A stretch of DNA of 64,000 bases from Roseivirga misakiensis (GTDB lineage: Bacteria > Bacteroidota > Bacteroidia > Cytophagales > Cyclobacteriaceae), in contig NZ_MDGQ01000005.1 of assembly GCF_001747105.1 (NCBI RefSeq), forward strand, positions 1,488,001 through 1,552,000, read 5' to 3'. Positions 1 to 64,000 of the stretch are shown here, one piece after another (the first letter of the stretch is position 1; each line of letters starts with the position of its first letter). Below the pieces are notes generated by a model. That model ran no database searches, was not told where the DNA came from, and saw only the letters and a list, made by a program, of their open reading frames with translations. The position numbers and the translations under genes were made by a program.

Positions 1-2
1 AA

Positions 3-728
3 ACTGTAAGGACTTTTGTCATAAAGCCAGATGAAACTACCACCGTAGCTCCAATTGAATACAGTGAAGACGAGGGGAGTGATTACTATGCCCAGATGAT
101 GGAAGTTTATACGGTAAACAATGCCGCTAGAGCAGATCAGGGAGAACAACTTTGGATAGCAGAGTTTTGGAGTGATGATGTGGAAGGCCTTATGATCAGC
201 CCACCGGCTAGGCAATTTGCCATCGCTAATCAGCTTATCGTGCAATATGATTTGTCTCTAGATGAAACGCTTGCGCTGTATTTAAAACTTGGTTTTTCAT
301 TAAATGATGCGGCAGTTTCGGCTTGGAAATACAAATATGACTACATGGTCATGAGACCAAACGTTTATATCCACGAGTTTATCGATGAAGACTTCCAAAC
401 TAATTTGTTTAGGCTTGTCGATTGGCCAAATCCTAGCTTTCCGGGTTATCCTTCAGGTCATTCTACGTTCGCTTCTGCAGCTGCAGGACTATTTATCGAT
501 GCATTTGGCGACGCTACAAGCTTTACGGATAGAACCCATGAAGGAAGAACGGAATTTCAAAGTGAACCAAGAACCTTCTCTACATTTTCACATATGGCCT
601 ATGAAAATGCTTTTTCAAGGGTACCATTAGGTGTTCACGTAAGTATGGATTGTGAAGAAGGCCTAAGACTAGGTTATGAAATTTCAGATGCAGTAAACAA
701 TTGGAACTTATTGTCGGATAGTTTTTAG
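3..728 (+). CDS. Vanadium haloperoxidase / PAP2-like phosphatase, 3' part
   Basis: The reading frame is open from base 3 with no start in the window, so only the C-terminal ~241 residues are present. It carries the acid-phosphatase/vanadium-haloperoxidase signature PSGHST (near base 460) and a second block SRVPLGVHVSMD (near base 615), matching the SRxxxGxHxxxD motif that supplies the catalytic histidine and oxyanion ligands. In this family these residues bind vanadate or phosphate. The length and spacing resemble the secreted vanadium-dependent haloperoxidase-related proteins common in Bacteroidota. Whether it halogenates or acts as a phosphatase cannot be read from the sequence. Methionine 96 is internal and should not be taken as the start. 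Confidence 0.8.
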   Translation, partial: TVRTFVIKPDETTTVAPIEYSEDEGSDYYAQMMEVYTVNNAARADQGEQLWIAEFWSDDVEGLMISPPARQFAIANQLIVQYDLSLDETLALYLKLGFSLNDAAVSAWKYKYDYMVMRPNVYIHEFIDEDFQTNLFRLVDWPNPSFPGYPSGHSTFASAAAGLFIDAFGDATSFTDRTHEGRTEFQSEPRTFSTFSHMAYENAFSRVPLGVHVSMDCEEGLRLGYEISDAVNNWNLLSDSF

Positions 729-756
729 TAGGAGGTAAGAACAGTTTCAGTCTATT

Positions 757-799
757 TGCTCAAGGTGATTATTTTTCGACGAGATAATCGCTTTGAGCA
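757..799. terminator. Imperfect hairpin between convergent genes
   Basis: TGCTCAA with an inner GATTAT pairs with ATAATC and TTGAGCA around an 11-base loop. It lies between the convergent haloperoxidase-like and AI-2E genes. T or A runs on either side are short, so it is a probable but weak bidirectional terminator. Confidence 0.4.
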
Positions 800-823
800 T
801 TTAAATTTCAACCAAGAGCCAAA

Positions 824-1858
824 CTAAGTCGCTGGTTCAATATCTCCATTCTGAGAAAGCATGATCGCGACACGCTTAGTTTTTGGAAACTGAGAAAACA
901 CGATCACCATAACGACTGTAATTGGTGTACTTAAAAGCATACCCGTTATACCCCAAATTTGGCCCCAAACGATCAAAGCTAAAATTGTCACTAATGGGCT
1001 TAGATTAAGTGAATTACCCATCACTTTAGGCTCAATCACATTTCCTATGACCCATTCTATAACACCTAAACCGACAAGAATAATGAGGAAAGGGGTGAAT
1101 TCGCCAAACTGCATGAGACTAAATACCGCCGGAAAGAGTGTGGCAACAAGCGACCCGATCGTTGGGATATAATTTAACAGGAACATTAACAGGGCCCAGA
1201 AAAAGGGCGAATCAACACCCATGATCGCTAAAAACACATAGCCAACAACTCCCGTGAGTAAACTGACATAGGTTTTAAGCCTAATATAGTCGCCGAAAGA
1301 AGTGCTGATTCTGTTTAAGATGTTCATGGCACGAGACTCTTCATCTGGCGTCGTAAACATTTTGGTAAGCTTGTTTTTGAAGCTAGCTTCTTCTGAAAAC
1401 ATAAACGCCGCATAGACTAATATGATGATGGCATCTCCCAAAATACCCGAAATAGAACTTGCTATACCACTCAAGGTATCGCCGTAATCGAAGCCTTCTT
1501 GTGCCGTGTTAAATTGTTCTTGAATATTTATACTGAAAGTTTCATTGACCTTATCTAAGAGACTGTTAATGTTTACTTTATAACTTTCATAGGAGATTAA
1601 TAAAGAATCAATACTACTGGTAATCAATTTCGATAAACCAGCAAAGCCGACTACCAAGATTACAAAGACGAGAACGTTAACCATGGTGGTATTTAGCTTC
1701 TGTCCAACAACTGGAATCTTTCTAGCGAGTTGTTTCATAGAAGTACCGAGGTACCAGAGAATTACACCGAAGACTAAAGGGATTAATATACTTTCGGCAT
1801 AAATCAGTAAGGCGAGAACGCCTGCTAAACCGATAGCACTATAGGCTAACTTTTTCAT
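824..1858 (-). CDS. AI-2E family transporter (PerM/YdiK-like)
   Basis: A 344-residue polytopic inner-membrane protein. It has two close hydrophobic segments at the N-terminus, a third near residues 60-80, a soluble loop of about 70 residues and then a dense C-terminal membrane block. The C-terminal block contains MLSTPITVVMVIV and the conserved FWALLMFLLNYIPTIGS stretch typical of Pfam AI-2E_transport. The family includes TqsA and PerM and ion or solute exporters; its substrate cannot be inferred from sequence, so the name should not be read as proof of autoinducer transport. It stands alone, convergent to the preceding gene and divergent from the PadR operon. The start is a clear ATG followed by a lysine-rich signal-anchor. 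Confidence 0.85.
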   Translation of the reverse strand: MKKLAYSAIGLAGVLALLIYAESILIPLVFGVILWYLGTSMKQLARKIPVVGQKLNTTMVNVLVFVILVVGFAGLSKLITSSIDSLLISYESYKVNINSLLDKVNETFSINIQEQFNTAQEGFDYGDTLSGIASSISGILGDAIIILVYAAFMFSEEASFKNKLTKMFTTPDEESRAMNILNRISTSFGDYIRLKTYVSLLTGVVGYVFLAIMGVDSPFFWALLMFLLNYIPTIGSLVATLFPAVFSLMQFGEFTPFLIILVGLGVIEWVIGNVIEPKVMGNSLNLSPLVTILALIVWGQIWGITGMLLSTPITVVMVIVFSQFPKTKRVAIMLSQNGDIEPAT

Positions 1859-1976
1859 AGATCAATAATAAGCAATTAGCTACAATTTAATCGCCAATAC
1901 GCGCTATTGAAAAGACGTTTTGGTTGATTTCATTTTTTTTACGATAGCTGTGCAACCATTCTTTCCTTCTAAAGTC

Positions 1977-1999
1977 TATACATAGAATAACAAAGTATA
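1977..1999. promoter_or_regulatory. Candidate PadR operator
   Basis: TATAC and GTATA form a dyad separated by 13 bases, ending 9 bases before the PadR start codon. PadR-type repressors typically bind such AT-rich dyads in their own promoters. This is inference from position and symmetry only. Confidence 0.35.
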
Positions 2000-2008
2000 T
2001 AGAAAATC

Positions 2009-2344
2009 ATGATATCTAAAAACCTCACTGCAGCCTCAACAAGACCAATTATTCTTGGGGTATTAAAACAAGGGAGTAGCTATGGCTACTTAATCATCAA
2101 GAAGATCAAAGAGTTATCAAATGGGACTATGAAATGGTCGGATGGAATGCTTTACCCCGTTTTGCATAAACTCGAAAAGGAAGGGTTCATTCGATCGGAG
2201 TGGATAATGGCCGATAATTCAAGGCCAAGGAAATACTATCATATCACGGAAAAGGGGAAACAAGAACTCTTATTGGAGCAGCAGCAATGGACACAGGTCA
2301 ACTCATTGCTAGAGCAGGTTTGGGGAATAGCGCCATCGAAATGA
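2009..2344 (+). CDS. PadR family transcriptional regulator
   Basis: A 111-residue winged-helix protein. Residues 12-30 (RPIILGVLKQGSSYGYLI) and 42-75 (MKWSDGMLYPVLHKLEKEGFI) match the PadR DNA-binding core with the conserved YGY and LYPxLxxLExxG features; the KYYxITEKG wing follows. It lacks the long C-terminal coiled coil of PadR-s2 proteins, so it belongs to the short class usually coupled to ABC-type permeases in Bacteroidota. Its TGA overlaps the ATG of the permease gene (ATGA), implying translational coupling. It most likely represses this two-gene operon and responds to a compound or envelope stress that cannot be identified here. Confidence 0.92.
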   Translation: MISKNLTAASTRPIILGVLKQGSSYGYLIIKKIKELSNGTMKWSDGMLYPVLHKLEKEGFIRSEWIMADNSRPRKYYHITEKGKQELLLEQQQWTQVNSLLEQVWGIAPSK

Positions 2345-4947
2345 GCAGTTTTAATCTCGAACGATCAATCAAACTTTGGTTAAAGGAATTTCGGAAGCAC
2401 CGTGCATTTCATGAAGGGGCTATCCGAGAAATGGAGTTACATCTGCGAGATCATATTGATGATTTAATAGCGGATGGGAAAAGCGAGGAAGCCGCTTTTA
2501 ATCATGCCGTTGAGCAATTTGGGGATATTAAACCCATGGCTCAAGAAGCTTACAGGAGTCAAAGACCAATATCAAACAATCAATTTATCAATACCACCAT
2601 GCTCAAAAATTATCTTAAAATAGCCTTCAGGAATTTCGTCAAGCACAAATTCTATTCATTTGTCAATGTATTTGGTCTTACAGCCGGTCTTTCCATTGTA
2701 CTACTCATTGGCTTATTCGTAAATGATGAACTAAGTTTCGACGAGTTCCATGAACACAAAAATGAGCTTTACCGTGTGGTAGAGAACCAATATTATGCAG
2801 GTGAGCCTGTATTTCCAGTAGCCGTTACGCCGTATGCATTGGGTCCATCTTTGAAAACAGATTATCCAGAGGTAGAGAAATTCACTAGAATAGTTTTTGA
2901 GGACTTTATCTTCGAACAGGATGGGCGTGAAATCATCGAATATGATGGAATTAGGGTAGACGAAGACTTTTTCGATATGTTTAGCTTCGAAGTTTTGACT
3001 GGTAGTGTTAAAGACTTCAAAGCGAATCTAAACACCTTAATTCTTACCGAAACTTTGGCTAAAAAGTATTTTACCGATCAAAATCCAATTGGTAAAGGGC
3101 TCAAGTTAGACGGGGAAGAATTCATTGTATCTGCCGTAATCGCAGATGTCCCCAAAAATTCGCATTTGGATTTCTACTATATCGTAAACATTGAGAAGAT
3201 TATCTCAGAAGACCCAGAGCGTGGTAGTAACTGGGATAGTAATACGCTTTATACTTATGTCCAACTGGGCGAAGGAACCAATTTAGAGCATATCAATGAT
3301 AAGGTCATTGGCCATATTAAAAAGAACAATGAGGGTTCGGTGGTTGATATATACCTTCAGCCCCTCACAGATATTTACTTAGGTACCGTTGATTTTGTAG
3401 TTGAAGTTCAGCGTAAAGGTACCTTGCTTTATGTTCAGACTTTCTCTGTTGTTGCAATTTTCATATTGATTATTTCATGCATCAACTTTATGAACTTGTC
3501 AACCGCAAAATCGGAGAAAAGGGCAAAAGAAGTTGGTTTAAGAAAAACTATCGGTGCACGTAAAGAACAGTTGATCTTTCAGTTTCTGAGTGAGTCTGTC
3601 TTGCTGTCTATAATTGCAGTAATGCTATCTATTGGGGTTGTCGCACTTTTGCTCCCTACTTTCAATGCGCTAACAAATAAGGAATTCGACCTAGTGGCGA
3701 TAGCTCAGGATGGCTCTGTAGGGTTAATACTGTTGGGAATCTTCGGAGTCGCTTTTTTTACTGGGATAGTTTCCGGGAGTTATCCTGCGCTGTTTTTAAG
3801 TTCAATAAAACCTATTTTAACCCTAAATACACAGTCGATTTCGGTCAAGCAGGGTGCTGGTTTTAGGAAAGTCTTAGTTGTTTTTCAGTTTGCCATCTCT
3901 GTAATTCTAATCATCGGAACACTGACAGTTTATAAACAATTGAGCTTTATTCAAGGGGCAGATTTGGGTTATGACCGAGATAATACAATGTATTTGCCAG
4001 TCGATCCTGCCAAGGCACAGTTATTTGCTGATGAGGTAAGAAATCAACCAGGAATTGTTGGTGTTGGAGTTTCAAATCGTCATCCAAACCGTGTCTATTC
4101 AAGTTCTGCTGGATTTAATTGGCCAGGTAAAAATCAAGATGAAACCGTTTTGATCCATTTTATGGGTATGGACCATAACTATGTGAAAACAATGGATATG
4201 ACCATTTTAGAAGGCAGGGACTTTCTGTACACCGATACCGCTGCGGTTTTGATTAACGAGAAGGCAAAAGCACTCATGGGCATGGATGATCCAGTTGGCA
4301 AAACGATGAGTGCCTATGGCGATAGACGCATCGTAGGTGTGATTAAGGACTTTAATTTTAAATCAATTCATACCGAAATTGAACCTTTGGTGATTTTGCA
4401 TAGAAAGGATCTTGGGTTGGCATTAATCAAATATGAAGACGCTTATGCTGGAGACGTCATTAAAACAGTAGAGAAAAAATGGGGAGAGGTTTTCCCTAGT
4501 AAATCCTTTAATTATGGTTTTCTGGAACAAGATTTTAGTGAGCTATACGTGGCAGAAGAACGCACAAAAAAGCTTTCTACTTATTTTGCGGTTTTAGCGA
4601 TTATAATTTCCTGCATGGGGCTTTTTGGACTAGTTTCTTATGCTGTAGAGCAGCGAAAGAAGGAGGTAGGTATTCGAAAAGTGCTTGGGGCATCAGTAGC
4701 CAAGCTTTTTCTATTGATGACCAATGATTTCGCTAAGCTGGTACTAATTTCATTGGCAGTTTCGATACCTGTGGGTAGGTACGCTATGTCTTTATGGTTA
4801 GAAGGGTTCGCTTATCGCATCGAATTATCGGCCGAGACGTATATCTTATCAGGTCTAATCGCTTTGGCCATAACCATCCTCACGGTGAGTTATCAGTCCA
4901 TTAGAGCTGCTACAAATAACCCAGTGACCACTTTAAGAAATGAGTAA
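2341..4947 (+). CDS. FtsX/MacB-type ABC transporter permease with prefix domain
   Basis: 868 residues from the ATG at 2341, chosen over the upstream in-frame ATG at 2287 because it overlaps the PadR stop as ATGA. The first ~80 residues form a soluble helical permease-prefix domain. After residue ~85 comes a repeated layout: a membrane anchor, a periplasmic MacB-like core, and three membrane helices with an FtsX signature (EVGLRKTIGARKEQL), then a second periplasmic core and a final FtsX block (EVGIRKVLGASVAKL). This is the tandem-FtsX architecture widespread in Bacteroidota. Members move or sense hydrophobic compounds or peptides with a separate ATPase; none is encoded nearby. Control by the adjacent PadR protein is likely. 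Confidence 0.9.
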   Translation: MSSFNLERSIKLWLKEFRKHRAFHEGAIREMELHLRDHIDDLIADGKSEEAAFNHAVEQFGDIKPMAQEAYRSQRPISNNQFINTTMLKNYLKIAFRNFVKHKFYSFVNVFGLTAGLSIVLLIGLFVNDELSFDEFHEHKNELYRVVENQYYAGEPVFPVAVTPYALGPSLKTDYPEVEKFTRIVFEDFIFEQDGREIIEYDGIRVDEDFFDMFSFEVLTGSVKDFKANLNTLILTETLAKKYFTDQNPIGKGLKLDGEEFIVSAVIADVPKNSHLDFYYIVNIEKIISEDPERGSNWDSNTLYTYVQLGEGTNLEHINDKVIGHIKKNNEGSVVDIYLQPLTDIYLGTVDFVVEVQRKGTLLYVQTFSVVAIFILIISCINFMNLSTAKSEKRAKEVGLRKTIGARKEQLIFQFLSESVLLSIIAVMLSIGVVALLLPTFNALTNKEFDLVAIAQDGSVGLILLGIFGVAFFTGIVSGSYPALFLSSIKPILTLNTQSISVKQGAGFRKVLVVFQFAISVILIIGTLTVYKQLSFIQGADLGYDRDNTMYLPVDPAKAQLFADEVRNQPGIVGVGVSNRHPNRVYSSSAGFNWPGKNQDETVLIHFMGMDHNYVKTMDMTILEGRDFLYTDTAAVLINEKAKALMGMDDPVGKTMSAYGDRRIVGVIKDFNFKSIHTEIEPLVILHRKDLGLALIKYEDAYAGDVIKTVEKKWGEVFPSKSFNYGFLEQDFSELYVAEERTKKLSTYFAVLAIIISCMGLFGLVSYAVEQRKKEVGIRKVLGASVAKLFLLMTNDFAKLVLISLAVSIPVGRYAMSLWLEGFAYRIELSAETYILSGLIALAITILTVSYQSIRAATNNPVTTLRNE

Positions 4948-4950
4948 TAA

Positions 4951-4999
4951 AAAGGCCGAGCAACTGACTTGAATATTGCCAGTTGCTCGGCCGATTTTT
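4951..4999. terminator. Strong bidirectional terminator
   Basis: A perfect 13-bp stem (4954-4966 with 4980-4992; GGCCGAGCAACTG on the left arm) with a 13-base loop is followed by a T run on the plus strand and preceded by an A run, so it can serve both convergent genes. Confidence 0.9.
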
Positions 5000-5006
5000 G
5001 AATGAT

Positions 5007-8000
5007 TTAATCTATTTTGATCGCCTTATTTTGGCTTGCAAGCATTTGATTGACTTTCTTTAAATCAGTCTTCAGAATAGCGTCCATTTTATCTAAATGA
5101 CCCTTTAATTCCTTTTTTAACTCATCGAATACGACATAAGCAGCATCAGTAGGTTTTGACTGACCACCCTGAACGCTTCTCCTTAACGACGCTAACCTAT
5201 TATTCAATTTGATCGGGAAGTTCAATGGGTCTTGAGGGCTCTGATTCTTCACTTGGTACAAATCCTCTTCGATAACCGTTAACTTTTCAAGCATGCTGCT
5301 AATCGCTGCGCTCACTTGACTATTTGTTCCAGCGGCAAACCCTGTCGCTTGTTTGCGAATTTTTCTGATCAGAATAACCGCCTCATTGGCTTCAGATGTT
5401 TTATCTCGAATATCTACACATAGATCAAATTGCAATTGTAGGTCTTCCGCAGTGATACCCTCCAGATTTGGATTCATTTCTATGTCAAAATCAGTCATGA
5501 ATGTTTCTCCGCCGTGGGTCATTCTCACTTTATAGTTACCAATCGGTGCAGTTGGTCCACTTTGTGGCCTGGCACTCCAAATAATCATACCATCAAAAAC
5601 AGTTGCACCAGGATACCTTAAATCCCAAGTGAAGGTATTAAGTCCCTTGGCCGTTGTAGGAATATTACTTCTTCCATTGGGCTTGTTTCCCGTGAAGGAT
5701 TTTATTAATTGACCCTGAGCATCCATTATTTCTATTTTCACACTATCGGCTTGTTCTGGCAGATAATATTGAATTGTGGCATTATAGATGCCCCGAATAG
5801 GATTGGCTGGTTTGAAAAGGGTGACCTTATTTTCTGCATTAATCTTTGCTGCTTCTCTAAATGGTCGAATATCATCTAAAATCCAGAATCCGCGTCCATG
5901 AGATCCTAATACAACGTCATCATCTCTCAATACAAGGTCTCGAATCGGCGTATCGGGTAGGTTAAGTTGTAATGACTGCCATTTGGCACCGTCATTAAAT
6001 GATACATATACGCCGTGTTCTGTGGCTAAATAAAGCAGGCCTGGTTTCTGTAAATCTTCGCGAATAGCTCTTGCAAAATGGCCTGGAGCAATACCATCGA
6101 TTATTTTTGTCCAAGTTTTACCATAATCAGTTGTCTTGAATACATAAGGTTCCCGATCATCTACTTGGTAACGGTTAGCAGCAAGATAAAGGGTGCCAGG
6201 ATTGAACTTACTTTCATCGATAATGCTAATTCGAGAATATTTCGGTAAATCTTTCGGCGTAATATCCGTCCATCTTTTTCCGCCATTTCTTGTGATGTGC
6301 ATTTTACCATCATCCGAACCAGCCCAAATGGTATTTACATCGTGATTAGAAGGTGCTAAGGCAAATACAGTAGCATAAATTTCTGGCCCGTTCATATCCT
6401 TGGTGATAATACCCCCCGTTTCGCCGAGCGTTTCTGGATCTGCATAGGTTAAATCTGGACTGATTTTCTCCCAAGTCTGTCCATCATTGGTGGTTTTCCA
6501 TACATGCTGAGAGGTAGTGTACATGATAGAAGGATCTTTAGGAGAAAACATGATAGGGAAGGTCCATTGCCACCTTTCTGGCAAGGCACTTGACGGTTCG
6601 CCTGAAAAGAATCTAGGGTAAACCTGAATGTCTCGTCTTTGTCCTGTTTTTCGATTATAGCGGGTGAGTAAGGCGCCTTGACTACCAGCGTAGAAAACAT
6701 CAGGATCGGTAGGACTCTGAGTAATCCAGCCACTTTCTCCACCACCTACAGGATAGTGCCAGCCATGGCCAGGGCCACGACCTAGCATATGTCGCCAGCC
6801 GTCGCTTGGCATAGCAAGTGTACTATTATCTTGTTGGGCACCAGCGACATGATATGGTACATCGCTAGTGGTCATGACGTGATAAAATTGTGTTGTTGTA
6901 TAATCTTGTTCTGTCCAAGATTGTCCGCCATTGATTGTCACGGTACCACCACCATCATTGGCACTGATCATTCTATTCGGATCATTTGGGTCTATCCAAA
7001 GGTCATGGTGATCGCCATGGGGAGGCCTAATTCTAATGTCGAAGGTTTCTCCACCATCGGTTGACTTCCAAAAATTCACATTCAGGCCATAAACCACATC
7101 CTTATCCTGTGGATCGGCATAGATTCTTGAGTAATAGAAAGCGCGTTGTCTTAGTTTTCTTTCAGAATTCACACGTTTCCAGGTCCAACCCGCATCATCA
7201 GAACGGAAAATCCCGCCTTCATTAGCTTCTACTACTGCCCAAACTCTATTCGGATCAACTGGAGAAACCGTAACACCAATTTTCCCAATTGGGCCCTCGG
7301 GCATCCCAGGATTTTTTGTCAAGTCTACCCAAGTATCTCCACCGTCTAAAGACTTCCAAAGCTTACAATCAGGTCCACCGCCCCACATTTTCCATGCTTT
7401 CCGGTATACCTGCCAAGTTGAAGCATAGAGCACATCAGGATTAGTCTTATCAATGATTAAGTCAGCCGCACCAGCTTTATCGCTTACGTAAAGCACCTTT
7501 TCCCAAGTATTGCCGCCATCTTTTGATCTAAAGACACCTCTTTCCTCATTATCTCCATAGACGTGACCAAGTGCGGCCACATAAACTATATTCGGATTAG
7601 TCGGGTGAACCCTGATTCTGGAAATGGCCTGAGTTTCTTTTAAACCTAGATGTCTCCAAGTTTTACCGCCATCTGTGGTTTTGTAAACACCGTCACCTTG
7701 CGTAATACTACCACGAAGCTGGGTTTCACCACCGCCGATATATACAATGTCTGGGTTGGTTTCGGCCACGGCTACAGCACCAATACTAGAAGAAGTTATT
7801 TGACCATCTGTCACCGGGAACCACTCATTACCACCATCAGTAGTTTTCCAGAGTCCACCACCTGTAGCACCAAAGTAATATTCATTAGGTCTGCCAGGGC
7901 TACCAGCAGCTCCTAAAGACCGCCCACCGCGCTGTGGGCCAATGTTTCTCCAAGAATAACCTTGATAGAATGTTGGGTCTACCGGGTCTGTATTTTGGGC

Positions 8001-8072
8001 TGAAATATCTTCTGAAGAATAGAATAGAATAATGCTCAAGAAAGCGAGCAGGTAAGATTGCTTAGTTTTCAT
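5007..8072 (-). CDS. Secreted BNR/VPS10-type beta-propeller protein
   Basis: 1021 residues from the ATG at 8072; the frame extends 30 codons further upstream, but only this start exposes a signal peptide (MKTKQSYLLAFLSIILFYSS, probable cleavage after SAQ). The body contains about ten Asp-box motifs of the sialidase/VPS10 type, for example KTTDGGKTW, RSKDGGNTW, KSLDGGDTW, KTTDYGKTW, so it folds as one or two large propellers. The last ~250 residues are a beta-rich plus helical C-terminal region found in Bacteroidota glycosyl-hydrolase-annotated VPS10 proteins. No glycosidase catalytic residues can be assigned. It is divergent from the S9 peptidase gene and may share its promoter region; a role in extracellular or periplasmic peptide or glycan handling is only inferred. 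Confidence 0.85.
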   Translation of the reverse strand: MKTKQSYLLAFLSIILFYSSEDISAQNTDPVDPTFYQGYSWRNIGPQRGGRSLGAAGSPGRPNEYYFGATGGGLWKTTDGGNEWFPVTDGQITSSSIGAVAVAETNPDIVYIGGGETQLRGSITQGDGVYKTTDGGKTWRHLGLKETQAISRIRVHPTNPNIVYVAALGHVYGDNEERGVFRSKDGGNTWEKVLYVSDKAGAADLIIDKTNPDVLYASTWQVYRKAWKMWGGGPDCKLWKSLDGGDTWVDLTKNPGMPEGPIGKIGVTVSPVDPNRVWAVVEANEGGIFRSDDAGWTWKRVNSERKLRQRAFYYSRIYADPQDKDVVYGLNVNFWKSTDGGETFDIRIRPPHGDHHDLWIDPNDPNRMISANDGGGTVTINGGQSWTEQDYTTTQFYHVMTTSDVPYHVAGAQQDNSTLAMPSDGWRHMLGRGPGHGWHYPVGGGESGWITQSPTDPDVFYAGSQGALLTRYNRKTGQRRDIQVYPRFFSGEPSSALPERWQWTFPIMFSPKDPSIMYTTSQHVWKTTNDGQTWEKISPDLTYADPETLGETGGIITKDMNGPEIYATVFALAPSNHDVNTIWAGSDDGKMHITRNGGKRWTDITPKDLPKYSRISIIDESKFNPGTLYLAANRYQVDDREPYVFKTTDYGKTWTKIIDGIAPGHFARAIREDLQKPGLLYLATEHGVYVSFNDGAKWQSLQLNLPDTPIRDLVLRDDDVVLGSHGRGFWILDDIRPFREAAKINAENKVTLFKPANPIRGIYNATIQYYLPEQADSVKIEIMDAQGQLIKSFTGNKPNGRSNIPTTAKGLNTFTWDLRYPGATVFDGMIIWSARPQSGPTAPIGNYKVRMTHGGETFMTDFDIEMNPNLEGITAEDLQLQFDLCVDIRDKTSEANEAVILIRKIRKQATGFAAGTNSQVSAAISSMLEKLTVIEEDLYQVKNQSPQDPLNFPIKLNNRLASLRRSVQGGQSKPTDAAYVVFDELKKELKGHLDKMDAILKTDLKKVNQMLASQNKAIKID

Positions 8073-8271
8073 CGGTATGAGATAAGGTTGAATTGAAAAA
8101 TACAAAATCTTATCTGCTTGACGGAAATCGATTATGCCAATGGTCGCATTTCGTGAATTCATAAAACAAGTTTGCCATTCCTAAAAGACCATCATGGTGC
8201 AATTGGCATAAATAGTATATTGAAAATAACCCTATAGAAGGGGCTAAAAATGCTAAATCATAAATGCTACT

Positions 8272-11001
8272 ATGAAAACGATCAACCTACGTTCATTTCA
8301 ATTCAGTTTACTGTTTTTCTTTGTTGGAGCCATAGCTTTTGGCCAAGAGAAAAAAGCGCTGAGTTTAGAAGACTATAAACAGTGGAACCGCATTAGAAAT
8401 GCCATTATTTCTCCGAATGGCACCTGGATGACTTATGCCTATGCACCTAATGAAGGTGATGCTCAACTGCATGTAAGAAAAATCGAAGGTGACACTATTC
8501 GAACGGCAATCAACGCCAAACAAATCGCTTTTTCAGACGACAGTAAGTGGCTGGCCTATTTGGTAGATCCTGCCAAAAAGGAAGCTGAAAAACTTAGGGC
8601 AAGTAAAAAACCAGTCGTAAGTGATCTGCATATAATCGACTTGAACTCAAATGAAGCTCAGGAAGTAAAGAATGCTAAGTCTTACCGGTTTTCTAAGGAT
8701 TCCAAGGTTATAGCGGTTCACAAAAACCCCGCTGATAGAAAGGCAGAACATAGTGGAAGCGATCTGATATTAATGTATTTGTATGAAGGTGTGACCGCAA
8801 ACATCGGTAACGTTTCTAGCTATGCGTTTAACAAAGCTGGTACGCTGATAGCTTACCTAGTAGATGCCGATGGAGACGTTGGCAATGGTCTATATGTAAT
8901 GGATTTGAAGGCAAATCGAAGATGGCCTTTGCACACTGGCGCATTCAGCTATTCGCAAATGGCTTGGAATAAGGCTGGGGACAAGGTGTTGAGCTTATAC
9001 GGAAATAAGGAAAAAGGGAATATGCAGCGTGATAATGCGCTTTTCTGGGCGACAGGTTTGACCACAGGTATGTCAACGGCTAATAAAAACACTTATGAAG
9101 CCTCAGCAGCCAACTTTCCGAAGGAAATGGTGATAAGTGAGTTTGGCGCACCTGTTTGGCATGAATCTGACGGGCAAATCTTCTTATATGTAAAAGAGCA
9201 GCAACAGGAACCTAAAAAAGATGATTTACTTAAAGCTAATGTTGATGTTTGGCATTGGAAGGATGAGCAAGTTCAATCTACCCAGATTGTCCGTGCAAAT
9301 CGAGATAGAAGATCTACATATTTGGCCGTTTTGAACCTTTCAAATAAGGCTTTCTTTCAGCTTGCGAATGCCGATATGCCCAATGTGAATTTCAACCTCA
9401 TGACCAATTGGGCTGTTGGTAGAGAAGATAAACCATATCGCGATGATGTCAATAACCCGCGGGGTTTCGAAGACCTTTACAGCATAGACACAAAGACGGG
9501 TGAAAAGCGATTGATCAAAAGACGCAACTATTTCTATTCGGGTATTTCGCCAAATGGACAATGGGCAACATTCTCCACCAATGCTGAATTAATGGTTTAT
9601 AACTTCGAGAGCGGAGAGACAATCAACCTAACGAAAAAGGCGGATGTCAGCTTTCTAAATACAGAATTCGATAAGCCCACAGAAAAGCCTACATACGGAA
9701 TAGGCGGTTGGTCTAAAGATGGAAAATGGGCCTTGGTCAATAATAAATTCGATCTCTGGGCCATTTCTTTAAATGGTACCGAGGCAATAAACCTAACAAA
9801 TGGCTTAGGTAATGAAGAAAGCATTCGTTTTAGAGCAGTGCAATTAGATCCTGAAGCCAAAGGTTTCGATATGTCGAAGCCAATATTACTTTCAGCCTAT
9901 GGAGAATGGTCCAAAAAGTCTGGTTTCTATGAGGTAAAACTGGGTAAGAAACCAAAAGCACTAAGATACGAGGACAAAATGATCGGCAGACCAGTAAAAG
10001 CAAAGTATGCCGATCGCGTGATCTACACTGAGCAAACTTTTGTTGATTTTCCAGATTATTGGGTCTCTGATTTATCATTTAAAAGACCAAAGCAGGTTAC
10101 TAACGCCAATCCGCAACAATCGGAATACAAATGGGGAAAAAGAGTCTTGGTAGACTATACCGATAAACGTGGTCACAAATTGCAAGGCACCTTGACATTG
10201 CCAGCTGATTATGAGGAAGGTAAAAAGTACCCCATGGTCATCTATTTCTATGAACGAATGTCGCAAAGGCATCACCAATATTCTATGCCAACTTATGATG
10301 ATAGACCTCATATGTCTACTTATGCGAGCAACGGATACCTTGTCTTAATGCCAGATATTGTCTATGACGTGGGGTTACCAGGTTCTTCAGCATTAGATGA
10401 TGTAACAAGTGCTGCCAATGCCGTAATAGACATGGGTTGTGCAGACCCAGAACGAATTGGTTTACAGGGACATAGCTGGGGAGGTTACGAGTCATCATTT
10501 ATTGTTACACAAACCGATATGTTTGCTTGTGTAGTGACTGGCGCTCCACTTACTAACTTGATCAGTATGTACAATGTAGCCTACAAACGTACGGGCAATT
10601 TAAACGGCCCAATACTAGAATGGTCTCAAGGAAGAATGGGGGTAAGCCCTTGGGACAATATGGAATTATACCGAAGTCAGTCTCCAATTCATCATGCACA
10701 GAATATCAATACCCCATTTATGATTTTACATGGTACTGCCGATGGTGCAGTGGACTGGGTACAAGGCCTTGAATACTATTCGACTGCCAGAAGATTGGGT
10801 AAAGAGGTGATTCTGCTTTCCTATCCTGATGAACCGCATCATTTGGGTAAACTCGCCAATCAGAAAGACTTCCAGATTCGCATGAAGCAATATTTCGACC
10901 ATTACTTGATGGATGCTGAGGCGCCGTTATGGATGAAAGAGGGAGTGCGACACCTGGACAAAAAGAGAATCGGTCCAGAAGTAATGGAAAAGGGCAATTA
11001 G
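8272..11001 (+). CDS. S9 family prolyl oligopeptidase-like peptidase
   Basis: 909 residues with an N-terminal signal peptide (MKTINLRSFQFSLLFFFVGA, cleavage near FGQ). Residues ~30-600 form a WD/DPP-like propeller; residues ~630-890 are the alpha/beta hydrolase peptidase domain. The nucleophile elbow GHSWGGYES (serine near residue 735), the acid in GTADGAVDW (about 825) and histidine in DEPHHLG (about 855) supply the full catalytic triad. Family members are periplasmic dipeptidyl or acylaminoacyl peptidases that trim peptides. It is followed by a strong terminator, so it is probably monocistronic, and is divergent from the VPS10-type propeller gene, suggesting joint use in protein degradation. 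Confidence 0.92.
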   Translation: MKTINLRSFQFSLLFFFVGAIAFGQEKKALSLEDYKQWNRIRNAIISPNGTWMTYAYAPNEGDAQLHVRKIEGDTIRTAINAKQIAFSDDSKWLAYLVDPAKKEAEKLRASKKPVVSDLHIIDLNSNEAQEVKNAKSYRFSKDSKVIAVHKNPADRKAEHSGSDLILMYLYEGVTANIGNVSSYAFNKAGTLIAYLVDADGDVGNGLYVMDLKANRRWPLHTGAFSYSQMAWNKAGDKVLSLYGNKEKGNMQRDNALFWATGLTTGMSTANKNTYEASAANFPKEMVISEFGAPVWHESDGQIFLYVKEQQQEPKKDDLLKANVDVWHWKDEQVQSTQIVRANRDRRSTYLAVLNLSNKAFFQLANADMPNVNFNLMTNWAVGREDKPYRDDVNNPRGFEDLYSIDTKTGEKRLIKRRNYFYSGISPNGQWATFSTNAELMVYNFESGETINLTKKADVSFLNTEFDKPTEKPTYGIGGWSKDGKWALVNNKFDLWAISLNGTEAINLTNGLGNEESIRFRAVQLDPEAKGFDMSKPILLSAYGEWSKKSGFYEVKLGKKPKALRYEDKMIGRPVKAKYADRVIYTEQTFVDFPDYWVSDLSFKRPKQVTNANPQQSEYKWGKRVLVDYTDKRGHKLQGTLTLPADYEEGKKYPMVIYFYERMSQRHHQYSMPTYDDRPHMSTYASNGYLVLMPDIVYDVGLPGSSALDDVTSAANAVIDMGCADPERIGLQGHSWGGYESSFIVTQTDMFACVVTGAPLTNLISMYNVAYKRTGNLNGPILEWSQGRMGVSPWDNMELYRSQSPIHHAQNINTPFMILHGTADGAVDWVQGLEYYSTARRLGKEVILLSYPDEPHHLGKLANQKDFQIRMKQYFDHYLMDAEAPLWMKEGVRHLDKKRIGPEVMEKGN

Positions 11002-11007
11002 TCTTGG

Positions 11008-11051
11008 AAGGACTGTAGCGATAGTTTTATGATCACTACAGTCCTTTTTTA
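11008..11051 (+). terminator. Rho-independent terminator
   Basis: A 10-bp perfect stem (AGGACTGTAG at 11009-11018 with its complement at 11036-11045) is followed by six T residues, directly after the S9 peptidase stop. Confidence 0.9.
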
Positions 11052-11080
11052 TTCATTTTAGACTTACTCAAAACGAAGAA

Positions 11081-11839
11081 CTATCGCTCTAATAGGCTTT
11101 CTAATTGCTGAAAATATCGTTCTGCAATGAATCTTCCACCTGCTGTGTTGTAGTGCACATCATCGGCTAGGAAATTGTCAGTAAAACCTGTTCTCATATC
11201 TACAGCAATGACTTTAGAAGTTGCAGTGGATTCTGATTGCGCCAAAGCAGCAATATCTGTTAAGGCACGGTTATAAAAAGTTAAAAACTCTGTAGATTGT
11301 TCAGCAACTAATGGTGGAGCCGTCAACTCTATCAATATGGTCACATTAGGATTGTTAGCTTGAAGCATATCAATGATTGCGTTTATATTAGCAAAAGAAC
11401 CCTCATAATCATTGATGCCATCATTTCCACCAGGCGAGCTAAAAAGAACAATGTCAGGAGAGGAGCCTAGTTCATTGAGCCAGTTGCTCAAACCACTCCT
11501 TATTCCACCTGAGGTAATGCCACCTCTGCCTTCGTGATCTCTGTCAAAAGCAAGGCCGTTAAAACTAGGATAAGAGGCGTTATCGGTTTCTGTTCCAATA
11601 AAATCAAAAGTAAAGTTAGCCTCAGTCAACATTCTCCATAATTCGTATCGATAGCTTTCATAAGCTGGCCGGTCGCCTTCAACTCGGGAAGCGCCTAATG
11701 GTAAAATCTTATTAATGGAGCTGCTGGGTGCTTTCGGTTCAGTTCCGCCTTCATTGTCGCAGGCCAAAATGCAGATGCTAAAAATAACAATGGGGATTAA
11801 CGCGAATTTTGCGAAGCTTTTTGATGATGGTTTTTGCAT
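11081..11839 (-). CDS. SGNH/GDSL hydrolase lipoprotein
   Basis: 252 residues with a lipoprotein signal: a hydrophobic stretch ending in the lipobox ILAC, with the lipidated cysteine near residue 27. Block I appears as ILPLGASRVEG, block III as SSPGGNDGIND and block V as ADDVHYNTAGG, giving the serine, asparagine and Asp-x-x-His expected of SGNH esterases. The serine sits in GAS rather than the usual GDS, as in many carbohydrate-esterase members. It is therefore likely an outer- or inner-membrane-anchored esterase acting on acylated glycans or lipids. It has no obvious operon partner. Confidence 0.85.
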   Translation of the reverse strand: MQKPSSKSFAKFALIPIVIFSICILACDNEGGTEPKAPSSSINKILPLGASRVEGDRPAYESYRYELWRMLTEANFTFDFIGTETDNASYPSFNGLAFDRDHEGRGGITSGGIRSGLSNWLNELGSSPDIVLFSSPGGNDGINDYEGSFANINAIIDMLQANNPNVTILIELTAPPLVAEQSTEFLTFYNRALTDIAALAQSESTATSKVIAVDMRTGFTDNFLADDVHYNTAGGRFIAERYFQQLESLLER

Positions 11840-12315
11840 TTTTTAAGTGTTTTGCGTGTCAAATAATCTGATTACACCATCAGATACACTTAAACCCAAA
11901 ACACCCTACCACCCTTTAGAAAGATTTTTAATCCGCTGCTGTGAATGGGATGTCAATTGTAAAAGCAGTTCTAGAATTCCTGACCCATTGCATAGTACCA
12001 GTATGTCTATCTAGATAGATGTCTCAATCAAGTGAGGCATGCATTGATGCTTTAAGCGCTTTATGGCTTAATATGGGATGCTTTTTGGTGAGCAAAAAGC
12101 GGAGTTATGATCTTACTCCTTGGAGGACATCTCTTGTAGATAGAGTTGGTGGTTGAGGTTCATGCATAGTTGTTTAGAAATACAAAATTACAACCTAGAT
12201 TATAGTCAATATCAAGAATAATATCTCTTGTTTTGAGTAGATTTGGATGTAGGCATTCAAAACTCTGGCTAAGAGAATTTAAATCAAGGAAAAACTCTTT
12301 GCATACCCGTATTAC
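11840..12315. other. Intergenic region at the left edge of the defence island
   Basis: 476 bases without a complete gene. On the minus strand, 11928-12023 reads about 31 codons ending RTAFTIDIPFTAAD and a stop, with no start, and could be the C-terminal remnant of a broken gene. No tRNA, integrase or clear direct repeat was seen that would mark an attachment site. The promoter for the island presumably lies in the AT-rich last 120 bases. Confidence 0.5.
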
Positions 12316-15069
12316 ATGAACGCAGTAGAAATTGAAGAGGCTATATCTTTATTGGCGGAGCAAGACTTTGACCCGACAGAATTCCCCTACGCCTTTCTGG
12401 AAGCCTTTGGTAATAAGCCTACCACGATCAAGCGCCTGAGAGCGGGCAATAACAATAAGTCTGATGTAGAAGGGGGCGTGCTGCAGCATAGTAATATTCA
12501 TATCGCTGTTTGTAGTGAAGGCAAGGTATTAGAAACTATCAAAGAGCTAAAACAAAGCTCTGTTACCACAAAGGCCAAAGCCAAATTTGTTTTGGCTACA
12601 GACGGTAATGAGTTTGAGGCCGAAGACCTGAACAGTGGAGAAACGGTAGTTTGTGCTTACAGTACATTTCACAATCACTTTGGGTTTTTCCTTCCACTAG
12701 CCGGCATTAGTACGGTTAAAGAAATTCGAGAGAATGCCTTCGATATTAAGGCAACAAGTAGACTCAATAAGCTCTACATAGAACTGTTAAGACACAACCC
12801 TGAATGGGCGAGGGCCGATAGACGCCAGGGTATGAACCACTTCTTAGCAAGACTTATATTCTGCTTCTTTGCTGAGGACACGGGCATCTTCAATAACGAT
12901 GACCTATTTACGGATACCGTAAAGCAAATGAGTACTTCGGACTCCTCTGACACTCATGAAATTATTGGTGAAATATTTCGAGCAATGGACATCAGACAGG
13001 AAGATCGCTCGGAAAAGAATGTTAAGAATTGGGCCAATAAATTTCCCTATGTAAATGGCCACTTGTTTTCAGGGTCAACTGAAACTCCCAAATTCACTAA
13101 GATTGCCAGATCGTATTTGCTGCATGTAGGAAGTCTCGACTGGAAGAAGATCAACCCAGATATTTTTGGTTCTATGATCCAGGCCGTGGCAGATGAAGAA
13201 GAGCGTGGTGCTTTGGGAATGCACTATACCTCGGTTCCCAATATTCTTAAAGTACTTAACCCACTGTTTCTGGATGACTTAAGAACTCAATTAGAGCAAG
13301 CTGGAGATAATCCACGAAAATTACTTAACCTCAGAAAGCGTATTTCGAGAATTCGTGTATTTGATCCTGCCTGTGGCTCAGGTAACTTCTTAGTGATTGC
13401 TTATAAGCAGCTTCGTGAAATTGAAAATGAAATCAATATAAGGAGAGGAGAATTCAATCGAACTACTGAGATACCGTTGACCAATTTCAGAGGAATTGAG
13501 TTAAGAGATTTTTCAGCTGAAGTAGCACGACTGGCTCTTATTATTGCGGAATATCAGTGTGATGTTATTTACAGAGGACAAAAATTAGCTCTTGCAGAAT
13601 TTCTTCCATTGGATGCTCAAAATTGGATAATTCGAGGAAATGCTCTTCGTTTGGATTGGGTTAATTTAATGGGTGTCGGAGGTGCGGGGGTTAAATTATA
13701 TGCTGATGACCTTTTCAGTACTCCTCTTGATCAAACTCAAATGGATTTTAATAACGAGTCTGGAGAAACATTTATCTGTGGAAATCCACCCTATCTTGGG
13801 AGGAAGTATCAATCAGACTTACAAAAAGATGAGCTAAAGCGAGTTTTCGCAGATAGAGGAGTAAGAACGTTGTTGCTGGATTATGTTTCAGGTTGGTTCA
13901 TCAAAGCGGTTGATTTCATTTTACGAGCTGAGGCATCAGTTGCATTTGTAAGCACAAATTCAATTTGTCAAGGTATTCAAGTGTCTACTTTATGGCCAGA
14001 AATCTTTAAGCATGATATTTCCATTTCTTTTGCTTTTCCATCCTTTAAGTGGTCTAACCTTGCTAGTTACAATGCAGGTGTAACGGTGTCTATCATCGGG
14101 CTGGCTAAAAGAAAGTCCAATAGGATGCTTTTTACATCAGATGATAACGGAGAGACGGTAGTAAAAAAGGTTGATAACATTAATGCCTATTTAGTTGCAT
14201 CGGAAAATGTATTTGTAACTCCAAGAAGCAAGGTAACCGACAACCGCACTGCAATGCAGTTTGGCAATCATCCATACTATGCAAATCAATTGATGCTTAC
14301 CTCTACAGAAGCCCGTAAATTATCTGAGCGTACCCCTGAAGTACAGGAGTTTATCCGTCCTTTATATGGATCTAGAGAGTTTATTACTTGCAATCCAAGA
14401 TACTGTATTTGGATAAAGGAATCACAGTTGGATGATGCAATGTTACACACTGATATTTCAGATAGGATTAATAAAGTAGAGGCAGTCAGAAAGGAGAAAA
14501 AGAAGGACATTCAAGCTCAGAAGTTGTCTTTGACCCCTTACAGATTTAGAGATCAGTATGAAGCTACAAAGCAACTTCTAGTGGTGCCAATAGTAAGTTC
14601 GGAAAATCGACCTTACCTTCCAGTAGGAGTAATAAAATCCAATGCCATCGTTCATAATAAGGCGTTTGCATTATACGATGCACCACTTTGGAACATGGCC
14701 TTAATTGCTTCTCGTTTACATTGGGTTTGGATAGGAACTGTTTGTGTAAGGATGCGGACTGATTTTTCGTATTCCAATACTCTTGGCTGGAACACTTTTC
14801 CAGTACCTCCTTTAACTGAAAAGAATAAACAAGATTTAATCACTTGTGCGGAAGAAATACTTATAGCTCGCGAACGGCATTTTCCAGCTACCATAGCGGA
14901 GTTATATGATCCTGAAAAAATGCCTGAAGATTTGCGCCAGGCACATGAACGCAATGATGAAGTGCTAGAACGAATTTATATAGGGCGGAGATTCAAAAAC
15001 GACACCGAGCGCTTGGAAAAACTATTCGATTTTTATACCAAGATGACCACTAAAGAGAAAAGTTCATGA
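12316..15069 (+). CDS. MmeI/type IIG-like N6-adenine DNA methyltransferase
   Basis: 917 residues. The SAM-binding motif I is DPACGSGNF (residues 350-358) and the catalytic motif IV is NPPY (490-493), typical of gamma-class N6-adenine methyltransferases; GMHYTS at ~301-306 matches motif X. A ~300-residue N-terminal domain and helical spacer precede the catalytic core, and residues ~620-870 resemble a target-recognition domain. The layout matches the MmeI family, but I cannot see the D..ExK nuclease motif expected at the MmeI N-terminus, so cleavage may be delegated to another protein. The stop overlaps the helicase start by four bases (ATGA), indicating one operon. It probably marks host DNA as self. 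Confidence 0.88.
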   Translation: MNAVEIEEAISLLAEQDFDPTEFPYAFLEAFGNKPTTIKRLRAGNNNKSDVEGGVLQHSNIHIAVCSEGKVLETIKELKQSSVTTKAKAKFVLATDGNEFEAEDLNSGETVVCAYSTFHNHFGFFLPLAGISTVKEIRENAFDIKATSRLNKLYIELLRHNPEWARADRRQGMNHFLARLIFCFFAEDTGIFNNDDLFTDTVKQMSTSDSSDTHEIIGEIFRAMDIRQEDRSEKNVKNWANKFPYVNGHLFSGSTETPKFTKIARSYLLHVGSLDWKKINPDIFGSMIQAVADEEERGALGMHYTSVPNILKVLNPLFLDDLRTQLEQAGDNPRKLLNLRKRISRIRVFDPACGSGNFLVIAYKQLREIENEINIRRGEFNRTTEIPLTNFRGIELRDFSAEVARLALIIAEYQCDVIYRGQKLALAEFLPLDAQNWIIRGNALRLDWVNLMGVGGAGVKLYADDLFSTPLDQTQMDFNNESGETFICGNPPYLGRKYQSDLQKDELKRVFADRGVRTLLLDYVSGWFIKAVDFILRAEASVAFVSTNSICQGIQVSTLWPEIFKHDISISFAFPSFKWSNLASYNAGVTVSIIGLAKRKSNRMLFTSDDNGETVVKKVDNINAYLVASENVFVTPRSKVTDNRTAMQFGNHPYYANQLMLTSTEARKLSERTPEVQEFIRPLYGSREFITCNPRYCIWIKESQLDDAMLHTDISDRINKVEAVRKEKKKDIQAQKLSLTPYRFRDQYEATKQLLVVPIVSSENRPYLPVGVIKSNAIVHNKAFALYDAPLWNMALIASRLHWVWIGTVCVRMRTDFSYSNTLGWNTFPVPPLTEKNKQDLITCAEEILIARERHFPATIAELYDPEKMPEDLRQAHERNDEVLERIYIGRRFKNDTERLEKLFDFYTKMTTKEKSS

Positions 15070-17117
15070 CTCAGAAGAAAGCCATACCATCAGTTACGGT
15101 TAATTATAAAACTACCGGCAACTCTACCAAGTCCAATGAATTGGGCATGAGAACCATGCAGGAAAGAGCTTATGAAAAGCGTGGTGAGCAGTACCTTCTA
15201 ATCAAATCACCTCCGGCTTCTGGTAAGAGTAGGGCGTTAATGTTCATAGCACTTGACAAACTTAACAACCAAGGAATTCAACAGACTATAATTGCTGTTC
15301 CAGAAAAATCAATAGGATCAAGTTTTACGAATGAGCCTCTCAGTAAGTTTGGTTTTTACTACGATTGGGAGGTGGTACCGAAGTGGAACTTGTGTAATGC
15401 ACCCGGAGAAGATGGTAGCAAAGTAACTGCTGTCAAATCATTTCTGGATAGTGAAGACCAAGTCTTGGTATGTACTCATTCCACTTTTCGATTTGCGATT
15501 GAGCGCTTTGGAGTTGAGGCATTTGATAATCGATTGATTGCAATTGATGAGTTTCATCACGTTAGTGCTAATGAAGACAACGTGCTAGGTACACAGTTAA
15601 AGCAATTTATTTCCAGAGATAAGGCTCATATCGTAGCTATGACGGGTTCTTATTTTCGGGGCGATGCCATTCCCGTTTTAATGCCCGAAGACGAGGCTCG
15701 ATTCGATACAGTTACCTATACTTATTATGAACAGCTTAATGGTTACCAGTATCTAAAAACTTTAAATATTGGTTACTTTTTCTACAGCGGAGCGTATGCA
15801 GAAGATATTCTGAATGTGCTTGACCCAGAAGAGAAAACGATAATACATATACCCAATGTCAATTCTCGTGAAAGCATGGGAGACAAGATCAAAGAAGTCA
15901 ACCATATTATGGATGAAATGGGTGAATGGCAGGGTATAGACCCAGAAACGGGTTTTCATCTGATTAAAACAACTAAGGGAAAAGTTATTAAAGTGGCTGA
16001 TCTAGTAGACGATGAGCCAACTAAACGAAATAGAGTTTCCTCAGCGCTAAAATTGCCAGAAGCCAAGAACAATCCTGATCATGTTGATATCATTATTGCA
16101 TTAGGCATGGCCAAAGAAGGTTTTGATTGGATATGGTGCGAACATGCGCTTACAGTTGGCTATAGGTCCAGTCTAACAGAGATTGTACAAATAATTGGTC
16201 GAGCTACAAGGGACGCACCGGACAAGACTCATTCTCGCTTCACTAATCTTATTGCAGAGCCAGATGCGTCCGAAGAAGCAGTCACAGATGCTGTAAACGA
16301 TACTCTTAAAGCTATTTCAGCAAGTTTATTAATGGAGCAAGTACTTGTTCCTAAATTCAATTTCATACCTAAAAGGCCAGAAAATAAGGCTAACCCTCTA
16401 TTAGACTATGGTGAAAGAGGCTACGATCCTGACGTTTGTAACATGGCTTTCAATGAAGAGATGGGTGAGTACCATATTGAAGTCAAAGGACTCATAGAAC
16501 CCAAAAGTGCAGATGCACAGCGAATCTGCAAAGAAGATCTCAATGAAGTAATTGCCGCTTTTGCCCAGGATAAGCAAACTATTGAAAGAGGCTTGTTTGA
16601 CGAAGAAACTGTGCCTGAGGAATTAACGCAGATCAGAATGGGTAAAATCATAAAAGAGAAATATCCTGAGTTGGATGATGAAGATAGAGAAGCTGTGCGT
16701 CAACATGCTATAGCAGCCTTAAACCTGACTCAAAAGGCGAAAGAAGTACTCAATAATGATTCTGAATTGGAAGGAAGAGGAAGCACAGCGCTTATCGATG
16801 GCATACGTAAGTTTGCTATGGATGTGAGAGACTTAGATGTGGATTGGATAGATAGTATTAATCCATTTAGTGAGGCTTATTCTATTTTGTCCAAGGCAAT
16901 GACTGAGCAAAGTCTCAAAGCGATGGCTGAGGTAATTTCAGCCCGAAACCCTAATATGTCTTTAGAGGACGCCAGAGAGTTGGCAAAAAGAGCCTTGAAG
17001 TTTAAAAAAGAGAGAAACAGATTGCCAGATATAAAATCGGCTGATCCATGGGAACAACGAATGGCTCAAGGGATAGCCTATCTTGCCAGGCTGAAATCGG
17101 AGGAAGCGAATGACTAA
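15066..17117 (+). CDS. SF2 DEAD/DEAH-like helicase of the defence operon
   Basis: 683 residues. Walker A is PPASGKS (49-55), the motif II variant is DEFHH (161-165), motif III is TGSY (193-196) and motif VI is QIIGRATRD (375-383), so both RecA-like lobes are complete. GMAKEGFDW (~347-355) is the motif V region. The last ~230 residues form a helical domain rich in acidic and basic residues with a module near residue 655 (RNRLPDIKSADPWEQRM) that resembles the N-terminus of the next protein. The gene overlaps the methyltransferase by 4 bases and the nuclease gene by 8 bases. It is probably the translocating or unwinding motor of the restriction-like complex. It is not a clear type I HsdR or type III Res: no nuclease domain is visible. 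Confidence 0.9.
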   Translation: MTQKKAIPSVTVNYKTTGNSTKSNELGMRTMQERAYEKRGEQYLLIKSPPASGKSRALMFIALDKLNNQGIQQTIIAVPEKSIGSSFTNEPLSKFGFYYDWEVVPKWNLCNAPGEDGSKVTAVKSFLDSEDQVLVCTHSTFRFAIERFGVEAFDNRLIAIDEFHHVSANEDNVLGTQLKQFISRDKAHIVAMTGSYFRGDAIPVLMPEDEARFDTVTYTYYEQLNGYQYLKTLNIGYFFYSGAYAEDILNVLDPEEKTIIHIPNVNSRESMGDKIKEVNHIMDEMGEWQGIDPETGFHLIKTTKGKVIKVADLVDDEPTKRNRVSSALKLPEAKNNPDHVDIIIALGMAKEGFDWIWCEHALTVGYRSSLTEIVQIIGRATRDAPDKTHSRFTNLIAEPDASEEAVTDAVNDTLKAISASLLMEQVLVPKFNFIPKRPENKANPLLDYGERGYDPDVCNMAFNEEMGEYHIEVKGLIEPKSADAQRICKEDLNEVIAAFAQDKQTIERGLFDEETVPEELTQIRMGKIIKEKYPELDDEDREAVRQHAIAALNLTQKAKEVLNNDSELEGRGSTALIDGIRKFAMDVRDLDVDWIDSINPFSEAYSILSKAMTEQSLKAMAEVISARNPNMSLEDARELAKRALKFKKERNRLPDIKSADPWEQRMAQGIAYLARLKSEEAND

Positions 17118-18318
17118 GAAAAAGACACTTACCGAAGAAGATGATGCTTTGTTAGTAGAATTGGGCGTAGAGGTTGAGGTAAAAAAAGCGGTAAAGCATA
17201 CGCCACGTGAAGAACGGATTATTGCGGGCTTTGAAGAGATTCAAAAGTTTGTGGAAGATCACGGCAAACTGCCTGAGCATGGTGAAGAGAAAGATATTTT
17301 TGAAAGGCTTTATGCGGTAAGATTAGATCAAATTCGCAAACTAGATGAATGCAGGGAACTAGTGCAGCCCATGGACTATCAAAATCTGTTAGACGCTGGC
17401 GCTACTCTGAATATTGAAACGGAAGCTACTCTGAATGATGAAGAGCTACTTGCCCAGCTGGGTTTAGAAGATCAGGAAAACTCCATCACGAAGCTGAAGC
17501 ATGTCAAAACCCGCGCAGAAAAGCGGGCAGCAGAAGAAATAGCCAATCGTACTGCTTGTGAAGATTTTGAGCAATTTAAGCCGCTATTTGAGGCTGTTAA
17601 AAGGGATATGTTTGATGGCTTGAGACCAACCATTCGCTTTAGAAAAGATGCCGGCTTTACCAAAACTACACTAGGTCGGGAGCAATTTATTATTGTTGGA
17701 GGGCAGATTGCCTATATAGCCGAGGTAGGAGAAACCATCAAGGCACCTAATGGCGAAGACGATGCACGATTGAGGGTGATTTATGCCAATGGCACTGAAA
17801 GCAATATCTTATTAAGGTCTCTTATTCGGGCCATGTATAAGGACGAAACCAGCAGGTTTATTACTGGCGCTAACTCCGGGCCACTCTTTTCTGGTGAAAA
17901 CAGTGCTGATGATCAAGAAAGCGGTACTATCTATGTGCTTCGCAGTTTATCAAATCATCCGGCTATTAAGGAAAGTAGAGACATAGTTCATAAGATAGGA
18001 GTGACGGGTGGAGAGGTTCAGAAACGCGTTGTCAACGCTAAAAATGATCCCACTTTTCTTTTAGCAGAGGTAGAGATAGTAGCTACTTATAAGCTTGCCA
18101 ATATTAACCGGGTCAAGCTTGAGCAAATTATCCATAAGGTTTTAAGCCCTGCCCGGCTTGATATTGAGATGAAAGATCGTTTTGGCAAGCCTGTAAAAGC
18201 CAAAGAGTGGTTTTTAGTACCCATATTTATCATTGATGAATTGGTAGAGATATTAAAGCAAGGTCGTTTAAGAGATTATTATTACGACCCTAAATCGGCA
18301 GAATTGAAACAAAGATAG
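17110..18318 (+). CDS. GIY-YIG (T5orf172/MUG113-type) nuclease of the defence operon
   Basis: 402 residues. The C-terminal ~110 residues form a GIY-YIG domain: TIYVL (273-277) stands for GIY, HKIGVT (294-299) for YIG, Arg306 and Glu338 (KLEQIIH) are placed as the catalytic pair, matching the T5orf172 subfamily. The N-terminal ~75 residues (FEEIQKFVEDHGKLP, then DIFERLYAVRLDQIR) resemble a small module also seen at the helicase C-terminus; the middle is a ~120-residue unassigned region. Eight-base overlap with the helicase gene means coupled expression. It is the best candidate for the DNA-cutting subunit of the operon. Assignment to the family is firm; the restriction role is inference from context. 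Confidence 0.85.
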   Translation: MTKKKTLTEEDDALLVELGVEVEVKKAVKHTPREERIIAGFEEIQKFVEDHGKLPEHGEEKDIFERLYAVRLDQIRKLDECRELVQPMDYQNLLDAGATLNIETEATLNDEELLAQLGLEDQENSITKLKHVKTRAEKRAAEEIANRTACEDFEQFKPLFEAVKRDMFDGLRPTIRFRKDAGFTKTTLGREQFIIVGGQIAYIAEVGETIKAPNGEDDARLRVIYANGTESNILLRSLIRAMYKDETSRFITGANSGPLFSGENSADDQESGTIYVLRSLSNHPAIKESRDIVHKIGVTGGEVQKRVVNAKNDPTFLLAEVEIVATYKLANINRVKLEQIIHKVLSPARLDIEMKDRFGKPVKAKEWFLVPIFIIDELVEILKQGRLRDYYYDPKSAELKQR

Positions 18319-18400
18319 AGACACCCAAGATTACAGAAACATTGTCTCCTATAGTGCAATAAGGAGTTGAGTAAAAAAAATGAGAACTAAATAGCAAATC

Positions 18401-19372
18401 ATGCTTTGGAATAAAGAAGAGAGATACACGCATCTTCCCTATGAAAATGAGGCTGAACTTGAAAGTGCAGTGAATGAAGTAAAGTCACAGTTATTTGGTT
18501 CTAAACGTATTTATCTCGATGACAAAAAGAAGATTGGAAAAAGAGGAAAAACCAATAACCTCCCTGATGGCTATTTAATAGACTTAACAAATCAGAAGGA
18601 TCCTAAAGTCTTTGTTGTTGAAAATGATTTGACTAGCCATCAGCATTTAAAACACATAGCAGTTCAAATTTTAGAATTCTCTCTTTCTTTTGAAGCATCT
18701 AAGGTTAAAGTAAAAAATGTAATCAAAGAGATGCTCCAGAAACGACAAGTTGAATGGAGAAAATGCGAGTTATTTGCCAAAGAAAATGGATTTGAAAATG
18801 TGGATTATTTACTTGAGTCGATTATCCACAAACCGGATTCATTTAATGCTTTACTGATTATTGATGAACTAGGAGAGGAACTAGAAACCGTATTAATTAG
18901 TCGCTTTCGTTTTCCTGTGGAGACGGTTACCCTTAAGAGGTTTAAAAGTGATAAAGGTGACATTCTTTATGATTTTGAGCCTTTCCTTAATGATTTATCG
19001 GAAGACACTGAAAAAGTGAATATTACGGATATTGATACTATTGTTGTTCCAGCCCGTGAAGATGGGTTCAATGAGGTATTCATTGGTGAAGATTGTTGGT
19101 ATGCCATTCGTCTAAATTCTTCCATGATTCCGATGATCAAATATATAGCAGCTTATCAGGTAGCTCCTATATCCGCAATAACACATATTGCAGAGGTGAA
19201 ATCAATTGATCAATACAAAGACACGAATAAGTATATATTGACCTTTACTGATCCTGCTGAAAAAGTTAAAAAGGTTTCGATTGGAAAAATTAAAGGAAAA
19301 GCTCCTCAGAGCCCTCGTTATTCTTCTAAAGAAAGAATATTAAAGGCGAAGTCATTAGACGAGGTTTTTTAA
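18401..19372 (+). CDS. PD-(D/E)XK-like protein downstream of the defence operon
   Basis: 323 residues, no family I can name. The first ~90 residues look like a restriction-endonuclease fold: a helix with acidic residues (ENEAELESAVNEV), then LPDGYLIDL (Asp56) and KVFVVENDL (Glu74), giving D...E as in PD-(D/E)XK enzymes; the usual lysine of ExK is Asp76, so activity is uncertain. A second half (~150-300) has mixed alpha/beta character with LLIIDELGEELE and repeated lysine-rich strands near the C-terminus. It starts 82 bases after the GIY-YIG gene on the same strand and may be transcribed with it, or be an independent defence cargo gene. Confidence 0.6.
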   Translation: MLWNKEERYTHLPYENEAELESAVNEVKSQLFGSKRIYLDDKKKIGKRGKTNNLPDGYLIDLTNQKDPKVFVVENDLTSHQHLKHIAVQILEFSLSFEASKVKVKNVIKEMLQKRQVEWRKCELFAKENGFENVDYLLESIIHKPDSFNALLIIDELGEELETVLISRFRFPVETVTLKRFKSDKGDILYDFEPFLNDLSEDTEKVNITDIDTIVVPAREDGFNEVFIGEDCWYAIRLNSSMIPMIKYIAAYQVAPISAITHIAEVKSIDQYKDTNKYILTFTDPAEKVKKVSIGKIKGKAPQSPRYSSKERILKAKSLDEVF

Positions 19373-19455
19373 CATTACTATTCTTGTACAATCTCATGTG
19401 CGTTACTTTAACCTCTGAACCTCAATTATCTATTATAAAATTTTAAATCCCAAGC

Positions 19456-20775
19456 TTAGTTTTCCTTTACCAACCCCACCACAAACCTCGTCAGACCACT
19501 ATCTCTGCTATAAGTTAGTGTACCTCCATGCGCTCTGACGATATTGCGAGAAAGCGCCAAGCCAATTCCTGAACCATCTGCTTTGGTCGTATAAAACGGA
19601 ACAAATATCTCCTGTACTCTATCTTCAGACACGCCAGCCCCATTATCAATTACTTGAATCAACATACGTTCATCGATTTTAGAGACATTCACCCAAATCG
19701 ATGCATTATTCACTGCTCTAACAGCATCCAGCGCATTCTTAATCAAATTAATCAGCACTTGAGTCATCAAATGACGGTCTATCTTCAATGGACCATTGAA
19801 ATTGTCTTCGTACACGATGGATATGGCATCTTCAGGCTGCATAAGTGAAGACAAAGAATCAAGGAGTTCTTTGCTTTGAACGAGTTCCAAGTGAGGTGCC
19901 ACTGGACGATTGATTTGCTTATAAGCTTCCACAAATTTGAGCATACCCTCAGTGCGTACCTCTATGGCTTCAAGACTCTTAGCAACGTTTTTCTGATCTC
20001 TTTCAGCAAGTGATTCTAGCGCTTCATCTTTGATCAGTTTTTTGTTGACTACTCGAATAAGAGAAAGGATAGGAGTAGTCGAGTTCATAATCTCGTGCGT
20101 CATTACGCGCATCAGTTTTTGGTAGCTTTCTAACTCTTTGGCATCCAAAGAACTTCGTATATCGGCAAGAGAAACCAAGCGATAAGGCTTTCCTTTTAGT
20201 TTGAAAGACTCACTCTTGACAAAAAGTTTTTGTCCGTTTTTATGATCGATCCATTCGGTACTTATTCCTTCGCCTTTCTTAAATACCTGATAGATTTGAG
20301 GATAGTCTGCTTCAAATTTATCGATATGAATAAAATCGGTGATTTCAAGCAGCTTGCTAAAGGCCTTGTTGCTGAAAACCACTTCTCCGGTCTCTTTAAA
20401 ACAAATTACAGCTACCGATACATGCCTTAATACGGTCTGCAAAAGCCTGAATTCTGCCTCTTTATTGGTTTGAAGAGATTCCATTCGCTCGGTGATCAAG
20501 TTGTAGGCCTTTTCTAAGTCTTTGCTATTGGTTTGTTTCTGATAAGTTCTGCTATAGTCTCCAAATGAGATGGCATTTAGAAAATTCGCCCAGTTTCTTT
20601 CCTGTTTTCTCAAATACCAAGTCATCTCAATGGACATAATCAAAATAAGCATGGCAAACATAACGGGGGTCACGGATAAATCAGTTTCGAGATATGAATA
20701 ACACATACCGATCGCTAGGCCAACAATGATGATGACGCGTATGAATACGTAAAAGAAGCTCGTTTTAAATGTCAT
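19456..20775 (-). CDS. Sensor histidine kinase, NtrB/NtrY-like
   Basis: 439 residues. Two N-terminal membrane helices (about 8-28 and 36-54) with almost no periplasmic loop, then a PAS-like domain (~105-205), the phosphoacceptor H-box MTHEIMNSTTP (His227) and a HATPase domain with NLIKNALDA, DNGAGVS and GSGIGLALS. The lack of an extracellular sensor suggests it reads a membrane or internal cue. The start overlaps the end of the regulator gene by 11 bases, so the two form a cognate pair, with the regulator first in the transcript. Confidence 0.93.
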   Translation of the reverse strand: MTFKTSFFYVFIRVIIIVGLAIGMCYSYLETDLSVTPVMFAMLILIMSIEMTWYLRKQERNWANFLNAISFGDYSRTYQKQTNSKDLEKAYNLITERMESLQTNKEAEFRLLQTVLRHVSVAVICFKETGEVVFSNKAFSKLLEITDFIHIDKFEADYPQIYQVFKKGEGISTEWIDHKNGQKLFVKSESFKLKGKPYRLVSLADIRSSLDAKELESYQKLMRVMTHEIMNSTTPILSLIRVVNKKLIKDEALESLAERDQKNVAKSLEAIEVRTEGMLKFVEAYKQINRPVAPHLELVQSKELLDSLSSLMQPEDAISIVYEDNFNGPLKIDRHLMTQVLINLIKNALDAVRAVNNASIWVNVSKIDERMLIQVIDNGAGVSEDRVQEIFVPFYTTKADGSGIGLALSRNIVRAHGGTLTYSRDSGLTRFVVGLVKEN

Positions 20776-22090
20776 ACTTCTTTAATTTTCTATAGAGTGT
20801 ATTTCTGCCGATACCAAGCTCATTCGCTGCATGAGTAATGTTTCCCGCGTGTCGCTCCATTACCTCTACAATTTTCAGTTTCTCTACTTCATAAAGGTTA
20901 TCAGCTTTCTTTTCTGATTCATCGGCACCCTTAAATGATTCATGGCTATCCATAATGACCATTCGCTCAATTGTATTTTTGAGCTCTCTAATATTTCCAG
21001 GCCAATGATAATCTTCCAATGATCTTAACTGAGTTTTATCGAGTTTAAATTTTCGCTCATATTTCTGATTAAAGTGCTGTAGAAAGTGATCTACAAGCGA
21101 TTTTATATCCTCACGTCTGTTTCTGAGTGGTGGAAGGTCAATGTGTACCGTGTTAATTCTAAATAGGAGATCTTGCCGAAATTGACTTGTATCGCTAAGT
21201 TCTTCAAGCGTTTTGTGGGTGGTGCTAATTAAACGGATATCAATGGCTCTCGGCCTGTGATCACCCACACGACTTACCGCTCTGTTTTGTAATGCCGAAA
21301 GCATCTTGGTTTGAAGGACTAGGGGTAGGTTCCCAATTTCGTCCAGTAATAGCGTACCCAAATTGGCTCCTTCCATCAGGCCTGTTTTGTCTTCAGTAGC
21401 ATCGGTAAATGCTCCTTGCATGTGACCAAATAGGGTAGATTCAAACAAACCTGAGGAAATGGCACTGAGGTCTGCATTAATGAATGGTTGCGCGGCCCTA
21501 GCAGATTGTTGATGGATAAGCCTTGCGAGCATCTCTTTTCCTGTACCATGTGGACCAGTAATGAGTACTGAAGCTTCTGTATTGGCTACTTTGGAAACCA
21601 TTTTCATCATATGTTGCATGGCCGTAGACTGACCTACAATCATGCTCCCAAGCTGGTTGGATTGATGGATAAGTAAATTCCTGCTATCTGTTACTTCTGC
21701 TAAATCTTCCTGCGTTTTAGCCAGATTTAGCCCTGCCTGTACAGTGGCTACAAGTTTTTCATTAGAGAAGGGTTTTTCTAAGAAGTCCGTCGCCCCTTGC
21801 TTTAGAGATTGAACGGCAACATCAAGGAAGCCATGTGCTGTCAGTACAATGATAGAGATATGAGGCTTTAGGTCTTTAAATTTCTTGATCCATGCCAGAC
21901 CTTCCGCACCATCTGAGTCGCCAATGGCAAAGTTGAGATCGAGTAGAATTACTTTTATATCCGAAGTTTCTAGTAAGGAGATAGCGCTATTTGGGTGCTC
22001 CAAGGTTTGAATTTCACCGAAAGCATCTTCCAATACCATGCTTATGGTGTGAAGCATTAAATCATCATCGTCTATTGCGAGTATTTCCAC
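20765..22090 (-). CDS. Sigma-54-dependent response regulator
   Basis: 441 residues, GTG start. The receiver domain (1-120) has the acidic pocket IDDDD and phosphoacceptor Asp51. The AAA+ domain has Walker A GPHGTGKE (179-186), the sigma-54 contact loop GAFTDA (226-231), a variant of GAFTGA, and Walker B LLLDEIGN. A Fis-type helix-turn-helix (NITHAANELGIGRNTLYRKL) closes the protein. It should activate sigma-54 promoters when phosphorylated by the overlapping kinase. A perfect dyad lies 18 bases upstream of its own start, towards the divergent permease gene, which is the likely target. The GAFTDA variant occurs in other family members and need not impair activity. Confidence 0.94.
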   Translation of the reverse strand: MEILAIDDDDLMLHTISMVLEDAFGEIQTLEHPNSAISLLETSDIKVILLDLNFAIGDSDGAEGLAWIKKFKDLKPHISIIVLTAHGFLDVAVQSLKQGATDFLEKPFSNEKLVATVQAGLNLAKTQEDLAEVTDSRNLLIHQSNQLGSMIVGQSTAMQHMMKMVSKVANTEASVLITGPHGTGKEMLARLIHQQSARAAQPFINADLSAISSGLFESTLFGHMQGAFTDATEDKTGLMEGANLGTLLLDEIGNLPLVLQTKMLSALQNRAVSRVGDHRPRAIDIRLISTTHKTLEELSDTSQFRQDLLFRINTVHIDLPPLRNRREDIKSLVDHFLQHFNQKYERKFKLDKTQLRSLEDYHWPGNIRELKNTIERMVIMDSHESFKGADESEKKADNLYEVEKLKIVEVMERHAGNITHAANELGIGRNTLYRKLKKYDI

Positions 22091-22107
22091 AAATAAATAT
22101 AGTAATT

Positions 22108-22130
22108 TACTGTTCTAGGTTGGAACAGTA
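22108..22130. promoter_or_regulatory. Perfect dyad, candidate binding site of the sigma-54 regulator
   Basis: TACTGTTC and GAACAGTA form 8-bp arms around a 7-base spacer. The site is 18 bases from the regulator start and 123 bases before the permease start, as expected for an upstream activating sequence bound by a Fis-type dimer. No well-spaced -24/-12 element was found between it and the permease. Confidence 0.55.
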
Positions 22131-22253
22131 GCATGTACTTATGCGATCACTTTCGACCTTGATTGTTAGAAAATATAGTATATGCAATAGATAATCAGTT
22201 AGTTACGATTTATGGCAAGCCTTTAGCCTATTAATGGTCAAACGCAAACTATT

Positions 22254-24677
22254 ATGACTAAGACATTCTTTCTTTCCATCATTCGTAACCTCTGGAAAAA
22301 CAGAGTCACTTCTGCTATTAACGTTGTAGCGCTTACGCTTGGACTCAGTAGTCTTCTATTTCTATATGTACAGGAGCGATACGAACAAAACTTCGACACA
22401 AACCAACCACTGGTTGATCAAATATATCGAGTCAATCTGAGCATAGATTATCCAAATGGCCTACAAAAAACTGGACTTACACAGTCTATGTTAGCTAAGT
22501 CGTTGAGGACTGAATATCCAGAGTTAAAAAGTGTTATTCAGACTTTTGGGCCTAGCAATACCTTGGTGAGTATCAACCCTGGTACTAGAGCTGAGCGGGT
22601 GTTTGAGGAAGGTAGAAAGCTATTGATGGCTGATAGTGCCTTTCTAAGAAACTTCGACTACGATTTTATTGCTGGAAACAAACGAACGGCCCTAGATGAT
22701 CGAAACTCACTCGTACTTTCTACCAAAATGGTTGAGAAGTATTACCCAGAGTACGTAGGCAAAGAGGCTGGTATATTAGGCAAAGAGGTTGTGCTTTTCG
22801 ATTCCATTCGTGTGTACATCACAGGTGTCATCGATAACCCACCAAGTAATAGCAATATTCCATTTCAACTGTTATCCACTGCCGAAACTTACTATAGAAT
22901 TAACCCTTGGGATAGAGATAATTGGGGAAACCTGTCGTCAGGTTTGACATGGATTGTCTTGAAGGATGGTCAAAAGCCAGAGGATTTTGAATCGCGTTTT
23001 CCTCAAATGGTGGATAAGTACCGAACTAAAGATGATGCAGAGATCAGCACTTACAGCCTGATTAACCTAAAAGATGTCCATAATGATCCACAGTGGGGAT
23101 TTTCTGGAAACTATACGAACGACCCTACGATGGCGATAGCCTTTTGGGCACTGAGCATTTTTATTGCGCTTTCGGCTTGCATCAACTTTATCAATATTCA
23201 AACGGCGCAAGTGATCACTCGTTCTAAAGAAGTTGGTGTTAGAAAGGTTTTAGGCGGAAGTCGTGGTCAGTTAATTATGCAGTTTTTGGTAGAAACAGTC
23301 TTCCTAACTACAATCTCGTTCTTTTTGGCTATTTGGATCACTGAATTGGCCTTAACAGGATGGAATGGTTTGCTCACGATTGTACAAATGAACATGCAAA
23401 TCGATCAATCGGCTTGGTTATTCGGTATAGTGCTCATTTTCGGGATCAGTTTACTGGCTGGAATTTATCCAGCGATTAAATTATCCGCCTATAAGCCTTC
23501 GGAAGCATTACGCAGTGGATTTTCAGGTTTAACCGCTAAAAAGTCTGGCTTAAATATGCGCCAAATATTGGTAGTGACTCAATTTAGCATTACCCAATTG
23601 ATGATTATCGGTACTATCGTGGTCTCTGTACAAATGAAGTATTTCATTAACAAAGACTTAGGTTTTGATAAAGAGCAGATGTTAACGATTACGGCTTACC
23701 AGCCTGATCGTAACAAAGTAGATCAATTGACCCAAGTAATTGAGTCTATGCCAGAAGTTATTTCTTATAACTTCGGTTCTGGTCCGGCGATGGATGCCGG
23801 TAGTTATGGCACTACTTTCAGAGAAGTAGGTCATGACGAAAAAGGAGAAATTAGATCACGAAATAAGTTTGTAGATCATCGTTTTATCAGCAATTATAAT
23901 ATAGAACTAGTGGCTGGTAGAAATTTCCGCGCCGATGAATACAATGATACGATTGAGGCATTTATCGTTAACGAAAGGTTTGTAAAGGAACTTTCTGTAG
24001 AAAACCCACAAGAGGCGATCGGCAAGTTGATAGACTGCTATGGTACTCGTGCAAGAATCGTTGGCGTAACCAAAGATTTTCATTTAGATCGATTAGACTT
24101 AGAAATCGAACCTCTTATTATGTTCCCATGGTGTGAACAAGTCAACAGTGTGGATTTAAAGATCGCCTCAAGTAATCTTCCTTCGGCCCTGAAAACCTTG
24201 GAAGAAGCTTGGTTGACTGTTTTTCCAACTAGAGCTTTCCGATACCGTACTGTGGATGACTACATTACTGATAGCTACATCGTCGAAGATATTATGTTGA
24301 AGAGTGTTCGAATCTTCTCACTAGTTGCCATTATAATCGGTTGTCTAGGACTATATGGTTTGGTTTCCTTTATGGCGACGAAAAGAACTAAGGAGATTGG
24401 AATTCGCAAAGTATTGGGTGCTTCATTCGGTCAGATTCTCTTTAGTTTCTCACGAAGGTTCTATGTACTTACCTTCATAGCCTTTTTGCTCAGCGCCCCA
24501 CTAGCCTACAAGGCCATGGAAGTATGGTTGGATAATTACAAATACAGAATATCGTTGAGCTGGGAGCTCTTTGCCTTCGGTCTTCTAGTCACTTTTACTT
24601 TAACGTTGCTCACAGTGGGTTACATTTCGTTGAAAGCGGCAAGAACCAACCCGGCGGAAACACTCCAAATAGAGTAG
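22254..24677 (+). CDS. FtsX/MacB-type ABC transporter permease
   Basis: 807 residues with the tandem FtsX layout: an N-terminal anchor (~15-40), a MacB-like periplasmic core, a first FtsX block with EVGVRKVLGGSRGQL, a second periplasmic core and a final FtsX block with EIGIRKVLGASFGQI. Unlike the PadR-linked permease it has no cytoplasmic prefix domain. No ATPase is adjacent, so it must pair with one encoded elsewhere or act without one. It is divergent from the sigma-54 regulator/kinase pair and separated from it by a dyad that the regulator could bind, so it is the probable target of that two-component system. Confidence 0.9.
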   Translation: MTKTFFLSIIRNLWKNRVTSAINVVALTLGLSSLLFLYVQERYEQNFDTNQPLVDQIYRVNLSIDYPNGLQKTGLTQSMLAKSLRTEYPELKSVIQTFGPSNTLVSINPGTRAERVFEEGRKLLMADSAFLRNFDYDFIAGNKRTALDDRNSLVLSTKMVEKYYPEYVGKEAGILGKEVVLFDSIRVYITGVIDNPPSNSNIPFQLLSTAETYYRINPWDRDNWGNLSSGLTWIVLKDGQKPEDFESRFPQMVDKYRTKDDAEISTYSLINLKDVHNDPQWGFSGNYTNDPTMAIAFWALSIFIALSACINFINIQTAQVITRSKEVGVRKVLGGSRGQLIMQFLVETVFLTTISFFLAIWITELALTGWNGLLTIVQMNMQIDQSAWLFGIVLIFGISLLAGIYPAIKLSAYKPSEALRSGFSGLTAKKSGLNMRQILVVTQFSITQLMIIGTIVVSVQMKYFINKDLGFDKEQMLTITAYQPDRNKVDQLTQVIESMPEVISYNFGSGPAMDAGSYGTTFREVGHDEKGEIRSRNKFVDHRFISNYNIELVAGRNFRADEYNDTIEAFIVNERFVKELSVENPQEAIGKLIDCYGTRARIVGVTKDFHLDRLDLEIEPLIMFPWCEQVNSVDLKIASSNLPSALKTLEEAWLTVFPTRAFRYRTVDDYITDSYIVEDIMLKSVRIFSLVAIIIGCLGLYGLVSFMATKRTKEIGIRKVLGASFGQILFSFSRRFYVLTFIAFLLSAPLAYKAMEVWLDNYKYRISLSWELFAFGLLVTFTLTLLTVGYISLKAARTNPAETLQIE

Positions 24678-24683
24678 GAGTGC

Positions 24684-25343
24684 TTAAGAGAGAATGTCCT
24701 TGATGCGGCTGAAAGAAATCTCTTCGAAACTTTTGATAACCAAGTCTGCCTTACGGTAGTCTTGGTTTTTTGAATGTATACTCTCAAAACCAATGCAAAA
24801 GAGCTCAGCGCTTTTAGCAGCTTCAATGCCATTTGTGGCATCTTCTATCACCAAACATTCTGAACGCTCAAACCCTGTGGCTTGAGTAGCCTTGACAAAG
24901 ATTTCAGGATGTGGTTTTGAAGCCTTCAGATCGGCACCACTGAGTTTGGCCTTGAAATATTTGTTGAGATCAAAACGATCGAAAATCCTGTTGATGGTCT
25001 GCATAGAAGCAGAAGATGCTAGAACGAGTGTCAAACCGTTTTGGTGGTAGTCCTCAATGATATTTCTGACTCCTTTAATGAGGTCAAATGTTTTGTCAGT
25101 TTTGAAGATTACATCGAAATGCTGTCGCTTGATGGCCACCATTTCTGTGGCCGAATGCTTCAACTGAAATATCTCGATCAGTTCGCGACAGACATTAATG
25201 GTCGACTTGCCCCTCAATGTATCATATAGTTCATCGGAAACGACAATACCAACCTCTTTAAACATGGCGTAGTATGCCTTTTGATGCAGCGGTTCACTGT
25301 CAATAATGACTCCATCCATATCAAATATTACAGCTTTCAGCAT
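24684..25343 (-). CDS. HAD-superfamily phosphatase, beta-phosphoglucomutase-like
   Basis: 219 residues. Motif I is DMDGVIIDSEP (Asp8/Asp10), motif II is LASSAS, the lysine motif is KASKPHPEIF and motif III is VIEDATNGIEAA. A helical cap inserted after motif I places it in subfamily IA, near beta-phosphoglucomutase and 2-deoxyglucose-6-phosphatase types; the substrate is probably a small sugar phosphate. It ends 6 bases from the convergent permease gene and appears to be a single-gene unit. Confidence 0.9.
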   Translation of the reverse strand: MLKAVIFDMDGVIIDSEPLHQKAYYAMFKEVGIVVSDELYDTLRGKSTINVCRELIEIFQLKHSATEMVAIKRQHFDVIFKTDKTFDLIKGVRNIIEDYHQNGLTLVLASSASMQTINRIFDRFDLNKYFKAKLSGADLKASKPHPEIFVKATQATGFERSECLVIEDATNGIEAAKSAELFCIGFESIHSKNQDYRKADLVIKSFEEISFSRIKDILS

Positions 25344-25399
25344 GTTATTTCTTTAGCGCGAAGATATAGGTTTTGGATAACTCTGAAGCAGGAGGTTTT

Positions 25400-26164
25400 T
25401 TAGGACTCGAGCCAAGTCTTAAATGGAACAGCCTTCGTTTTACTGATTGCAAGTTCTTCCTTTGGTGCTGGACTCAACTTGATTTTTAACTTCCTGTTAA
25501 AGTGTTGTGAAGCCGATTGCACCGATTTTCTCGATATGATAAACTGTCTATTGGCCCTAAAGAAAAGTTCGGGATCGATTTGACTACTAATTCTCTCTAG
25601 AGTTTGATCTATTTGATACTTGTCTCCTCGATGTGTTAAGCAATAAACCATTTCGTTTTCCAATTGAAAATAGGCGATATCTAAAATTGAAAGCGGAATG
25701 ATTTGGTCTCGATAATAGACTAATAGGTTTTGTTTATAGCGCCTTGACGCTGTTTTCCGTAATTCAGTGATGGTTGCTAACAACTCATGATAGGTCGAAG
25801 TTTTGTTGGCATAAATCGTGTGGAATTTGTCTAAGGCTGCCTTCAGAGCCTCCTTTTCGATCGGTTTGAGCAGATAGTCTACACTGTTTACTTTGAAGGC
25901 TTTTAAAGCATATTCGTCGTAGGCTGAAGTGAATATTATGGGAAAATGGATTTCTATTTGCTCAAAAATTTCAAACGAATCACCGTCTGCCAGTCTAATA
26001 TCAAAGAAACCAAGGTCTGGTTTAACGTTCGACTTTATCCAGTCAACACTTTCTTTTACACTTTCTACAATGGCAAGAATTTCTATTTCCTGATTAATAG
26101 AAAGTAATATGTCGCAAAGATTTTGCGCACCACCTTGTTCGTCTTCAACGATCAATACTTTCAC
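25400..26164 (-). CDS. LytTR-family response regulator
   Basis: 254 residues, GTG start overlapping the kinase stop as GTGA. Residues 1-120 are a receiver domain (VEDEQGG, GFFDIRLADG with the phosphoacceptor Asp near 56, conserved Lys in LLKPI). Residues ~150-250 are a LytTR DNA-binding domain (IAYFQLENEMVYCLT, FFRANRQFIIS). Such regulators bind tandem 9-bp sites. As the last gene of the six-gene outer-membrane operon, it is likely regulated with, and regulates, that operon. Confidence 0.95.
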   Translation of the reverse strand: MKVLIVEDEQGGAQNLCDILLSINQEIEILAIVESVKESVDWIKSNVKPDLGFFDIRLADGDSFEIFEQIEIHFPIIFTSAYDEYALKAFKVNSVDYLLKPIEKEALKAALDKFHTIYANKTSTYHELLATITELRKTASRRYKQNLLVYYRDQIIPLSILDIAYFQLENEMVYCLTHRGDKYQIDQTLERISSQIDPELFFRANRQFIISRKSVQSASQHFNRKLKIKLSPAPKEELAISKTKAVPFKTWLES

Positions 26165-27198
26165 AACAATGGAATTTTGACCTTAAACGTTTCTTCAGTT
26201 TTTAAGATAATAATATCTCTTTCAGCAATAAGTCGATAGCGTTCTTTTAGATTCGATAGCCCTAAACCTAAACCATCTGATGCGGGTTTCTCTTGTAAGT
26301 TGTTCTCAACACAAATCATTTTGCCATCACTATAGACACTAATCGTGAGAGGTTTGTCTTTTGTGATGATATTATGTTGTGTTGCATTTTCAACCAGTAA
26401 CTGAATAGACATAGGAGGGACTTTCTCTAATAGATGTTCGTCACTCACGTCGAACTGACACTTCAACTTTTCACCAAAACGTTTGTTCAAAACGAACAAA
26501 TAAGATTTTACAAAATCTAATTCTGCATTTAAGTTGACCAATTCTTCTCTTTTACTGGCTAAGGTATATCGATAAGTATTGGATAGAGCTTGGATAAATT
26601 CGAGGCCGGCTTCCTTATGTTCGTTTCTAACAATACTACTCAAAGAGCTAAGTGTATTAAAGAAGAAATGTGGGCTGATTTGTTCTTTTAAGGCAGCTAA
26701 CTCTGCATTTGATTTCTCCTCTTTAAGCTGAATCTTTTCAACTTCAGACCGCCTTAATTTGCGCCATAAAATTAAGAAATAGGCCTCTGCTATAGCAATT
26801 AAGGCAATAGGTAGGTTATTCCAAATGTAATATTCTAGCGCTATTTCTTTCTTGATGGTAATGAAGTTTTCGCTGCTATATAAGTCTTGGATATAAGTAA
26901 GTCCGAAAAAAAGAAGCAATGTCAATAAAATGATTATTGAGACATTTAGGGTAAGTGGCCAAGTCGTTTTGGCTAAATGATCCTTCCATCGGAAATGAAA
27001 TATTCCAAGTAATTGGAAAAGGATGAAATGGGTAACAATCGAAAGTACGCCAAATTGTAAACGTTTTTGCGAGATAATACCCTGCGTAGTGAAGTCGTCT
27101 GAGAAGGCCCACTTGAAAGTACCAAGATTCAATAATACTGTAATAATTACTCCTGAGATTACTATCAATGCTACTGACCAATCCTTTGTGCGCCGCAT
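26161..27198 (-). CDS. LytS/YehU-type sensor histidine kinase
   Basis: 345 residues. Four membrane helices lie within residues ~10-150, followed by a short coiled coil and the His_kinase signature EQISPHFFFNTLSSLSS with the phosphoacceptor histidine near residue 198. A C-terminal HATPase has VENATQHN and GLGLGLSNLKERY. The sensor is purely membrane-embedded. It overlaps the regulator by 4 bases and follows the receptor gene by 1 base, so kinase, regulator and outer-membrane protein are made together. Confidence 0.94.
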   Translation of the reverse strand: MRRTKDWSVALIVISGVIITVLLNLGTFKWAFSDDFTTQGIISQKRLQFGVLSIVTHFILFQLLGIFHFRWKDHLAKTTWPLTLNVSIIILLTLLLFFGLTYIQDLYSSENFITIKKEIALEYYIWNNLPIALIAIAEAYFLILWRKLRRSEVEKIQLKEEKSNAELAALKEQISPHFFFNTLSSLSSIVRNEHKEAGLEFIQALSNTYRYTLASKREELVNLNAELDFVKSYLFVLNKRFGEKLKCQFDVSDEHLLEKVPPMSIQLLVENATQHNIITKDKPLTISVYSDGKMICVENNLQEKPASDGLGLGLSNLKERYRLIAERDIIILKTEETFKVKIPLL

Positions 27199-27199
27199 G

Positions 27200-29827
27200 T
27201 TATCTAAATCTATAGGCTAGTGTGAGCATAAAGTATTGACCAATTGTATTCCATTCCGTTTGAGAAAGGAAATTTCCCGTACTTATTCGCTGAAAACCTT
27301 GATACTTATTCAGTAGGTCAAAAGTGCTGATGCCAATTGTCGCTTTTTCGGCTTGTAGAAACCCATAGCTTACACTGGCAGAAATCAGCGGAATGGTCAC
27401 TGATTCATCGAAACTTTGTGCATTAAAGTTTGTCACGTTAGCATTAGCCGTAAAATTCCATTTTTTGGTAGGTGTATATCTTAAACTAGAAAAGTAACTG
27501 ATATTGAAGAAGTTATCATCTGATATTTCAGCGATGGAAAAGTCATACTGCGTATAATTGATTGTGCCGCCAAAGTTGATTCTTACCTTTTCCTTACTTC
27601 TATTTTCAAAACTCATTGTGAGACTATGATTGAAAGTACTTGTTTCGTTTTCCTGACCGTTAACGAGGGTAAATCCGTTCGTCCAATTTTCTAAAACCGA
27701 TACACTATAATTGAGCCCTAAAGATCTTATTGGGGCCGATAATTCAGCATTCAAAGCGAGCAGTGTTTGTCCATCTGTATTGACAGGGGTAGTAGTCTGA
27801 ATCAATTGATCATTGACAGTGACTGAGTTATTGATTTTGTTATTGGTATAATTCCCCATAGCCCGGATAAAAAAGGAGGTAAAAGAAAACTCATCAAAAA
27901 CAGACCATAAGAAGCTTACATTATGACTAAATTCTGGTCTTAGATCGAAATTTCCTTGATAAATGTTGACTTGGTTCAGGTTGTTCTCAACTGGAAATAG
28001 TTGATTGGGGCTTGGGAAGTTAGCATTTGTATTATACCTAAATTCTATTCTTCTACCGCTTCTATATTGATTCCGATAGATTAATCTTGGGGTAAAGAAT
28101 AAATATTCTGGCGACTCGCCGATCGTATTACTGAGCGATTTTTCGAAGCGGGTGCCTCTGGCGCCCAGCGAGAAATTAACAACGAATTTACTAGTGGCTC
28201 TGCGTAATGTAAACGTTGGTTTAAGTGTCGTTTCTAGGGTGTTGAAGGCCGGAATATTAATGCCAACTAGTTCATTCCGGTCATTAAATGTACCTTCTTC
28301 TCTGTTTAGGTTTCTTTTGTTTGAAGAAATTGTAATGCCAAGGTCCGTCGACCAGTAGTTATTTATTTTCTTAGTAAGTGTAGGGTTAGCAGTAGCATTT
28401 AGGCGATCTACACGATCAGTTCTCAACTGATGTACTGTATTAGCTATCTCAGGCTCGAAAAATGTGGTGATATTTGTCCAATCTAGCGCGTTTTCGTTAT
28501 CGGTATAGTTAATGCCAAATTTAAAGCCGAGTTGTAAGTCATCTCCTTTTATTTTCAAAGAGTAACTGTTATTAGAAACCAACGCGAACTCATCCGCAGT
28601 ATTCAAAGTATTGTTTATAAATGTATTGAGGTCCATAGTACCCAGAGCAGTGTTAGCGCTGGTTTGGCTCGTAGTTCGGTTAGCACCTATGGTGACATCT
28701 CCATCGATTACGATTAACTGGTTATCTCCAATTTTATGTCTGACACCAAAATCAATATCGTTTGGCCGATCGCGCTCACTTTCAGTAAGTCTTGAAGTTT
28801 GATCGTAATTTCCTGTTTCAAGAAAATTTTGTGTTGCTGCTGTTTCTAAGAGGTTTTTCTTACGACTATTGCCTAAATAACTAGCAAAGTATCGGTTACC
28901 GTTAGTTTTATTCAAGGAAAGGTTCAGTCCTCCAGCAAATGATTCGTTGATACCTTTTGAATTTTGGCCGAATGTATCATTTCCTTTATAGGTGAAGCCG
29001 AATTGGTTAATATTATTCTTCAAGCCTAAAACGGCTGTTTGAATCTTGTCGGAAAAACGGTAAATCTTTGTTTCTCCAGTATAGCTACTATTGGTACCCG
29101 CACCGGCTTTTATCTCTCCAAAATATCCCTTTTTATGATCGGCTTTTAACAAGAGGTTGATTGTTCTTTCACGTTCGCCATCTTCAATCCCTGTAAATAC
29201 TGCTTGATCTGTCTTTCGGTCTAGTACTTGTACCTTATCGATCGCTTTAGCGGGAAGGTTTTTTGTGGCCACTTTAGGATCATTTCCAAAAAACTCTTTG
29301 CCATCTACTAGTACTTTTACAACATCTTCACCTTGTGCTTTGATATTCCCTTCTTGGTCTACTTCTACTCCTGGCAGTTGTTCTAATAGTTCTTCTACAG
29401 CGGCGCCTTCGCGTGTTTTAAAAGCGTTGGCATTGTACTCAATCGTATCAGTTTTAAACTTAATGGGAATTAACTCAGCTTCTACAATAACCTCATCTAG
29501 CGCTTTAGGATCTATGAAAAGTAGCTGATCTCCTAAATTAGGTTTATCGAGCGGAACGATTATCGGCTTATAAATGGTCTTTAAGCCAGTAAAAGAAAAC
29601 TGTATCAAGTATTCTCCAGACTTAACTCGTTTCATTTGATAAACTCCTTTGTCATTGGTAACGCCGAAATATTTCATTACAGAGTCGGTTGGTTGCAACA
29701 ATACCACGGTAGCAAAGGAGAGGGGCTTTCTGGCAGAATCTAAGACTCGCCCTGTCAGATCTTGCTGTGCATGTGCTTGATATATGAAACAGCCTAAAAG
29801 AGTTGCTATAAGGAGAGATTTCTTCAT
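27200..29827 (-). CDS. Outer-membrane beta-barrel, TonB-receptor-like
   Basis: 875 residues. Signal peptide MKKSLLIATLLGCFIYQAHA, then a carboxypeptidase-regulatory-like domain (~22-105), a plug-like domain with VEELLEQLPGVEVDQEG and VKVLVDGKEFFG, and a ~600-residue beta-rich barrel ending in an aromatic residue pattern (MLTLAYRFR). It corresponds to the outer membrane beta-barrel family common in Bacteroidota, related to TonB receptors but without a visible TonB box. Its start overlaps the preceding GLPGLI gene by 4 bases. A ligand cannot be deduced; association with GLPGLI proteins and a two-component system points to envelope sensing or peptide/metal handling. Confidence 0.88.
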   Translation of the reverse strand: MKKSLLIATLLGCFIYQAHAQQDLTGRVLDSARKPLSFATVVLLQPTDSVMKYFGVTNDKGVYQMKRVKSGEYLIQFSFTGLKTIYKPIIVPLDKPNLGDQLLFIDPKALDEVIVEAELIPIKFKTDTIEYNANAFKTREGAAVEELLEQLPGVEVDQEGNIKAQGEDVVKVLVDGKEFFGNDPKVATKNLPAKAIDKVQVLDRKTDQAVFTGIEDGERERTINLLLKADHKKGYFGEIKAGAGTNSSYTGETKIYRFSDKIQTAVLGLKNNINQFGFTYKGNDTFGQNSKGINESFAGGLNLSLNKTNGNRYFASYLGNSRKKNLLETAATQNFLETGNYDQTSRLTESERDRPNDIDFGVRHKIGDNQLIVIDGDVTIGANRTTSQTSANTALGTMDLNTFINNTLNTADEFALVSNNSYSLKIKGDDLQLGFKFGINYTDNENALDWTNITTFFEPEIANTVHQLRTDRVDRLNATANPTLTKKINNYWSTDLGITISSNKRNLNREEGTFNDRNELVGINIPAFNTLETTLKPTFTLRRATSKFVVNFSLGARGTRFEKSLSNTIGESPEYLFFTPRLIYRNQYRSGRRIEFRYNTNANFPSPNQLFPVENNLNQVNIYQGNFDLRPEFSHNVSFLWSVFDEFSFTSFFIRAMGNYTNNKINNSVTVNDQLIQTTTPVNTDGQTLLALNAELSAPIRSLGLNYSVSVLENWTNGFTLVNGQENETSTFNHSLTMSFENRSKEKVRINFGGTINYTQYDFSIAEISDDNFFNISYFSSLRYTPTKKWNFTANANVTNFNAQSFDESVTIPLISASVSYGFLQAEKATIGISTFDLLNKYQGFQRISTGNFLSQTEWNTIGQYFMLTLAYRFR

Positions 29828-30603
29828 TCTTGACCTTTGCCACCAAAACCTTTCGCGCCGGCTTTAGACTTATTTTTCATATTCTCTTTGAACTCTTCGG
29901 TTTTTGCCGCTACTATTTGGTCAAAGGCTTCCTTGCTCATTTTTTTTCCATCTTCCAATTGGGCGCCTAGGTCCTTACTTTCATATGATAAATCGATATC
30001 AGTAGCTAGTATGAAAACCTCCTCATTTTTTTCAATCGCTAGTATTAAACCAGGCAAACCAATGTAACCAGCTGGTCCTCCTGAAATTGGTATTTCTGAA
30101 GTAAACCATGCCGTGTATTTAATACCATCTTTTTCTGTATCTGCCCCAAAGCATATATAATTAAGTATTTTCTTCTTCTTGGCTGATAGTTTCCAAGCCA
30201 AAGGCTCAATACTTGAGCTTACTTGAAATTTTCGGGTCATGAACTCTGTTTGTTCTACTTGCAGGCCTTCATTAAAGTCATAATAGACTTTTTGTATTTC
30301 AGGTTTGGGGCCTTTTCCCCAGTTAGCTTTTTTTAAAGCCGATTGTAGTTTCTCAGACGTTTTTAAATTGTCGTTGGGATCCTTTTCATAAAAAGCGGTA
30401 TTACCGGCAAAGCTTAGTAGGTATCTATATTTACCCTGTTTTGGTTGATCAGCTAGCCATGCTTCCCACAGTGGATCGCTTTTGTAATCTCCAAAGTCGT
30501 AGGTAGTAATCTGCTCGTAGGTTATTTTTCCACTTGACTCACTTTGAGCAAAAAGACCTACCGAAATGATCAATAAAAAGAATAATGTAAAGCGTGTTTT
30601 CAT
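29824..30603 (-). CDS. GLPGLI family protein
   Basis: 259 residues with a signal peptide (MKTRFTLFFLLIISVGLFAQ). It contains the defining GLPGLI motif (YIGLPGLILAIEK, about residue 180) and the usual preceding AWFTSEIPISGGP and KKKKILNYIC. The family is periplasmic or outer-membrane associated, of unknown molecular function. It is followed with 4-base overlap by the barrel gene and preceded at 21 bases by a paralogue. The lysine- and glycine-rich tail (NKSKAGAKGFGGKGQE) is low-complexity. Confidence 0.92.
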   Translation of the reverse strand: MKTRFTLFFLLIISVGLFAQSESSGKITYEQITTYDFGDYKSDPLWEAWLADQPKQGKYRYLLSFAGNTAFYEKDPNDNLKTSEKLQSALKKANWGKGPKPEIQKVYYDFNEGLQVEQTEFMTRKFQVSSSIEPLAWKLSAKKKKILNYICFGADTEKDGIKYTAWFTSEIPISGGPAGYIGLPGLILAIEKNEEVFILATDIDLSYESKDLGAQLEDGKKMSKEAFDQIVAAKTEEFKENMKNKSKAGAKGFGGKGQE

Positions 30604-30624
30604 CAGGTTTTTCTTCTAGTCTTA

Positions 30625-31383
30625 TCAATTACCACCACGGCCTCTGCCTGAGCCTCTACCACCGGTGGCTTTCCATTCTTTCACTTTATCAGCAACAGTT
30701 TGAGCAAAATCTATTTGTGACATATATTCTCCCTTAGTGGGCTTTTTAATAGAAATAGGATCGTTTAGGACCACTTCTGATGCAAGCACAAGCATTTGAT
30801 TGCCTTTTTCAATACCTAAGATTAGGCCGGGCAATCCGTGAAAATTATCTGGGCCAAAGGGTATTGGGATTTCTACGGTAAACCAAGCGGTGATTATACC
30901 ATCTTCAGTTTCCAATTGAGCTCCTGTACAAATATAATTCAGGACTCGTTTTTTCTCCGTAGTCAATTTCCATGCTGGTAAATCTGTCGCTTCATAAACG
31001 ACAAAGTCACGAGTCATAAATTCTACTTGCCTTAATCTTTGTTGGTCTGTTAGGTTATGGTAGACCGCCAGGACGATTTCTTTGGGTGGGTTTAGAGAAT
31101 TAAGTCCGTTCAAAGCGCGTTGGAGCATAGGACCAGCTTCCTCACGTTGTGCAACATCTTCCTTGAAAAGCGATTCTTCTTTGTTAAATGAAAGGGTATA
31201 AGCGAATGTCCCGGTTTTTGGAAGGTCTTTAATAAAGTTATCCCATCGCGGACGACCAATTGGTTCTAGACCATATTCGACGATTTTTTTGTACGTAACA
31301 ATTCCGCCCGTCTGTCCTTGCACGGAATCAAAAATCAAGAGTGGAATAATTAAAAAGAGAAATTTGAGTGCAGTTCTAATCAT
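30625..31383 (-). CDS. GLPGLI family protein, paralogue
   Basis: 252 residues with a signal peptide ending near VQG. It shares with its neighbour the GLPGLILGIEK motif, the AWFTVEIPIPFGP block and TEKKRVLNYIC, so the two are tandem duplicates that have diverged. The C-terminus ends in a short Gly/Arg tail (GGRGSGRGRGGN). Function unknown; the pair may form subunits of one envelope complex with the downstream barrel. A 162-base spacer separates it from the upstream DUF5686 gene, leaving room for an internal promoter. Confidence 0.92.
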   Translation of the reverse strand: MIRTALKFLFLIIPLLIFDSVQGQTGGIVTYKKIVEYGLEPIGRPRWDNFIKDLPKTGTFAYTLSFNKEESLFKEDVAQREEAGPMLQRALNGLNSLNPPKEIVLAVYHNLTDQQRLRQVEFMTRDFVVYEATDLPAWKLTTEKKRVLNYICTGAQLETEDGIITAWFTVEIPIPFGPDNFHGLPGLILGIEKGNQMLVLASEVVLNDPISIKKPTKGEYMSQIDFAQTVADKVKEWKATGGRGSGRGRGGN

Positions 31384-31545
31384 AGCTAGACCAATTTCTT
31401 TAATTCGAATTTGTGTTTTAATCTGTTAATAAAGTAGAAAAAAACAGATGAAACGGACAAAAATGGTCGTCAAGTGACCTTTTTCATCTACAATTGATTT
31501 GAAATCCGTTCAGATTAAAAGCAGAGATATTACAAGGTAAACGGC

Positions 31546-33966
31546 CTAATTAATATCGAGTGTAAAGAAGATGTTGTCACCAAAGGTATCTAGTGCATGA
31601 ACCCCATAGCGATAGAAAACACCAATATTAATATTGTATTTAGCGTCATTCAAATCTAGGTTAATGATTCGGTTCAGTTTTATTCCAGATTCCAAATAGG
31701 GTTGTGAAGGGATGTTTACATCAATTTCTCGATGTCTTTCGGCTGAACTAAGGTTTCCAATACCAATGTTTTGGTGTAACTCTATCACCGGGCTCGAAAT
31801 CGTATTTTTCCAAAGGTATGATCCAAAAGTATGACCAATAAAAATATTAACATATTGATCTGATGTGAATTCGTAGGGACGCATGGTTTGGAAATATCCA
31901 AAAGCAAAGAAGTCGGATGTAGACGTTCCATGGCCTGTAAATAAGAGGGGATAAGGCACATCTCCTTCAACGTATCCTGCATTTATTTGAAACTTAAGAC
32001 GGCCTCCTGCTCTATATTTGAACTCATTTTCGAGGTTGAAATCTAATCTTTGATAGTCAAACCCTCCGTCCCAAAAGTCCGACCATCCTTTGGCATAACT
32101 AATTTTAATGAAGGGGTATTGTGACGATGACTTGATGAACCTGTTTCCTAGTCGCGCATATTTAGCGGGATGATAAGTAAGCTGTGCACCAGTTTCGGTA
32201 AAATCAAATTGAGATTGAAGGTCAAAATCACTAGGGCTGTCAAATGCGTATGGATAGCGCGCTGTAACAGTCTGGTTTGAAATATATGTATTGAAGACAA
32301 GTGGCCTACTTATCATTTTGCTTATCGTGGCTTTAACACCTTCGTAGCTATTAAAGCGGCTGCTTACATAGTTTCGGAAAAACACTCTTTTGTAAGGTGA
32401 TCTTTCTTGACCTTGCTCAAAAAAGTCCTTGATATACGCGAGCTTAATAAAACTTTCTGGTTGGTTAAAGATGTAGGTTAAGTCCCCACCAAATTTCAAG
32501 TTTTTATCTCGAAGGCCATAAGCCCAATATCCACCGAGTGAAATTGACTTTGATACTTTTTCATTCGTTCTTAAGCCAATTCCTAACCGAAATCCTTCAT
32601 AATCATTAAATGCCAATATTCGCTTCAATTCTAAATCGACCCATCCGATAGGGTAGTATGATGTTGCGAAGGCCTCTAAGGCCTTGTTTATCCATGTAAG
32701 CTTTGGCTGTGACATGATGGAATCGAGCACCTCATATGTTCGTGTTTCTTTGCGAGTAAGTACTTCGTTTCTAAACTCAGTTAAAAGAGTTTCGCTTTCA
32801 ATTTCTGTTGTTGTCGCGTATTCGATAGCTACTTTCTTTAAGTCACTAGCCTTAAGACTAGGTGCTATTTGAACGTTAGAAATGTAGCTGTCAGAAATTA
32901 CTTTTAACCTTTTATTGGAAAACAGTTCATCGGTTTCGTTAAGTAAGAAATCTGTATAGAGCTGAGCGGGGAACCATGCATTATCGATCTTTTTATAAAG
33001 CTGTCGAATATTAAAATCTGTCTCTAAAATGGGCGACGAACCTTTTGCTATAACCCTTTCAATTGCATGATTGCCACTTTCTATGTACAAAATGCCGCTA
33101 AGCAAATTGTCTCTGTTTTTAAGGGGAGAGAACTTGATGACGTATAATGAATCTGTACCGTTTGGACTGGTTTCTACTAAATCAAAATAATAACGACTAA
33201 ACGTCCCAGGGCTAACTGGATTTACAAAATCTGAATTCAGAATTGTAATGGTTTCTTCATAGAATGTAAATGGTTGGAAGGAAGTCGCTAAAGTAGTGAG
33301 GAAAGGCACCTTAAAACCGGAAGTTTTTGTGGTTAAAACCTTCTCATAATGCCGGTTTGGCTTCAGAAACTTCTTTTCGGTGACCGATTCACTTAGGAAT
33401 AGATGATGTTCATCTTGAATTGAATCTACCTCTAATTTACCTTGTGTCTCGGCATCGAGACTTCTCCTTTGTTCTGCAGTGGTAACTCGTTTAATAGAAT
33501 CAAGAAACCCGTCTTTACCTTCAATGGTAAACAGAAATTTATTGTACGAATTGTACTGATAGGATCGTAATCTGGTGGGGTCATTCGAATTTCTAGCTGC
33601 TATTGCTTTTCTGATAACAGCATCTGCCGGGTTTTCTTCGGCATTTACTACAACAGTACCCAAATCTGTAGTTAGCGGCGTTAAGTAGATGTTTGAGCGA
33701 TTTTGTAAGTCACTGATAGACAAGAATATGGTTTCATAAGAAACATGACTAATACTAATATTACCGCTATAGCCTGAAGGAAGATTGAGCTTGAAATAAC
33801 CGTTTACATCACTTATAGTGCCTTCTCTGGGAGAGGTTTTGATATTGGCAAAAGGTACCGCATCTCCATTAGTCTTATCCAGTAAACGGGCTTTTACAAT
33901 GGTCTGACTTTTGAGTGCAAGAACTAAGCAGGTAAAGGTAAGTGTCAAGATTAGCTTAAATCTCAT
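31546..33966 (-). CDS. DUF5686 / carboxypeptidase-regulatory-domain outer-membrane protein
   Basis: 806 residues. Signal peptide (MRFKLILTLTFTCLVLALKSQ), then a CarboxypepD_reg-like domain (~22-110, with FANIKTSPREGTISDVNGYFKL), a DUF5686-type central region beginning with NPADAVIRKAIAARNSND and a C-terminal half made of long amphipathic beta strands that looks like an outer-membrane barrel. Function of the family is not established. It is the first gene of the minus-strand series leading to the two GLPGLI genes, the receptor and the two-component pair. Confidence 0.88.
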   Translation of the reverse strand: MRFKLILTLTFTCLVLALKSQTIVKARLLDKTNGDAVPFANIKTSPREGTISDVNGYFKLNLPSGYSGNISISHVSYETIFLSISDLQNRSNIYLTPLTTDLGTVVVNAEENPADAVIRKAIAARNSNDPTRLRSYQYNSYNKFLFTIEGKDGFLDSIKRVTTAEQRRSLDAETQGKLEVDSIQDEHHLFLSESVTEKKFLKPNRHYEKVLTTKTSGFKVPFLTTLATSFQPFTFYEETITILNSDFVNPVSPGTFSRYYFDLVETSPNGTDSLYVIKFSPLKNRDNLLSGILYIESGNHAIERVIAKGSSPILETDFNIRQLYKKIDNAWFPAQLYTDFLLNETDELFSNKRLKVISDSYISNVQIAPSLKASDLKKVAIEYATTTEIESETLLTEFRNEVLTRKETRTYEVLDSIMSQPKLTWINKALEAFATSYYPIGWVDLELKRILAFNDYEGFRLGIGLRTNEKVSKSISLGGYWAYGLRDKNLKFGGDLTYIFNQPESFIKLAYIKDFFEQGQERSPYKRVFFRNYVSSRFNSYEGVKATISKMISRPLVFNTYISNQTVTARYPYAFDSPSDFDLQSQFDFTETGAQLTYHPAKYARLGNRFIKSSSQYPFIKISYAKGWSDFWDGGFDYQRLDFNLENEFKYRAGGRLKFQINAGYVEGDVPYPLLFTGHGTSTSDFFAFGYFQTMRPYEFTSDQYVNIFIGHTFGSYLWKNTISSPVIELHQNIGIGNLSSAERHREIDVNIPSQPYLESGIKLNRIINLDLNDAKYNINIGVFYRYGVHALDTFGDNIFFTLDIN

Positions 33967-34018
33967 GTGTGGTTCATTGGTTGTGTTTTACGACACGCAC
34001 ACAAATCTGAATACTTGC

Positions 34019-34044
34019 TAAAAAATACCGAGTAAAAACTCGGT
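34019..34044 (-). terminator. Rho-independent terminator of the propeller lipoprotein gene
   Basis: On the minus strand, ACCGAGT pairs perfectly with ACTCGGT across a four-base loop (34027-34044) and is followed by ATTTTTT. It lies about 150 bases after the stop of the lipoprotein gene. Confidence 0.75.
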
Positions 34045-34082
34045 CATTATTGAGTCCATTATGTGTGTCAGTGCAAAAAATG

Positions 34083-34102
34083 GAATGTAAACAATTACAT
34101 TC
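34083..34102. repeat. Inverted repeat upstream of the DUF5686 operon
   Basis: GAATGTAA and TTACATTC form perfect 8-bp arms with a four-base spacer. It is about 117 bases before the DUF5686 start, but also lies on the far side of a terminator in the lipoprotein 3' region, so operator function is a guess. Confidence 0.4.
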
Positions 34103-34193
34103 TGCTGACTTAAGATCGACTAAATTCTCGAAATAAAGAATCATTTACTTTAAAATGAATCTCTCTTTGAAAATAGTTTTTAGTCAGAATCTA

Positions 34194-35339
34194 TTAGTTC
34201 TCATACTCAATTTTGAGGACAACCGGATTTTCTGAGTTCAATATCTGTTCTAGACTCAAATAACCTATAGTCTTGTATTTGTCGCTTTCAAGTTCCATTA
34301 AAAGCAATTCAAGAGCGTCAGTTGATATGGCCATCAATGTTTGGTCACCTTCATATCCCAGCCATCGGTGAGGAGGTTCTGCGTCTTGAATTTCCCACGG
34401 ATAGCTGTACAAATAGAATTTATTGGTTTCTCGATTAAAAAAACCATCTCTTATTTCTTCGAAACCAATGTAGTAACTGACTTCTATACGACTATCGCTG
34501 ACTAACCAGCTGTAAATCCACCATGGTGCATTCTTTTGAGCAACTGTACGCATGCTTGCCACTTGTTTATTTAGTAGTTCTTCCGTCCATAACCAGTCCT
34601 CTCCAAAATCGAAATGAATAAGGGGTTTGGCGGTTCCATTGCTTACACCGTAGATTGTATCGTTAAATGGTAGACTATAGAAAGTTTTATTCTTAAATGT
34701 TCTAAAATCACTGAAAAAAAGCGGTAGTGGAAAAGGGTTCGGCTTGTCGTATGGATTGGATCTTTTCAATTCGTTCATTTTATCATCCAACCATATCAGA
34801 TGGTAATTCATTGAATCTAATGACGGCTTATTGCTTCTACTGAGTAGATAGTGATTTTCAATGAAAAGTATTCTATCTGGGGTATAAGGGATACGCAATT
34901 TATCTTGGAACACTCCAAACTTATCGTATCTGAGCAATTCCTCTCTGAGTCCATTATATATTTCTATATTATTGTTTCTGTAAATAACATCTGTAATCTG
35001 CTCATATTCATTTGGCCCTTTGCCTACCGAGTTAATGCTATTAAGAAACTTTCCTTGTTTATTAAACCTGTAACCTGTTAATAGTTGATCGTCAAAAATA
35101 ATAATATCTTCTTCCGTTTGAATCAATCGTGATATACCGTCTAAAAGTGAACGTTCAGTTTCCTCTAACCCAAGAATACTAAGTGTGGCTATTTGTTTTG
35201 AAAATTCTGTTTTGGGAGATTTTGAGTCAATTTTGACTTTCAATATGCCATTTGTTGCTGCTATACTGTTTTCATTTTCTGAAAAACTACATCCCATGAT
35301 TGACACAGTAATAAATGCGTATAGTATCCTCTTCAACAT
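34194..35339 (-). CDS. 6-bladed beta-propeller lipoprotein (BF3164-like)
   Basis: 381 residues from the ATG at 35339; a TTG two codons upstream is less likely. The signal MLKRILYAFITVSIMGCSF has a lipobox with cysteine near residue 17. The body is beta-rich with features of the Bacteroidota 6-bladed propeller family: GLEETERSLLDGISRLIQTEEDIIIFD and FNKQGKFLNSINSVGKGPNEY, the last a hallmark G-[KR]GPxEY element. Function is unknown, probably ligand binding at the cell surface. It is divergent from the serine hydrolase gene. Confidence 0.75.
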   Translation of the reverse strand: MLKRILYAFITVSIMGCSFSENENSIAATNGILKVKIDSKSPKTEFSKQIATLSILGLEETERSLLDGISRLIQTEEDIIIFDDQLLTGYRFNKQGKFLNSINSVGKGPNEYEQITDVIYRNNNIEIYNGLREELLRYDKFGVFQDKLRIPYTPDRILFIENHYLLSRSNKPSLDSMNYHLIWLDDKMNELKRSNPYDKPNPFPLPLFFSDFRTFKNKTFYSLPFNDTIYGVSNGTAKPLIHFDFGEDWLWTEELLNKQVASMRTVAQKNAPWWIYSWLVSDSRIEVSYYIGFEEIRDGFFNRETNKFYLYSYPWEIQDAEPPHRWLGYEGDQTLMAISTDALELLLMELESDKYKTIGYLSLEQILNSENPVVLKIEYEN

Positions 35340-35416
35340 AATCAACTAAGTAGTTAGTTAAATATAAGGAGTGTTAGTAATAAAAAAAAATGTGGTACTA
35401 GGTCAAATCATACGCA

Positions 35417-35453
35417 TTTGTAACCTTCTGTTGCTCTCCTGTGTCAAAGCCCC
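35417..35453 (+). promoter_or_regulatory. Composite promoter/operator motif, copy A
   Basis: TTTGTAACC (35417-35425), a 15-base spacer, then GTGTCAAAGCCCC (35441-35453), lying 43 bases before the serine hydrolase start. The same elements with the same 15-base spacing occur before the AraC gene at 38135-38171. Likely a shared regulator site or promoter; see findings. Confidence 0.55.
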
Positions 35454-35495
35454 GTGAATTCACAAAAGTCAATTAAAACTCAAAATTTAAAAGTC

Positions 35496-36575
35496 ATGAA
35501 AACTAGATTATTTATAGTCCTATTGTCGGTCGTCGCGGTGATAGGCCAGGCACAAACAATAAAAAACGTAAATGGAGATAAAGTCGACATTAAAGTGCTA
35601 GATGAACGAATTCAATTCCTGCTGGATTCAGTTAAAATGCCAGGTTTATCGCTTGCGATCATTAACGATAATGAAATTGTGCACCACCAAGTATATGGGG
35701 TCCAAAATCTTGAAAATGAAACACCAATTAGTAAGTCAAGCATATTTGAAGGCGCATCACTTTCAAAACCGATTTTCGCCTATTTTGTCATGAAAATGGT
35801 TGAAAAAGGTATGATTGACTTGGATAGGCCACTTTATGAATACTGGAATCACCCGGCAATTGATAGCGCATCACGTGACTGGTATAAACTTATCACACCA
35901 AGAATGGTGCTATCGCATAGCACTGGTTTTCCTAATCATGCACAAGGTAAAATCATAAGTATCCCATTCAAACCCGGCACCGACTTCTTATATTCAGGTG
36001 AGGCCTATCAATACTTGGCAGCAATCATTGGATTAGAGAATGGTGTTCAATGGAGAGAAAAATTCAATGCTATATTTGAAGGAGAGGTAACAGAACCATT
36101 AAAAATGAAGAATACCTCATTTTTGTGGAACGATCATTTGGCTGAGCATAAGGTATATGGCCATAAGAATGGAAAGCCTACAGATAATGGTCTAGGAGGA
36201 TGGAGTGGTAAAACATTCAACGCCTTTTCAAGTATTCATTCTGAGGCTTCTGAATATGCCCTATTTATACAAGCTATGCTTAAAAGAGAGGGTTTATCCG
36301 CTGATGGTTTTGATGAAATGCTTGCAACTCAAAATAAGTTTGATGAAACAAATCCATTGAGAAAGGAGACAGGTCAGACTGGATGGGGTTTAGGTTTTGC
36401 TCAAAAAGAAACAAGAAACGGGCTCATGCATTTGCATACTGGAAACAATCATGATTTTCAGTCTTATGCTATGTTTGTACCTGATCAAGAATATGGAATT
36501 GTGCTGTTTACAAATTCAGGAAAGATGATTCCATTAATTCAAGGGCTCGAGGGTGTTCTCGGGAAACAATTTTAA
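35496..36575 (+). CDS. Serine hydrolase, class C beta-lactamase-like
   Basis: 359 residues from the ATG at 35496, chosen over an in-frame ATG at 35454 because it begins a clean signal peptide (MKTRLFIVLLSVVAVIGQAQ). The SxxK motif is SLSK (about residue 88), the YxN-equivalent is YSG in FLYSGEAYQYL and the KTG-equivalent is HTG in HLHTGNN. This puts it in Pfam beta-lactamase (PF00144), covering esterases, D-amino peptidases and penicillin-binding-like proteins; drug resistance should not be assumed. It probably acts in the periplasm on peptides or esters. A small membrane protein gene follows 14 bases later. Confidence 0.9.
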   Translation: MKTRLFIVLLSVVAVIGQAQTIKNVNGDKVDIKVLDERIQFLLDSVKMPGLSLAIINDNEIVHHQVYGVQNLENETPISKSSIFEGASLSKPIFAYFVMKMVEKGMIDLDRPLYEYWNHPAIDSASRDWYKLITPRMVLSHSTGFPNHAQGKIISIPFKPGTDFLYSGEAYQYLAAIIGLENGVQWREKFNAIFEGEVTEPLKMKNTSFLWNDHLAEHKVYGHKNGKPTDNGLGGWSGKTFNAFSSIHSEASEYALFIQAMLKREGLSADGFDEMLATQNKFDETNPLRKETGQTGWGLGFAQKETRNGLMHLHTGNNHDFQSYAMFVPDQEYGIVLFTNSGKMIPLIQGLEGVLGKQF

Positions 36576-36589
36576 GATGAAAAGAACAA

Positions 36590-36910
36590 ATGGAAGAGCT
36601 TAATGAACTAGTAGGAGGGTTAATCCTCGTAAGTGGATTTGTCGCCATTACTTACTTCATAGCCAAATATACCTTTATGGTTAAAAAAATGCTTGTAGAG
36701 AAGGGCTTGGCAAAGTCTAAGTCCGACTCTCAAATCTCAAAACGAGATGTCGCTTATGTTGCCCTAGGTTTAGGTGTTGGCTTATTGATAACCGCTGGCC
36801 TTTCGCTTCTCAATTTAAGTGAGAATTTGATGGACTTGCTGGGCTGGGGTATTGTCCTGATTTCTGGATCTATTGGCTTACTTGCAGCTACTAGAAATAA
36901 AAGAAATTAA
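36590..36910 (+). CDS. Small membrane protein (DUF6249-like)
   Basis: 106 residues. Three hydrophobic helices (about 8-27, 52-72 and 80-98) with a basic cytoplasmic loop (KKMLVEKGLAKSKSDS) between the first two. The size and layout resemble DUF6249 proteins, which in Bacteroidota often lie beside sigma factors, as here. No enzymatic motif. It follows the serine hydrolase by 14 bases and may share its transcript; the sigma factor starts 240 bases later. Confidence 0.7.
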   Translation: MEELNELVGGLILVSGFVAITYFIAKYTFMVKKMLVEKGLAKSKSDSQISKRDVAYVALGLGVGLLITAGLSLLNLSENLMDLLGWGIVLISGSIGLLAATRNKRN

Positions 36911-37150
36911 TACTTAGCCATATGGGCTAAGGTCTTAGTTTTCTATGGTTTAATATCATCAAATAGTCTTTCAATAAACTGGATATTACAGCGACTAATT
37001 TCGTTCTATCCTAGTTTTTCAGATTTCAGACATTTGCCATATAAATACCGTGTTAGGAAAAACTAAAAAGATATTCAACGTCGGTAGACACTTAGTTTAA
37101 ATTTAGAACGCGCAAAATGATTTGTATTAGTAAGGTTAAACCTATTTAGC

Positions 37151-37711
37151 TTGACAAACGAAGAACATGATAGGTTACTAATTGAAAGAATTAAGGAAGA
37201 GGATCATTTTGCATTTAGACAACTAATCGAAAAATATAAAGATGATGCACTGACCTTGGCAACCTCGATTTTGAAGAATCAAGCAGTGGCTGAAGATGTC
37301 CTTCAAGAGGTTTTTATTAAGGTTTATGAGAAGATAAAGTCGTTTAAGTATCAGTCTACTTTTTATACTTGGCTGTATCGTATTGTTGTCAACAGATCAT
37401 ATAATGAATTAAGAAAAACAAAGAATAAAAGTTTTACTCAACCACAGGAAGAAACGCTAACTGCAATAGAATCGACAGACGAAGTCGACTCAAACGATTT
37501 AAATAGAATAATTACTCAAGCCCTAAATCTTATGAAACCAGATGAAGCGCTTGTATTAAGGTTATTCTATCTGTCTGAATTAAAAATTGATGAGGTTCAA
37601 GAAATAACTAGGTTTAGTAAGTCGAAGGTTAAGGTGACGCTACATCGAGCAAGAAAGAGTTTAGCAGTAATTCTAAAGAAACAACTTGGTAAAGAAATTG
37701 AAGACTTATGA
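37151..37711 (+). CDS. RNA polymerase sigma-70 family (ECF-type) sigma factor
   Basis: 186 residues with a TTG start; an in-frame stop at 37118 and no ATG in between support it. Region 2 (HFAFRQLIEKYKDDALTLATSIL..AEDVLQEVFIKVYEKI..TFYTWLYRIVVNRSYN) and region 4 (LKIDEVQEITRFSKSKVKVTLHRARKSL) are complete. The stop overlaps the start of a membrane protein with the layout of an anti-sigma factor (ATGA), so the pair probably works as a regulated module that senses envelope conditions. Confidence 0.93.
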   Translation: MTNEEHDRLLIERIKEEDHFAFRQLIEKYKDDALTLATSILKNQAVAEDVLQEVFIKVYEKIKSFKYQSTFYTWLYRIVVNRSYNELRKTKNKSFTQPQEETLTAIESTDEVDSNDLNRIITQALNLMKPDEALVLRLFYLSELKIDEVQEITRFSKSKVKVTLHRARKSLAVILKKQLGKEIEDL

Positions 37712-38022
37712 GTGAAGATCCGATCAAACGATTAATCAAGGAGAGTAGGTTAGAAACATCTTCCAGCTTTACAGATGACTTATTTCAAAAATTTGAAGCC
37801 AAGCAAAGTAAGAAAATTGCAAAGCGGCTATACCTTTTAACAGGTTTAAGCATTTTGTTTTTTATGGTCATTACGCTAATGCTCATGAAACCCGAATTAT
37901 TCGGTCTATCACTCGAACTACCTAAAAACGGGTTATTAATGGTTATCAGTTTGCTAGGTTTTCTTACTGTTCTCCATTTAATCAACCTTATCAAAAATAA
38001 AAATTTGATCCTATCGAATTAA
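37708..38022 (+). CDS. Putative anti-sigma factor, small membrane protein
   Basis: 104 residues: a short cytoplasmic N-terminus (~1-42, LIKESRLETSSSFTDDLFQKFEAKQSKK read in parts) and two membrane helices (about 45-62 and 75-95). It starts inside the sigma factor stop with an ATGA overlap. Position and topology fit an anti-sigma factor that tethers the sigma factor to the membrane, but no ASD zinc motif is visible, so the role is inference. Confidence 0.65.
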   Translation: MSEDPIKRLIKESRLETSSSFTDDLFQKFEAKQSKKIAKRLYLLTGLSILFFMVITLMLMKPELFGLSLELPKNGLLMVISLLGFLTVLHLINLIKNKNLILSN

Positions 38023-38134
38023 AGAGACATTGATCTATATAATTGATTAACATGTAGTTATAAGTATTGTCAAAAATATTAGTCTCATCTATAATGCGAA
38101 TTAAACTCTGATTCTACCCCACAAAGTTTAATTG

Positions 38135-38171
38135 TTTGTAACCATTTGCTCGACTTAGGTGTCCAAGCCCC
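38135..38171 (+). promoter_or_regulatory. Composite promoter/operator motif, copy B
   Basis: TTTGTAACC (38135-38143), a 15-base spacer and GTGTCCAAGCCCC (38159-38171), 24 bases before the AraC start. It matches copy A at 35417-35453 in 21 of 22 motif bases and in spacing. Confidence 0.55.
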
Positions 38172-38195
38172 ATCAAATGAAAATAAGGTCAATAA

Positions 38196-39017
38196 ATGGG
38201 GGCAAAACTTCGTCAAGAATTTTCTGGTCGGGTCGTTGAAAAACAAAAATTCGATGATTTTACTATTTCAATAATACACTTTGATAGTTGCTTATCGAAT
38301 GATTGGCACTTTCATGATAAAACGCTTATCTGTACGGTTGTAATTGGAAGTTATCGTGATGTCAGCACTAAGCATATTCAAGAATTAACCCCCGGTAAAA
38401 TACGCTGTTATCAAAAAGGAGAGGCCCATCAAAACATTCCAATAGACCTGCATTCTGTTGTTCTGATTGTGGAGCTTGAAGACCGCTTTTTTAACGATCA
38501 AATAAGTCGAAACAATTTTACTCTTGATGAATTAGTCAATCTTGACCTTATCCAGATGTATTTAGACTTGATCACGAAAAGGATTATGCAACCTAAGGAT
38601 CTAGTGTCAAAATTAAGATTGGCATTTCAAGGGCAAGTCTCAACGGAATACGATAAACGGGCAAATGAAATAAAAGCTGTTTTAAATGATCGGTGGAATG
38701 AATTTCCCTCATTAGCTGAGCTCTCATCTGTTTTGAAGATTCACCCGGTAACAATATCAAAATATTTTTCAAAAGCCATCGGCATAACCATTTCTGAATA
38801 TGTAAGGAAGATTAAAATAAAACGTGCCGTGCTAGTGATTCTAAATACAGAAAAAACAATGGCTGAAATAGCATTTGCATGTGGATTTTCTGACCAAAGC
38901 CATATGATAAGGCTCGTCAAATCTTATATGGGATATACCCCAGGTCATATACGCGTGTTGAGCCAAGAGAATCAATCAAGATTTAAGCATCTCTTACAAG
39001 AGAATTACAACAATTAA
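38196..39017 (+). CDS. AraC family transcriptional regulator
   Basis: 273 residues. The N-terminal ~140 residues form a cupin-like sensor (WHFHDKTLICTVVIGSY, TPGKIRCYQKGEAHQNIP). The C-terminal ~100 residues carry two helix-turn-helix motifs (PSLAELSSVLKIHPVTISKYFSKA and TMAEIAFACGFSDQSHMIRLVKS) and end in GYTPGHIR. It probably controls the composite motif shared with its own promoter and the serine hydrolase gene. It is followed 13 bases later by an S41 protease that may be co-transcribed. Confidence 0.93.
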   Translation: MGAKLRQEFSGRVVEKQKFDDFTISIIHFDSCLSNDWHFHDKTLICTVVIGSYRDVSTKHIQELTPGKIRCYQKGEAHQNIPIDLHSVVLIVELEDRFFNDQISRNNFTLDELVNLDLIQMYLDLITKRIMQPKDLVSKLRLAFQGQVSTEYDKRANEIKAVLNDRWNEFPSLAELSSVLKIHPVTISKYFSKAIGITISEYVRKIKIKRAVLVILNTEKTMAEIAFACGFSDQSHMIRLVKSYMGYTPGHIRVLSQENQSRFKHLLQENYNN

Positions 39018-39030
39018 AATATCAAAAACC

Positions 39031-39999
39031 ATGAAGCCAATATTGATCTTTTTCATATGCGTACTGAGTACGACAACAAGCTTTGGGCAGAAACCATCAA
39101 AAACTATGGTGGACGATATGTCTAAAACCATAGCTAAACTCATTGAAGATAATTATGTATTAGAGGAAAAGGGTTACGAGATAGCTGATTACTTTCTGAA
39201 AAACTTGAGAGCGGGAAGGTTTTACCAGGCAAAGACCCTTAAACAGTTAGACTCTATTATGACAAAAACTCTAAGGGAGTCTAGTAATGATTATCACTTG
39301 TACACGTGGAATAACAAGAAGATAGTTGAACAACTTAAGGTGAATTCTGAAGAGATTGAAGCCGAGGAAGAGGTAACTAATTTCTTTAATGATTCGGATG
39401 CCTATAACGCAAACTTTGGGTTTGAAAAAGTAGATGTTCTCAGTGGTAACATTGGCTATATCAAGTTGAACCAAATCAATATTTCCGACCGCAGCCTTAA
39501 AAAATTATATGCATCCATGGCTTTAGTTGAACATACTGATGCACTTATTATTGATTTAAGAAATAACGGCGGAGGCGGTAGTACCATCGGATCCGTGTTA
39601 GAGACATATTTCTTAGAGGGCTATAAACCATTACTTGAGTTTAGATCAAGAAATGGTAAACCGAAAATTGAGTATACAGTGGGTTGGTTACTTGAGAATC
39701 GATACTTGAAGCCGCTCTACGTACTAGTAAATAAGGGGACAGCTTCGGCAGCAGAAGCATTCGTTTTTGCATTGAAAAGTCACAATAGGTGCATAGCTAT
39801 TGGTCAACCTACGTCTGGTGGAGCGTTCATGAATACATACTTTCCTGTAAATGAAGATTTCATTATAGCCATTTCAACTTCAGCTCCATTTTTACCGGAT
39901 ACTAATACTAGCTGGGAAGGCAAGGGCGTGCAGCCAGATTATTTGACCAAAGAAGAAGATGCCTTGAGTAAAGCTATTGAGTTAATACGTAATCGGTGA
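39031..39999 (+). CDS. S41 family (tail-specific protease-like) peptidase
   Basis: 322 residues with a signal peptide (MKPILIFFICVLSTTTSFGQ). A helical N-terminal segment (~25-110) is followed by the S41 core: GNIGYIKLNQI, LIIDLRNNGGG, and the catalytic serine in GTASAAEAFVF (about residue 240), with a lysine expected near SHNRCIAIGQPTSGGA. There is no PDZ domain, which places it among the short interphotoreceptor-retinoid-binding/C-terminal processing-like forms. It is probably periplasmic and co-transcribed with the AraC gene. Confidence 0.88.
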   Translation: MKPILIFFICVLSTTTSFGQKPSKTMVDDMSKTIAKLIEDNYVLEEKGYEIADYFLKNLRAGRFYQAKTLKQLDSIMTKTLRESSNDYHLYTWNNKKIVEQLKVNSEEIEAEEEVTNFFNDSDAYNANFGFEKVDVLSGNIGYIKLNQINISDRSLKKLYASMALVEHTDALIIDLRNNGGGGSTIGSVLETYFLEGYKPLLEFRSRNGKPKIEYTVGWLLENRYLKPLYVLVNKGTASAAEAFVFALKSHNRCIAIGQPTSGGAFMNTYFPVNEDFIIAISTSAPFLPDTNTSWEGKGVQPDYLTKEEDALSKAIELIRNR

Positions 40000-40276
40000 A
40001 GTTAAATCGCCGATAAATAGTTTACTGCCGAGAACAATTTGAGCCAAAACTAAGACCATTCTATCATAAGTACATCCATGATGATAATGACTCCCAATAG
40101 AGCTTGACACCTTACGTTAAACAGAAATCACGTAAGAAAATAAGGTTTAGTGAGTACAACTGATACTGTGGATTAGACGAGAACCTTCTAAACGATATGA
40201 TTATGCCACATGCTTTTGACAAGGGCAAGGATAGCCGCAAAAAAGTAGTTCGGCAGTGTTTTGAAAGGACCGATTA
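40000..40276. other. Intergenic region with a short codon-like remnant
   Basis: 277 bases. The plus strand from 40204 reads about 25 codons (starting MPHAFDKGKDSRK) to a stop at 40281, too short to call. No hairpin with a T tract was found after the S41 gene. Confidence 0.3.
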
Positions 40277-42331
40277 TTAGGTACCATTTCTAACTGGAAA
40301 ACCCATCTGAGCCCAAACTAATATACCCTCATCTATAATGGCTGTATTCTCGTAACCATAACGTTTCAATGTGCTTTGGACACGTTCAGAGGCCGCATGC
40401 GGGCAGGCACAATAGATTACGATCTGGGTACCGTCATTCGGAATATCATCAATAAAGTTTTCAGGGTCTTCATAATATGGTACTGGTGCAGCGCCTGGAA
40501 TATGCATCTGCCGCCAGGCTACTTCTGATCTAGCATCTAAGATTACCATTCTTTTACCGTCAGCTAAAGCTTGATTAACCTGTTCTGCGGATACATATCG
40601 GCCAGCACGTAGCTTAAATTCTGGAGCTTCACTATCAGGGTTCAAGATATACTCGTCAGGAGTTGGTACTCTTACTGTATCTAGTCTAGGGATATCCCAG
40701 CCAGATGCTCGTGTTCTTAGGAATGCTGTCAATGCATCGATATCATTATCACTTAAACTATCTTTAAACGCAATCATCGGCGTACCATCACGACCTTCTG
40801 CAATGGCATACCTCAAGAAATGATCTGTGGCAGTAGCTAGTAACATTGGGTTAGCCAAAGCTGGTGCGGATACTCCTTCGCCTTTTACTCCATGACAGGT
40901 AGCGCAGTTTTGGTTATAGAGTCCTTCACCTCTTGGAATATCTCCTATAACTGGTTCTCTTGATACATCAATTGCTTCTGTTACTCCTGCAGTTTGTTTG
41001 AGGTATTCGAGTAATAATTCTATTTCAATATAGTCTAGCGGTCCGCCTTGGGCCTTTAAATATCCTGCCATGGCCGTATTTGCTCTTCCAAACTGAATGG
41101 TGTACCGCATGAAATTATTATTCATACTCGTCGCCAAAAGAGATTTTGATCGGAGGGAAGGAGCGTTATCAGCGGCATATCCTTGTCTTTCATCACCATG
41201 GCAGAGCGCGCAATATTTAGTATACAATTCTCCAGCATGCTTTATGGCGAGGGTATCCAATTCTTGACTTGGCATCAGTGTTCTAGCTAAAATGGCTTGT
41301 GCCTCAGGCTCAGCTACAAATTCGAGTTGAACACCTAAAGCATATTCAGCAGGAATCGTAATCCGATCTGTATCACGAATAATGGCATCCTCTGGGAGTT
41401 CTTTTTCGAAATAGTTGAAGGTAGAATCTAGATTGACTACGTCAAATTGAATGGCATAAATACCTTCCCCTTGGTTGCTGATAAAGTCCAAAGCTTTTGG
41501 ATTACTAATGCTTGAAACTAGGTGTAACTCTTGATTATCGAATAGGCTGTATTTAGTCAGCTGATCGTTTTGCTCGACTTCTTCAAAACCCATATTGGTA
41601 TATTGATCAGTAGAAGCTTCCAAATCGTTTACCGCCATTTTTAAGGCAGAAATACCTACCACTCCATTGGCATGATTGCTAAACATACGGGTATAGACAT
41701 ACCACGTATTCCAATCGTCGAGTAATTCGGCGTAGTTACTATTTGTATTTTGAATAAATCTTGGCAGATTTTGCGGTGGTGAGGATCGATTAAAGTCAAG
41801 GCTTCTACGTTGTGGGTCACCATCATCTCTCGACCAACCTTGGGCAGGTTGTGAATTAGTTCTATAAGAAACTGCCGAATCCATGGCATAGCCTTGGGCC
41901 GTCAAACTACTGAACGTAGAATCGACCGATGAGCTACTCACTGAAAACAACCTCACGCCTTGATTGGAAGCTAGATAATCCCCAATGAATTGAGGTACCT
42001 TTTGCTGATCGGCTGAATCACTTATTGACATTATTTGGAACGAGCTCATATCTCCTAGGCTGACAGAAGCGCTAACCGACTCGTCGAATGTTCCAGCGGT
42101 TCCATTACCGTATATAGTAAAGCCTAATGTGTCTTTATAATACTTAATAGCTGACTCTAAGTCTTTCACCATTAGGGTAGCATCATTAATACCCATGCCG
42201 TCTCCTGTTAGAAATGGCTTCTCTTTATCTTGAAGCTGACAACCGCCAAAAAGGAAAAGACTGATTGCTAATAGACAGGTAAAAAAAGTAGAGTTTGTAC
42301 GCTTTGAATTAAAAAAATGCAGTGGTTTCAT
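40277..42331 (-). CDS. VOC-VOC-cytochrome c-cytochrome c-rhodanese fusion lipoprotein
   Basis: 684 residues with lipobox LFGGC (Cys31). Two glyoxalase/VOC-like units (~46-200 and ~222-345; DATLMVKDLESAIKYYKDTLGF and ISALKMAVNDLEASTDQYTNMGF) precede two cytochrome c domains with CALCH (374-378) and CATCH (476-480), each followed by a PMI/Met-type region, then a rhodanese domain (~585-680) with VILDARSEVAWRQMHIPGA and catalytic CACPHA (Cys641 or 643). All domains appear in frame without stops, so this is a true fusion. It likely sits on the periplasmic face of an envelope membrane and links electron transfer to sulfur chemistry or a VOC-bound metal/ligand. Not in an obvious operon. Confidence 0.85.
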   Translation of the reverse strand: MKPLHFFNSKRTNSTFFTCLLAISLFLFGGCQLQDKEKPFLTGDGMGINDATLMVKDLESAIKYYKDTLGFTIYGNGTAGTFDESVSASVSLGDMSSFQIMSISDSADQQKVPQFIGDYLASNQGVRLFSVSSSSVDSTFSSLTAQGYAMDSAVSYRTNSQPAQGWSRDDGDPQRRSLDFNRSSPPQNLPRFIQNTNSNYAELLDDWNTWYVYTRMFSNHANGVVGISALKMAVNDLEASTDQYTNMGFEEVEQNDQLTKYSLFDNQELHLVSSISNPKALDFISNQGEGIYAIQFDVVNLDSTFNYFEKELPEDAIIRDTDRITIPAEYALGVQLEFVAEPEAQAILARTLMPSQELDTLAIKHAGELYTKYCALCHGDERQGYAADNAPSLRSKSLLATSMNNNFMRYTIQFGRANTAMAGYLKAQGGPLDYIEIELLLEYLKQTAGVTEAIDVSREPVIGDIPRGEGLYNQNCATCHGVKGEGVSAPALANPMLLATATDHFLRYAIAEGRDGTPMIAFKDSLSDNDIDALTAFLRTRASGWDIPRLDTVRVPTPDEYILNPDSEAPEFKLRAGRYVSAEQVNQALADGKRMVILDARSEVAWRQMHIPGAAPVPYYEDPENFIDDIPNDGTQIVIYCACPHAASERVQSTLKRYGYENTAIIDEGILVWAQMGFPVRNGT

Positions 42332-42505
42332 GAGGTAACTTTATCCGATTAATATACGAATTGGACTTTGATTACTGGGAACGGTATTCCATAAATTATT
42401 GGTTACTAGCTTTCAAGCCTCAATAATCGACTTAAACAGGGGACTTGGGTTACAGGAGTGATTACCTGTTCGTTTTATTGAACAATCAAAAAAACTTCAC
42501 CTCTG

Positions 42506-43177
42506 TTAATCAATCTCTTGGTTTAAGCAACTAAAAAACTCTTTCCGTCTTTCTATGTCATTGAAGGCTCCGCCATACTCGATTGTGGTGGTATAGCTTG
42601 ACTTATCTTTAATTCCTCGAGACGAGACGCACAAGTGTTTAGAAGCAATCATCACTAGAACGCTTTCAGTTTTTAAGGCCTGCTGTAAATCTTTCATTAT
42701 CTGTAGGCAAAGCCTTTCTTGAACTTGTGGCCTATGTGCATAATAGTCTACTAGTCTATTAATCTTAGACAAACCAATTACTCGTTCATTGGGAATATAA
42801 GCCACATGAGCAAAACCCGTAATGGGTAAGAAATGATGCTCACAGGCAGAATCTATCGTGATGTTGCTTTCCACTAGCATTTTGCCGTAACCGTATTTGT
42901 TTTCGAATGAAGATAATTTTGGTTTGTTGGCTGGATTTAACCCGTAGAATAGTTCTTTGACATACATTTTTGCCACACGATAGGGGGTGCCAGACAGACT
43001 ATCATCTTTAAGATCAAGACCCAGCTCATCCATAATGGCCATAAAGTGTTTCTGAATGTTCTGAATCTTCACGTCATCAGGCTTATCAAAGGCATCTGGT
43101 CTCAGTGGAGTTTCTACACTGGTAGAAAGGTGGTTATTTCCAATATCTTCGATCTGATTGAGCAACTCGTCTTTCAT
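42506..43177 (-). CDS. folE: GTP cyclohydrolase I
   Basis: 223 residues; makes 7,8-dihydroneopterin triphosphate from GTP, the first step of folate or pterin synthesis. The zinc ligands of the FolE IA type are present: CEHHF (Cys, His) and KHLCVSSRG (Cys). GFAHVAYIPNERVIGLSKINRLV and the QERLCLQI block are typical. A ~40-residue N-terminal extension is variable. It starts 2 bases after merC-like stop and lies in a cluster of zinc-related genes, so it could be a paralogue used under zinc limitation rather than the housekeeping copy. Confidence 0.95.
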   Translation of the reverse strand: MKDELLNQIEDIGNNHLSTSVETPLRPDAFDKPDDVKIQNIQKHFMAIMDELGLDLKDDSLSGTPYRVAKMYVKELFYGLNPANKPKLSSFENKYGYGKMLVESNITIDSACEHHFLPITGFAHVAYIPNERVIGLSKINRLVDYYAHRPQVQERLCLQIMKDLQQALKTESVLVMIASKHLCVSSRGIKDKSSYTTTIEYGGAFNDIERRKEFFSCLNQEID

Positions 43178-43179
43178 GA

Positions 43180-43593
43180 TTAAGTATTTGTTGTACAGCA
43201 GGTTTCATCCTGACATTGACAGTACTTTTTATTGTAAATATGTAGGCCCGCGAGTATGAGTGCAGGCACATAAACACTCGCTTCTGGTAAGTGCGATATC
43301 TCGAAGCTCTCATTCATAATAGCCAGAAAGAGTAGGCTAAAGGTCGCCCACATCGCTACTTTAATCCATGATTTGCTAGAGTTTTGAGTGGCGAAATATA
43401 CCGCTAATAAAGAAATGGCAACGAACAGATAATCAAATGTTCGATACCAAAACGGAGGTTCTATGCTACCTATTTCAGTACCCGCTTTAGCGATAAATAT
43501 GAACGGTGTTATCATACAGTGTATGGCACAAAGCGTACTAACAAGCGATCCAATAAGATCAGGCTTTGGTAGTGTTTGGATTTGTAGTTTCAA
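43180..43593 (-). CDS. MerC-domain membrane protein
   Basis: 137 residues, TTG start; the frame is closed 10 bases upstream of it and the next methionine would remove the first helix. Four hydrophobic helices, the first with CAIHCMITP, matching the vicinal-cysteine region of the MerC metal-uptake family. The Cys-rich tail (KKYCQCQDETCCTTNT) could bind a thiophilic metal. In a zinc-limitation context it is more likely a zinc importer than a mercury one. A perfect palindrome lies 14 bases upstream of the start; folE follows by 2 bases. Confidence 0.82.
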   Translation of the reverse strand: MKLQIQTLPKPDLIGSLVSTLCAIHCMITPFIFIAKAGTEIGSIEPPFWYRTFDYLFVAISLLAVYFATQNSSKSWIKVAMWATFSLLFLAIMNESFEISHLPEASVYVPALILAGLHIYNKKYCQCQDETCCTTNT

Positions 43594-43607
43594 GGAGTGT
43601 GATTACG

Positions 43608-43622
43608 TGCAACAATGTTGCA
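43608..43622. promoter_or_regulatory. Perfect 15-bp palindrome, candidate Zur-type operator
   Basis: TGCAACA-A-TGTTGCA, centred 22 bases before the merC-like TTG start and overlapping its likely promoter (TATAAT just upstream on the minus strand). Position fits repression of merC-folE by a Fur-family metal sensor. No regulator of that type is in the window. Confidence 0.6.
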
Positions 43623-43747
43623 ATTATAATACTCTAGACCATTATAAACAACTGTCTGCTCTAGGATTCGAGTTAACTCTCTATAATGGCTAAAGGCTAT
43701 TTGATCTGGTCAAATAGGTCATAGACGAGTGATATTGAGGTAGCCAG

Positions 43748-44665
43748 CTAAACTTCTTGCCCTTTTAAGGAGTGTTCAATAATACTATTTAAAAGCTTTA
43801 TATCACTGCCAGGGCCGACTGTCAGCAATTTGGCACCGGTAGTCGGTATTCCGTGAAACGGCCTTATGCTTACTTTTCCATCTGGGGTACGCTCAAAATA
43901 AGTATAGCCTTCATCATCTTTCAATCTTGCACAACCTTTAACGCGTAGTATGCTTCGTGGCAAGGCATTACAGATACTAAATATGCTCTCCTTATTTGGT
44001 AAAATGGGTAAATCAGTGGAACTAGACGACCAATGCGCCTTGAGATGATCTAGTTTTTCTGCCTGATTGTCAGATGGTTCTAATTTTGAAAGGAGGGTAA
44101 CATTAATTTGGTCCGTGGTGATGATTTTGGCCAGAGGATTGAATCGTCTGATGTCATTTTCCACGATCAACCTTCGTTCTTTCGAGCATTCATCTAAATG
44201 CGTTAAGACAACTAGCGATGATACTTGAATTTGATTAGCTTCTAGTACATTATGCTCTCCTCGGCGCTGCCAATTCATGACATCCACAACAGAAATTTGA
44301 ATGGGAGATAGGAATCTACTGTCAACACCTACACCTAAAAAGCCCATGAGCGCACATGCATCCGATGTTCCATTCGCTTCAATTAAAGTGATGCCTGCTG
44401 GTCGCTTTGGAACGTTATTGATTAGATTTCGAAGTTCCCCGATGCCCGAACAACATATACAGCTACCATTTAAGGCATTTACAGAACTCGGATTTAGTTG
44501 TTCTAAGAATTGTTGAGCATCTAAACCTGCGTTTTCGTAATCGTTTAGAATAATATAGGGCTGCAAGCCTTTAGCAATAGCGCTAGTCGTCAAATGTTTC
44601 AACAGGGTAGTCTTTCCAGCTCCCAAGAATCCAACTACGGTAATTATACCTTCCATCTTTTCCAT
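43748..44665 (-). CDS. COG0523 G3E GTPase (CobW-like metallochaperone)
   Basis: 305 residues from the ATG at 44665; a GTG six codons earlier and an ATG at 44656 are alternatives. The P-loop GFLGAGKTTL, the CxCC metal motif GSCICCSG and the GTP-binding Walker B-like LIEANGTSD are visible, with a CobW_C-type C-terminal third. COG0523 proteins deliver zinc (or other metals) to client apo-enzymes. Next to a zinc-dependent carbonic anhydrase homologue and folE, a zinc chaperone acting under limitation is the simplest reading. Confidence 0.88.
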   Translation of the reverse strand: MEKMEGIITVVGFLGAGKTTLLKHLTTSAIAKGLQPYIILNDYENAGLDAQQFLEQLNPSSVNALNGSCICCSGIGELRNLINNVPKRPAGITLIEANGTSDACALMGFLGVGVDSRFLSPIQISVVDVMNWQRRGEHNVLEANQIQVSSLVVLTHLDECSKERRLIVENDIRRFNPLAKIITTDQINVTLLSKLEPSDNQAEKLDHLKAHWSSSSTDLPILPNKESIFSICNALPRSILRVKGCARLKDDEGYTYFERTPDGKVSIRPFHGIPTTGAKLLTVGPGSDIKLLNSIIEHSLKGQEV

Positions 44666-44736
44666 TCTCTTATGCTGAAACACCTAACGATAAGCACCGC
44701 GTGAAGTTTATGCTTTCCACCGAAGCGGTCAAAAGA

Positions 44737-45450
44737 CTATATGCTTCTTAAATCGATCACTTCGAAGTTTCTGGCGTCGAAATAGTCATCTAAACCGTAA
44801 TCCGTGTTTATGATGATCCCGCCGAGAAGCGTCACCTTATTCACATGAAACTCATCCTTACAAGCGGCTATGTACTTATGAATCCTTTTATTGATAATGT
44901 CATAAGCAGCCTCTGTAATGGCTTTTGCCTGATTACTACTTTCAAGAATTTGCTCTCTATATGGCAGCAAACTATCTTCTAGCCTCATTTGCTGGTAATC
45001 ATCATCGTTGATCTTCGGCTTGTAATTTTCATCTTGAAGTCTGTCCAAAGCAAGCATCAAGGCTCCACAAGAGTTCCCGGTATCTTCTTGACGCGGACGA
45101 TACATCTTACCAAGTTCTCCTTCTAGTGTGATTCCAATGTGCGGACCGTAGAAAATAAATGCACTTCCTTCGTCAGGGATATGATGAGCAAATGCCGTCA
45201 TACCAGTTTGGCCAGCAAATGGTAAACCGCCTAAGCCTCCCATGATAAATGGTCCAAATAGAACGTTGAAGAATGTAGTAGAAGGAACATTGATATCATC
45301 TGAACAGACTGACGTTGCCATCAGAATTCGAGAAATATCAAGCTCATGTTCAATTTGCATTCTACCTAAAAAATGGATTGAAGTATCCTTTGCGTCTTTT
45401 GCATCTGGAAAAAATTGCTTGACGACTTTATCAAATTTGCGCTGTAACAT
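44737..45450 (-). CDS. LCIB/C-type (theta-class-like) carbonic anhydrase
   Basis: 237 residues resembling the limiting-CO2-inducible protein B family. The conserved blocks are ATSVCSDDINVP (Cys49, Asp51), GPFIMGGLGGLPFAGQTGM, AFAHHIPDEGSA, FYGPHIGITLEGELG (His104) and DTGNSCGAL (Cys128); the Cys-His-Cys set is that expected for the zinc site. The family hydrates CO2; activity varies. It starts the zinc-related minus-strand series with the COG0523 gene 71 bases downstream. If the metal ligands are right, it is a client for that chaperone. Confidence 0.8.
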   Translation of the reverse strand: MLQRKFDKVVKQFFPDAKDAKDTSIHFLGRMQIEHELDISRILMATSVCSDDINVPSTTFFNVLFGPFIMGGLGGLPFAGQTGMTAFAHHIPDEGSAFIFYGPHIGITLEGELGKMYRPRQEDTGNSCGALMLALDRLQDENYKPKINDDDYQQMRLEDSLLPYREQILESSNQAKAITEAAYDIINKRIHKYIAACKDEFHVNKVTLLGGIIINTDYGLDDYFDARNFEVIDLRSI

Positions 45451-45487
45451 ATCTTAAAAAAATTTAACCAATATGTCACCTATTTGG

Positions 45488-45501
45488 TAGTTATGCAACT
45501 A
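45488..45501. promoter_or_regulatory. Weak dyad before the carbonic anhydrase gene
   Basis: TAGTT-ATGC-AACTA, 38 bases upstream of the start. It shares ATGCAAC with a half site of the palindrome at 43608-43622, but is only a partial match. Confidence 0.25.
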
Positions 45502-45551
45502 TACAGTTCTAAATGAGGTCGGATTCACACTTCGATCGGATAAAAGGCTAC

Positions 45552-46742
45552 TTACTCATGCTTTATTCCAAAAAGCAAAAAGTCTTGAGAACCGCGATTG
45601 CTTAAGAACAAGTCTTTAACGCCATCCCCATTGAAATCAACAAAATCGATGTCAAAACCGCGTCCTTTAATGCTTTCTGGAAGTATGGTGCTTGTTTTAT
45701 CTGTAAACTTCCCCTTGCCGTCATTTAAATAGACACTAAACGGTGTCATACCTGCAAAGCTAGGCCCATTTGTATTGCCTGTTATAATATCTGCATCGCC
45801 ATCGGCATCTACATCTTCGAAAGCCACCCCAAAACACCGATTATCATCTTTAGGTAAATGAGTATTTGTTATATCAGAGAAATTTCCCTTGCCATCATTA
45901 ATGAGTAATCTATTCTGACGGACTGCATTGGGCACGAAAGCCTGTACGTTGCCATAAAGCATATCTAAATCACCATCACCGTCAATATCAGCAACGTCTA
46001 CTTCGCGCGTTTCTTCTGGCGTGTTACGCAAGGGGAGTCTTTCAAGCGATTCATCTTTAAAAAAGCCATTGCCATCATTGATCATGATACGGTTTGCGTC
46101 TTCATTCGCGATCAAAAGATCTTGATCTCCGTCGTTATCAATATCAGCAAGCGTTAAGTCTTGGGTGACATCAGTAAATTGTCCCAATCTTTGGGCAGTT
46201 TCATCTTTGAATTGCCCATTACCATTATTGATTAAAGCGTTGTTTTGTCCATTATTCCCAATTAAAATATCAGGCGCACCATCGCTGTTTAGGTCATAAA
46301 TAACGACGGAGTTTGACGTACCAGTAACGGGAATACGACTTCCCGCATCGGAAAAAGTACCATCTCCATTATTTAAGTAGAGTTCGTTTGTTTGATCGTC
46401 TTCGCTTACCACAATGATGTCTAAGTCACCATCAAGATCAAAATCCGCTATGCCGATATCTTCACTGTCGTGGTTCACCTGAGGTATTCTAGAGATACTT
46501 TCATTTGTGAAATTACCTTTACCATCATTAATGAGTAAAATATTAGGCCTATGTTCATTGGCGATGAGAATGTCCATGTCACCATCACCATCAAAATCCG
46601 CAATTCCTGCATCCATAGATAATCTTTGCAAATCTTGGTAGGGCAAATTGGTTTTCGTTACATCCTTAAAAAATGCTGTGGATTGACTATTGGCGAGTTG
46701 GGAAACCGCGATCATGATGCAAAAAATAAAAACACTTCTCAT
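45552..46742 (-). CDS. Secreted FG-GAP/VCBS repeat beta-propeller protein
   Basis: 396 residues with a signal peptide (MRSVFIFCIMIAVSQLANSQ). Seven FG-GAP-like repeats each carry a DxDGDGDxD-type calcium loop, e.g. DFDGDGDMDI, DFDLDGDLDI, DIDNDGDQDL, DIDGDGDLDM, DVDADGDADI and DFNGDGVKDL, predicting a seven-bladed, calcium-stabilised propeller like the integrin alpha head. Function is likely surface or extracellular binding. There is no C-terminal sorting domain visible. It is divergent from the third permease gene. Confidence 0.92.
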   Translation of the reverse strand: MRSVFIFCIMIAVSQLANSQSTAFFKDVTKTNLPYQDLQRLSMDAGIADFDGDGDMDILIANEHRPNILLINDGKGNFTNESISRIPQVNHDSEDIGIADFDLDGDLDIIVVSEDDQTNELYLNNGDGTFSDAGSRIPVTGTSNSVVIYDLNSDGAPDILIGNNGQNNALINNGNGQFKDETAQRLGQFTDVTQDLTLADIDNDGDQDLLIANEDANRIMINDGNGFFKDESLERLPLRNTPEETREVDVADIDGDGDLDMLYGNVQAFVPNAVRQNRLLINDGKGNFSDITNTHLPKDDNRCFGVAFEDVDADGDADIITGNTNGPSFAGMTPFSVYLNDGKGKFTDKTSTILPESIKGRGFDIDFVDFNGDGVKDLFLSNRGSQDFLLFGIKHE

Positions 46743-46987
46743 ATCCAGAATTGATTATACGATTCAAATAAAGTCACAATCGGTACGGCGACATTGCGAT
46801 TTTATGTCTATGGTTAAAACTATCGAGTATCAGAAAATCCTAAAGGGGTCTGGGGAGGCGTTTAGTTAAAGATTCATAATTGTGAGACTACTTATACGCT
46901 TTTTCGTAATCGGTTACTTATCTTTAGTTATTATAAGGTGAAACTATTTGCGGTTTTACAGCGTCAAAAAACAAAACAACAACGTTC

Positions 46988-49381
46988 ATGCTCAAAAATT
47001 ACATTAAGGTAGCTTTCAGAAGTTTGCTGAGGCAACCGGGTTATACTGCTCTAAACATTATCGGTCTTACAGTGGGTATAGCCTCCAGCTTAATTATTTT
47101 ACTCTATATTTTTCACGAAACAAGTTTCGATAAGGGACATTCAAATGGAGATCGTATTTATCGGCTCTCTACGGAAATAACGGAGCCAGACAATGCCTTT
47201 AAATGGGCAAATATGACATTTCCTGCGGCTTTCACGATCAAAAATGAAAACCCAGAGGTGGTGCAAGCCGCTCGGCTTTCTGGATTGAGCGGTCAGGGAG
47301 GGCGAAGGTTCACCCTAAACCAGGTAGACTACTTTCAAGATAATGTATATGCGGCCGACTCAACGCTTTTCGATTTATTCGATTACGATTTTATTGCTGG
47401 AGATCCAAAAACAGCTTTGGACGCGCCTAATTCAATTGTTATTAATGAATCCATGGCCAAGAAAATTTTCAAGGAGGAAAATCCTGTTGGTCAGACGATC
47501 CAAAGTGGCGGAAATAGGGAAATGTCTTTACAAGTGACTGGGGTTTATAGGGATATGCCTAAAAGTTCACACCTAATTGCTGAAGCCCTTATTTCTTGGA
47601 GTACAATTTTTCAAGGAAGAGAAGGTAATTGGGGCGGATGGGGCGTTTACTCTTACGTTCTTGTCAATGAAGGTGTAAGTAAAGCTGCATTACAAGTCAA
47701 GCTAGATTCTACCGTAACCAAATACCTCGATCCTATTTTCAAACCAATTAATATCAATGTCAAAATGGTTCCTGTGCTATTACGGGACATCCACTTGAAG
47801 TCAGACTTCGATGGCGAGCCTGTCGCTGCCGGAGACATCCAATATGTTCAAATTTTTACGGCTATAGCGATTTTCTTGATCATCATAGCCAGTATTAATT
47901 ATATGAATCTAGCCACAGCGCGATCTACCAAACGGGCTATGGAAGTGGGTTTAAGAAAGGTAATGGGTGCTCAAAGAGGCGGGTTGATCGGCCAGTTTCT
48001 TACAGAATCAATCTTGATTACACTAATATCGTTGATTTTAAGTGTTGGTATTATGATAGCCGTTGTGCCATCGATTAATAACCTAGTTGGAACGAGTCTG
48101 GAGGTAGAAGCCTTGCTTGAAACCAATGTTGTCTTGGCGGTTTTAGGAATTGTCTTTATCACGGGTATCATTGGTGGTAGCTATCCTGCATTCTTTTTAT
48201 CGTCTTTTCAACCAGCGACAGTTCTCAAAGGTGGCGCGGCAAAATCAGGTAGTAAAATCTTAAGGAAAGGCCTAGTAACACTTCAGTTTGCCATTTCAAT
48301 GTTCATGTTGATCGGCACATTCGTCATTTATGCTCAAATGCAATTTGTCCGAAACAAAGACCTGGGCTTCGACAAGGAACAGATGATGCAAATTGACTTT
48401 AGGAGTCGGGCAGACGTAGAAAAATGGAACGTCCTGAAAAATGAGCTACTTCAAAACCCCAATATCGGTGGTACTGGTTCAGCAGCGGTGACGCCAGGCA
48501 ATGGCTACTCTAAAAATGTATTCTCTATTGAGACTGAAGAGGGTGCGATGGATGATCGCGGTCTAGATAATTATAGCGTGGACTATGAATTCTTCGAGAC
48601 CTTAGGCGTAGAAGTCGTTCAGGGTAGAAATTTCTCTCTGGATTATCCTTCTGATACCGCTCAGGCAGTAATGGTCAATGAAGCAATGGTTCGTAGGATG
48701 AATTGGACCAATCCGGTCGGTAAACGCATTAATCTAACTGGAAATGATTCTTTGCCAGGAGCAAGGGTGATTGGCGTAGTGAAGGACTTTCATCAAGAAT
48801 CTTTATATGATCCCATTACACCCTTAATGTTTATGCCGAGCAGACTTAACCCTTCGGCAATAGTTAAGATTAACGGTAATATTGATGCCACGATAGACTT
48901 TATTGAAGCGGCATGGGAGAGAACATATCCAACGACTGCATTTGAATATGTTTTCCTTGATGAACAATTTATGGAGAACTACGAGGCCGATCAAATCCGA
49001 GGTCAATTGTTTTTGGGCTTCTCGGGGATGACCATTTTGATTGCCTGTTTGGGACTCTTAGGCTTGGCTTCTTTCACTGCCGAGCAACGTGCCAAAGAAA
49101 TTAGTATAAGAAAAGTTCTTGGTGCCAATACTCAAGGATTAGTGAATTTATTGATCAGAGACTTTGTAATCCTTATTGTGATTGCTGCTATTCCTGCCTG
49201 TATTTTGGGCTATATTTCCATGAATGAATGGTTAGAGAACTTCCAGTTCCACATTACACCGGGCGTAACCATTTTCTCATCGGTTTTGATCGGCACATGT
49301 TTGGTAACAGTGCTTACGACAGGTTATCATGCACGAAAAGCCGCTACTGCCAATCCTGCACAGAAATTGAGGAGTGAGTAA
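46988..49381 (+). CDS. FtsX/MacB-type ABC transporter permease
   Basis: 797 residues, tandem FtsX layout: N-terminal anchor (~15-40), periplasmic core with the FDLFDYDFIAGDPKTALD block, FtsX block with EVGLRKVMGAQRGGL, second periplasmic core and last FtsX block with EISIRKVLGANTQGL. It has no prefix domain and no adjacent regulator or ATPase. Sequence blocks are close to the other two permeases of the window, indicating a paralogous family. A strong terminator follows. Confidence 0.9.
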   Translation: MLKNYIKVAFRSLLRQPGYTALNIIGLTVGIASSLIILLYIFHETSFDKGHSNGDRIYRLSTEITEPDNAFKWANMTFPAAFTIKNENPEVVQAARLSGLSGQGGRRFTLNQVDYFQDNVYAADSTLFDLFDYDFIAGDPKTALDAPNSIVINESMAKKIFKEENPVGQTIQSGGNREMSLQVTGVYRDMPKSSHLIAEALISWSTIFQGREGNWGGWGVYSYVLVNEGVSKAALQVKLDSTVTKYLDPIFKPININVKMVPVLLRDIHLKSDFDGEPVAAGDIQYVQIFTAIAIFLIIIASINYMNLATARSTKRAMEVGLRKVMGAQRGGLIGQFLTESILITLISLILSVGIMIAVVPSINNLVGTSLEVEALLETNVVLAVLGIVFITGIIGGSYPAFFLSSFQPATVLKGGAAKSGSKILRKGLVTLQFAISMFMLIGTFVIYAQMQFVRNKDLGFDKEQMMQIDFRSRADVEKWNVLKNELLQNPNIGGTGSAAVTPGNGYSKNVFSIETEEGAMDDRGLDNYSVDYEFFETLGVEVVQGRNFSLDYPSDTAQAVMVNEAMVRRMNWTNPVGKRINLTGNDSLPGARVIGVVKDFHQESLYDPITPLMFMPSRLNPSAIVKINGNIDATIDFIEAAWERTYPTTAFEYVFLDEQFMENYEADQIRGQLFLGFSGMTILIACLGLLGLASFTAEQRAKEISIRKVLGANTQGLVNLLIRDFVILIVIAAIPACILGYISMNEWLENFQFHITPGVTIFSSVLIGTCLVTVLTTGYHARKAATANPAQKLRSE

Positions 49382-49400
49382 AATCACAGTCGTAAAAAGA

Positions 49401-49434
49401 AAGGCTCGTTTCTGAATTGAAACGGGCCTTTTTT
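49401..49434 (+). terminator. Rho-independent terminator of the third permease
   Basis: AAGGCTCGTTTC (49401-49412) pairs with GAAACGGGCCTT (49419-49430) with one G-U pair, followed by TTTT. Confidence 0.85.
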
Positions 49435-49579
49435 ATTGGGATGTTAAAAGCATATCATATTTATCTCATTCAATTTCATGCTTGATGAATGATTCTCGAA
49501 GGTGTCATTAAGATGTCAATCTTATCTTGGATTAGAGGAATCAAGCATAGATATTTAGCCCTTTAAAAGCACTAATCAT

Positions 49580-50185
49580 ATGTCTGAAAAGAAATTCTAT
49601 CATGTTGGTGAGCTGAGCGATGAGCAACCTGCCAAAACACAATACGAATCCACTAAATTTGCTAAAGCACGTCATCCCGAACCTTATCGATTTGAGGTAA
49701 ATCTAAGTGCCGAGGCAGGCAATATGCAAAGCAAAACAGGAGTAGTCTCTGTCAATATTCCTGGATTTAGCCCCGTTAAGTTGTATTGTGATGAACAGCC
49801 GCCTGTAGGAGAGGACACGGCACCGCCACCATTGGCCTTCTTTTCAGCGGGTATCGGTTTTTGCTTAATGACGCATCTTACGGATATTCTTACTGCTAGA
49901 AAAATCCAAGTAGACAGTTTGAAACTCGAACAGCGAATAGTTTTCGCGACTAACCTAGGGCATATGCGCGAGCATGGCTACATGACTGATGGCCGTTGTG
50001 ACATGGTAGAGACGCATGTGATCATAGATAGTCCAGAACCTGAGGAGAATATCAAAGACTTGCTTAACGAAGCTGAAAATGGCTGTATGGCACATTTTGC
50101 CCTAAGAAATCCAATTCCTTGGTCTACAAGGCTGGTTTACAATGGTAAAGAGGCGATTAATCGTTCTTCAGCCGATCAAGATTAA
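49580..50185 (+). CDS. OsmC family protein
   Basis: 201 residues. The middle and C-terminus match OsmC/Ohr: VSVNIPGFSPVKLYCDEQPPVGEDTAPPPLAFFSAGIGFCLMTHLTDIL with one cysteine before and one inside the helix (CLMTH), the latter in the position of the resolving or peroxidatic cysteine. Many such proteins reduce organic hydroperoxides; others are redox-inactive. It is followed by a terminator, so it is monocistronic. Confidence 0.85.
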   Translation: MSEKKFYHVGELSDEQPAKTQYESTKFAKARHPEPYRFEVNLSAEAGNMQSKTGVVSVNIPGFSPVKLYCDEQPPVGEDTAPPPLAFFSAGIGFCLMTHLTDILTARKIQVDSLKLEQRIVFATNLGHMREHGYMTDGRCDMVETHVIIDSPEPEENIKDLLNEAENGCMAHFALRNPIPWSTRLVYNGKEAINRSSADQD

Positions 50186-50206
50186 GAAGTTAATACCTTA
50201 AGAATT

Positions 50207-50240
50207 GAGTCAGCATTTATTTAGTAGGTGCTGACTTTTT
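50207..50240 (+). terminator. Rho-independent terminator of the OsmC gene
   Basis: AGTCAGCA (50207-50214) pairs with TGCTGACT (50229-50236), followed by a T run. Confidence 0.85.
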
Positions 50241-50270
50241 TATACAGGAAGGAAGAATGACGAACGTAAA

Positions 50271-50382
50271 GAATTGATCTGGTAGATCAATTGAGCGAGT
50301 AACCAGCTAGTAGGGTGAGCATTCACACTCATGTGACACTGCTTGTCTGCCGAAAAGAAATGTAGGCATGGCTCTGCTGGCG
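50271..50382 (+). repeat. Dispersed ~112-bp repeat, copy 1
   Basis: Ungapped match to 58645-58756 with 17 differences over 112 bases by hand count (about 85% identity). The left end is an inverted repeat (AATTGATCT-GGT-AGATCAATT), perfect here. Non-coding; sits after a terminator. A REP-like or MITE-like element is the likely class. Confidence 0.75.
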
Positions 50383-50529
50383 TAGGCGTATGTCAATGGC
50401 AATATTTATTTAATAATCGCGATTGACAATTCAAGCATTTCTGATAAGCCTTAGACTTGCTATGTCAAACAATAAATCACAATAAAAAAATTGTTGGTCA
50501 ATGAGTTAATATCTTTCTAAATTAAATCA

Positions 50530-51129
50530 ATGCAAGACCTGCCAAACGCTTACGACTTAATTTATAAAAATGTAGCTCGTTTTATCGACCTGACTGATGA
50601 AGAAAAAGGCTTGTTCAAATCATTCTTAAAAGAAGGAAATGCCAAACGCACAGAGTTCATTTTACAACCTGGTGAGATTACAAATTATGAGTACTTTGTG
50701 GTCAAAGGTTGTTTAAAGGTATATTCTGTGGACAATAATGGGGCGGAGCATGTGTCAATGTTCGCCATTGAAGATTTCTGGACGGGGGATATGGCGAGTT
50801 TTATGCTTCGGCAACCCTCTACTTATTTTATCAAGGCACTAGAAGACTCTGAATTTTTAATGCTTTCCAAACAAAACTTCGAACGTCTTTTTGAAGAACT
50901 ACCGAAGTTTGAGCGTTTTTATAGAAATTTATACCAACGTTCCCTCGTAAGTTATATTAGTAGAACAAATCAGGGTATTTCATTGACTGCCGAAGAACGC
51001 TATGAAATCTTTTTGAACAAATACCCTCAAATTGCCAATCGTATTAAACAAAAAGATTTGGCTGCCTACCTCGGTATTACCCCTGAGTTTTTAAGCATGA
51101 TTAGAAGCAAAATCAGCAAGAATTTATGA
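50530..51129 (+). CDS. Crp/Fnr family transcriptional regulator
   Basis: 199 residues: a cyclic-nucleotide-binding-type beta-roll (~20-130, with LQPGEITNYEYFVVKGCLKVYS) and a C-terminal winged-helix (LSLTAEERYEIFLNKYPQI, then IKQKDLAAYLGITPEFLSMI). No Fnr iron-sulfur cysteines, and the ligand-binding Arg/Ser pair of CRP is not obvious. It directly precedes, on the same strand, the redox/membrane genes starting at 51246, and may control them. Confidence 0.9.
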   Translation: MQDLPNAYDLIYKNVARFIDLTDEEKGLFKSFLKEGNAKRTEFILQPGEITNYEYFVVKGCLKVYSVDNNGAEHVSMFAIEDFWTGDMASFMLRQPSTYFIKALEDSEFLMLSKQNFERLFEELPKFERFYRNLYQRSLVSYISRTNQGISLTAEERYEIFLNKYPQIANRIKQKDLAAYLGITPEFLSMIRSKISKNL

Positions 51130-51245
51130 TCCTTTTTTGATCCTATTGGAAGGATCAACTGCTATTGGTCGCTGACGAATAGCTCCTGGCTGTTTTCTTA
51201 AACTAGTTTATTTTTCGAGGTGATATTTCTAGGGTTCTTTGTTTC

Positions 51246-51905
51246 ATGCTTAAGAGAAACACCCTTTTTAGCCTTCTATTGCTAACCATTGTCTATGGAG
51301 GCCATGCACAAGTCAGTCAGCTGGAGCTGGCATCCGGACCTGACAAGACGGACTTCACTTCTTTTTCATTCAGGCCTCTCGTCTCAAATGAAAGGTTTAC
51401 GATAGCCACGCTGGCCTTCTTTCAGAAATTTCATCGGCAGGAAGAAATCATCTTTGATGAAGCAGGTGTTCAGTCTACACTTTACTGGAATCTCAACCAA
51501 AGCATATCTGTTGGGTCCAGGCTTTATTACAATAGTGAAACGGGCCTATCTGAAGGGCTATCCATTTTGTACAAGGTACAGTGGACCAATTTTGTACTCT
51601 CTGCAATTCCTACATTGGTTCATTCTGAAAAAACGGGCTATCTCAATGGTGAGCTTTTTTTGCAGATGCAATGGACCAAATCATTAAAGGGTGATTTGAA
51701 ATTGCTGCTCAGTACACAGATGTTCGCTAATTGGGATCAATTCTCCCATCATACCAGAAGCTTTCAGCAGATCAGGGCCGGACTAGCCCATGAAAACATA
51801 CAGTATGGACTAGCCATTGATTTTGATCAGTTCGGTGATAATCACGTCACCTCACTAGGCGTGTTCGTTCGCAAAATTTTAAACACAAATAACCATAAAC
51901 CATAA
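51246..51905 (+). CDS. Secreted beta-rich protein of unknown function
   Basis: 219 residues with a signal peptide (MLKRNTLFSLLLLTIVYGGH, cleavage near HAQ). The mature part is rich in alternating hydrophobic/polar strands (TLYWNLNQSISVGSRLYYN, NGELFLQMQW, IQYGLAIDFDQFGDNH) consistent with a small outer-membrane barrel. I do not recognise a family. It begins the gene run to 53691 with short spacings (5 bases to the DoxX gene) and so probably shares its transcript. Confidence 0.65.
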   Translation: MLKRNTLFSLLLLTIVYGGHAQVSQLELASGPDKTDFTSFSFRPLVSNERFTIATLAFFQKFHRQEEIIFDEAGVQSTLYWNLNQSISVGSRLYYNSETGLSEGLSILYKVQWTNFVLSAIPTLVHSEKTGYLNGELFLQMQWTKSLKGDLKLLLSTQMFANWDQFSHHTRSFQQIRAGLAHENIQYGLAIDFDQFGDNHVTSLGVFVRKILNTNNHKP

Positions 51906-51910
51906 ATAAT

Positions 51911-52363
51911 ATGATTAATAAAATTCTAAACACAGAAAGTAATTGGGGAGCACTAACCGCTCGCCTTACACTAGGAATAGTTCTATTTCCTCACGGAGCT
52001 CAGAAAATGCTGGGTTGGTTCGGAGGTTATGGATTTACAGGCACTATAGATGCCTTTACCAATCAGATGCAGCTTCCTTGGATAGTCGCCTTTGCAGTGA
52101 TCCTTATCGAGTTCTTTGGATCCATTTCTTTGATCTTGGGCTTAGCAAGTAGGCTATGGTCTCTGGCCATCTCAGGTCTCTTCACAGGGATCATTTTTAC
52201 GAATCACCTGGAACACGGCTTTTTCATGAACTGGTATGGAAACAAGACAGGTGAAGGCTATGAGTACGCGCTTTTGATCGTGGGAATTGCCGTTGCCGTT
52301 CTGATTAATGGCAGTGGAAAATATGCACTAGATACTCAATTAATAAAACGCTTAGAAAGATGA
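51911..52363 (+). CDS. DoxX family membrane protein
   Basis: 150 residues, four membrane helices. The N-terminal TARLTLGIVLFPHGAQKMLGWFGG and later SISLILGLASRLWSL match the DoxX/SURF4-type family. Proteins of this family are linked with thiol or quinone redox in membranes; the exact role is unknown. Its stop overlaps the start of the FMN reductase (ATGA), so the two are translated together. Confidence 0.88.
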   Translation: MINKILNTESNWGALTARLTLGIVLFPHGAQKMLGWFGGYGFTGTIDAFTNQMQLPWIVAFAVILIEFFGSISLILGLASRLWSLAISGLFTGIIFTNHLEHGFFMNWYGNKTGEGYEYALLIVGIAVAVLINGSGKYALDTQLIKRLER

Positions 52364-52896
52364 AAAAGATAATAGCACTTGGAGCAAGTAGTAGCAGAAA
52401 CTCCATCAACAAAACATTGGCCATACACGCAGCCAGCAAAGTAGCTGATGCTACAGTGGCGGCCCTTGATTTGAATGATTATGTATTGCCTCTTTACAGT
52501 GTAGATGCTGAAAATGAATTGGGTATTCCGGAAGACGCACATCAGTTTGCCGAGAAGATTGCCTGTGCAAATGGGCTGATAATTTCTTTGGCCGAGCACA
52601 ACGGGAGCTACACTGCTATATTTAAAAACCTAATTGACTGGCTTTCTAGAATAGATATAAAAGTATGGAAAGACTTGCCAATGCTTCTGATGGCTACTTC
52701 CCCGGGCGGGCAAGGCGGGGCAAGTGTACTGGCTACTGCTAAGACAGGTTTCCCTTATATGGGAGGCAATGTGGTTGCAGATTTTTCTCTTCCATCATTC
52801 TACGACAACTTCTCAAATACTGGTATTACCAATCAGGAGTTGGCAGCTAGGCTTGACGAGAAAGTAGCGCTTTTTGAAAAGTCGTTAATCGAGTAG
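52360..52896 (+). CDS. NADPH-dependent FMN reductase-like protein
   Basis: 178 residues of flavodoxin-like fold. LGASSSRNSINKTLA binds the FMN phosphate, and SLAEHNGSYTAIFKNLIDWLSR plus SPGGQGGASV are hallmark blocks of Pfam FMN_red. It probably reduces a quinone or azo-type substrate. It overlaps the DoxX gene by four bases and is followed one base later by a degraded cytochrome-like gene. Confidence 0.88.
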   Translation: MKKIIALGASSSRNSINKTLAIHAASKVADATVAALDLNDYVLPLYSVDAENELGIPEDAHQFAEKIACANGLIISLAEHNGSYTAIFKNLIDWLSRIDIKVWKDLPMLLMATSPGGQGGASVLATAKTGFPYMGGNVVADFSLPSFYDNFSNTGITNQELAARLDEKVALFEKSLIE

Positions 52897-52897
52897 T

Positions 52898-53188
52898 ATG
52901 AAACGGCTATCGAAACTCATACTGACACTAGGCTTTTTGATTGCCTGCTTTGTATTGCAGTCTTCTTTCGGAGATTCCTCTACGAACCGTGTCACAGGTA
53001 CTCTTTTGTATGGTGAAACATCCAGTAAAGAGGCATTAAAGCTTTTCGAGGTGAAATGCCGAGTCTGCCAACAGGTTAAGGATCCCTTTATAATCTTGAA
53101 AAAATCAAGTGCCTTAATAGGGGCTAGAACAATCTACAGGAGGGTTTTACAAATGAGAATATACCAAAGGGAAGCTAGACGCAGATGA
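52898..53188 (+). pseudogene. Degraded small cytochrome-c-like gene
   Basis: The reading frame gives 96 residues: a signal-type N-terminus (MKRLSKLILTLGFLIACFVLQ), then KLFEVKCRVCQQVKDPF, where CxxCQ stands in the place of CxxCH. Beyond residue ~80 the frame turns arginine-rich and ends, while the other two frames read NENIPKG and then KGKLDADDYGNI, which fit a cytochrome C-terminus. Two frameshifts and a lost heme histidine therefore suggest decay. Alternatively the ORF is a short unrelated protein. It overlaps the next gene by four bases (ATGA). Confidence 0.5.
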
Positions 53189-53691
53189 TTATGGAAATAT
53201 CAATTCAAAACTCATTAATCAGCGTATCGCTTTTGCTTACAGGACTCTCTGCAGGTTTGTTCTTTGGTTGGTCGGTATCGGTGATTCCGGGTACACAAAA
53301 GATCGATGACCTCAGCTATTTAAATACGATGCAGAGCATTAATCAGGAGATTTTAAACCCTAGTTTCTTCATCGTCTTTTTCGGAAGCCTTATCGCCTTA
53401 ATGCTATCAACCTACTTTGTATATCCTATCAGTATAACAGGGTTTAGTGTCCTACTCATCGCTACATTGATATACCTGATTGGTACACTTGGTGTTACGG
53501 GCATGGGTAATGTACCACTTAACAACGAGCTAGAGGCACTGAAGATTGCGGAGCTCATGAGTACGGAAATTTCTGATTTCCGAGATTATTATGAGTCCCA
53601 ATGGAACAGGTTTCATTCCTATCGGATGTTCTTCTCGGTATTGTCATTCATTATGACACTGCTAGCACTCCATATTCAATACAAAAATTAA
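53185..53691 (+). CDS. DUF1772 (anthrone oxygenase-like) membrane protein
   Basis: 168 residues, or 166 from the ATG at 53191. Four membrane helices (about 9-30, 60-78, 83-105, 145-163) and the family hallmarks TGLSAGLFFGWSVSVIPG, GNVPLNNEL and FRDYYESQWNRFHSYR (the WxxxHxxR motif). Family members are membrane proteins named after fungal anthrone oxygenases; the bacterial role is not known. It is the last member of the DoxX-FMN reductase series. Confidence 0.9.
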   Translation: MIMEISIQNSLISVSLLLTGLSAGLFFGWSVSVIPGTQKIDDLSYLNTMQSINQEILNPSFFIVFFGSLIALMLSTYFVYPISITGFSVLLIATLIYLIGTLGVTGMGNVPLNNELEALKIAELMSTEISDFRDYYESQWNRFHSYRMFFSVLSFIMTLLALHIQYKN

Positions 53692-53710
53692 ACTCAAATA
53701 AATCAATCAT

Positions 53711-54511
53711 ATGAAAAACACATTTCTTATACTCAGTCTGCTATTCCTTCATTGTCAAGGGATGGCGCAACAAAAGCCCAAAAATCAATGGACATATTCG
53801 GTGGGTTTAGGGATGGCCATCATACCTTCTTATCTGGGAGATGATGAATCACGGATATTGCTCTTTCCAAATTTTACAGCCACGGATGGAAATAAATTCT
53901 TTTTCTCACTTCTGGAAGGCGCGAGTTATCATTTAATAAATACCAATACTTGGAGAATGGGTCCGGTACTTAAATCTGATATTGGTCGATTTGAAGACGG
54001 CTCGTTGCCATCAAGTATCACTAACAAAACCGATGATCTGATTGGTTTCGGTGACATAGATGCCACAATCGAACCAGGAGTCTTTATTGAGTACACCAAA
54101 AAATCTATTGCCACTAAGCTGGAATTAAGACAAGGAGTAGGGGGGCACAAAGGAATAATTGGTGAACTAAAAAGTGAGTATAGAGGTACGCTTAAGTCAA
54201 AGTTAAAATCCATCTATTATTCCATTGGGCCGGAACTTAGGTTTGCAGGCTCAAATTTCAACAATACCTTCTTTGGAATAAATCAAGAGCAGTCCTCAAA
54301 CACCGATCTGGCTGTATTTGAAAGTGAGTCTGGCTTATTGTCTTACGGAATCAGCGGTTCAATCATATTTCCAATCAATGAGAAGCTTTCAGCCATCACC
54401 TTTCTGCGCTACAACCGATTAGGGAATGTGGCTTCAGACTCTCATTTGATTCGACAGTATGGTTCTTCTACTCAGAAGACTTTGGTCTTTATGATCAACT
54501 ACCAATTATAG
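53711..54511 (+). CDS. MipA/OmpV family outer-membrane protein
   Basis: 266 residues. Signal peptide (MKNTFLILSLLFLHCQGMAQ), followed by WTYSVGLGMAIIPSYLGDDESRILLFPNFTATDGNKFF, the typical MipA start, then amphipathic strands and a C-terminus in SSTQKTLVFMINYQL. MipA-type proteins form small outer-membrane barrels linked to murein synthesis or drug uptake in other phyla; function here is unknown. Confidence 0.82.
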   Translation: MKNTFLILSLLFLHCQGMAQQKPKNQWTYSVGLGMAIIPSYLGDDESRILLFPNFTATDGNKFFFSLLEGASYHLINTNTWRMGPVLKSDIGRFEDGSLPSSITNKTDDLIGFGDIDATIEPGVFIEYTKKSIATKLELRQGVGGHKGIIGELKSEYRGTLKSKLKSIYYSIGPELRFAGSNFNNTFFGINQEQSSNTDLAVFESESGLLSYGISGSIIFPINEKLSAITFLRYNRLGNVASDSHLIRQYGSSTQKTLVFMINYQL

Positions 54512-54594
54512 AATAATAAATGCTTAATAATATGCCACAGACTCTGAAAACAACGATAGAGCCCAAGGCACTAAACTCAAATAGTAAATCAATT

Positions 54595-55431
54595 ATGAAA
54601 AACAACATCTTAGTAATCGGAGGAACCGGAAAAACGGGTCACCGAGTAGTAAAAGGACTCACTCAATTGGGTCATAACGTAACCATAGGATCGAGAAATG
54701 GGTCTCCCGCTTTTAATTGGGGCGATTTCTCCACCTTTGCACCTGCACTAAAGGGAATGAACCGAGCCTATATTGTCTATTATCCAGACCTAGCAGTTCC
54801 TGGGGCGAAAGAAGCCATCACTGCCTTGGCCGAGGCGGCTCTGAATGAAGGGCTCGAAAAAGTAGTACTCTTATCGGGAAAAGGAGAGGCTGAGGCCGAA
54901 GCCTGCGAAAAAATTATCGCGAATTCAGGACTCAACTATACCTTAGTTAGGGCCTCATGGTTCAATCAGAACTTTAGCGAAGGATCCTTTTTAGACTTTG
55001 TATTGGCCGGTCAAGTGGCCCTACCAATGCCCGAGGCAAAAATCCCGTTTGTGGATGCCGATGACATTGGAGAAGTGGTTACCAAAGTACTGGTAGATGA
55101 CAGCTATAATGGAAAGACAGTTACAGTGACGGGTCCACGAAAAATGACTTTCAAAGAGGCGGTAGAGGTCATGTCAGAGGGAATAGGTCGAGAAATTCAA
55201 TACATTCCGATTTCCATTGAAGAGTTCAAAGCGGAAATGAAGGCTGCAGGCTTACCAGATTCTTATGTATGGTTGTTTGGCTATTTGTTCCAAGAAGTCC
55301 TAGGCAACCCGGACAATCAGGAAGTCTCCAATGATGTACAGCGAGTGCTAGGTAGGTCGGCCACTGATTTTTCAGATTACGTTGAAAAAACAGTCGCCAC
55401 GGGTATCTGGTATCAGGAAAAAACCGCTTGA
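54595..55431 (+). CDS. NmrA/SDR-type NAD(P)-binding protein
   Basis: 278 residues from the ATG at 54595; an ATG at 54520 would add 25 residues without domain support before the Rossmann fold. IGGTGKTGHRVVKGL is the dinucleotide-binding motif, with the NmrA/atypical-SDR pattern NYTLVRASWFNQNFSEG and TVTGPRKMTFKEAVEVMS. Relatives act as redox sensors or quinone/ketone reductases. It follows the MipA gene and may form part of the same stress cluster. Confidence 0.85.
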   Translation: MKNNILVIGGTGKTGHRVVKGLTQLGHNVTIGSRNGSPAFNWGDFSTFAPALKGMNRAYIVYYPDLAVPGAKEAITALAEAALNEGLEKVVLLSGKGEAEAEACEKIIANSGLNYTLVRASWFNQNFSEGSFLDFVLAGQVALPMPEAKIPFVDADDIGEVVTKVLVDDSYNGKTVTVTGPRKMTFKEAVEVMSEGIGREIQYIPISIEEFKAEMKAAGLPDSYVWLFGYLFQEVLGNPDNQEVSNDVQRVLGRSATDFSDYVEKTVATGIWYQEKTA

Positions 55432-55605
55432 CTTATAAATTTATAATATCAAGAGGTTCTCAGTTTGCCCTGTATCTATTGCAGGGTAAACTATAAGAAA
55501 CCCAAACTAGTCAGCTTTTTAAGTATTTAAAAGATCCTCAGTTTCTAATTGCGAACAAGCTATTTAAGGATAAAACTTATTCACTAACTCTTGCATCACA
55601 TGTGA

Positions 55606-56103
55606 TTAAGCAGCATTTTTCTGTTTCTTAAAGAATTTGAGATCAGATTTAATTTTCGATTCTGTCTTTTTACCGGTTTCGATAAATTGTTTTAAATCTT
55701 TGAAAGTCTGGTCTATATCTTTGCGCATTTTGGGTTTCATCATCCATCCCAAAAAGAACCCAGGCAGTCTTGCAAATTCGATTTCCATATGAGCTGAGAT
55801 TGTTGATGTATCTCCATTCTTTGTGATAACTTTCCAAGTTGACCTAGCCTTCTTCATCATGGCAGGTAGTCCATCTGCGTAATAGGTGAAGCTCATGCTA
55901 TCAGGGTCAACGCGTTCGACAATTTCATCAATTTCTCCCCATGTCGATGTACAGGTTCTGCCTTTGACTGACCCGAAGGCTTCTCTGTCTTCGGATAGAT
56001 TAACGGTACTTGCCCAATCACCTACTTGTCCAAACTGATTCCAAACCAACTCCCAAACTTTGTCTGCTGGAGCATTTACTGATATATTTTTATTGATGAT
56101 CAT
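55606..56103 (-). CDS. SRPBCC family protein
   Basis: 165 residues from the ATG at 56103; the frame can extend to a TTG 19 codons earlier, but only from here does the START-like fold begin (ISVNAPADKVWELVWNQFGQVGDW). The C-terminus has a lysine-rich tail (KKTESKIKSDLKFFKK). It has a hydrophobic-ligand pocket fold of unknown substrate. It lies downstream of the sigma factor gene on the same strand, 77 bases apart. Confidence 0.82.
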   Translation of the reverse strand: MIINKNISVNAPADKVWELVWNQFGQVGDWASTVNLSEDREAFGSVKGRTCTSTWGEIDEIVERVDPDSMSFTYYADGLPAMMKKARSTWKVITKNGDTSTISAHMEIEFARLPGFFLGWMMKPKMRKDIDQTFKDLKQFIETGKKTESKIKSDLKFFKKQKNAA

Positions 56104-56180
56104 AGTAATATTTTTACTCTTAGATTCAATCAAAGTCACGGTGTGACAGTCGTTGGTCAAAATCTTAATCGTTCTTACAA

Positions 56181-57059
56181 CTAATTTAAATTGAACAAGT
56201 ATTTGAATTTATCGTCATTGACCACATCGTCTATTATGCTCTTTTTGTCAAAATCCTTCTTGAATGGTAGGTTTCGAAGGTGCTGATCGTATTTATCCTC
56301 CATTAAGTCTATTGTCTTCCCTACATTGGGAAGAACTACTTCATGATGAAAATCCACATACTCCTTTCTGTTGAATAGAAGGTTTCGATGGTCTATAATT
56401 TTATTTTTTAGGGTGAAAGTCACCTTTTTATGGCAGCGGCAAGGATTATCGGGGTTAACAAGTCCACACTTATTCTCCATATAATTGGCCATGTCCTTTC
56501 TGGCTCTTGTGAGGCGCTGTCGAAAATTACTTTTTGAGATCTCGAGTATTTCAGAACCAACCGTATGATCCGCATGGAACATATCTCCAATTATATATAC
56601 TAATCGTTGTTCTCGTGTCAGACATAACAACATGCCGCTCATACAGCCTGCAGTAACTTCCTTGATTACTTCTTTCTTCTCTTCTTTTTCTTCCTGAGTC
56701 AATTCTACATTCTTAGATCCAGCTAATGCATTAGCATGCGATTCAAACCCAGTCATTTTTACCTCCATGGGTTTTCTTTGTGACATAAGAAAGTGGTTGG
56801 TAACAATGCGATATAGCCAGGTTCGAAATGAACTTTTTCCTCTAAATTCAGAGAGCTTTGTAATGACCTTTATGTTGACTTCTTGTGTAAGATCAGCGGC
56901 ATCATCAGGTTGTCGAACCATCCGCCAGGCAATATTATAGATGTAAGGTTGATGCTTTAATAACAGCTTTTCCAGTGCCTTTCTATTTCCTGAATTCGCC
57001 TCATTTACTAAGGTGTCATCGTCTTCATCTCCTTCGTACTCTTTCAAAAAAGGGCTCAT
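56181..57059 (-). CDS. RNA polymerase sigma factor with Cys-rich C-terminal extension
   Basis: 292 residues. Region 2 (LLLKHQPYIYNIAWRMVRQPDDAADLTQEVNIKV..SSFRTWLYRIVTNHF) and region 4 (LCLTREQRLVYIIGDMFHADHTVGSEILEISKSNFRQRLTRARKDM) are complete. A ~110-residue C-terminal extension follows, with CGLVNPDNPCRCHKK (Cys-x8-Cys-x-Cys-His, possible metal or redox site). Such long ECF-like sigmas can sense through the extension without an anti-sigma factor. It is divergent from the AhpD-like gene and upstream of an SRPBCC gene. Confidence 0.88.
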   Translation of the reverse strand: MSPFLKEYEGDEDDDTLVNEANSGNRKALEKLLLKHQPYIYNIAWRMVRQPDDAADLTQEVNIKVITKLSEFRGKSSFRTWLYRIVTNHFLMSQRKPMEVKMTGFESHANALAGSKNVELTQEEKEEKKEVIKEVTAGCMSGMLLCLTREQRLVYIIGDMFHADHTVGSEILEISKSNFRQRLTRARKDMANYMENKCGLVNPDNPCRCHKKVTFTLKNKIIDHRNLLFNRKEYVDFHHEVVLPNVGKTIDLMEDKYDQHLRNLPFKKDFDKKSIIDDVVNDDKFKYLFNLN

Positions 57060-57214
57060 AATTAGTTTTTATAATTAGATGCACTTGAGTCAAATGTGTT
57101 ACGACTTAATATAAGATCACAAAACATTGTCACAGTTTCTGAAGGTCTGAGTCTAAGGTTGAAAAAACTAGGCGGACTGTTTTCGAATAGTCAAATCGCC
57201 GTGAAAAGACAACA

Positions 57215-57787
57215 ATGAATGAAACAGTGAGAGGGTTCAAAATGGATGAAGCATCCAATGAGCCCGAGGAAGTAAAAGAAGTATTTGACTGGTACAAAGA
57301 GAATTTTGGTTTTGTACCGAATCTGGCAAAAGTGTTGAGCGCATCACCCGCTACCTTAAGGGCTTATTGGCTTACGCAGACTCAGCTAAGCCAGTATGGC
57401 TTGTTGACCGCCGAAGAGCATAACATCATACAAATGGCTATAGCGGTAGAAAATCGCTGTAAATATTGTGCCTCGGGGCATCAGATGGCCGGTGAAGTTT
57501 TTTTTGGTTCGGCTGAAGATGATTTGATTGCGCTCAGGAATGAATCACAAATCTCTAATGAAAAGTTCGATGCACTTAGATCATTCGCATTGGCAATTTA
57601 TCGTAATCAAGGGAGGGTTTCTGACGATGTTCTCAACGCTTTTCTGGCAAAAGGATATTCGAAAGCGCAAGCAATTGAAGTAGTAACCAATATAGCTGTG
57701 AAAGTGCTTTCTAACCTGTCCAATCAATTAGCTATCACAGCAATAGATGAGCCTTTTGCACCATTGGCTAAAGGGCTCTTCGAATAA
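57215..57787 (+). CDS. Carboxymuconolactone decarboxylase / AhpD-like protein
   Basis: 190 residues. The redox motif CKYCASGHQM (Cys-x-x-Cys-x3-His) within an all-helical fold and the FGFVPNLAKVLSASP start match peroxidase-related CMD family proteins. Such proteins reduce organic peroxides with thiols. It is divergent from the sigma factor gene, suggesting control by it, and is followed by a secreted SRPBCC gene. Confidence 0.88.
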   Translation: MNETVRGFKMDEASNEPEEVKEVFDWYKENFGFVPNLAKVLSASPATLRAYWLTQTQLSQYGLLTAEEHNIIQMAIAVENRCKYCASGHQMAGEVFFGSAEDDLIALRNESQISNEKFDALRSFALAIYRNQGRVSDDVLNAFLAKGYSKAQAIEVVTNIAVKVLSNLSNQLAITAIDEPFAPLAKGLFE

Positions 57788-57828
57788 AGAAAAACACTAG
57801 AATCAAATCAATTAAATACAAAAATCAT

Positions 57829-58347
57829 ATGAAAACGATTAAATCAATAGTACTGGCAGTATTACTGCTAACAGGCGTAAGCGTTAGCACTAACGCTCAA
57901 AATATGGATGCCAAAATGATACACAGTAAAGAGATAAATAAATCTGCTGACGAGGTTTGGAGGGTCTTAAGGAAAATGGATGATATAGATAAATACTCAT
58001 CAAGCATTGCGAAAGTAGACTGGGAAGGAAACAAGGGAATCGGAGGCATTCGAGTGTGTTGGACGCCTGATGGAAAAGGTTATTTCAAAGAACGAATAGT
58101 TGGCTTCGATGATGCTAACAGATCTTATACTTATTCTTTATTAGAAGGGGCACCAGTAAAGGGAATGATCAACACTTTTAAGGTGGTAGATATAGGCTAC
58201 AACAAGTCGAAGATCGTGTGGTGGACGAATTATGAAGAGTTTGTGAAAAACCCGAACATGACCAAGGATCAGTTTCATGGCTTTATGAAAATGAACGTTA
58301 CAGAAATGGCAGATAAAGTTGCATCTGCTGCCAAAGCATCGAAGTAA
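57829..58347 (+). CDS. Secreted SRPBCC family protein
   Basis: 172 residues with a signal peptide (MKTIKSIVLAVLLLTGVSVS, cleavage near TNA). HSKEINKSADEVWRVLRKMDDIDKYSSSIAKVDWEG and ERIVGFDDANRSYTY match the START/Bet v 1-like fold with a hydrophobic cavity. The signal peptide is unusual for this fold and points to a periplasmic ligand. It follows the AhpD-like gene by 42 bases and is ended by a strong terminator. Confidence 0.85.
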   Translation: MKTIKSIVLAVLLLTGVSVSTNAQNMDAKMIHSKEINKSADEVWRVLRKMDDIDKYSSSIAKVDWEGNKGIGGIRVCWTPDGKGYFKERIVGFDDANRSYTYSLLEGAPVKGMINTFKVVDIGYNKSKIVWWTNYEEFVKNPNMTKDQFHGFMKMNVTEMADKVASAAKASK

Positions 58348-58404
58348 ACTGTTCTAAGGTAAAAGAAGTGGGTATTCCTATTTTAACCCATTTCTTGATG
58401 GTTG

Positions 58405-58433
58405 AAAGAGGCGCTTTTTGCGCCTCTTTTATT
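58405..58433 (+). terminator. Rho-independent terminator of the AhpD-SRPBCC unit
   Basis: AAAGAGGCGC (58405-58414) pairs perfectly with GCGCCTCTTT (58420-58429) around a five-T loop, followed by T residues. Confidence 0.92.
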
Positions 58434-58644
58434 TCCTATTCTATGAGCTACACTCAGTTTTGTCAGCCACACTCGCACCCTATGCAGAGTTACAAAGCTT
58501 CGGCCCCGAAGCCTTGGGGCAGCAGAGGTAGCCACCCACAGGCTTTTCATTGCCTAAAGCTTGCCACCAGCAATCGTCTTCACGGCATGGAATCTAAGCA
58601 GCGTCTGGCGCAATTATACGAGCAGGAGGAGGGAGGAGCGTTAA

Positions 58645-58756
58645 GAATTGATCTAGCACATCAATTTAGCGACTAGCCAGCTTGTAGGGTGAGCAGGCAT
58701 ACTTATGTGACACAGCCTGCCTGCCGAAATGCAATGTAGGCATGGCTTTGCTGGCG
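58645..58756 (+). repeat. Dispersed ~112-bp repeat, copy 2
   Basis: Ungapped match to 50271-50382, about 85% identical by hand count. The left-end inverted repeat is partly eroded here (AATTGATCTAGCACATCAATT is interrupted). Upstream 20 bases also show purine-rich similarity (GGAGGAGGG against GGAAGGAAG). Confidence 0.75.
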
Positions 58757-58931
58757 CATGTGTGTGGCATTTTGGTCTGCCAAGTTTCTTTTAATTCTTT
58801 CATCTTACCCCATGATCCATGTTTCCAAAATGTGCAAGTCTTCTACCGAAATGTATACGTCCCGAAAGGGTCTATTGCTGTTCCTTTGTAACAGTTAATA
58901 ATTCAAACAGCAACAGATAAAATTGAATACA

Positions 58932-59870
58932 ATGGAAAATTTAAAAGCAGGAAAAAACAGTGTTACATTCAAGTCTTTCGGATTAGACCTCGCGGGTGAC
59001 TTATACCTTCCGGAAGGTTTTGACTCAAATAAAAAATACAAAGCCATTATTGGTACGAGTCCTTTTCCACAGGTAAAAGAGCAAGTTCCGGCAACTTATG
59101 GACCAGAGATGGCAGCGAGAGGATTTATATACCTAGGTTTTGATTTCATAGGCATGGGAGAATCGCCTCACCTTCCAGGTGAGCACATGAAATCTCGATA
59201 CATGTTTAGGCTGATTGAAAACACTTGGGATGCTGTTTCTTATTTAACTTCACTTTCGTTTGTAGATGAGGTTTACGGGCTAGGTGTATGCCAAGGTGGT
59301 TCAATCCTAGCTTCAGCTTGTGTGACAGACCGTAGAATTAAGAAGCTTGCGACTGTTTCTGGAATGATGGCAGCAGACGCTTTCCAGTGGGGTGATCCAA
59401 ATATTGCAAATTATATTATCGCTTCCTCGAATGCTTCCAAACAAAAAATGTTTGAAACGGGCGAACCAGATTATCACTGGGTTAATGTCATAGACGACAG
59501 TATGACAGAAGAAGAGTTTGTTGCGACTGGAACGCCAATGGCTGCTGATACATATAGTTACTATGGAAAAGATGGATTTAGAGGTCCTAATACAGTTGAA
59601 AACTTTACTAACGAGCATATCGCTGATCAAGGTATGCAATCTCTAATTTCAATTGGAGAGCATTACGCGGATAAGATCACTCAGCCAACTCTTGTTATTT
59701 ATAGTCCAAACGCAGCTACAGCAATCTGCTCTACTAACTGGATCGAGAGGCTAACAAATAATCCTGAAGTTCTTACTTTTCCAGAGTTCAGCCACGTTCA
59801 ATTCTATTTCAAACCAGAGGCTGTAAAAGCATCTACTGATGCGGTAGCAGAATTCTTCAACAAGGACTAA
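58932..59870 (+). CDS. Alpha/beta hydrolase with a cysteine nucleophile elbow
   Basis: 312 residues from the ATG at 58932; a TTG three codons earlier is in frame but less likely. The nucleophile elbow reads LGVCQGGS, with Cys where Ser is usual, as in dienelactone hydrolases, and the likely histidine is in FPEFSHVQFY. The acid position (LVIYSPNAATA) lacks an evident aspartate. It probably cleaves a small ester or lactone, or has lost hydrolysis. A terminator follows 14 bases after the stop. Confidence 0.82.
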   Translation: MENLKAGKNSVTFKSFGLDLAGDLYLPEGFDSNKKYKAIIGTSPFPQVKEQVPATYGPEMAARGFIYLGFDFIGMGESPHLPGEHMKSRYMFRLIENTWDAVSYLTSLSFVDEVYGLGVCQGGSILASACVTDRRIKKLATVSGMMAADAFQWGDPNIANYIIASSNASKQKMFETGEPDYHWVNVIDDSMTEEEFVATGTPMAADTYSYYGKDGFRGPNTVENFTNEHIADQGMQSLISIGEHYADKITQPTLVIYSPNAATAICSTNWIERLTNNPEVLTFPEFSHVQFYFKPEAVKASTDAVAEFFNKD

Positions 59871-59884
59871 TCATATTTTCAAGA

Positions 59885-59915
59885 AGAGGGGCCAATGTGG
59901 CTCCTCTATTTTTTT
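59885..59915 (+). terminator. Rho-independent terminator of the hydrolase gene
   Basis: AGAGGGGCC pairs with GGCTCCTCT (one G-U) around a five-base loop, followed by ATTTTTTT. Confidence 0.85.
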
Positions 59916-59928
59916 GAATAAAGTAACA

Positions 59929-60291
59929 ATGACCATTCAAGAAATTGCAAAGGAAGTAAATAAACGCTGGGTACATCAAATTCGATGTGGTGACCATCGG
60001 TTTATTGACATCACCATAGTTGAGACCGAGGGCAGGTTTTTTGTGCGTCAGTATAAATTCGGGAAACGAAGTTGGTACCATGCCTTTCTTGACAGCTCCG
60101 ATGGAGCCATGAAAGCGGGAGAGATGGTAGTGCCAATCAATGGCGTAGTACCTAAGGACTTGGATGAAATCAACCGAAAAGTGAACAAGGCTTATTTCAA
60201 AAAACTCAACATCATCTATCCTTTGATGAGGTTGACTTACAATAGAAAAAAGCATGAAGCTTCAACTCTCGAACTGATTCCAAAATTATGA
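59929..60291 (+). CDS. DUF2255 family protein
   Basis: 120 residues from the ATG at 59929; an in-frame TTG at 59914 lies inside the terminator and is unlikely. The sequence (WVHQIRCGDHRFIDITIV, FFVRQYKFGKRSWYHAFL, ..DSSDGAMKAGEMVVPI) matches the small single-domain DUF2255 proteins. No catalytic residues are known for the family. It precedes an AraC regulator by 15 bases and is probably co-transcribed with it. Confidence 0.8.
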   Translation: MTIQEIAKEVNKRWVHQIRCGDHRFIDITIVETEGRFFVRQYKFGKRSWYHAFLDSSDGAMKAGEMVVPINGVVPKDLDEINRKVNKAYFKKLNIIYPLMRLTYNRKKHEASTLELIPKL

Positions 60292-60306
60292 TTAATTTGA
60301 TCAAAC

Positions 60307-61233
60307 ATGAAGAATTTAGCTTTCAATAGCATTAGTGACTTCCATGCCTATAACGGAATGCCAGAACCAGAGAACCCTTTGTTCAGCGCATCTCACACTA
60401 GAGTGAAGGAAGATAAATCACAAAATTGTGATGAGACGACAGGTGAGGAGATAAGCCTGACATGTGATTTTTACAGTATCAGCCTTAAGCATATTGTCGC
60501 TGGCGAATTAGTCTATGGAAGAACTCATTACGATTGTACTAACGGAACGTTGCTCTTTACCGCTCCTGGACAAAGTCTAATCTTTAAAGGACTCGTGTTT
60601 AGTTCAGAAGCCTATCATATTTGCTTCCATTCCGATTTTATTCAGGGCACGGCACTTCACGAGCAAATCAAGAAGTACCATTTCTTTGAATACCGAGTTA
60701 ATGAGGCCTTGCACCTTTCTCCGAAGGAAGAAGAGCAACTTAAGACCATCTTCAAAAATGTTGAAGCCGAATATCAGAACAATCAGGATGAATTCTCCAA
60801 AGAGATCATTCTTTCTCAACTGGAAACCTTACTGAAGTATTCGGACCGTTTTTACAAAAGGCAATTCCTGAATCGAAAGACTATCAATCAAACTATGCTT
60901 TCGAGGTTTAAGGATATTTTGAATGACTATTTTGAGGCTGGCGAACTACTCAACAAGGGCATACCAACAGTAGACTGGCTGGCTGGTAAACTCGAAGTCA
61001 GTCATCGCTACATGAGTGATACGATCAAGGCTGAAACAGGCAAGACGGCCATTGATCAAATCAACCTTTTTCTGATAGATGAAGCCAAGAACATGCTTTT
61101 GGCGCCCAATGCTTCTATTTCGGAAACGGCTTATCGTCTTGGCTTTGAATACCCGCAATATTTCTCACGACTGTTTAAGAAAAAGACAGGCATAAGTCCT
61201 AAGGAGTATATTCAAATCAGTTTATCAAACTAA
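60307..61233 (+). CDS. AraC family transcriptional regulator
   Basis: 308 residues. The first ~200 are a cupin-like sensor (ISLKHIVAGELVYGRTHYDC, TAPGQSLIFKGLVFS), the last ~100 have two helix-turn-helix motifs (PTVDWLAGKLEVSHRYMSDTI and ASISETAYRLGFEYPQYFSRL) ending FKKKTGISPKEY. It likely controls the neighbouring hydrolase and DUF2255 genes. Confidence 0.93.
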   Translation: MKNLAFNSISDFHAYNGMPEPENPLFSASHTRVKEDKSQNCDETTGEEISLTCDFYSISLKHIVAGELVYGRTHYDCTNGTLLFTAPGQSLIFKGLVFSSEAYHICFHSDFIQGTALHEQIKKYHFFEYRVNEALHLSPKEEEQLKTIFKNVEAEYQNNQDEFSKEIILSQLETLLKYSDRFYKRQFLNRKTINQTMLSRFKDILNDYFEAGELLNKGIPTVDWLAGKLEVSHRYMSDTIKAETGKTAIDQINLFLIDEAKNMLLAPNASISETAYRLGFEYPQYFSRLFKKKTGISPKEYIQISLSN

Positions 61234-61692
61234 TTCAGTTTTAATAGTTAGAAGGTGCTTTTCAGCACCCTCTTACAAGAATAGCTTTAAGAAGTTATCT
61301 CTCCTTAATCCGCTTCAAACTCTTCGACAACGAAATCACATCATAAAGAGAGTTCTTTTCAATGTCTTCGAGGGGATAATCCGAATGATAAAGTGCAATA
61401 TGATGAACCAGTTTTAGTGACTTGGCCATCTCCTTGGCACCATGAAAATAGATGAGTTTTAACAGATCTCCCGAATACTTGGGATGTGGCTGTGTCCAAT
61501 ATTCAGGATTATAGTTTTTTCAATAAGTAACACGAAGGTAGAATTCACGTCTGGAATCTATGTGATAATAAATTCAAAATAGACTGGTGTGAGGTTCAAG
61601 AAAAACTTCTGGAAAAGAATAAATCACAATTTAATTACAATTAAAAAGATATATTTTTAATTTATGATTAATAAACCTTCTTATACAGTAAT
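61234..61692. other. Intergenic region with a broken gene remnant
   Basis: 459 bases. A GGTGCT/AGCACC hairpin at 61254-61269 may terminate the AraC transcript; the T tract is weak. The rest contains the minus-strand pseudogene at 61295-61620. Confidence 0.6.
61295..61620 (-). pseudogene. Remnant of an unrecognised gene, C-terminal part
   Basis: On the minus strand the last 74 codons read a protein-like frame with no start (NPEYWTQPHPKYSGDLLKL, then LKLVHHIALYHSDYPLEDIE) ending KRIKER and a stop at 61295. Across a poly-A run near 61520 the sense continues in another frame as STFVLLIEK, and upstream of a TAG as LNLTPVYFEFIIT. This looks like one gene broken by a frameshift and a nonsense codon. 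No family was recognised, and the frames could be chance outside the 74-codon part. Confidence 0.5.
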
Positions 61693-62226
61693 ATGGTAAT
61701 TCCCAAGATTAACACAGAAGATCTCTTACTTTACATTGTCAGTATTGGGGTCCTAATATTTCTTGCAATATACCTCAATAATTCGCTTTCAAATATAAGT
61801 ACAGAGTTATCTAAACAGAGTCCGCTGAATGATAAATTGAGTGAGCTGCCTGAAATATATCAAGTTGAACAGAGATACATATATGCTACAAGGGTATTAA
61901 TTTCAAACTCAGCCAGGAATAATATGAGTTTTATGGTTGGGGCAGTACTTTCTATTTTAGGAGCAATGATAATTATTCGGAGAGTAAAGACTGAAGCGAG
62001 TAGTCTTGATGCCGGCAATGAATTCTTTAAATTCAACTTGGTCTCTAATTCACCTGGATTGATTATTACTACCCTTGGCTGTGCAATTATTGTAATCGCG
62101 ATTGCGTCAAGAGATAGTTATAGTATAACAGATTCGGATCTATCAAATAACCCACCAAATAAAGAGCGTCTTGATACTAACACAGATAACCTAACCACAA
62201 ATATTAATGAAATTATTAAAAAGTAA
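61693..62226 (+). CDS. Two-helix membrane protein of unknown function
   Basis: 177 residues. A signal-anchor helix (about 10-26), an extracytoplasmic loop of ~50 residues, a second helix (~76-95) and a third (~125-143) with a cytoplasmic or periplasmic polar tail (NNPPNKERLDTNTDNLTTN). No family recognised. Its last 20 bases overlap the start of the next gene, indicating coupled expression. Confidence 0.65.
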   Translation: MVIPKINTEDLLLYIVSIGVLIFLAIYLNNSLSNISTELSKQSPLNDKLSELPEIYQVEQRYIYATRVLISNSARNNMSFMVGAVLSILGAMIIIRRVKTEASSLDAGNEFFKFNLVSNSPGLIITTLGCAIIVIAIASRDSYSITDSDLSNNPPNKERLDTNTDNLTTNINEIIKK

Positions 62227-62884
62227 TAAATGGCTTTATTCTTTCCTTTTAATTGGTCTGATTTGCTATGAATCAAAGGCACAAAGGAACAAGGATGAAT
62301 TGATTGTAACGGCAACAACCTTGATTGCTGAAGCTAATAAAAACATAGAGTCAAAGTCATGTAGTGGTCTCATAAGTGCTCTTGAGCTTTATAATGCATA
62401 TGAGGTCTTGGCACTAGTCTATGATGACATCTTCAATAGCATCAATAAAAAGGTACGCGCTCTTGAGCTAGAAATATTTAATCAAAATTGTCAATCAAAC
62501 CCTGGTAGAAGTAATGTTGGTAGTTTTACGACTTTTAAGTTTAGCCCGCTTAATAATCCCCCTAATAATGAAGTTCGAGCAGTTCTACCGGCATCAGTTC
62601 TGGCCAGTCATTTCATGTCCCCAGAGGCTCGATTAAGCTATATTAACTCGTTAGATACAGAATCTAAATATCAATTCTTAACCTGGACTCAACAAAATAT
62701 AGAGCTCAATGGTAGTTTATCTGGTTTTGTAAAATCAAAATTTGGAACAGATAAATTGATGTCGGAAAATACTTTAGAAAATAGTTTAAGCCAAATAGAT
62801 CTAGGCTTGCTAAATATCACTAAGAAAGATTGGGAAGTTATTCAAAATACTATCAAGGCAAATCTAAATTTAAAGAACGATTAA
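62207..62884 (+). CDS. Secreted protein of unknown function
   Basis: 225 residues with a probable signal peptide (MKLLKSNKWLYSFLLIGLIC, cleavage near KAQ). The mature part is mainly helical (DELIVTATTLIAEANKNIE, LISALELYNAYEVLALVYDDI) with single cysteines in SCSGL and NQNCQSN that could form a disulfide. No family recognised. It overlaps the upstream membrane protein gene, with which it may form a complex. The SIR2-like gene starts 169 bases later. Confidence 0.65.
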   Translation: MKLLKSNKWLYSFLLIGLICYESKAQRNKDELIVTATTLIAEANKNIESKSCSGLISALELYNAYEVLALVYDDIFNSINKKVRALELEIFNQNCQSNPGRSNVGSFTTFKFSPLNNPPNNEVRAVLPASVLASHFMSPEARLSYINSLDTESKYQFLTWTQQNIELNGSLSGFVKSKFGTDKLMSENTLENSLSQIDLGLLNITKKDWEVIQNTIKANLNLKND

Positions 62885-63053
62885 GTCTACAAATGTGGGT
62901 CTGGAATGACTCATTGTATAATTTAAACAAGTCAGAGATAACCAATGTAACCTTCTAGACTTCTTAACTAACCTTCAGGAGGCAATAGATAATAGGAATG
63001 AGTAGGGGAGTTGAGTTTTATTCATTCCACAACTTTATAAAAGAAATTAAAGT

Positions 63054-64000
63054 ATGTCAAAATCGGTATCTTTATTACTAGGAGCAGGTTTCTCCGCTCC
63101 AAAAGGCTATCCAATCGGAAATGAACTGAACGAAATGATTTTAGCCTGTGATGGAACCGAATTTACGTTTCACACAAGTGGAGTTTTAGTCGGGGAAATC
63201 ACTCAAAACTATAGGAATCATTATGAAATTACATTTGACTTCTTACGCGATCTGATCAAATTCTACAGTGAGAATGTCAAGTATTTCGACTATGAGGAGT
63301 TTTATGATTACTTGGTTGAAAAAGCATATTCAGATGAAAACATAAAGGCAGTCGGGAAAAAATTCCTTCGAGAGGATCAGGAAATTGATAGCCTTCTAAA
63401 CAATGCTCCGTCAATTTATGCACAAATGGTAGGATTTTATCTTAAGGACCGTGAAGGTAAGATCTACCATGACAATGAGGAACACGCAGGCAAATTCACA
63501 TTGACAGGCTATACTGGAATACTTAATTGTCTTGAAATTTGGGGGCAAACGTCAATTGTTCATGTCCATACTTTGAACCATGACTTATACTTTGAAAGGC
63601 TATCAGTTAGTGATTGGATTCAAGGTGAACTGTCTGACGGTTTTCAGGAAATCGGATCTAATTATTATGGAAAATTGCTTCATGATGATCGATCTTATTT
63701 AGTCAAGCTATCTTACTATTCTGAAGGTTACAACACAAAGTATCGCCTTTACAAACTTCATGGTAGTCGTGACTATGGAATATATTACACTGAAGCCAGC
63801 GATGGAGTATTAAGGCCAGAAGTATATTTGAAGACTAGATATGGCGTGGGTTTTGGTGAATTCTATAAGGAATTAATGGATGAAAATGGGAAACCGCTTA
63901 AATACGAAAAGTGTTGGGTCAACTACCATGCTGATTTTTTAACCGGAACAACATCTAAAATCGAGAGGTATCAGGAGCCCTTGCTTTACAATCGGCTTTT
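63054..64000 (+). CDS. SIR2-like NAD-binding protein, 5' part
   Basis: The frame runs open from the ATG at 63054 to the window end (315 codons). The motifs of the SIR2 family are in order: GAGFSAPKGYP (residues 10-20, NAD phosphate loop), TLNHDLYFE (173-181, Asn/Asp of the active site) and YKLHGS (233-238, catalytic histidine). These identify a SIR2-like domain as in anti-phage NADases such as ThsA, DSR and related proteins; the C-terminal effector or sensor part lies beyond the window, so the type cannot be set. NAD hydrolysis as an abortive-infection response is the expected role, by family only. Confidence 0.85.
   Translation, partial: MSKSVSLLLGAGFSAPKGYPIGNELNEMILACDGTEFTFHTSGVLVGEITQNYRNHYEITFDFLRDLIKFYSENVKYFDYEEFYDYLVEKAYSDENIKAVGKKFLREDQEIDSLLNNAPSIYAQMVGFYLKDREGKIYHDNEEHAGKFTLTGYTGILNCLEIWGQTSIVHVHTLNHDLYFERLSVSDWIQGELSDGFQEIGSNYYGKLLHDDRSYLVKLSYYSEGYNTKYRLYKLHGSRDYGIYYTEASDGVLRPEVYLKTRYGVGFGEFYKELMDENGKPLKYEKCWVNYHADFLTGTTSKIERYQEPLLYNRL

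Follow-up and report, generated by a model that had tools for sequence, protein, structure and literature searches.

A three-gene locus in Roseivirga misakiensis

The window analysed here is a stretch of 64,000 nucleotides of the Roseivirga misakiensis genome, in which three genes occupying positions 12316-18318 occur on the plus strand without internal stops in the ORF listing (Table 1). A methyltransferase gene comes first, followed by an SF2 helicase gene (position +1) and a T5orf172/GIY-YIG gene (position +2). As proposed in the initial annotation and borne out by the ORF coordinates, the first two ORFs overlap by 4 bases (15066-15069) and the last two by 8 bases (17110-17117). The motifs listed there were also recovered, namely DPACGSGNF (aa 350-358) and NPPY (aa 490-493) in the methyltransferase and the Walker A motif PPASGKS (15210-15230), DEFHH (15546-15560) and QIIGRATRD (aa 375-383) in the helicase. 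The names given to the three parts (N6-adenine methyltransferase, SF2 helicase and T5orf172 GIY-YIG protein) agree with the Pfam matches and, judged by the E-values of the latter, the motif and domain matches are not chance ones.

Table 1. Features of the methyltransferase-helicase-GIY-YIG locus and of the adjacent ORF
Feature	Coordinates in the window	Strand	Basis
MmeI-type (DnmA/YeeA-like) N6-adenine DNA methyltransferase, 917 aa	12316-15069	+	five MmeI Pfam domains, PADLOC, 5hr4 match
MmeI_N region, aa 1-159, without PD-(D/E)XK nuclease triad	12316-12792	+	MmeI_N E=1e-33; triad columns
Methyltransferase domain, aa 326-606	13291-14133	+	Pfam MmeI_Mtase 1.1e-107; alignment
Target recognition domain (TRD), aa 629-833, hypervariable among relatives	14200-14814	+	Pfam MmeI_TRD 2.6e-77; region identities
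SF2 helicase (YeeB-like), 683 aa	15066-17117	+	Pfam DEAD and ResIII above cut-off, alignments, AlphaFold model
T5orf172/GIY-YIG nuclease-like protein (YeeC-like), 402 aa	17110-18318	+	Pfam T5orf172 1.3e-11, MUG113 4.7e-11; alignments
GIY-YIG (T5orf172) domain, aa 272-381	17923-18252	+	Pfam; invariant residues
Adjacent ORF (323 aa), not counted among the conserved parts of the system	18401-19372	+	co-occurrence in 395 genomes

The operon corresponds to a minimal form, with nothing located between the methyltransferase and helicase genes. The GC content of the trio (0.39-0.43) gives no clear island signal in base composition bins. Using three flanking genes as queries, no orthologous site was identified in eight sampled relatives (one of the same genus and seven of the same family), in which the best matches were 28-34% identical for a kinase and 46% identical at most for a peptidase, with none for a 252-aa gene.

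The ORF located downstream of the trio was considered as a candidate fourth subunit and rejected: of 395 genomes, 17 contain a match to it, and only in that of the window does it join the helicase and GIY-YIG genes. It is instead a companion of various restriction-modification (RM) genes. Searches of Pfam, NCBIfam, PADLOC and PHROG assigned it to no family, and its matches in a PDB sequence search all have E-values of 0.43 or worse. The bin containing it (18001-19500) has a GC content of 0.354, below that of the trio.

Features of the three proteins

The methyltransferase is assigned by PADLOC 2.0 to PDLC03598 (Type IIG) with 930 bits, with weaker matches to DrmMI (1.6e-31) and PglX (8e-07). 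In a PDB sequence search, the solved MmeI structure 5hr4 matches it from residue 82 onward. The nuclease triad of MmeI, described as D70, E80 and K82 in the available part of PMC4833311, is replaced by G54, A64 and C66 at the corresponding columns of the window protein. The triad is kept in none of 101 methyltransferases encoded beside a helicase, as opposed to all 32 stand-alone relatives; because of this pattern, the sequence fits the earlier proposal that a distinct GIY-YIG subunit has taken over cleavage from the methyltransferase.

The helicase matches DEAD (5e-07) and ResIII (5.4e-07) in Pfam, with a weak match to Helicase_C, and no nuclease family was found in it by family searches. Its AlphaFold model (pTM 0.56) has 514 Foldseek structure matches at E <= 0.001; the best 50 of these are mostly SF2 helicases and include EcoR124I HsdR and LlaBIII, a likeness that is not specific. 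A PDB sequence search gave no match at E <= 0.01 and a PDB profile search gave two DHX58 entries at 5e-05. Some homologues of the helicase are annotated as "pseudomurein-binding repeat-containing protein".

In the GIY-YIG protein, Y275, K295, G297, R306 and E338 are invariant in all 97 full-length GIY proteins examined, and the second GIY motif reads KIG instead of YIG. Three of these residues (Y275, R306 and E338) correspond to the Tyr, Arg and Glu that we take to be catalytic in the GIY-YIG superfamily, and on this basis the protein is a putative nuclease. The model of the protein is of low overall confidence (pTM 0.38) and gave no Foldseek match at E <= 0.001; its best matches, to eIF5A chains (E 0.0022) and to EF-P domain I in 5wxk (E 0.025, target TM 0.64), suggest no more than a small barrel domain. 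No match was obtained in a PDB profile search, and a PDB sequence search returned only three unrelated molecules (E 0.13-0.46). Both the helicase and the GIY-YIG protein of the window are full length when compared to their aligned relatives.

Conservation and distribution of the trio

The order of the three genes proved conserved. Among the 80 best-matching loci of named genomes, the methyltransferase is found upstream of the helicase in 76 and the GIY-YIG gene comes next after the helicase in 79, the remaining four and one cases, respectively, being contig ends. The commonest spacing between the helicase and GIY-YIG genes is -8 (55 of the 79 loci having the latter), and two Pontibacter relatives (L052 and L053) display overlaps of -4 and -8 bases identical to those of the window. 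These data support the trio forming one conserved unit.

The trio is widespread: at least 528 stretches in named genomes encode a relative of the helicase (tblastn, E <= 1e-3), and 262 of 72,556 plasmid records match it at E <= 1e-20, of which 153 span at least 80% of the protein and 117 are predicted conjugative. In the phylum sample, the helicase and GIY-YIG genes occur together in the same 9 of 395 genomes, the latter being found without the helicase in one further genome, as a fragment. Eight of these nine have the methyltransferase, or a fragment of it, in the same locus; in the ninth (locus L047) the pair is located next to SIR2-like, HerA and AlbA_2 genes. In three viral contigs (L164, L166 and L173) the helicase ORF is shortened and the GIY-YIG gene is missing. 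Two broken copies were detected in the sampled phylum, one in which aa 1-386 of the methyltransferase adjoin the last part of the GIY-YIG gene (G386) and one in which a methyltransferase fragment is kept (G071).

Variable genes lie between the methyltransferase and the helicase in 37 of 76 loci and encode Schlafen/AlbA_2, RhuM, YhcG PD-(D/E)XK, PLD-like, CoiA, DUF559, FRG or BrnT products. No mention of such an accessory slot in this family was found in the literature as represented by titles and the first parts of abstracts, with few subscription papers.

Given its assignment by PADLOC and Pfam, the first gene might encode a Type IIG/IIL enzyme of the MmeI type that methylates and cuts alone, the two downstream genes being unrelated to it. 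This is highly improbable, since the absence of the nuclease triad already contradicts it and the helicase and GIY-YIG genes accompany this subtype in every resolvable locus of the best 80, whereas neither lies alongside at 39 stand-alone MmeI-type loci, which were chosen from genomes outside the helicase matches and 11 of which have less than 2 kb on one side.

Divergence of the target recognition domain

In 25 pairs of loci whose helicases are 90-99.5% identical, the TRD has a mean identity of 43.8% and the remaining three regions 81-89%, these pairs having members in common. A similar pattern occurs in the 12 closest pairs of triad-bearing stand-alone enzymes (N-terminus 87-99%, TRD 43-80%). 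Because the TRDs diverge strongly while the rest is conserved, the pattern fits specificity switching or selection on specificity, although rapid divergence without swapping may also be its source. Swapping of the TRD in the dnmA-yeeB-yeeC family was not found in the same titles and abstract beginnings. Together with the triad pattern, this divergence argues that many copies are live.

Relationship to the dnmA-yeeB-yeeC cluster

The trio had been regarded as a possibly unnamed defence system, or as one annotated only as scattered parts. The first suggestion is not supported, and the refuting condition given in the initial annotation largely applies, since homologues have been described together as dnmA(yeeA)-yeeB-yeeC of Bacillus subtilis, a cluster in which these three families are arranged identically (PMC7261158, PMC9973331). 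The second fits PADLOC 2.0, which splits this widespread trio into a "Type IIG" enzyme and unnamed parts, the helicase and GIY-YIG genes having weak matches only (in relatives, to PbeA and PDC-S57). A profile search also detected MmeI_Mtase family matches in a B. subtilis control genome.

In the available parts of PMC9973331 and PMC7261158, deletion of dnmA, yeeB or yeeC in B. subtilis PY79 is without effect on three phages, loss of dnmA leaves transformation unchanged and phages show no avoidance of the DnmA site GACGAG; no restriction or phage defence was found, and the authors term the cluster a non-functional relic. According to PMC9973331, B. subtilis YeeB and YeeC miss several stretches of C-terminal domains when compared to Vibrio crassostreae, a species for which the same paper cites higher sensitivity to some phages upon deletion of dnmA and yeeB. 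DnmA is called an orphan methyltransferase in PMC12707154 and a YeeA-type methyltransferase of Deinococcus is mentioned in PMC6712171. The single GIY-YIG passage in the available part of PMC10853773 concerns Dnd systems, and GIY-YIG, MmeI, T5orf172, YeeB and URI are absent as whole words from the main text of PMC12839542.

The window methyltransferase could likewise be an orphan enzyme in a restriction relic, methylating DNA and affecting gene expression next to an idle helicase and GIY-YIG protein, as concluded for B. subtilis (PMC9973331, PMC7261158) and in line with the two broken copies. We consider this unlikely, as the three window ORFs are intact, the key positions of the helicase and GIY-YIG protein are conserved in the relatives examined, and the strong TRD differences in an otherwise conserved protein fit selection on specificity.

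Putative mode of action

The trio probably acts jointly to recognise and attack foreign DNA, and its best explanation, which we regard as probable, is a Type I-like, ATP-dependent RM system with cleavage moved to the GIY-YIG subunit; the "Type I-like RM" idea is credited to Morgan et al. 2009 in PMC7261158. The methyltransferase would recognise a short asymmetric site and place m6A on one strand, whereby host DNA would be protected. Where foreign DNA is unmodified, the methyltransferase would also recruit the helicase, which would spend ATP moving along or remodelling DNA, and the GIY-YIG subunit would then nick or cut it. Methylation, cleavage and defence by the window member are what we infer from these features. 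In favour of this explanation are the published cluster of like layout, the V. crassostreae deletions, the conserved gene order, the triad pattern, the TRD divergence and the invariant GIY residues. Counted against the explanation are the deletion, transformation and site-avoidance findings in B. subtilis PY79 and the relic verdict of their authors, locus L047, which has no methyltransferase, the three viral contigs devoid of a GIY-YIG gene and the KIG motif.

More tentatively, the family might represent a live modular restriction platform outside types I-IV, composed of a nuclease-less MmeI protein with a swappable TRD, an ATP-driven motor and a cutting GIY-YIG subunit, with a slot reserved for unrelated accessory genes between methyltransferase and helicase. 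Other sensors (SIR2-HerA, as in L047) could likewise drive the helicase-GIY-YIG pair. If so, the B. subtilis copy would be an unrepresentative relic. Being both intact and minimal, the window copy is suited to testing restriction by the helicase/GIY-YIG pair.

Comparison with known restriction and defence systems

As the initial annotation stated, the locus does not match the layouts of BREX, DISARM, Type I or Type III systems, and family scans of the trio and of ORF 18401-19372 agree with this. The first gene encodes all five domains of MmeI and the other single-chain enzymes of Type IIL, in unchanged order, but its product lacks their PD-(D/E)XK triad, and the helicase and GIY-YIG protein are encoded by separate genes. 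The trio resembles Type I HsdRMS and Type ISP (LlaGI/LlaBIII) enzymes in its presumed working, combining a target-recognising methyltransferase with an ATP-dependent SF2 motor. Neither HsdS nor the HsdR nuclease family is listed for the operon proteins, recognition lying within the methyltransferase; the motor has no nuclease family, and the GIY-YIG candidate is on a third chain. Type III membership is not indicated either, the first gene being of MmeI type and the second having a generic ResIII/DEAD motor domain only.

DISARM class 1 (DrmMI) and BREX (PglX) have in common with the window a related adenine methyltransferase. The weaker matches to these families, and the statement in PMC9973331 that any mechanism of the DnmA cluster must differ from canonical RM (phages showing no avoidance of its site), would be compatible with a BREX- or DISARM-like block of replication without cutting, the GIY-YIG protein being a DNA-binding or nicking regulator. 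Such a block is rather improbable, as its GIY residues are invariant and the four scanned proteins match none of PglZ, BrxC, DrmA, DrmB and DrmC (best 25 of 39 PADLOC families for the first gene; other window genes were covered as ORFs alone).

The closest likeness in layout is to dnmA-yeeB-yeeC, for which the domain descriptions in the available parts of the papers likewise give an MmeI-type methyltransferase without nuclease motif, then an SF2 helicase, then a T5orf172/GIY-YIG protein. Unlike the B. subtilis cluster, that of the window occurs in another organism and has a helicase and GIY-YIG protein of full length relative to their own aligned relatives. By these descriptions, the window trio is an intact member of a known, poorly understood kind.

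Composition of the operon

The initial annotation had described three genes overlapping by 4 and 8 bases, and the reading frames bear this out, all three being intact. The first gene, encoding the methyltransferase (MTase), carries the complete set of five MmeI domains (N-terminal, helical spacer, MTase, target recognition and C-terminal; Pfam) and is covered almost end to end by a Type IIG model of PADLOC (930 bits). The helicase matches DEAD, ResIII and, weakly, Helicase_C, and the GIY protein T5orf172 and MUG113 (Pfam); the PADLOC matches of both were weak and partial. When the window proteins and 32 relatives were aligned, PADLOC model PDLC02707 (PbeA) matched 17 of the 33 helicases (best 4.6e-13), PDLC05041 (PDC-S57) 8 of the 33 GIY proteins (best 2.1e-08) and the PD-Lambda-1 model one of the 33. 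The trio is genuine and complete as an operon and, judged by its composition, an ordinary member of a kind that is published yet under-described; it is of the direct form in which MTase and helicase genes adjoin without an insert (slot-free).

Coordinates of the operon genes and the downstream ORF in the window
Feature	Position	Status
Gene 1, MTase	12316-15069	intact ORF
Gene 2, helicase	15066-17117	intact ORF
Gene 3, GIY protein	17110-18318	intact ORF
Downstream ORF, 323 aa	18401-19372	

Downstream of gene 3, an ORF without any family match belongs to an unnamed family that recurs beside diverse restriction-modification (RM) genes. In 4 of the 7 loci examined its homologues adjoin or lie a few genes from an RM gene: an MmeI-type gene (L196, L233), a C5 cytosine methyltransferase with Vsr (L230), or an N6_N4 methylase and a ResIII gene (L231). 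In another, L229, a Fic gene lies alongside. By eye, the PDGYLIDL...VFVVEND stretch of the window's ORF shows a putative likeness to PD-(D/E)XK nucleases.

Distribution and gene order

Of 395 same-phylum genomes, 9 have the helicase (E <= 1e-20). The GIY gene (E <= 1e-6) is in 10, namely these 9 and G386, where it is a fragment. The MTase query matched 46 of the 395 (E <= 1e-30) because stand-alone MmeI-type enzymes match too. The helicase was not found in any of eight relatives sampled from the genus and family of the window genome, and its distribution is therefore patchy. Among named genomes, at least 528 stretches encode a helicase relative. The record titles of the best 80 of these, which were analysed, name among others Bacteroidota, Alpha-, Beta- and Gammaproteobacteria, Bacillota (Tumebacillus, Cohnella, Fictibacillus), Geobacter, Nitrospirales, Spartobacteria, Lentisphaeria, Bryobacterales and a cyanobacterium. 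Of their helicases, those of a Bacteroidetes MAG (83% identity) and Pontibacter (82 and 81%) are nearest to the window's.

The initial annotation had proposed checking whether the three genes co-occur in order, and in these 80 loci they do: in 76 the helicase is preceded by an MTase gene of the same strand, which adjoins it in 39 and is set apart by an insert of up to 2.5 kb in 37, and in 79 the GIY gene comes straight after the helicase. The remaining 4 and 1 are contig ends. Of 43 IMG/VR contigs, 33 have the MTase upstream (the other 10 are contig ends) and 39 have the GIY gene straight after the helicase; of the rest, one is a contig end, and three (L164, L166, L173) lack the GIY gene and have a shortened helicase ORF. 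All 8 phylum loci other than the window's have the GIY gene straight after the helicase, and 7 of the 8 have an MTase match upstream, each with an insert; that of L044 is only a 123-aa fragment 2.5 kb off. Helicase matches were found in 262 of 72,556 plasmid records and, in the phage collection, in 2 of 50,697, the latter two being short pieces that span 22% of the query. Some plasmid-borne (YeeB-like) helicases carry the name "pseudomurein-binding repeat-containing protein", which is misleading for a helicase and perhaps stems from a weak PMBR match (compare the sub-threshold PMBR match in the window scan).

The phylum locus L047 has no MTase; SIR2-like, HerA (DUF87) and AlbA_2 genes precede its helicase-GIY pair instead (4635-13080), and this pair may serve a different sensor. 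Decaying operons were also observed, with an MTase N-terminal part adjoining the end of the GIY gene (L049:6884-8056, in G386), an MTase fragment and a shortened helicase (L044, in G071), or MTase pieces with a stop (L050, in G244).

The insert between MTase and helicase

This region (L041-L173) is variable and filled by unrelated genes. It is occupied in 37 of the 76 named-genome loci with the MTase in view, the inserts measuring 258-2487 bases and 29 of the 37 containing an ORF of 100 aa or more in the same direction. All sets together, 55 loci gave 66 ORFs, which fall into ten clusters with two or more members plus many singletons. Pfam scans of 24 of the 66 returned Schlafen AlbA_2, RhuM, YhcG/DUF1016, weak PLD/NgoFVII, CoiA, Bro-N, DUF559, FRG, DUF3800, PDDEXK_4, BrnT and DUF4258, and no match for several. 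Some of these gene types are companions of Type I RM operons.

Motif residues and the MmeI nuclease triad

The GIY protein residues Y275, K295, G297, R306 and E338 are identical in 97/97 full-length proteins; Y, R and E are presumably the catalytic residues of the GIY-YIG fold. Of the helicase motif positions examined, all but S52 (98/101) are the same in 101/101 proteins; for DEFHH, AKEGFDW and AMTGSYF this invariance is partly by construction because these stretches served as search patterns. The helicase model (pTM 0.56) is broadly like SF2 helicases, and that of the GIY protein (pTM 0.38) suggests helices followed by a small barrel and the GIY domain.

MmeI itself is reported to cleave with D70, E80 and K82 (PMC4833311). 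For comparison with the operon MTases, 39 other MmeI-type places were taken from the phylum set. No helicase or GIY match was seen at any of the 39, an absence partly by construction because their genomes lay outside the helicase matches (11 of the 39 stretches, moreover, had less than 2 kb on one side). At the level of sequence, the triad is the informative test on stand-alone versus operon enzymes. With proteins of 850 aa or more aligned, D-E-K stood at these columns in 32/32 stand-alone proteins versus 0/101 operon proteins (one from the window, 6 from phylum genomes, 66 from named genomes and 28 from viral contigs, some near-identical). Single positions were kept as D in one, E/Q in three and K in none of the 101, and window gene 1 has G, A and C. 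Ten operon proteins have a loose D-x(6,16)-[EQ]-x-K at some point in their N-terminal stretch, none with the full triad in the aligned columns. A DPACG.GNF-like motif is present in 99/101 and NPP[YFW] in 97/101. The earlier proposal that cleavage has moved to a separate GIY-YIG subunit fits this pattern.

Target recognition domain

Region identities were computed for every pair among the 101 operon proteins, pairs that share members and are not independent. For 25 pairs with helicase identity of 90-99.5%, mean identity was 43.8% in the target recognition domain (TRD), with 89.2% in the N-terminus, 81.2% in spacer and MTase, 85.2% in the C-terminus and 87.1% in the GIY protein. TRD identity is barely tied to relatedness, since its mean is 41.8% in 584 pairs at 60-70% helicase identity; exceptions are L103/L097 (79%) and two pairs whose loci are virtually identical (100%). 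In the 12 closest triad-bearing stand-alone pairs (by N-terminus), taken as control, the TRD was 43-80% identical versus 87-99% for the N-terminus. Such a pattern, as expected of RM systems pressed to change target, argues against a general relic status. It may have arisen by fast divergence of the TRD instead of cassette exchange.

Proposed function and relation to the dnmA-yeeB-yeeC cluster

From the composition, order, motif status and sequence evolution of the trio we infer that its products would bind, methylate, translocate and cleave DNA. Probably it is an ATP-dependent Type I-like RM system with cleavage moved to the GIY-YIG subunit, a reading rated slightly lower because the lack of partner genes beside stand-alone enzymes is in part by construction and the likeness to B. 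subtilis is drawn from published domain descriptions. The MTase would most likely mark host DNA and also sense unmodified sites, the helicase motor would link ATP use to movement of DNA, and the GIY subunit would nick or cut it. The trio is of interest because its relatives give evidence of a family that is, in general, live and modular.

The suggestion of an unnamed defence system is not supported, as the same trio is already described in PMC7261158 and PMC9973331. The former reports m6A at GACGAG made by B. subtilis YeeA, renamed DnmA, an MmeI homologue that lacks the endonuclease motif; the genes after it are yeeB, a putative helicase, and yeeC, a putative endonuclease, and the paper cites Morgan et al. 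2009 as proposing a Type I-like RM system. In PMC9973331 the positions +1 and +2 of DnmA homologues are taken by yeeB-like and yeeC-like families, with an uncharacterised family as a possible further member in some bacteria. That paper reports single deletions in B. subtilis PY79 without effect on three phages, terms the cluster there a relic, and cites work on V. crassostreae where deleting dnmA and yeeB gave greater sensitivity to some phages. Judged by these published descriptions, B. subtilis dnmA-yeeB-yeeC and the window trio comprise the same families in the same order.
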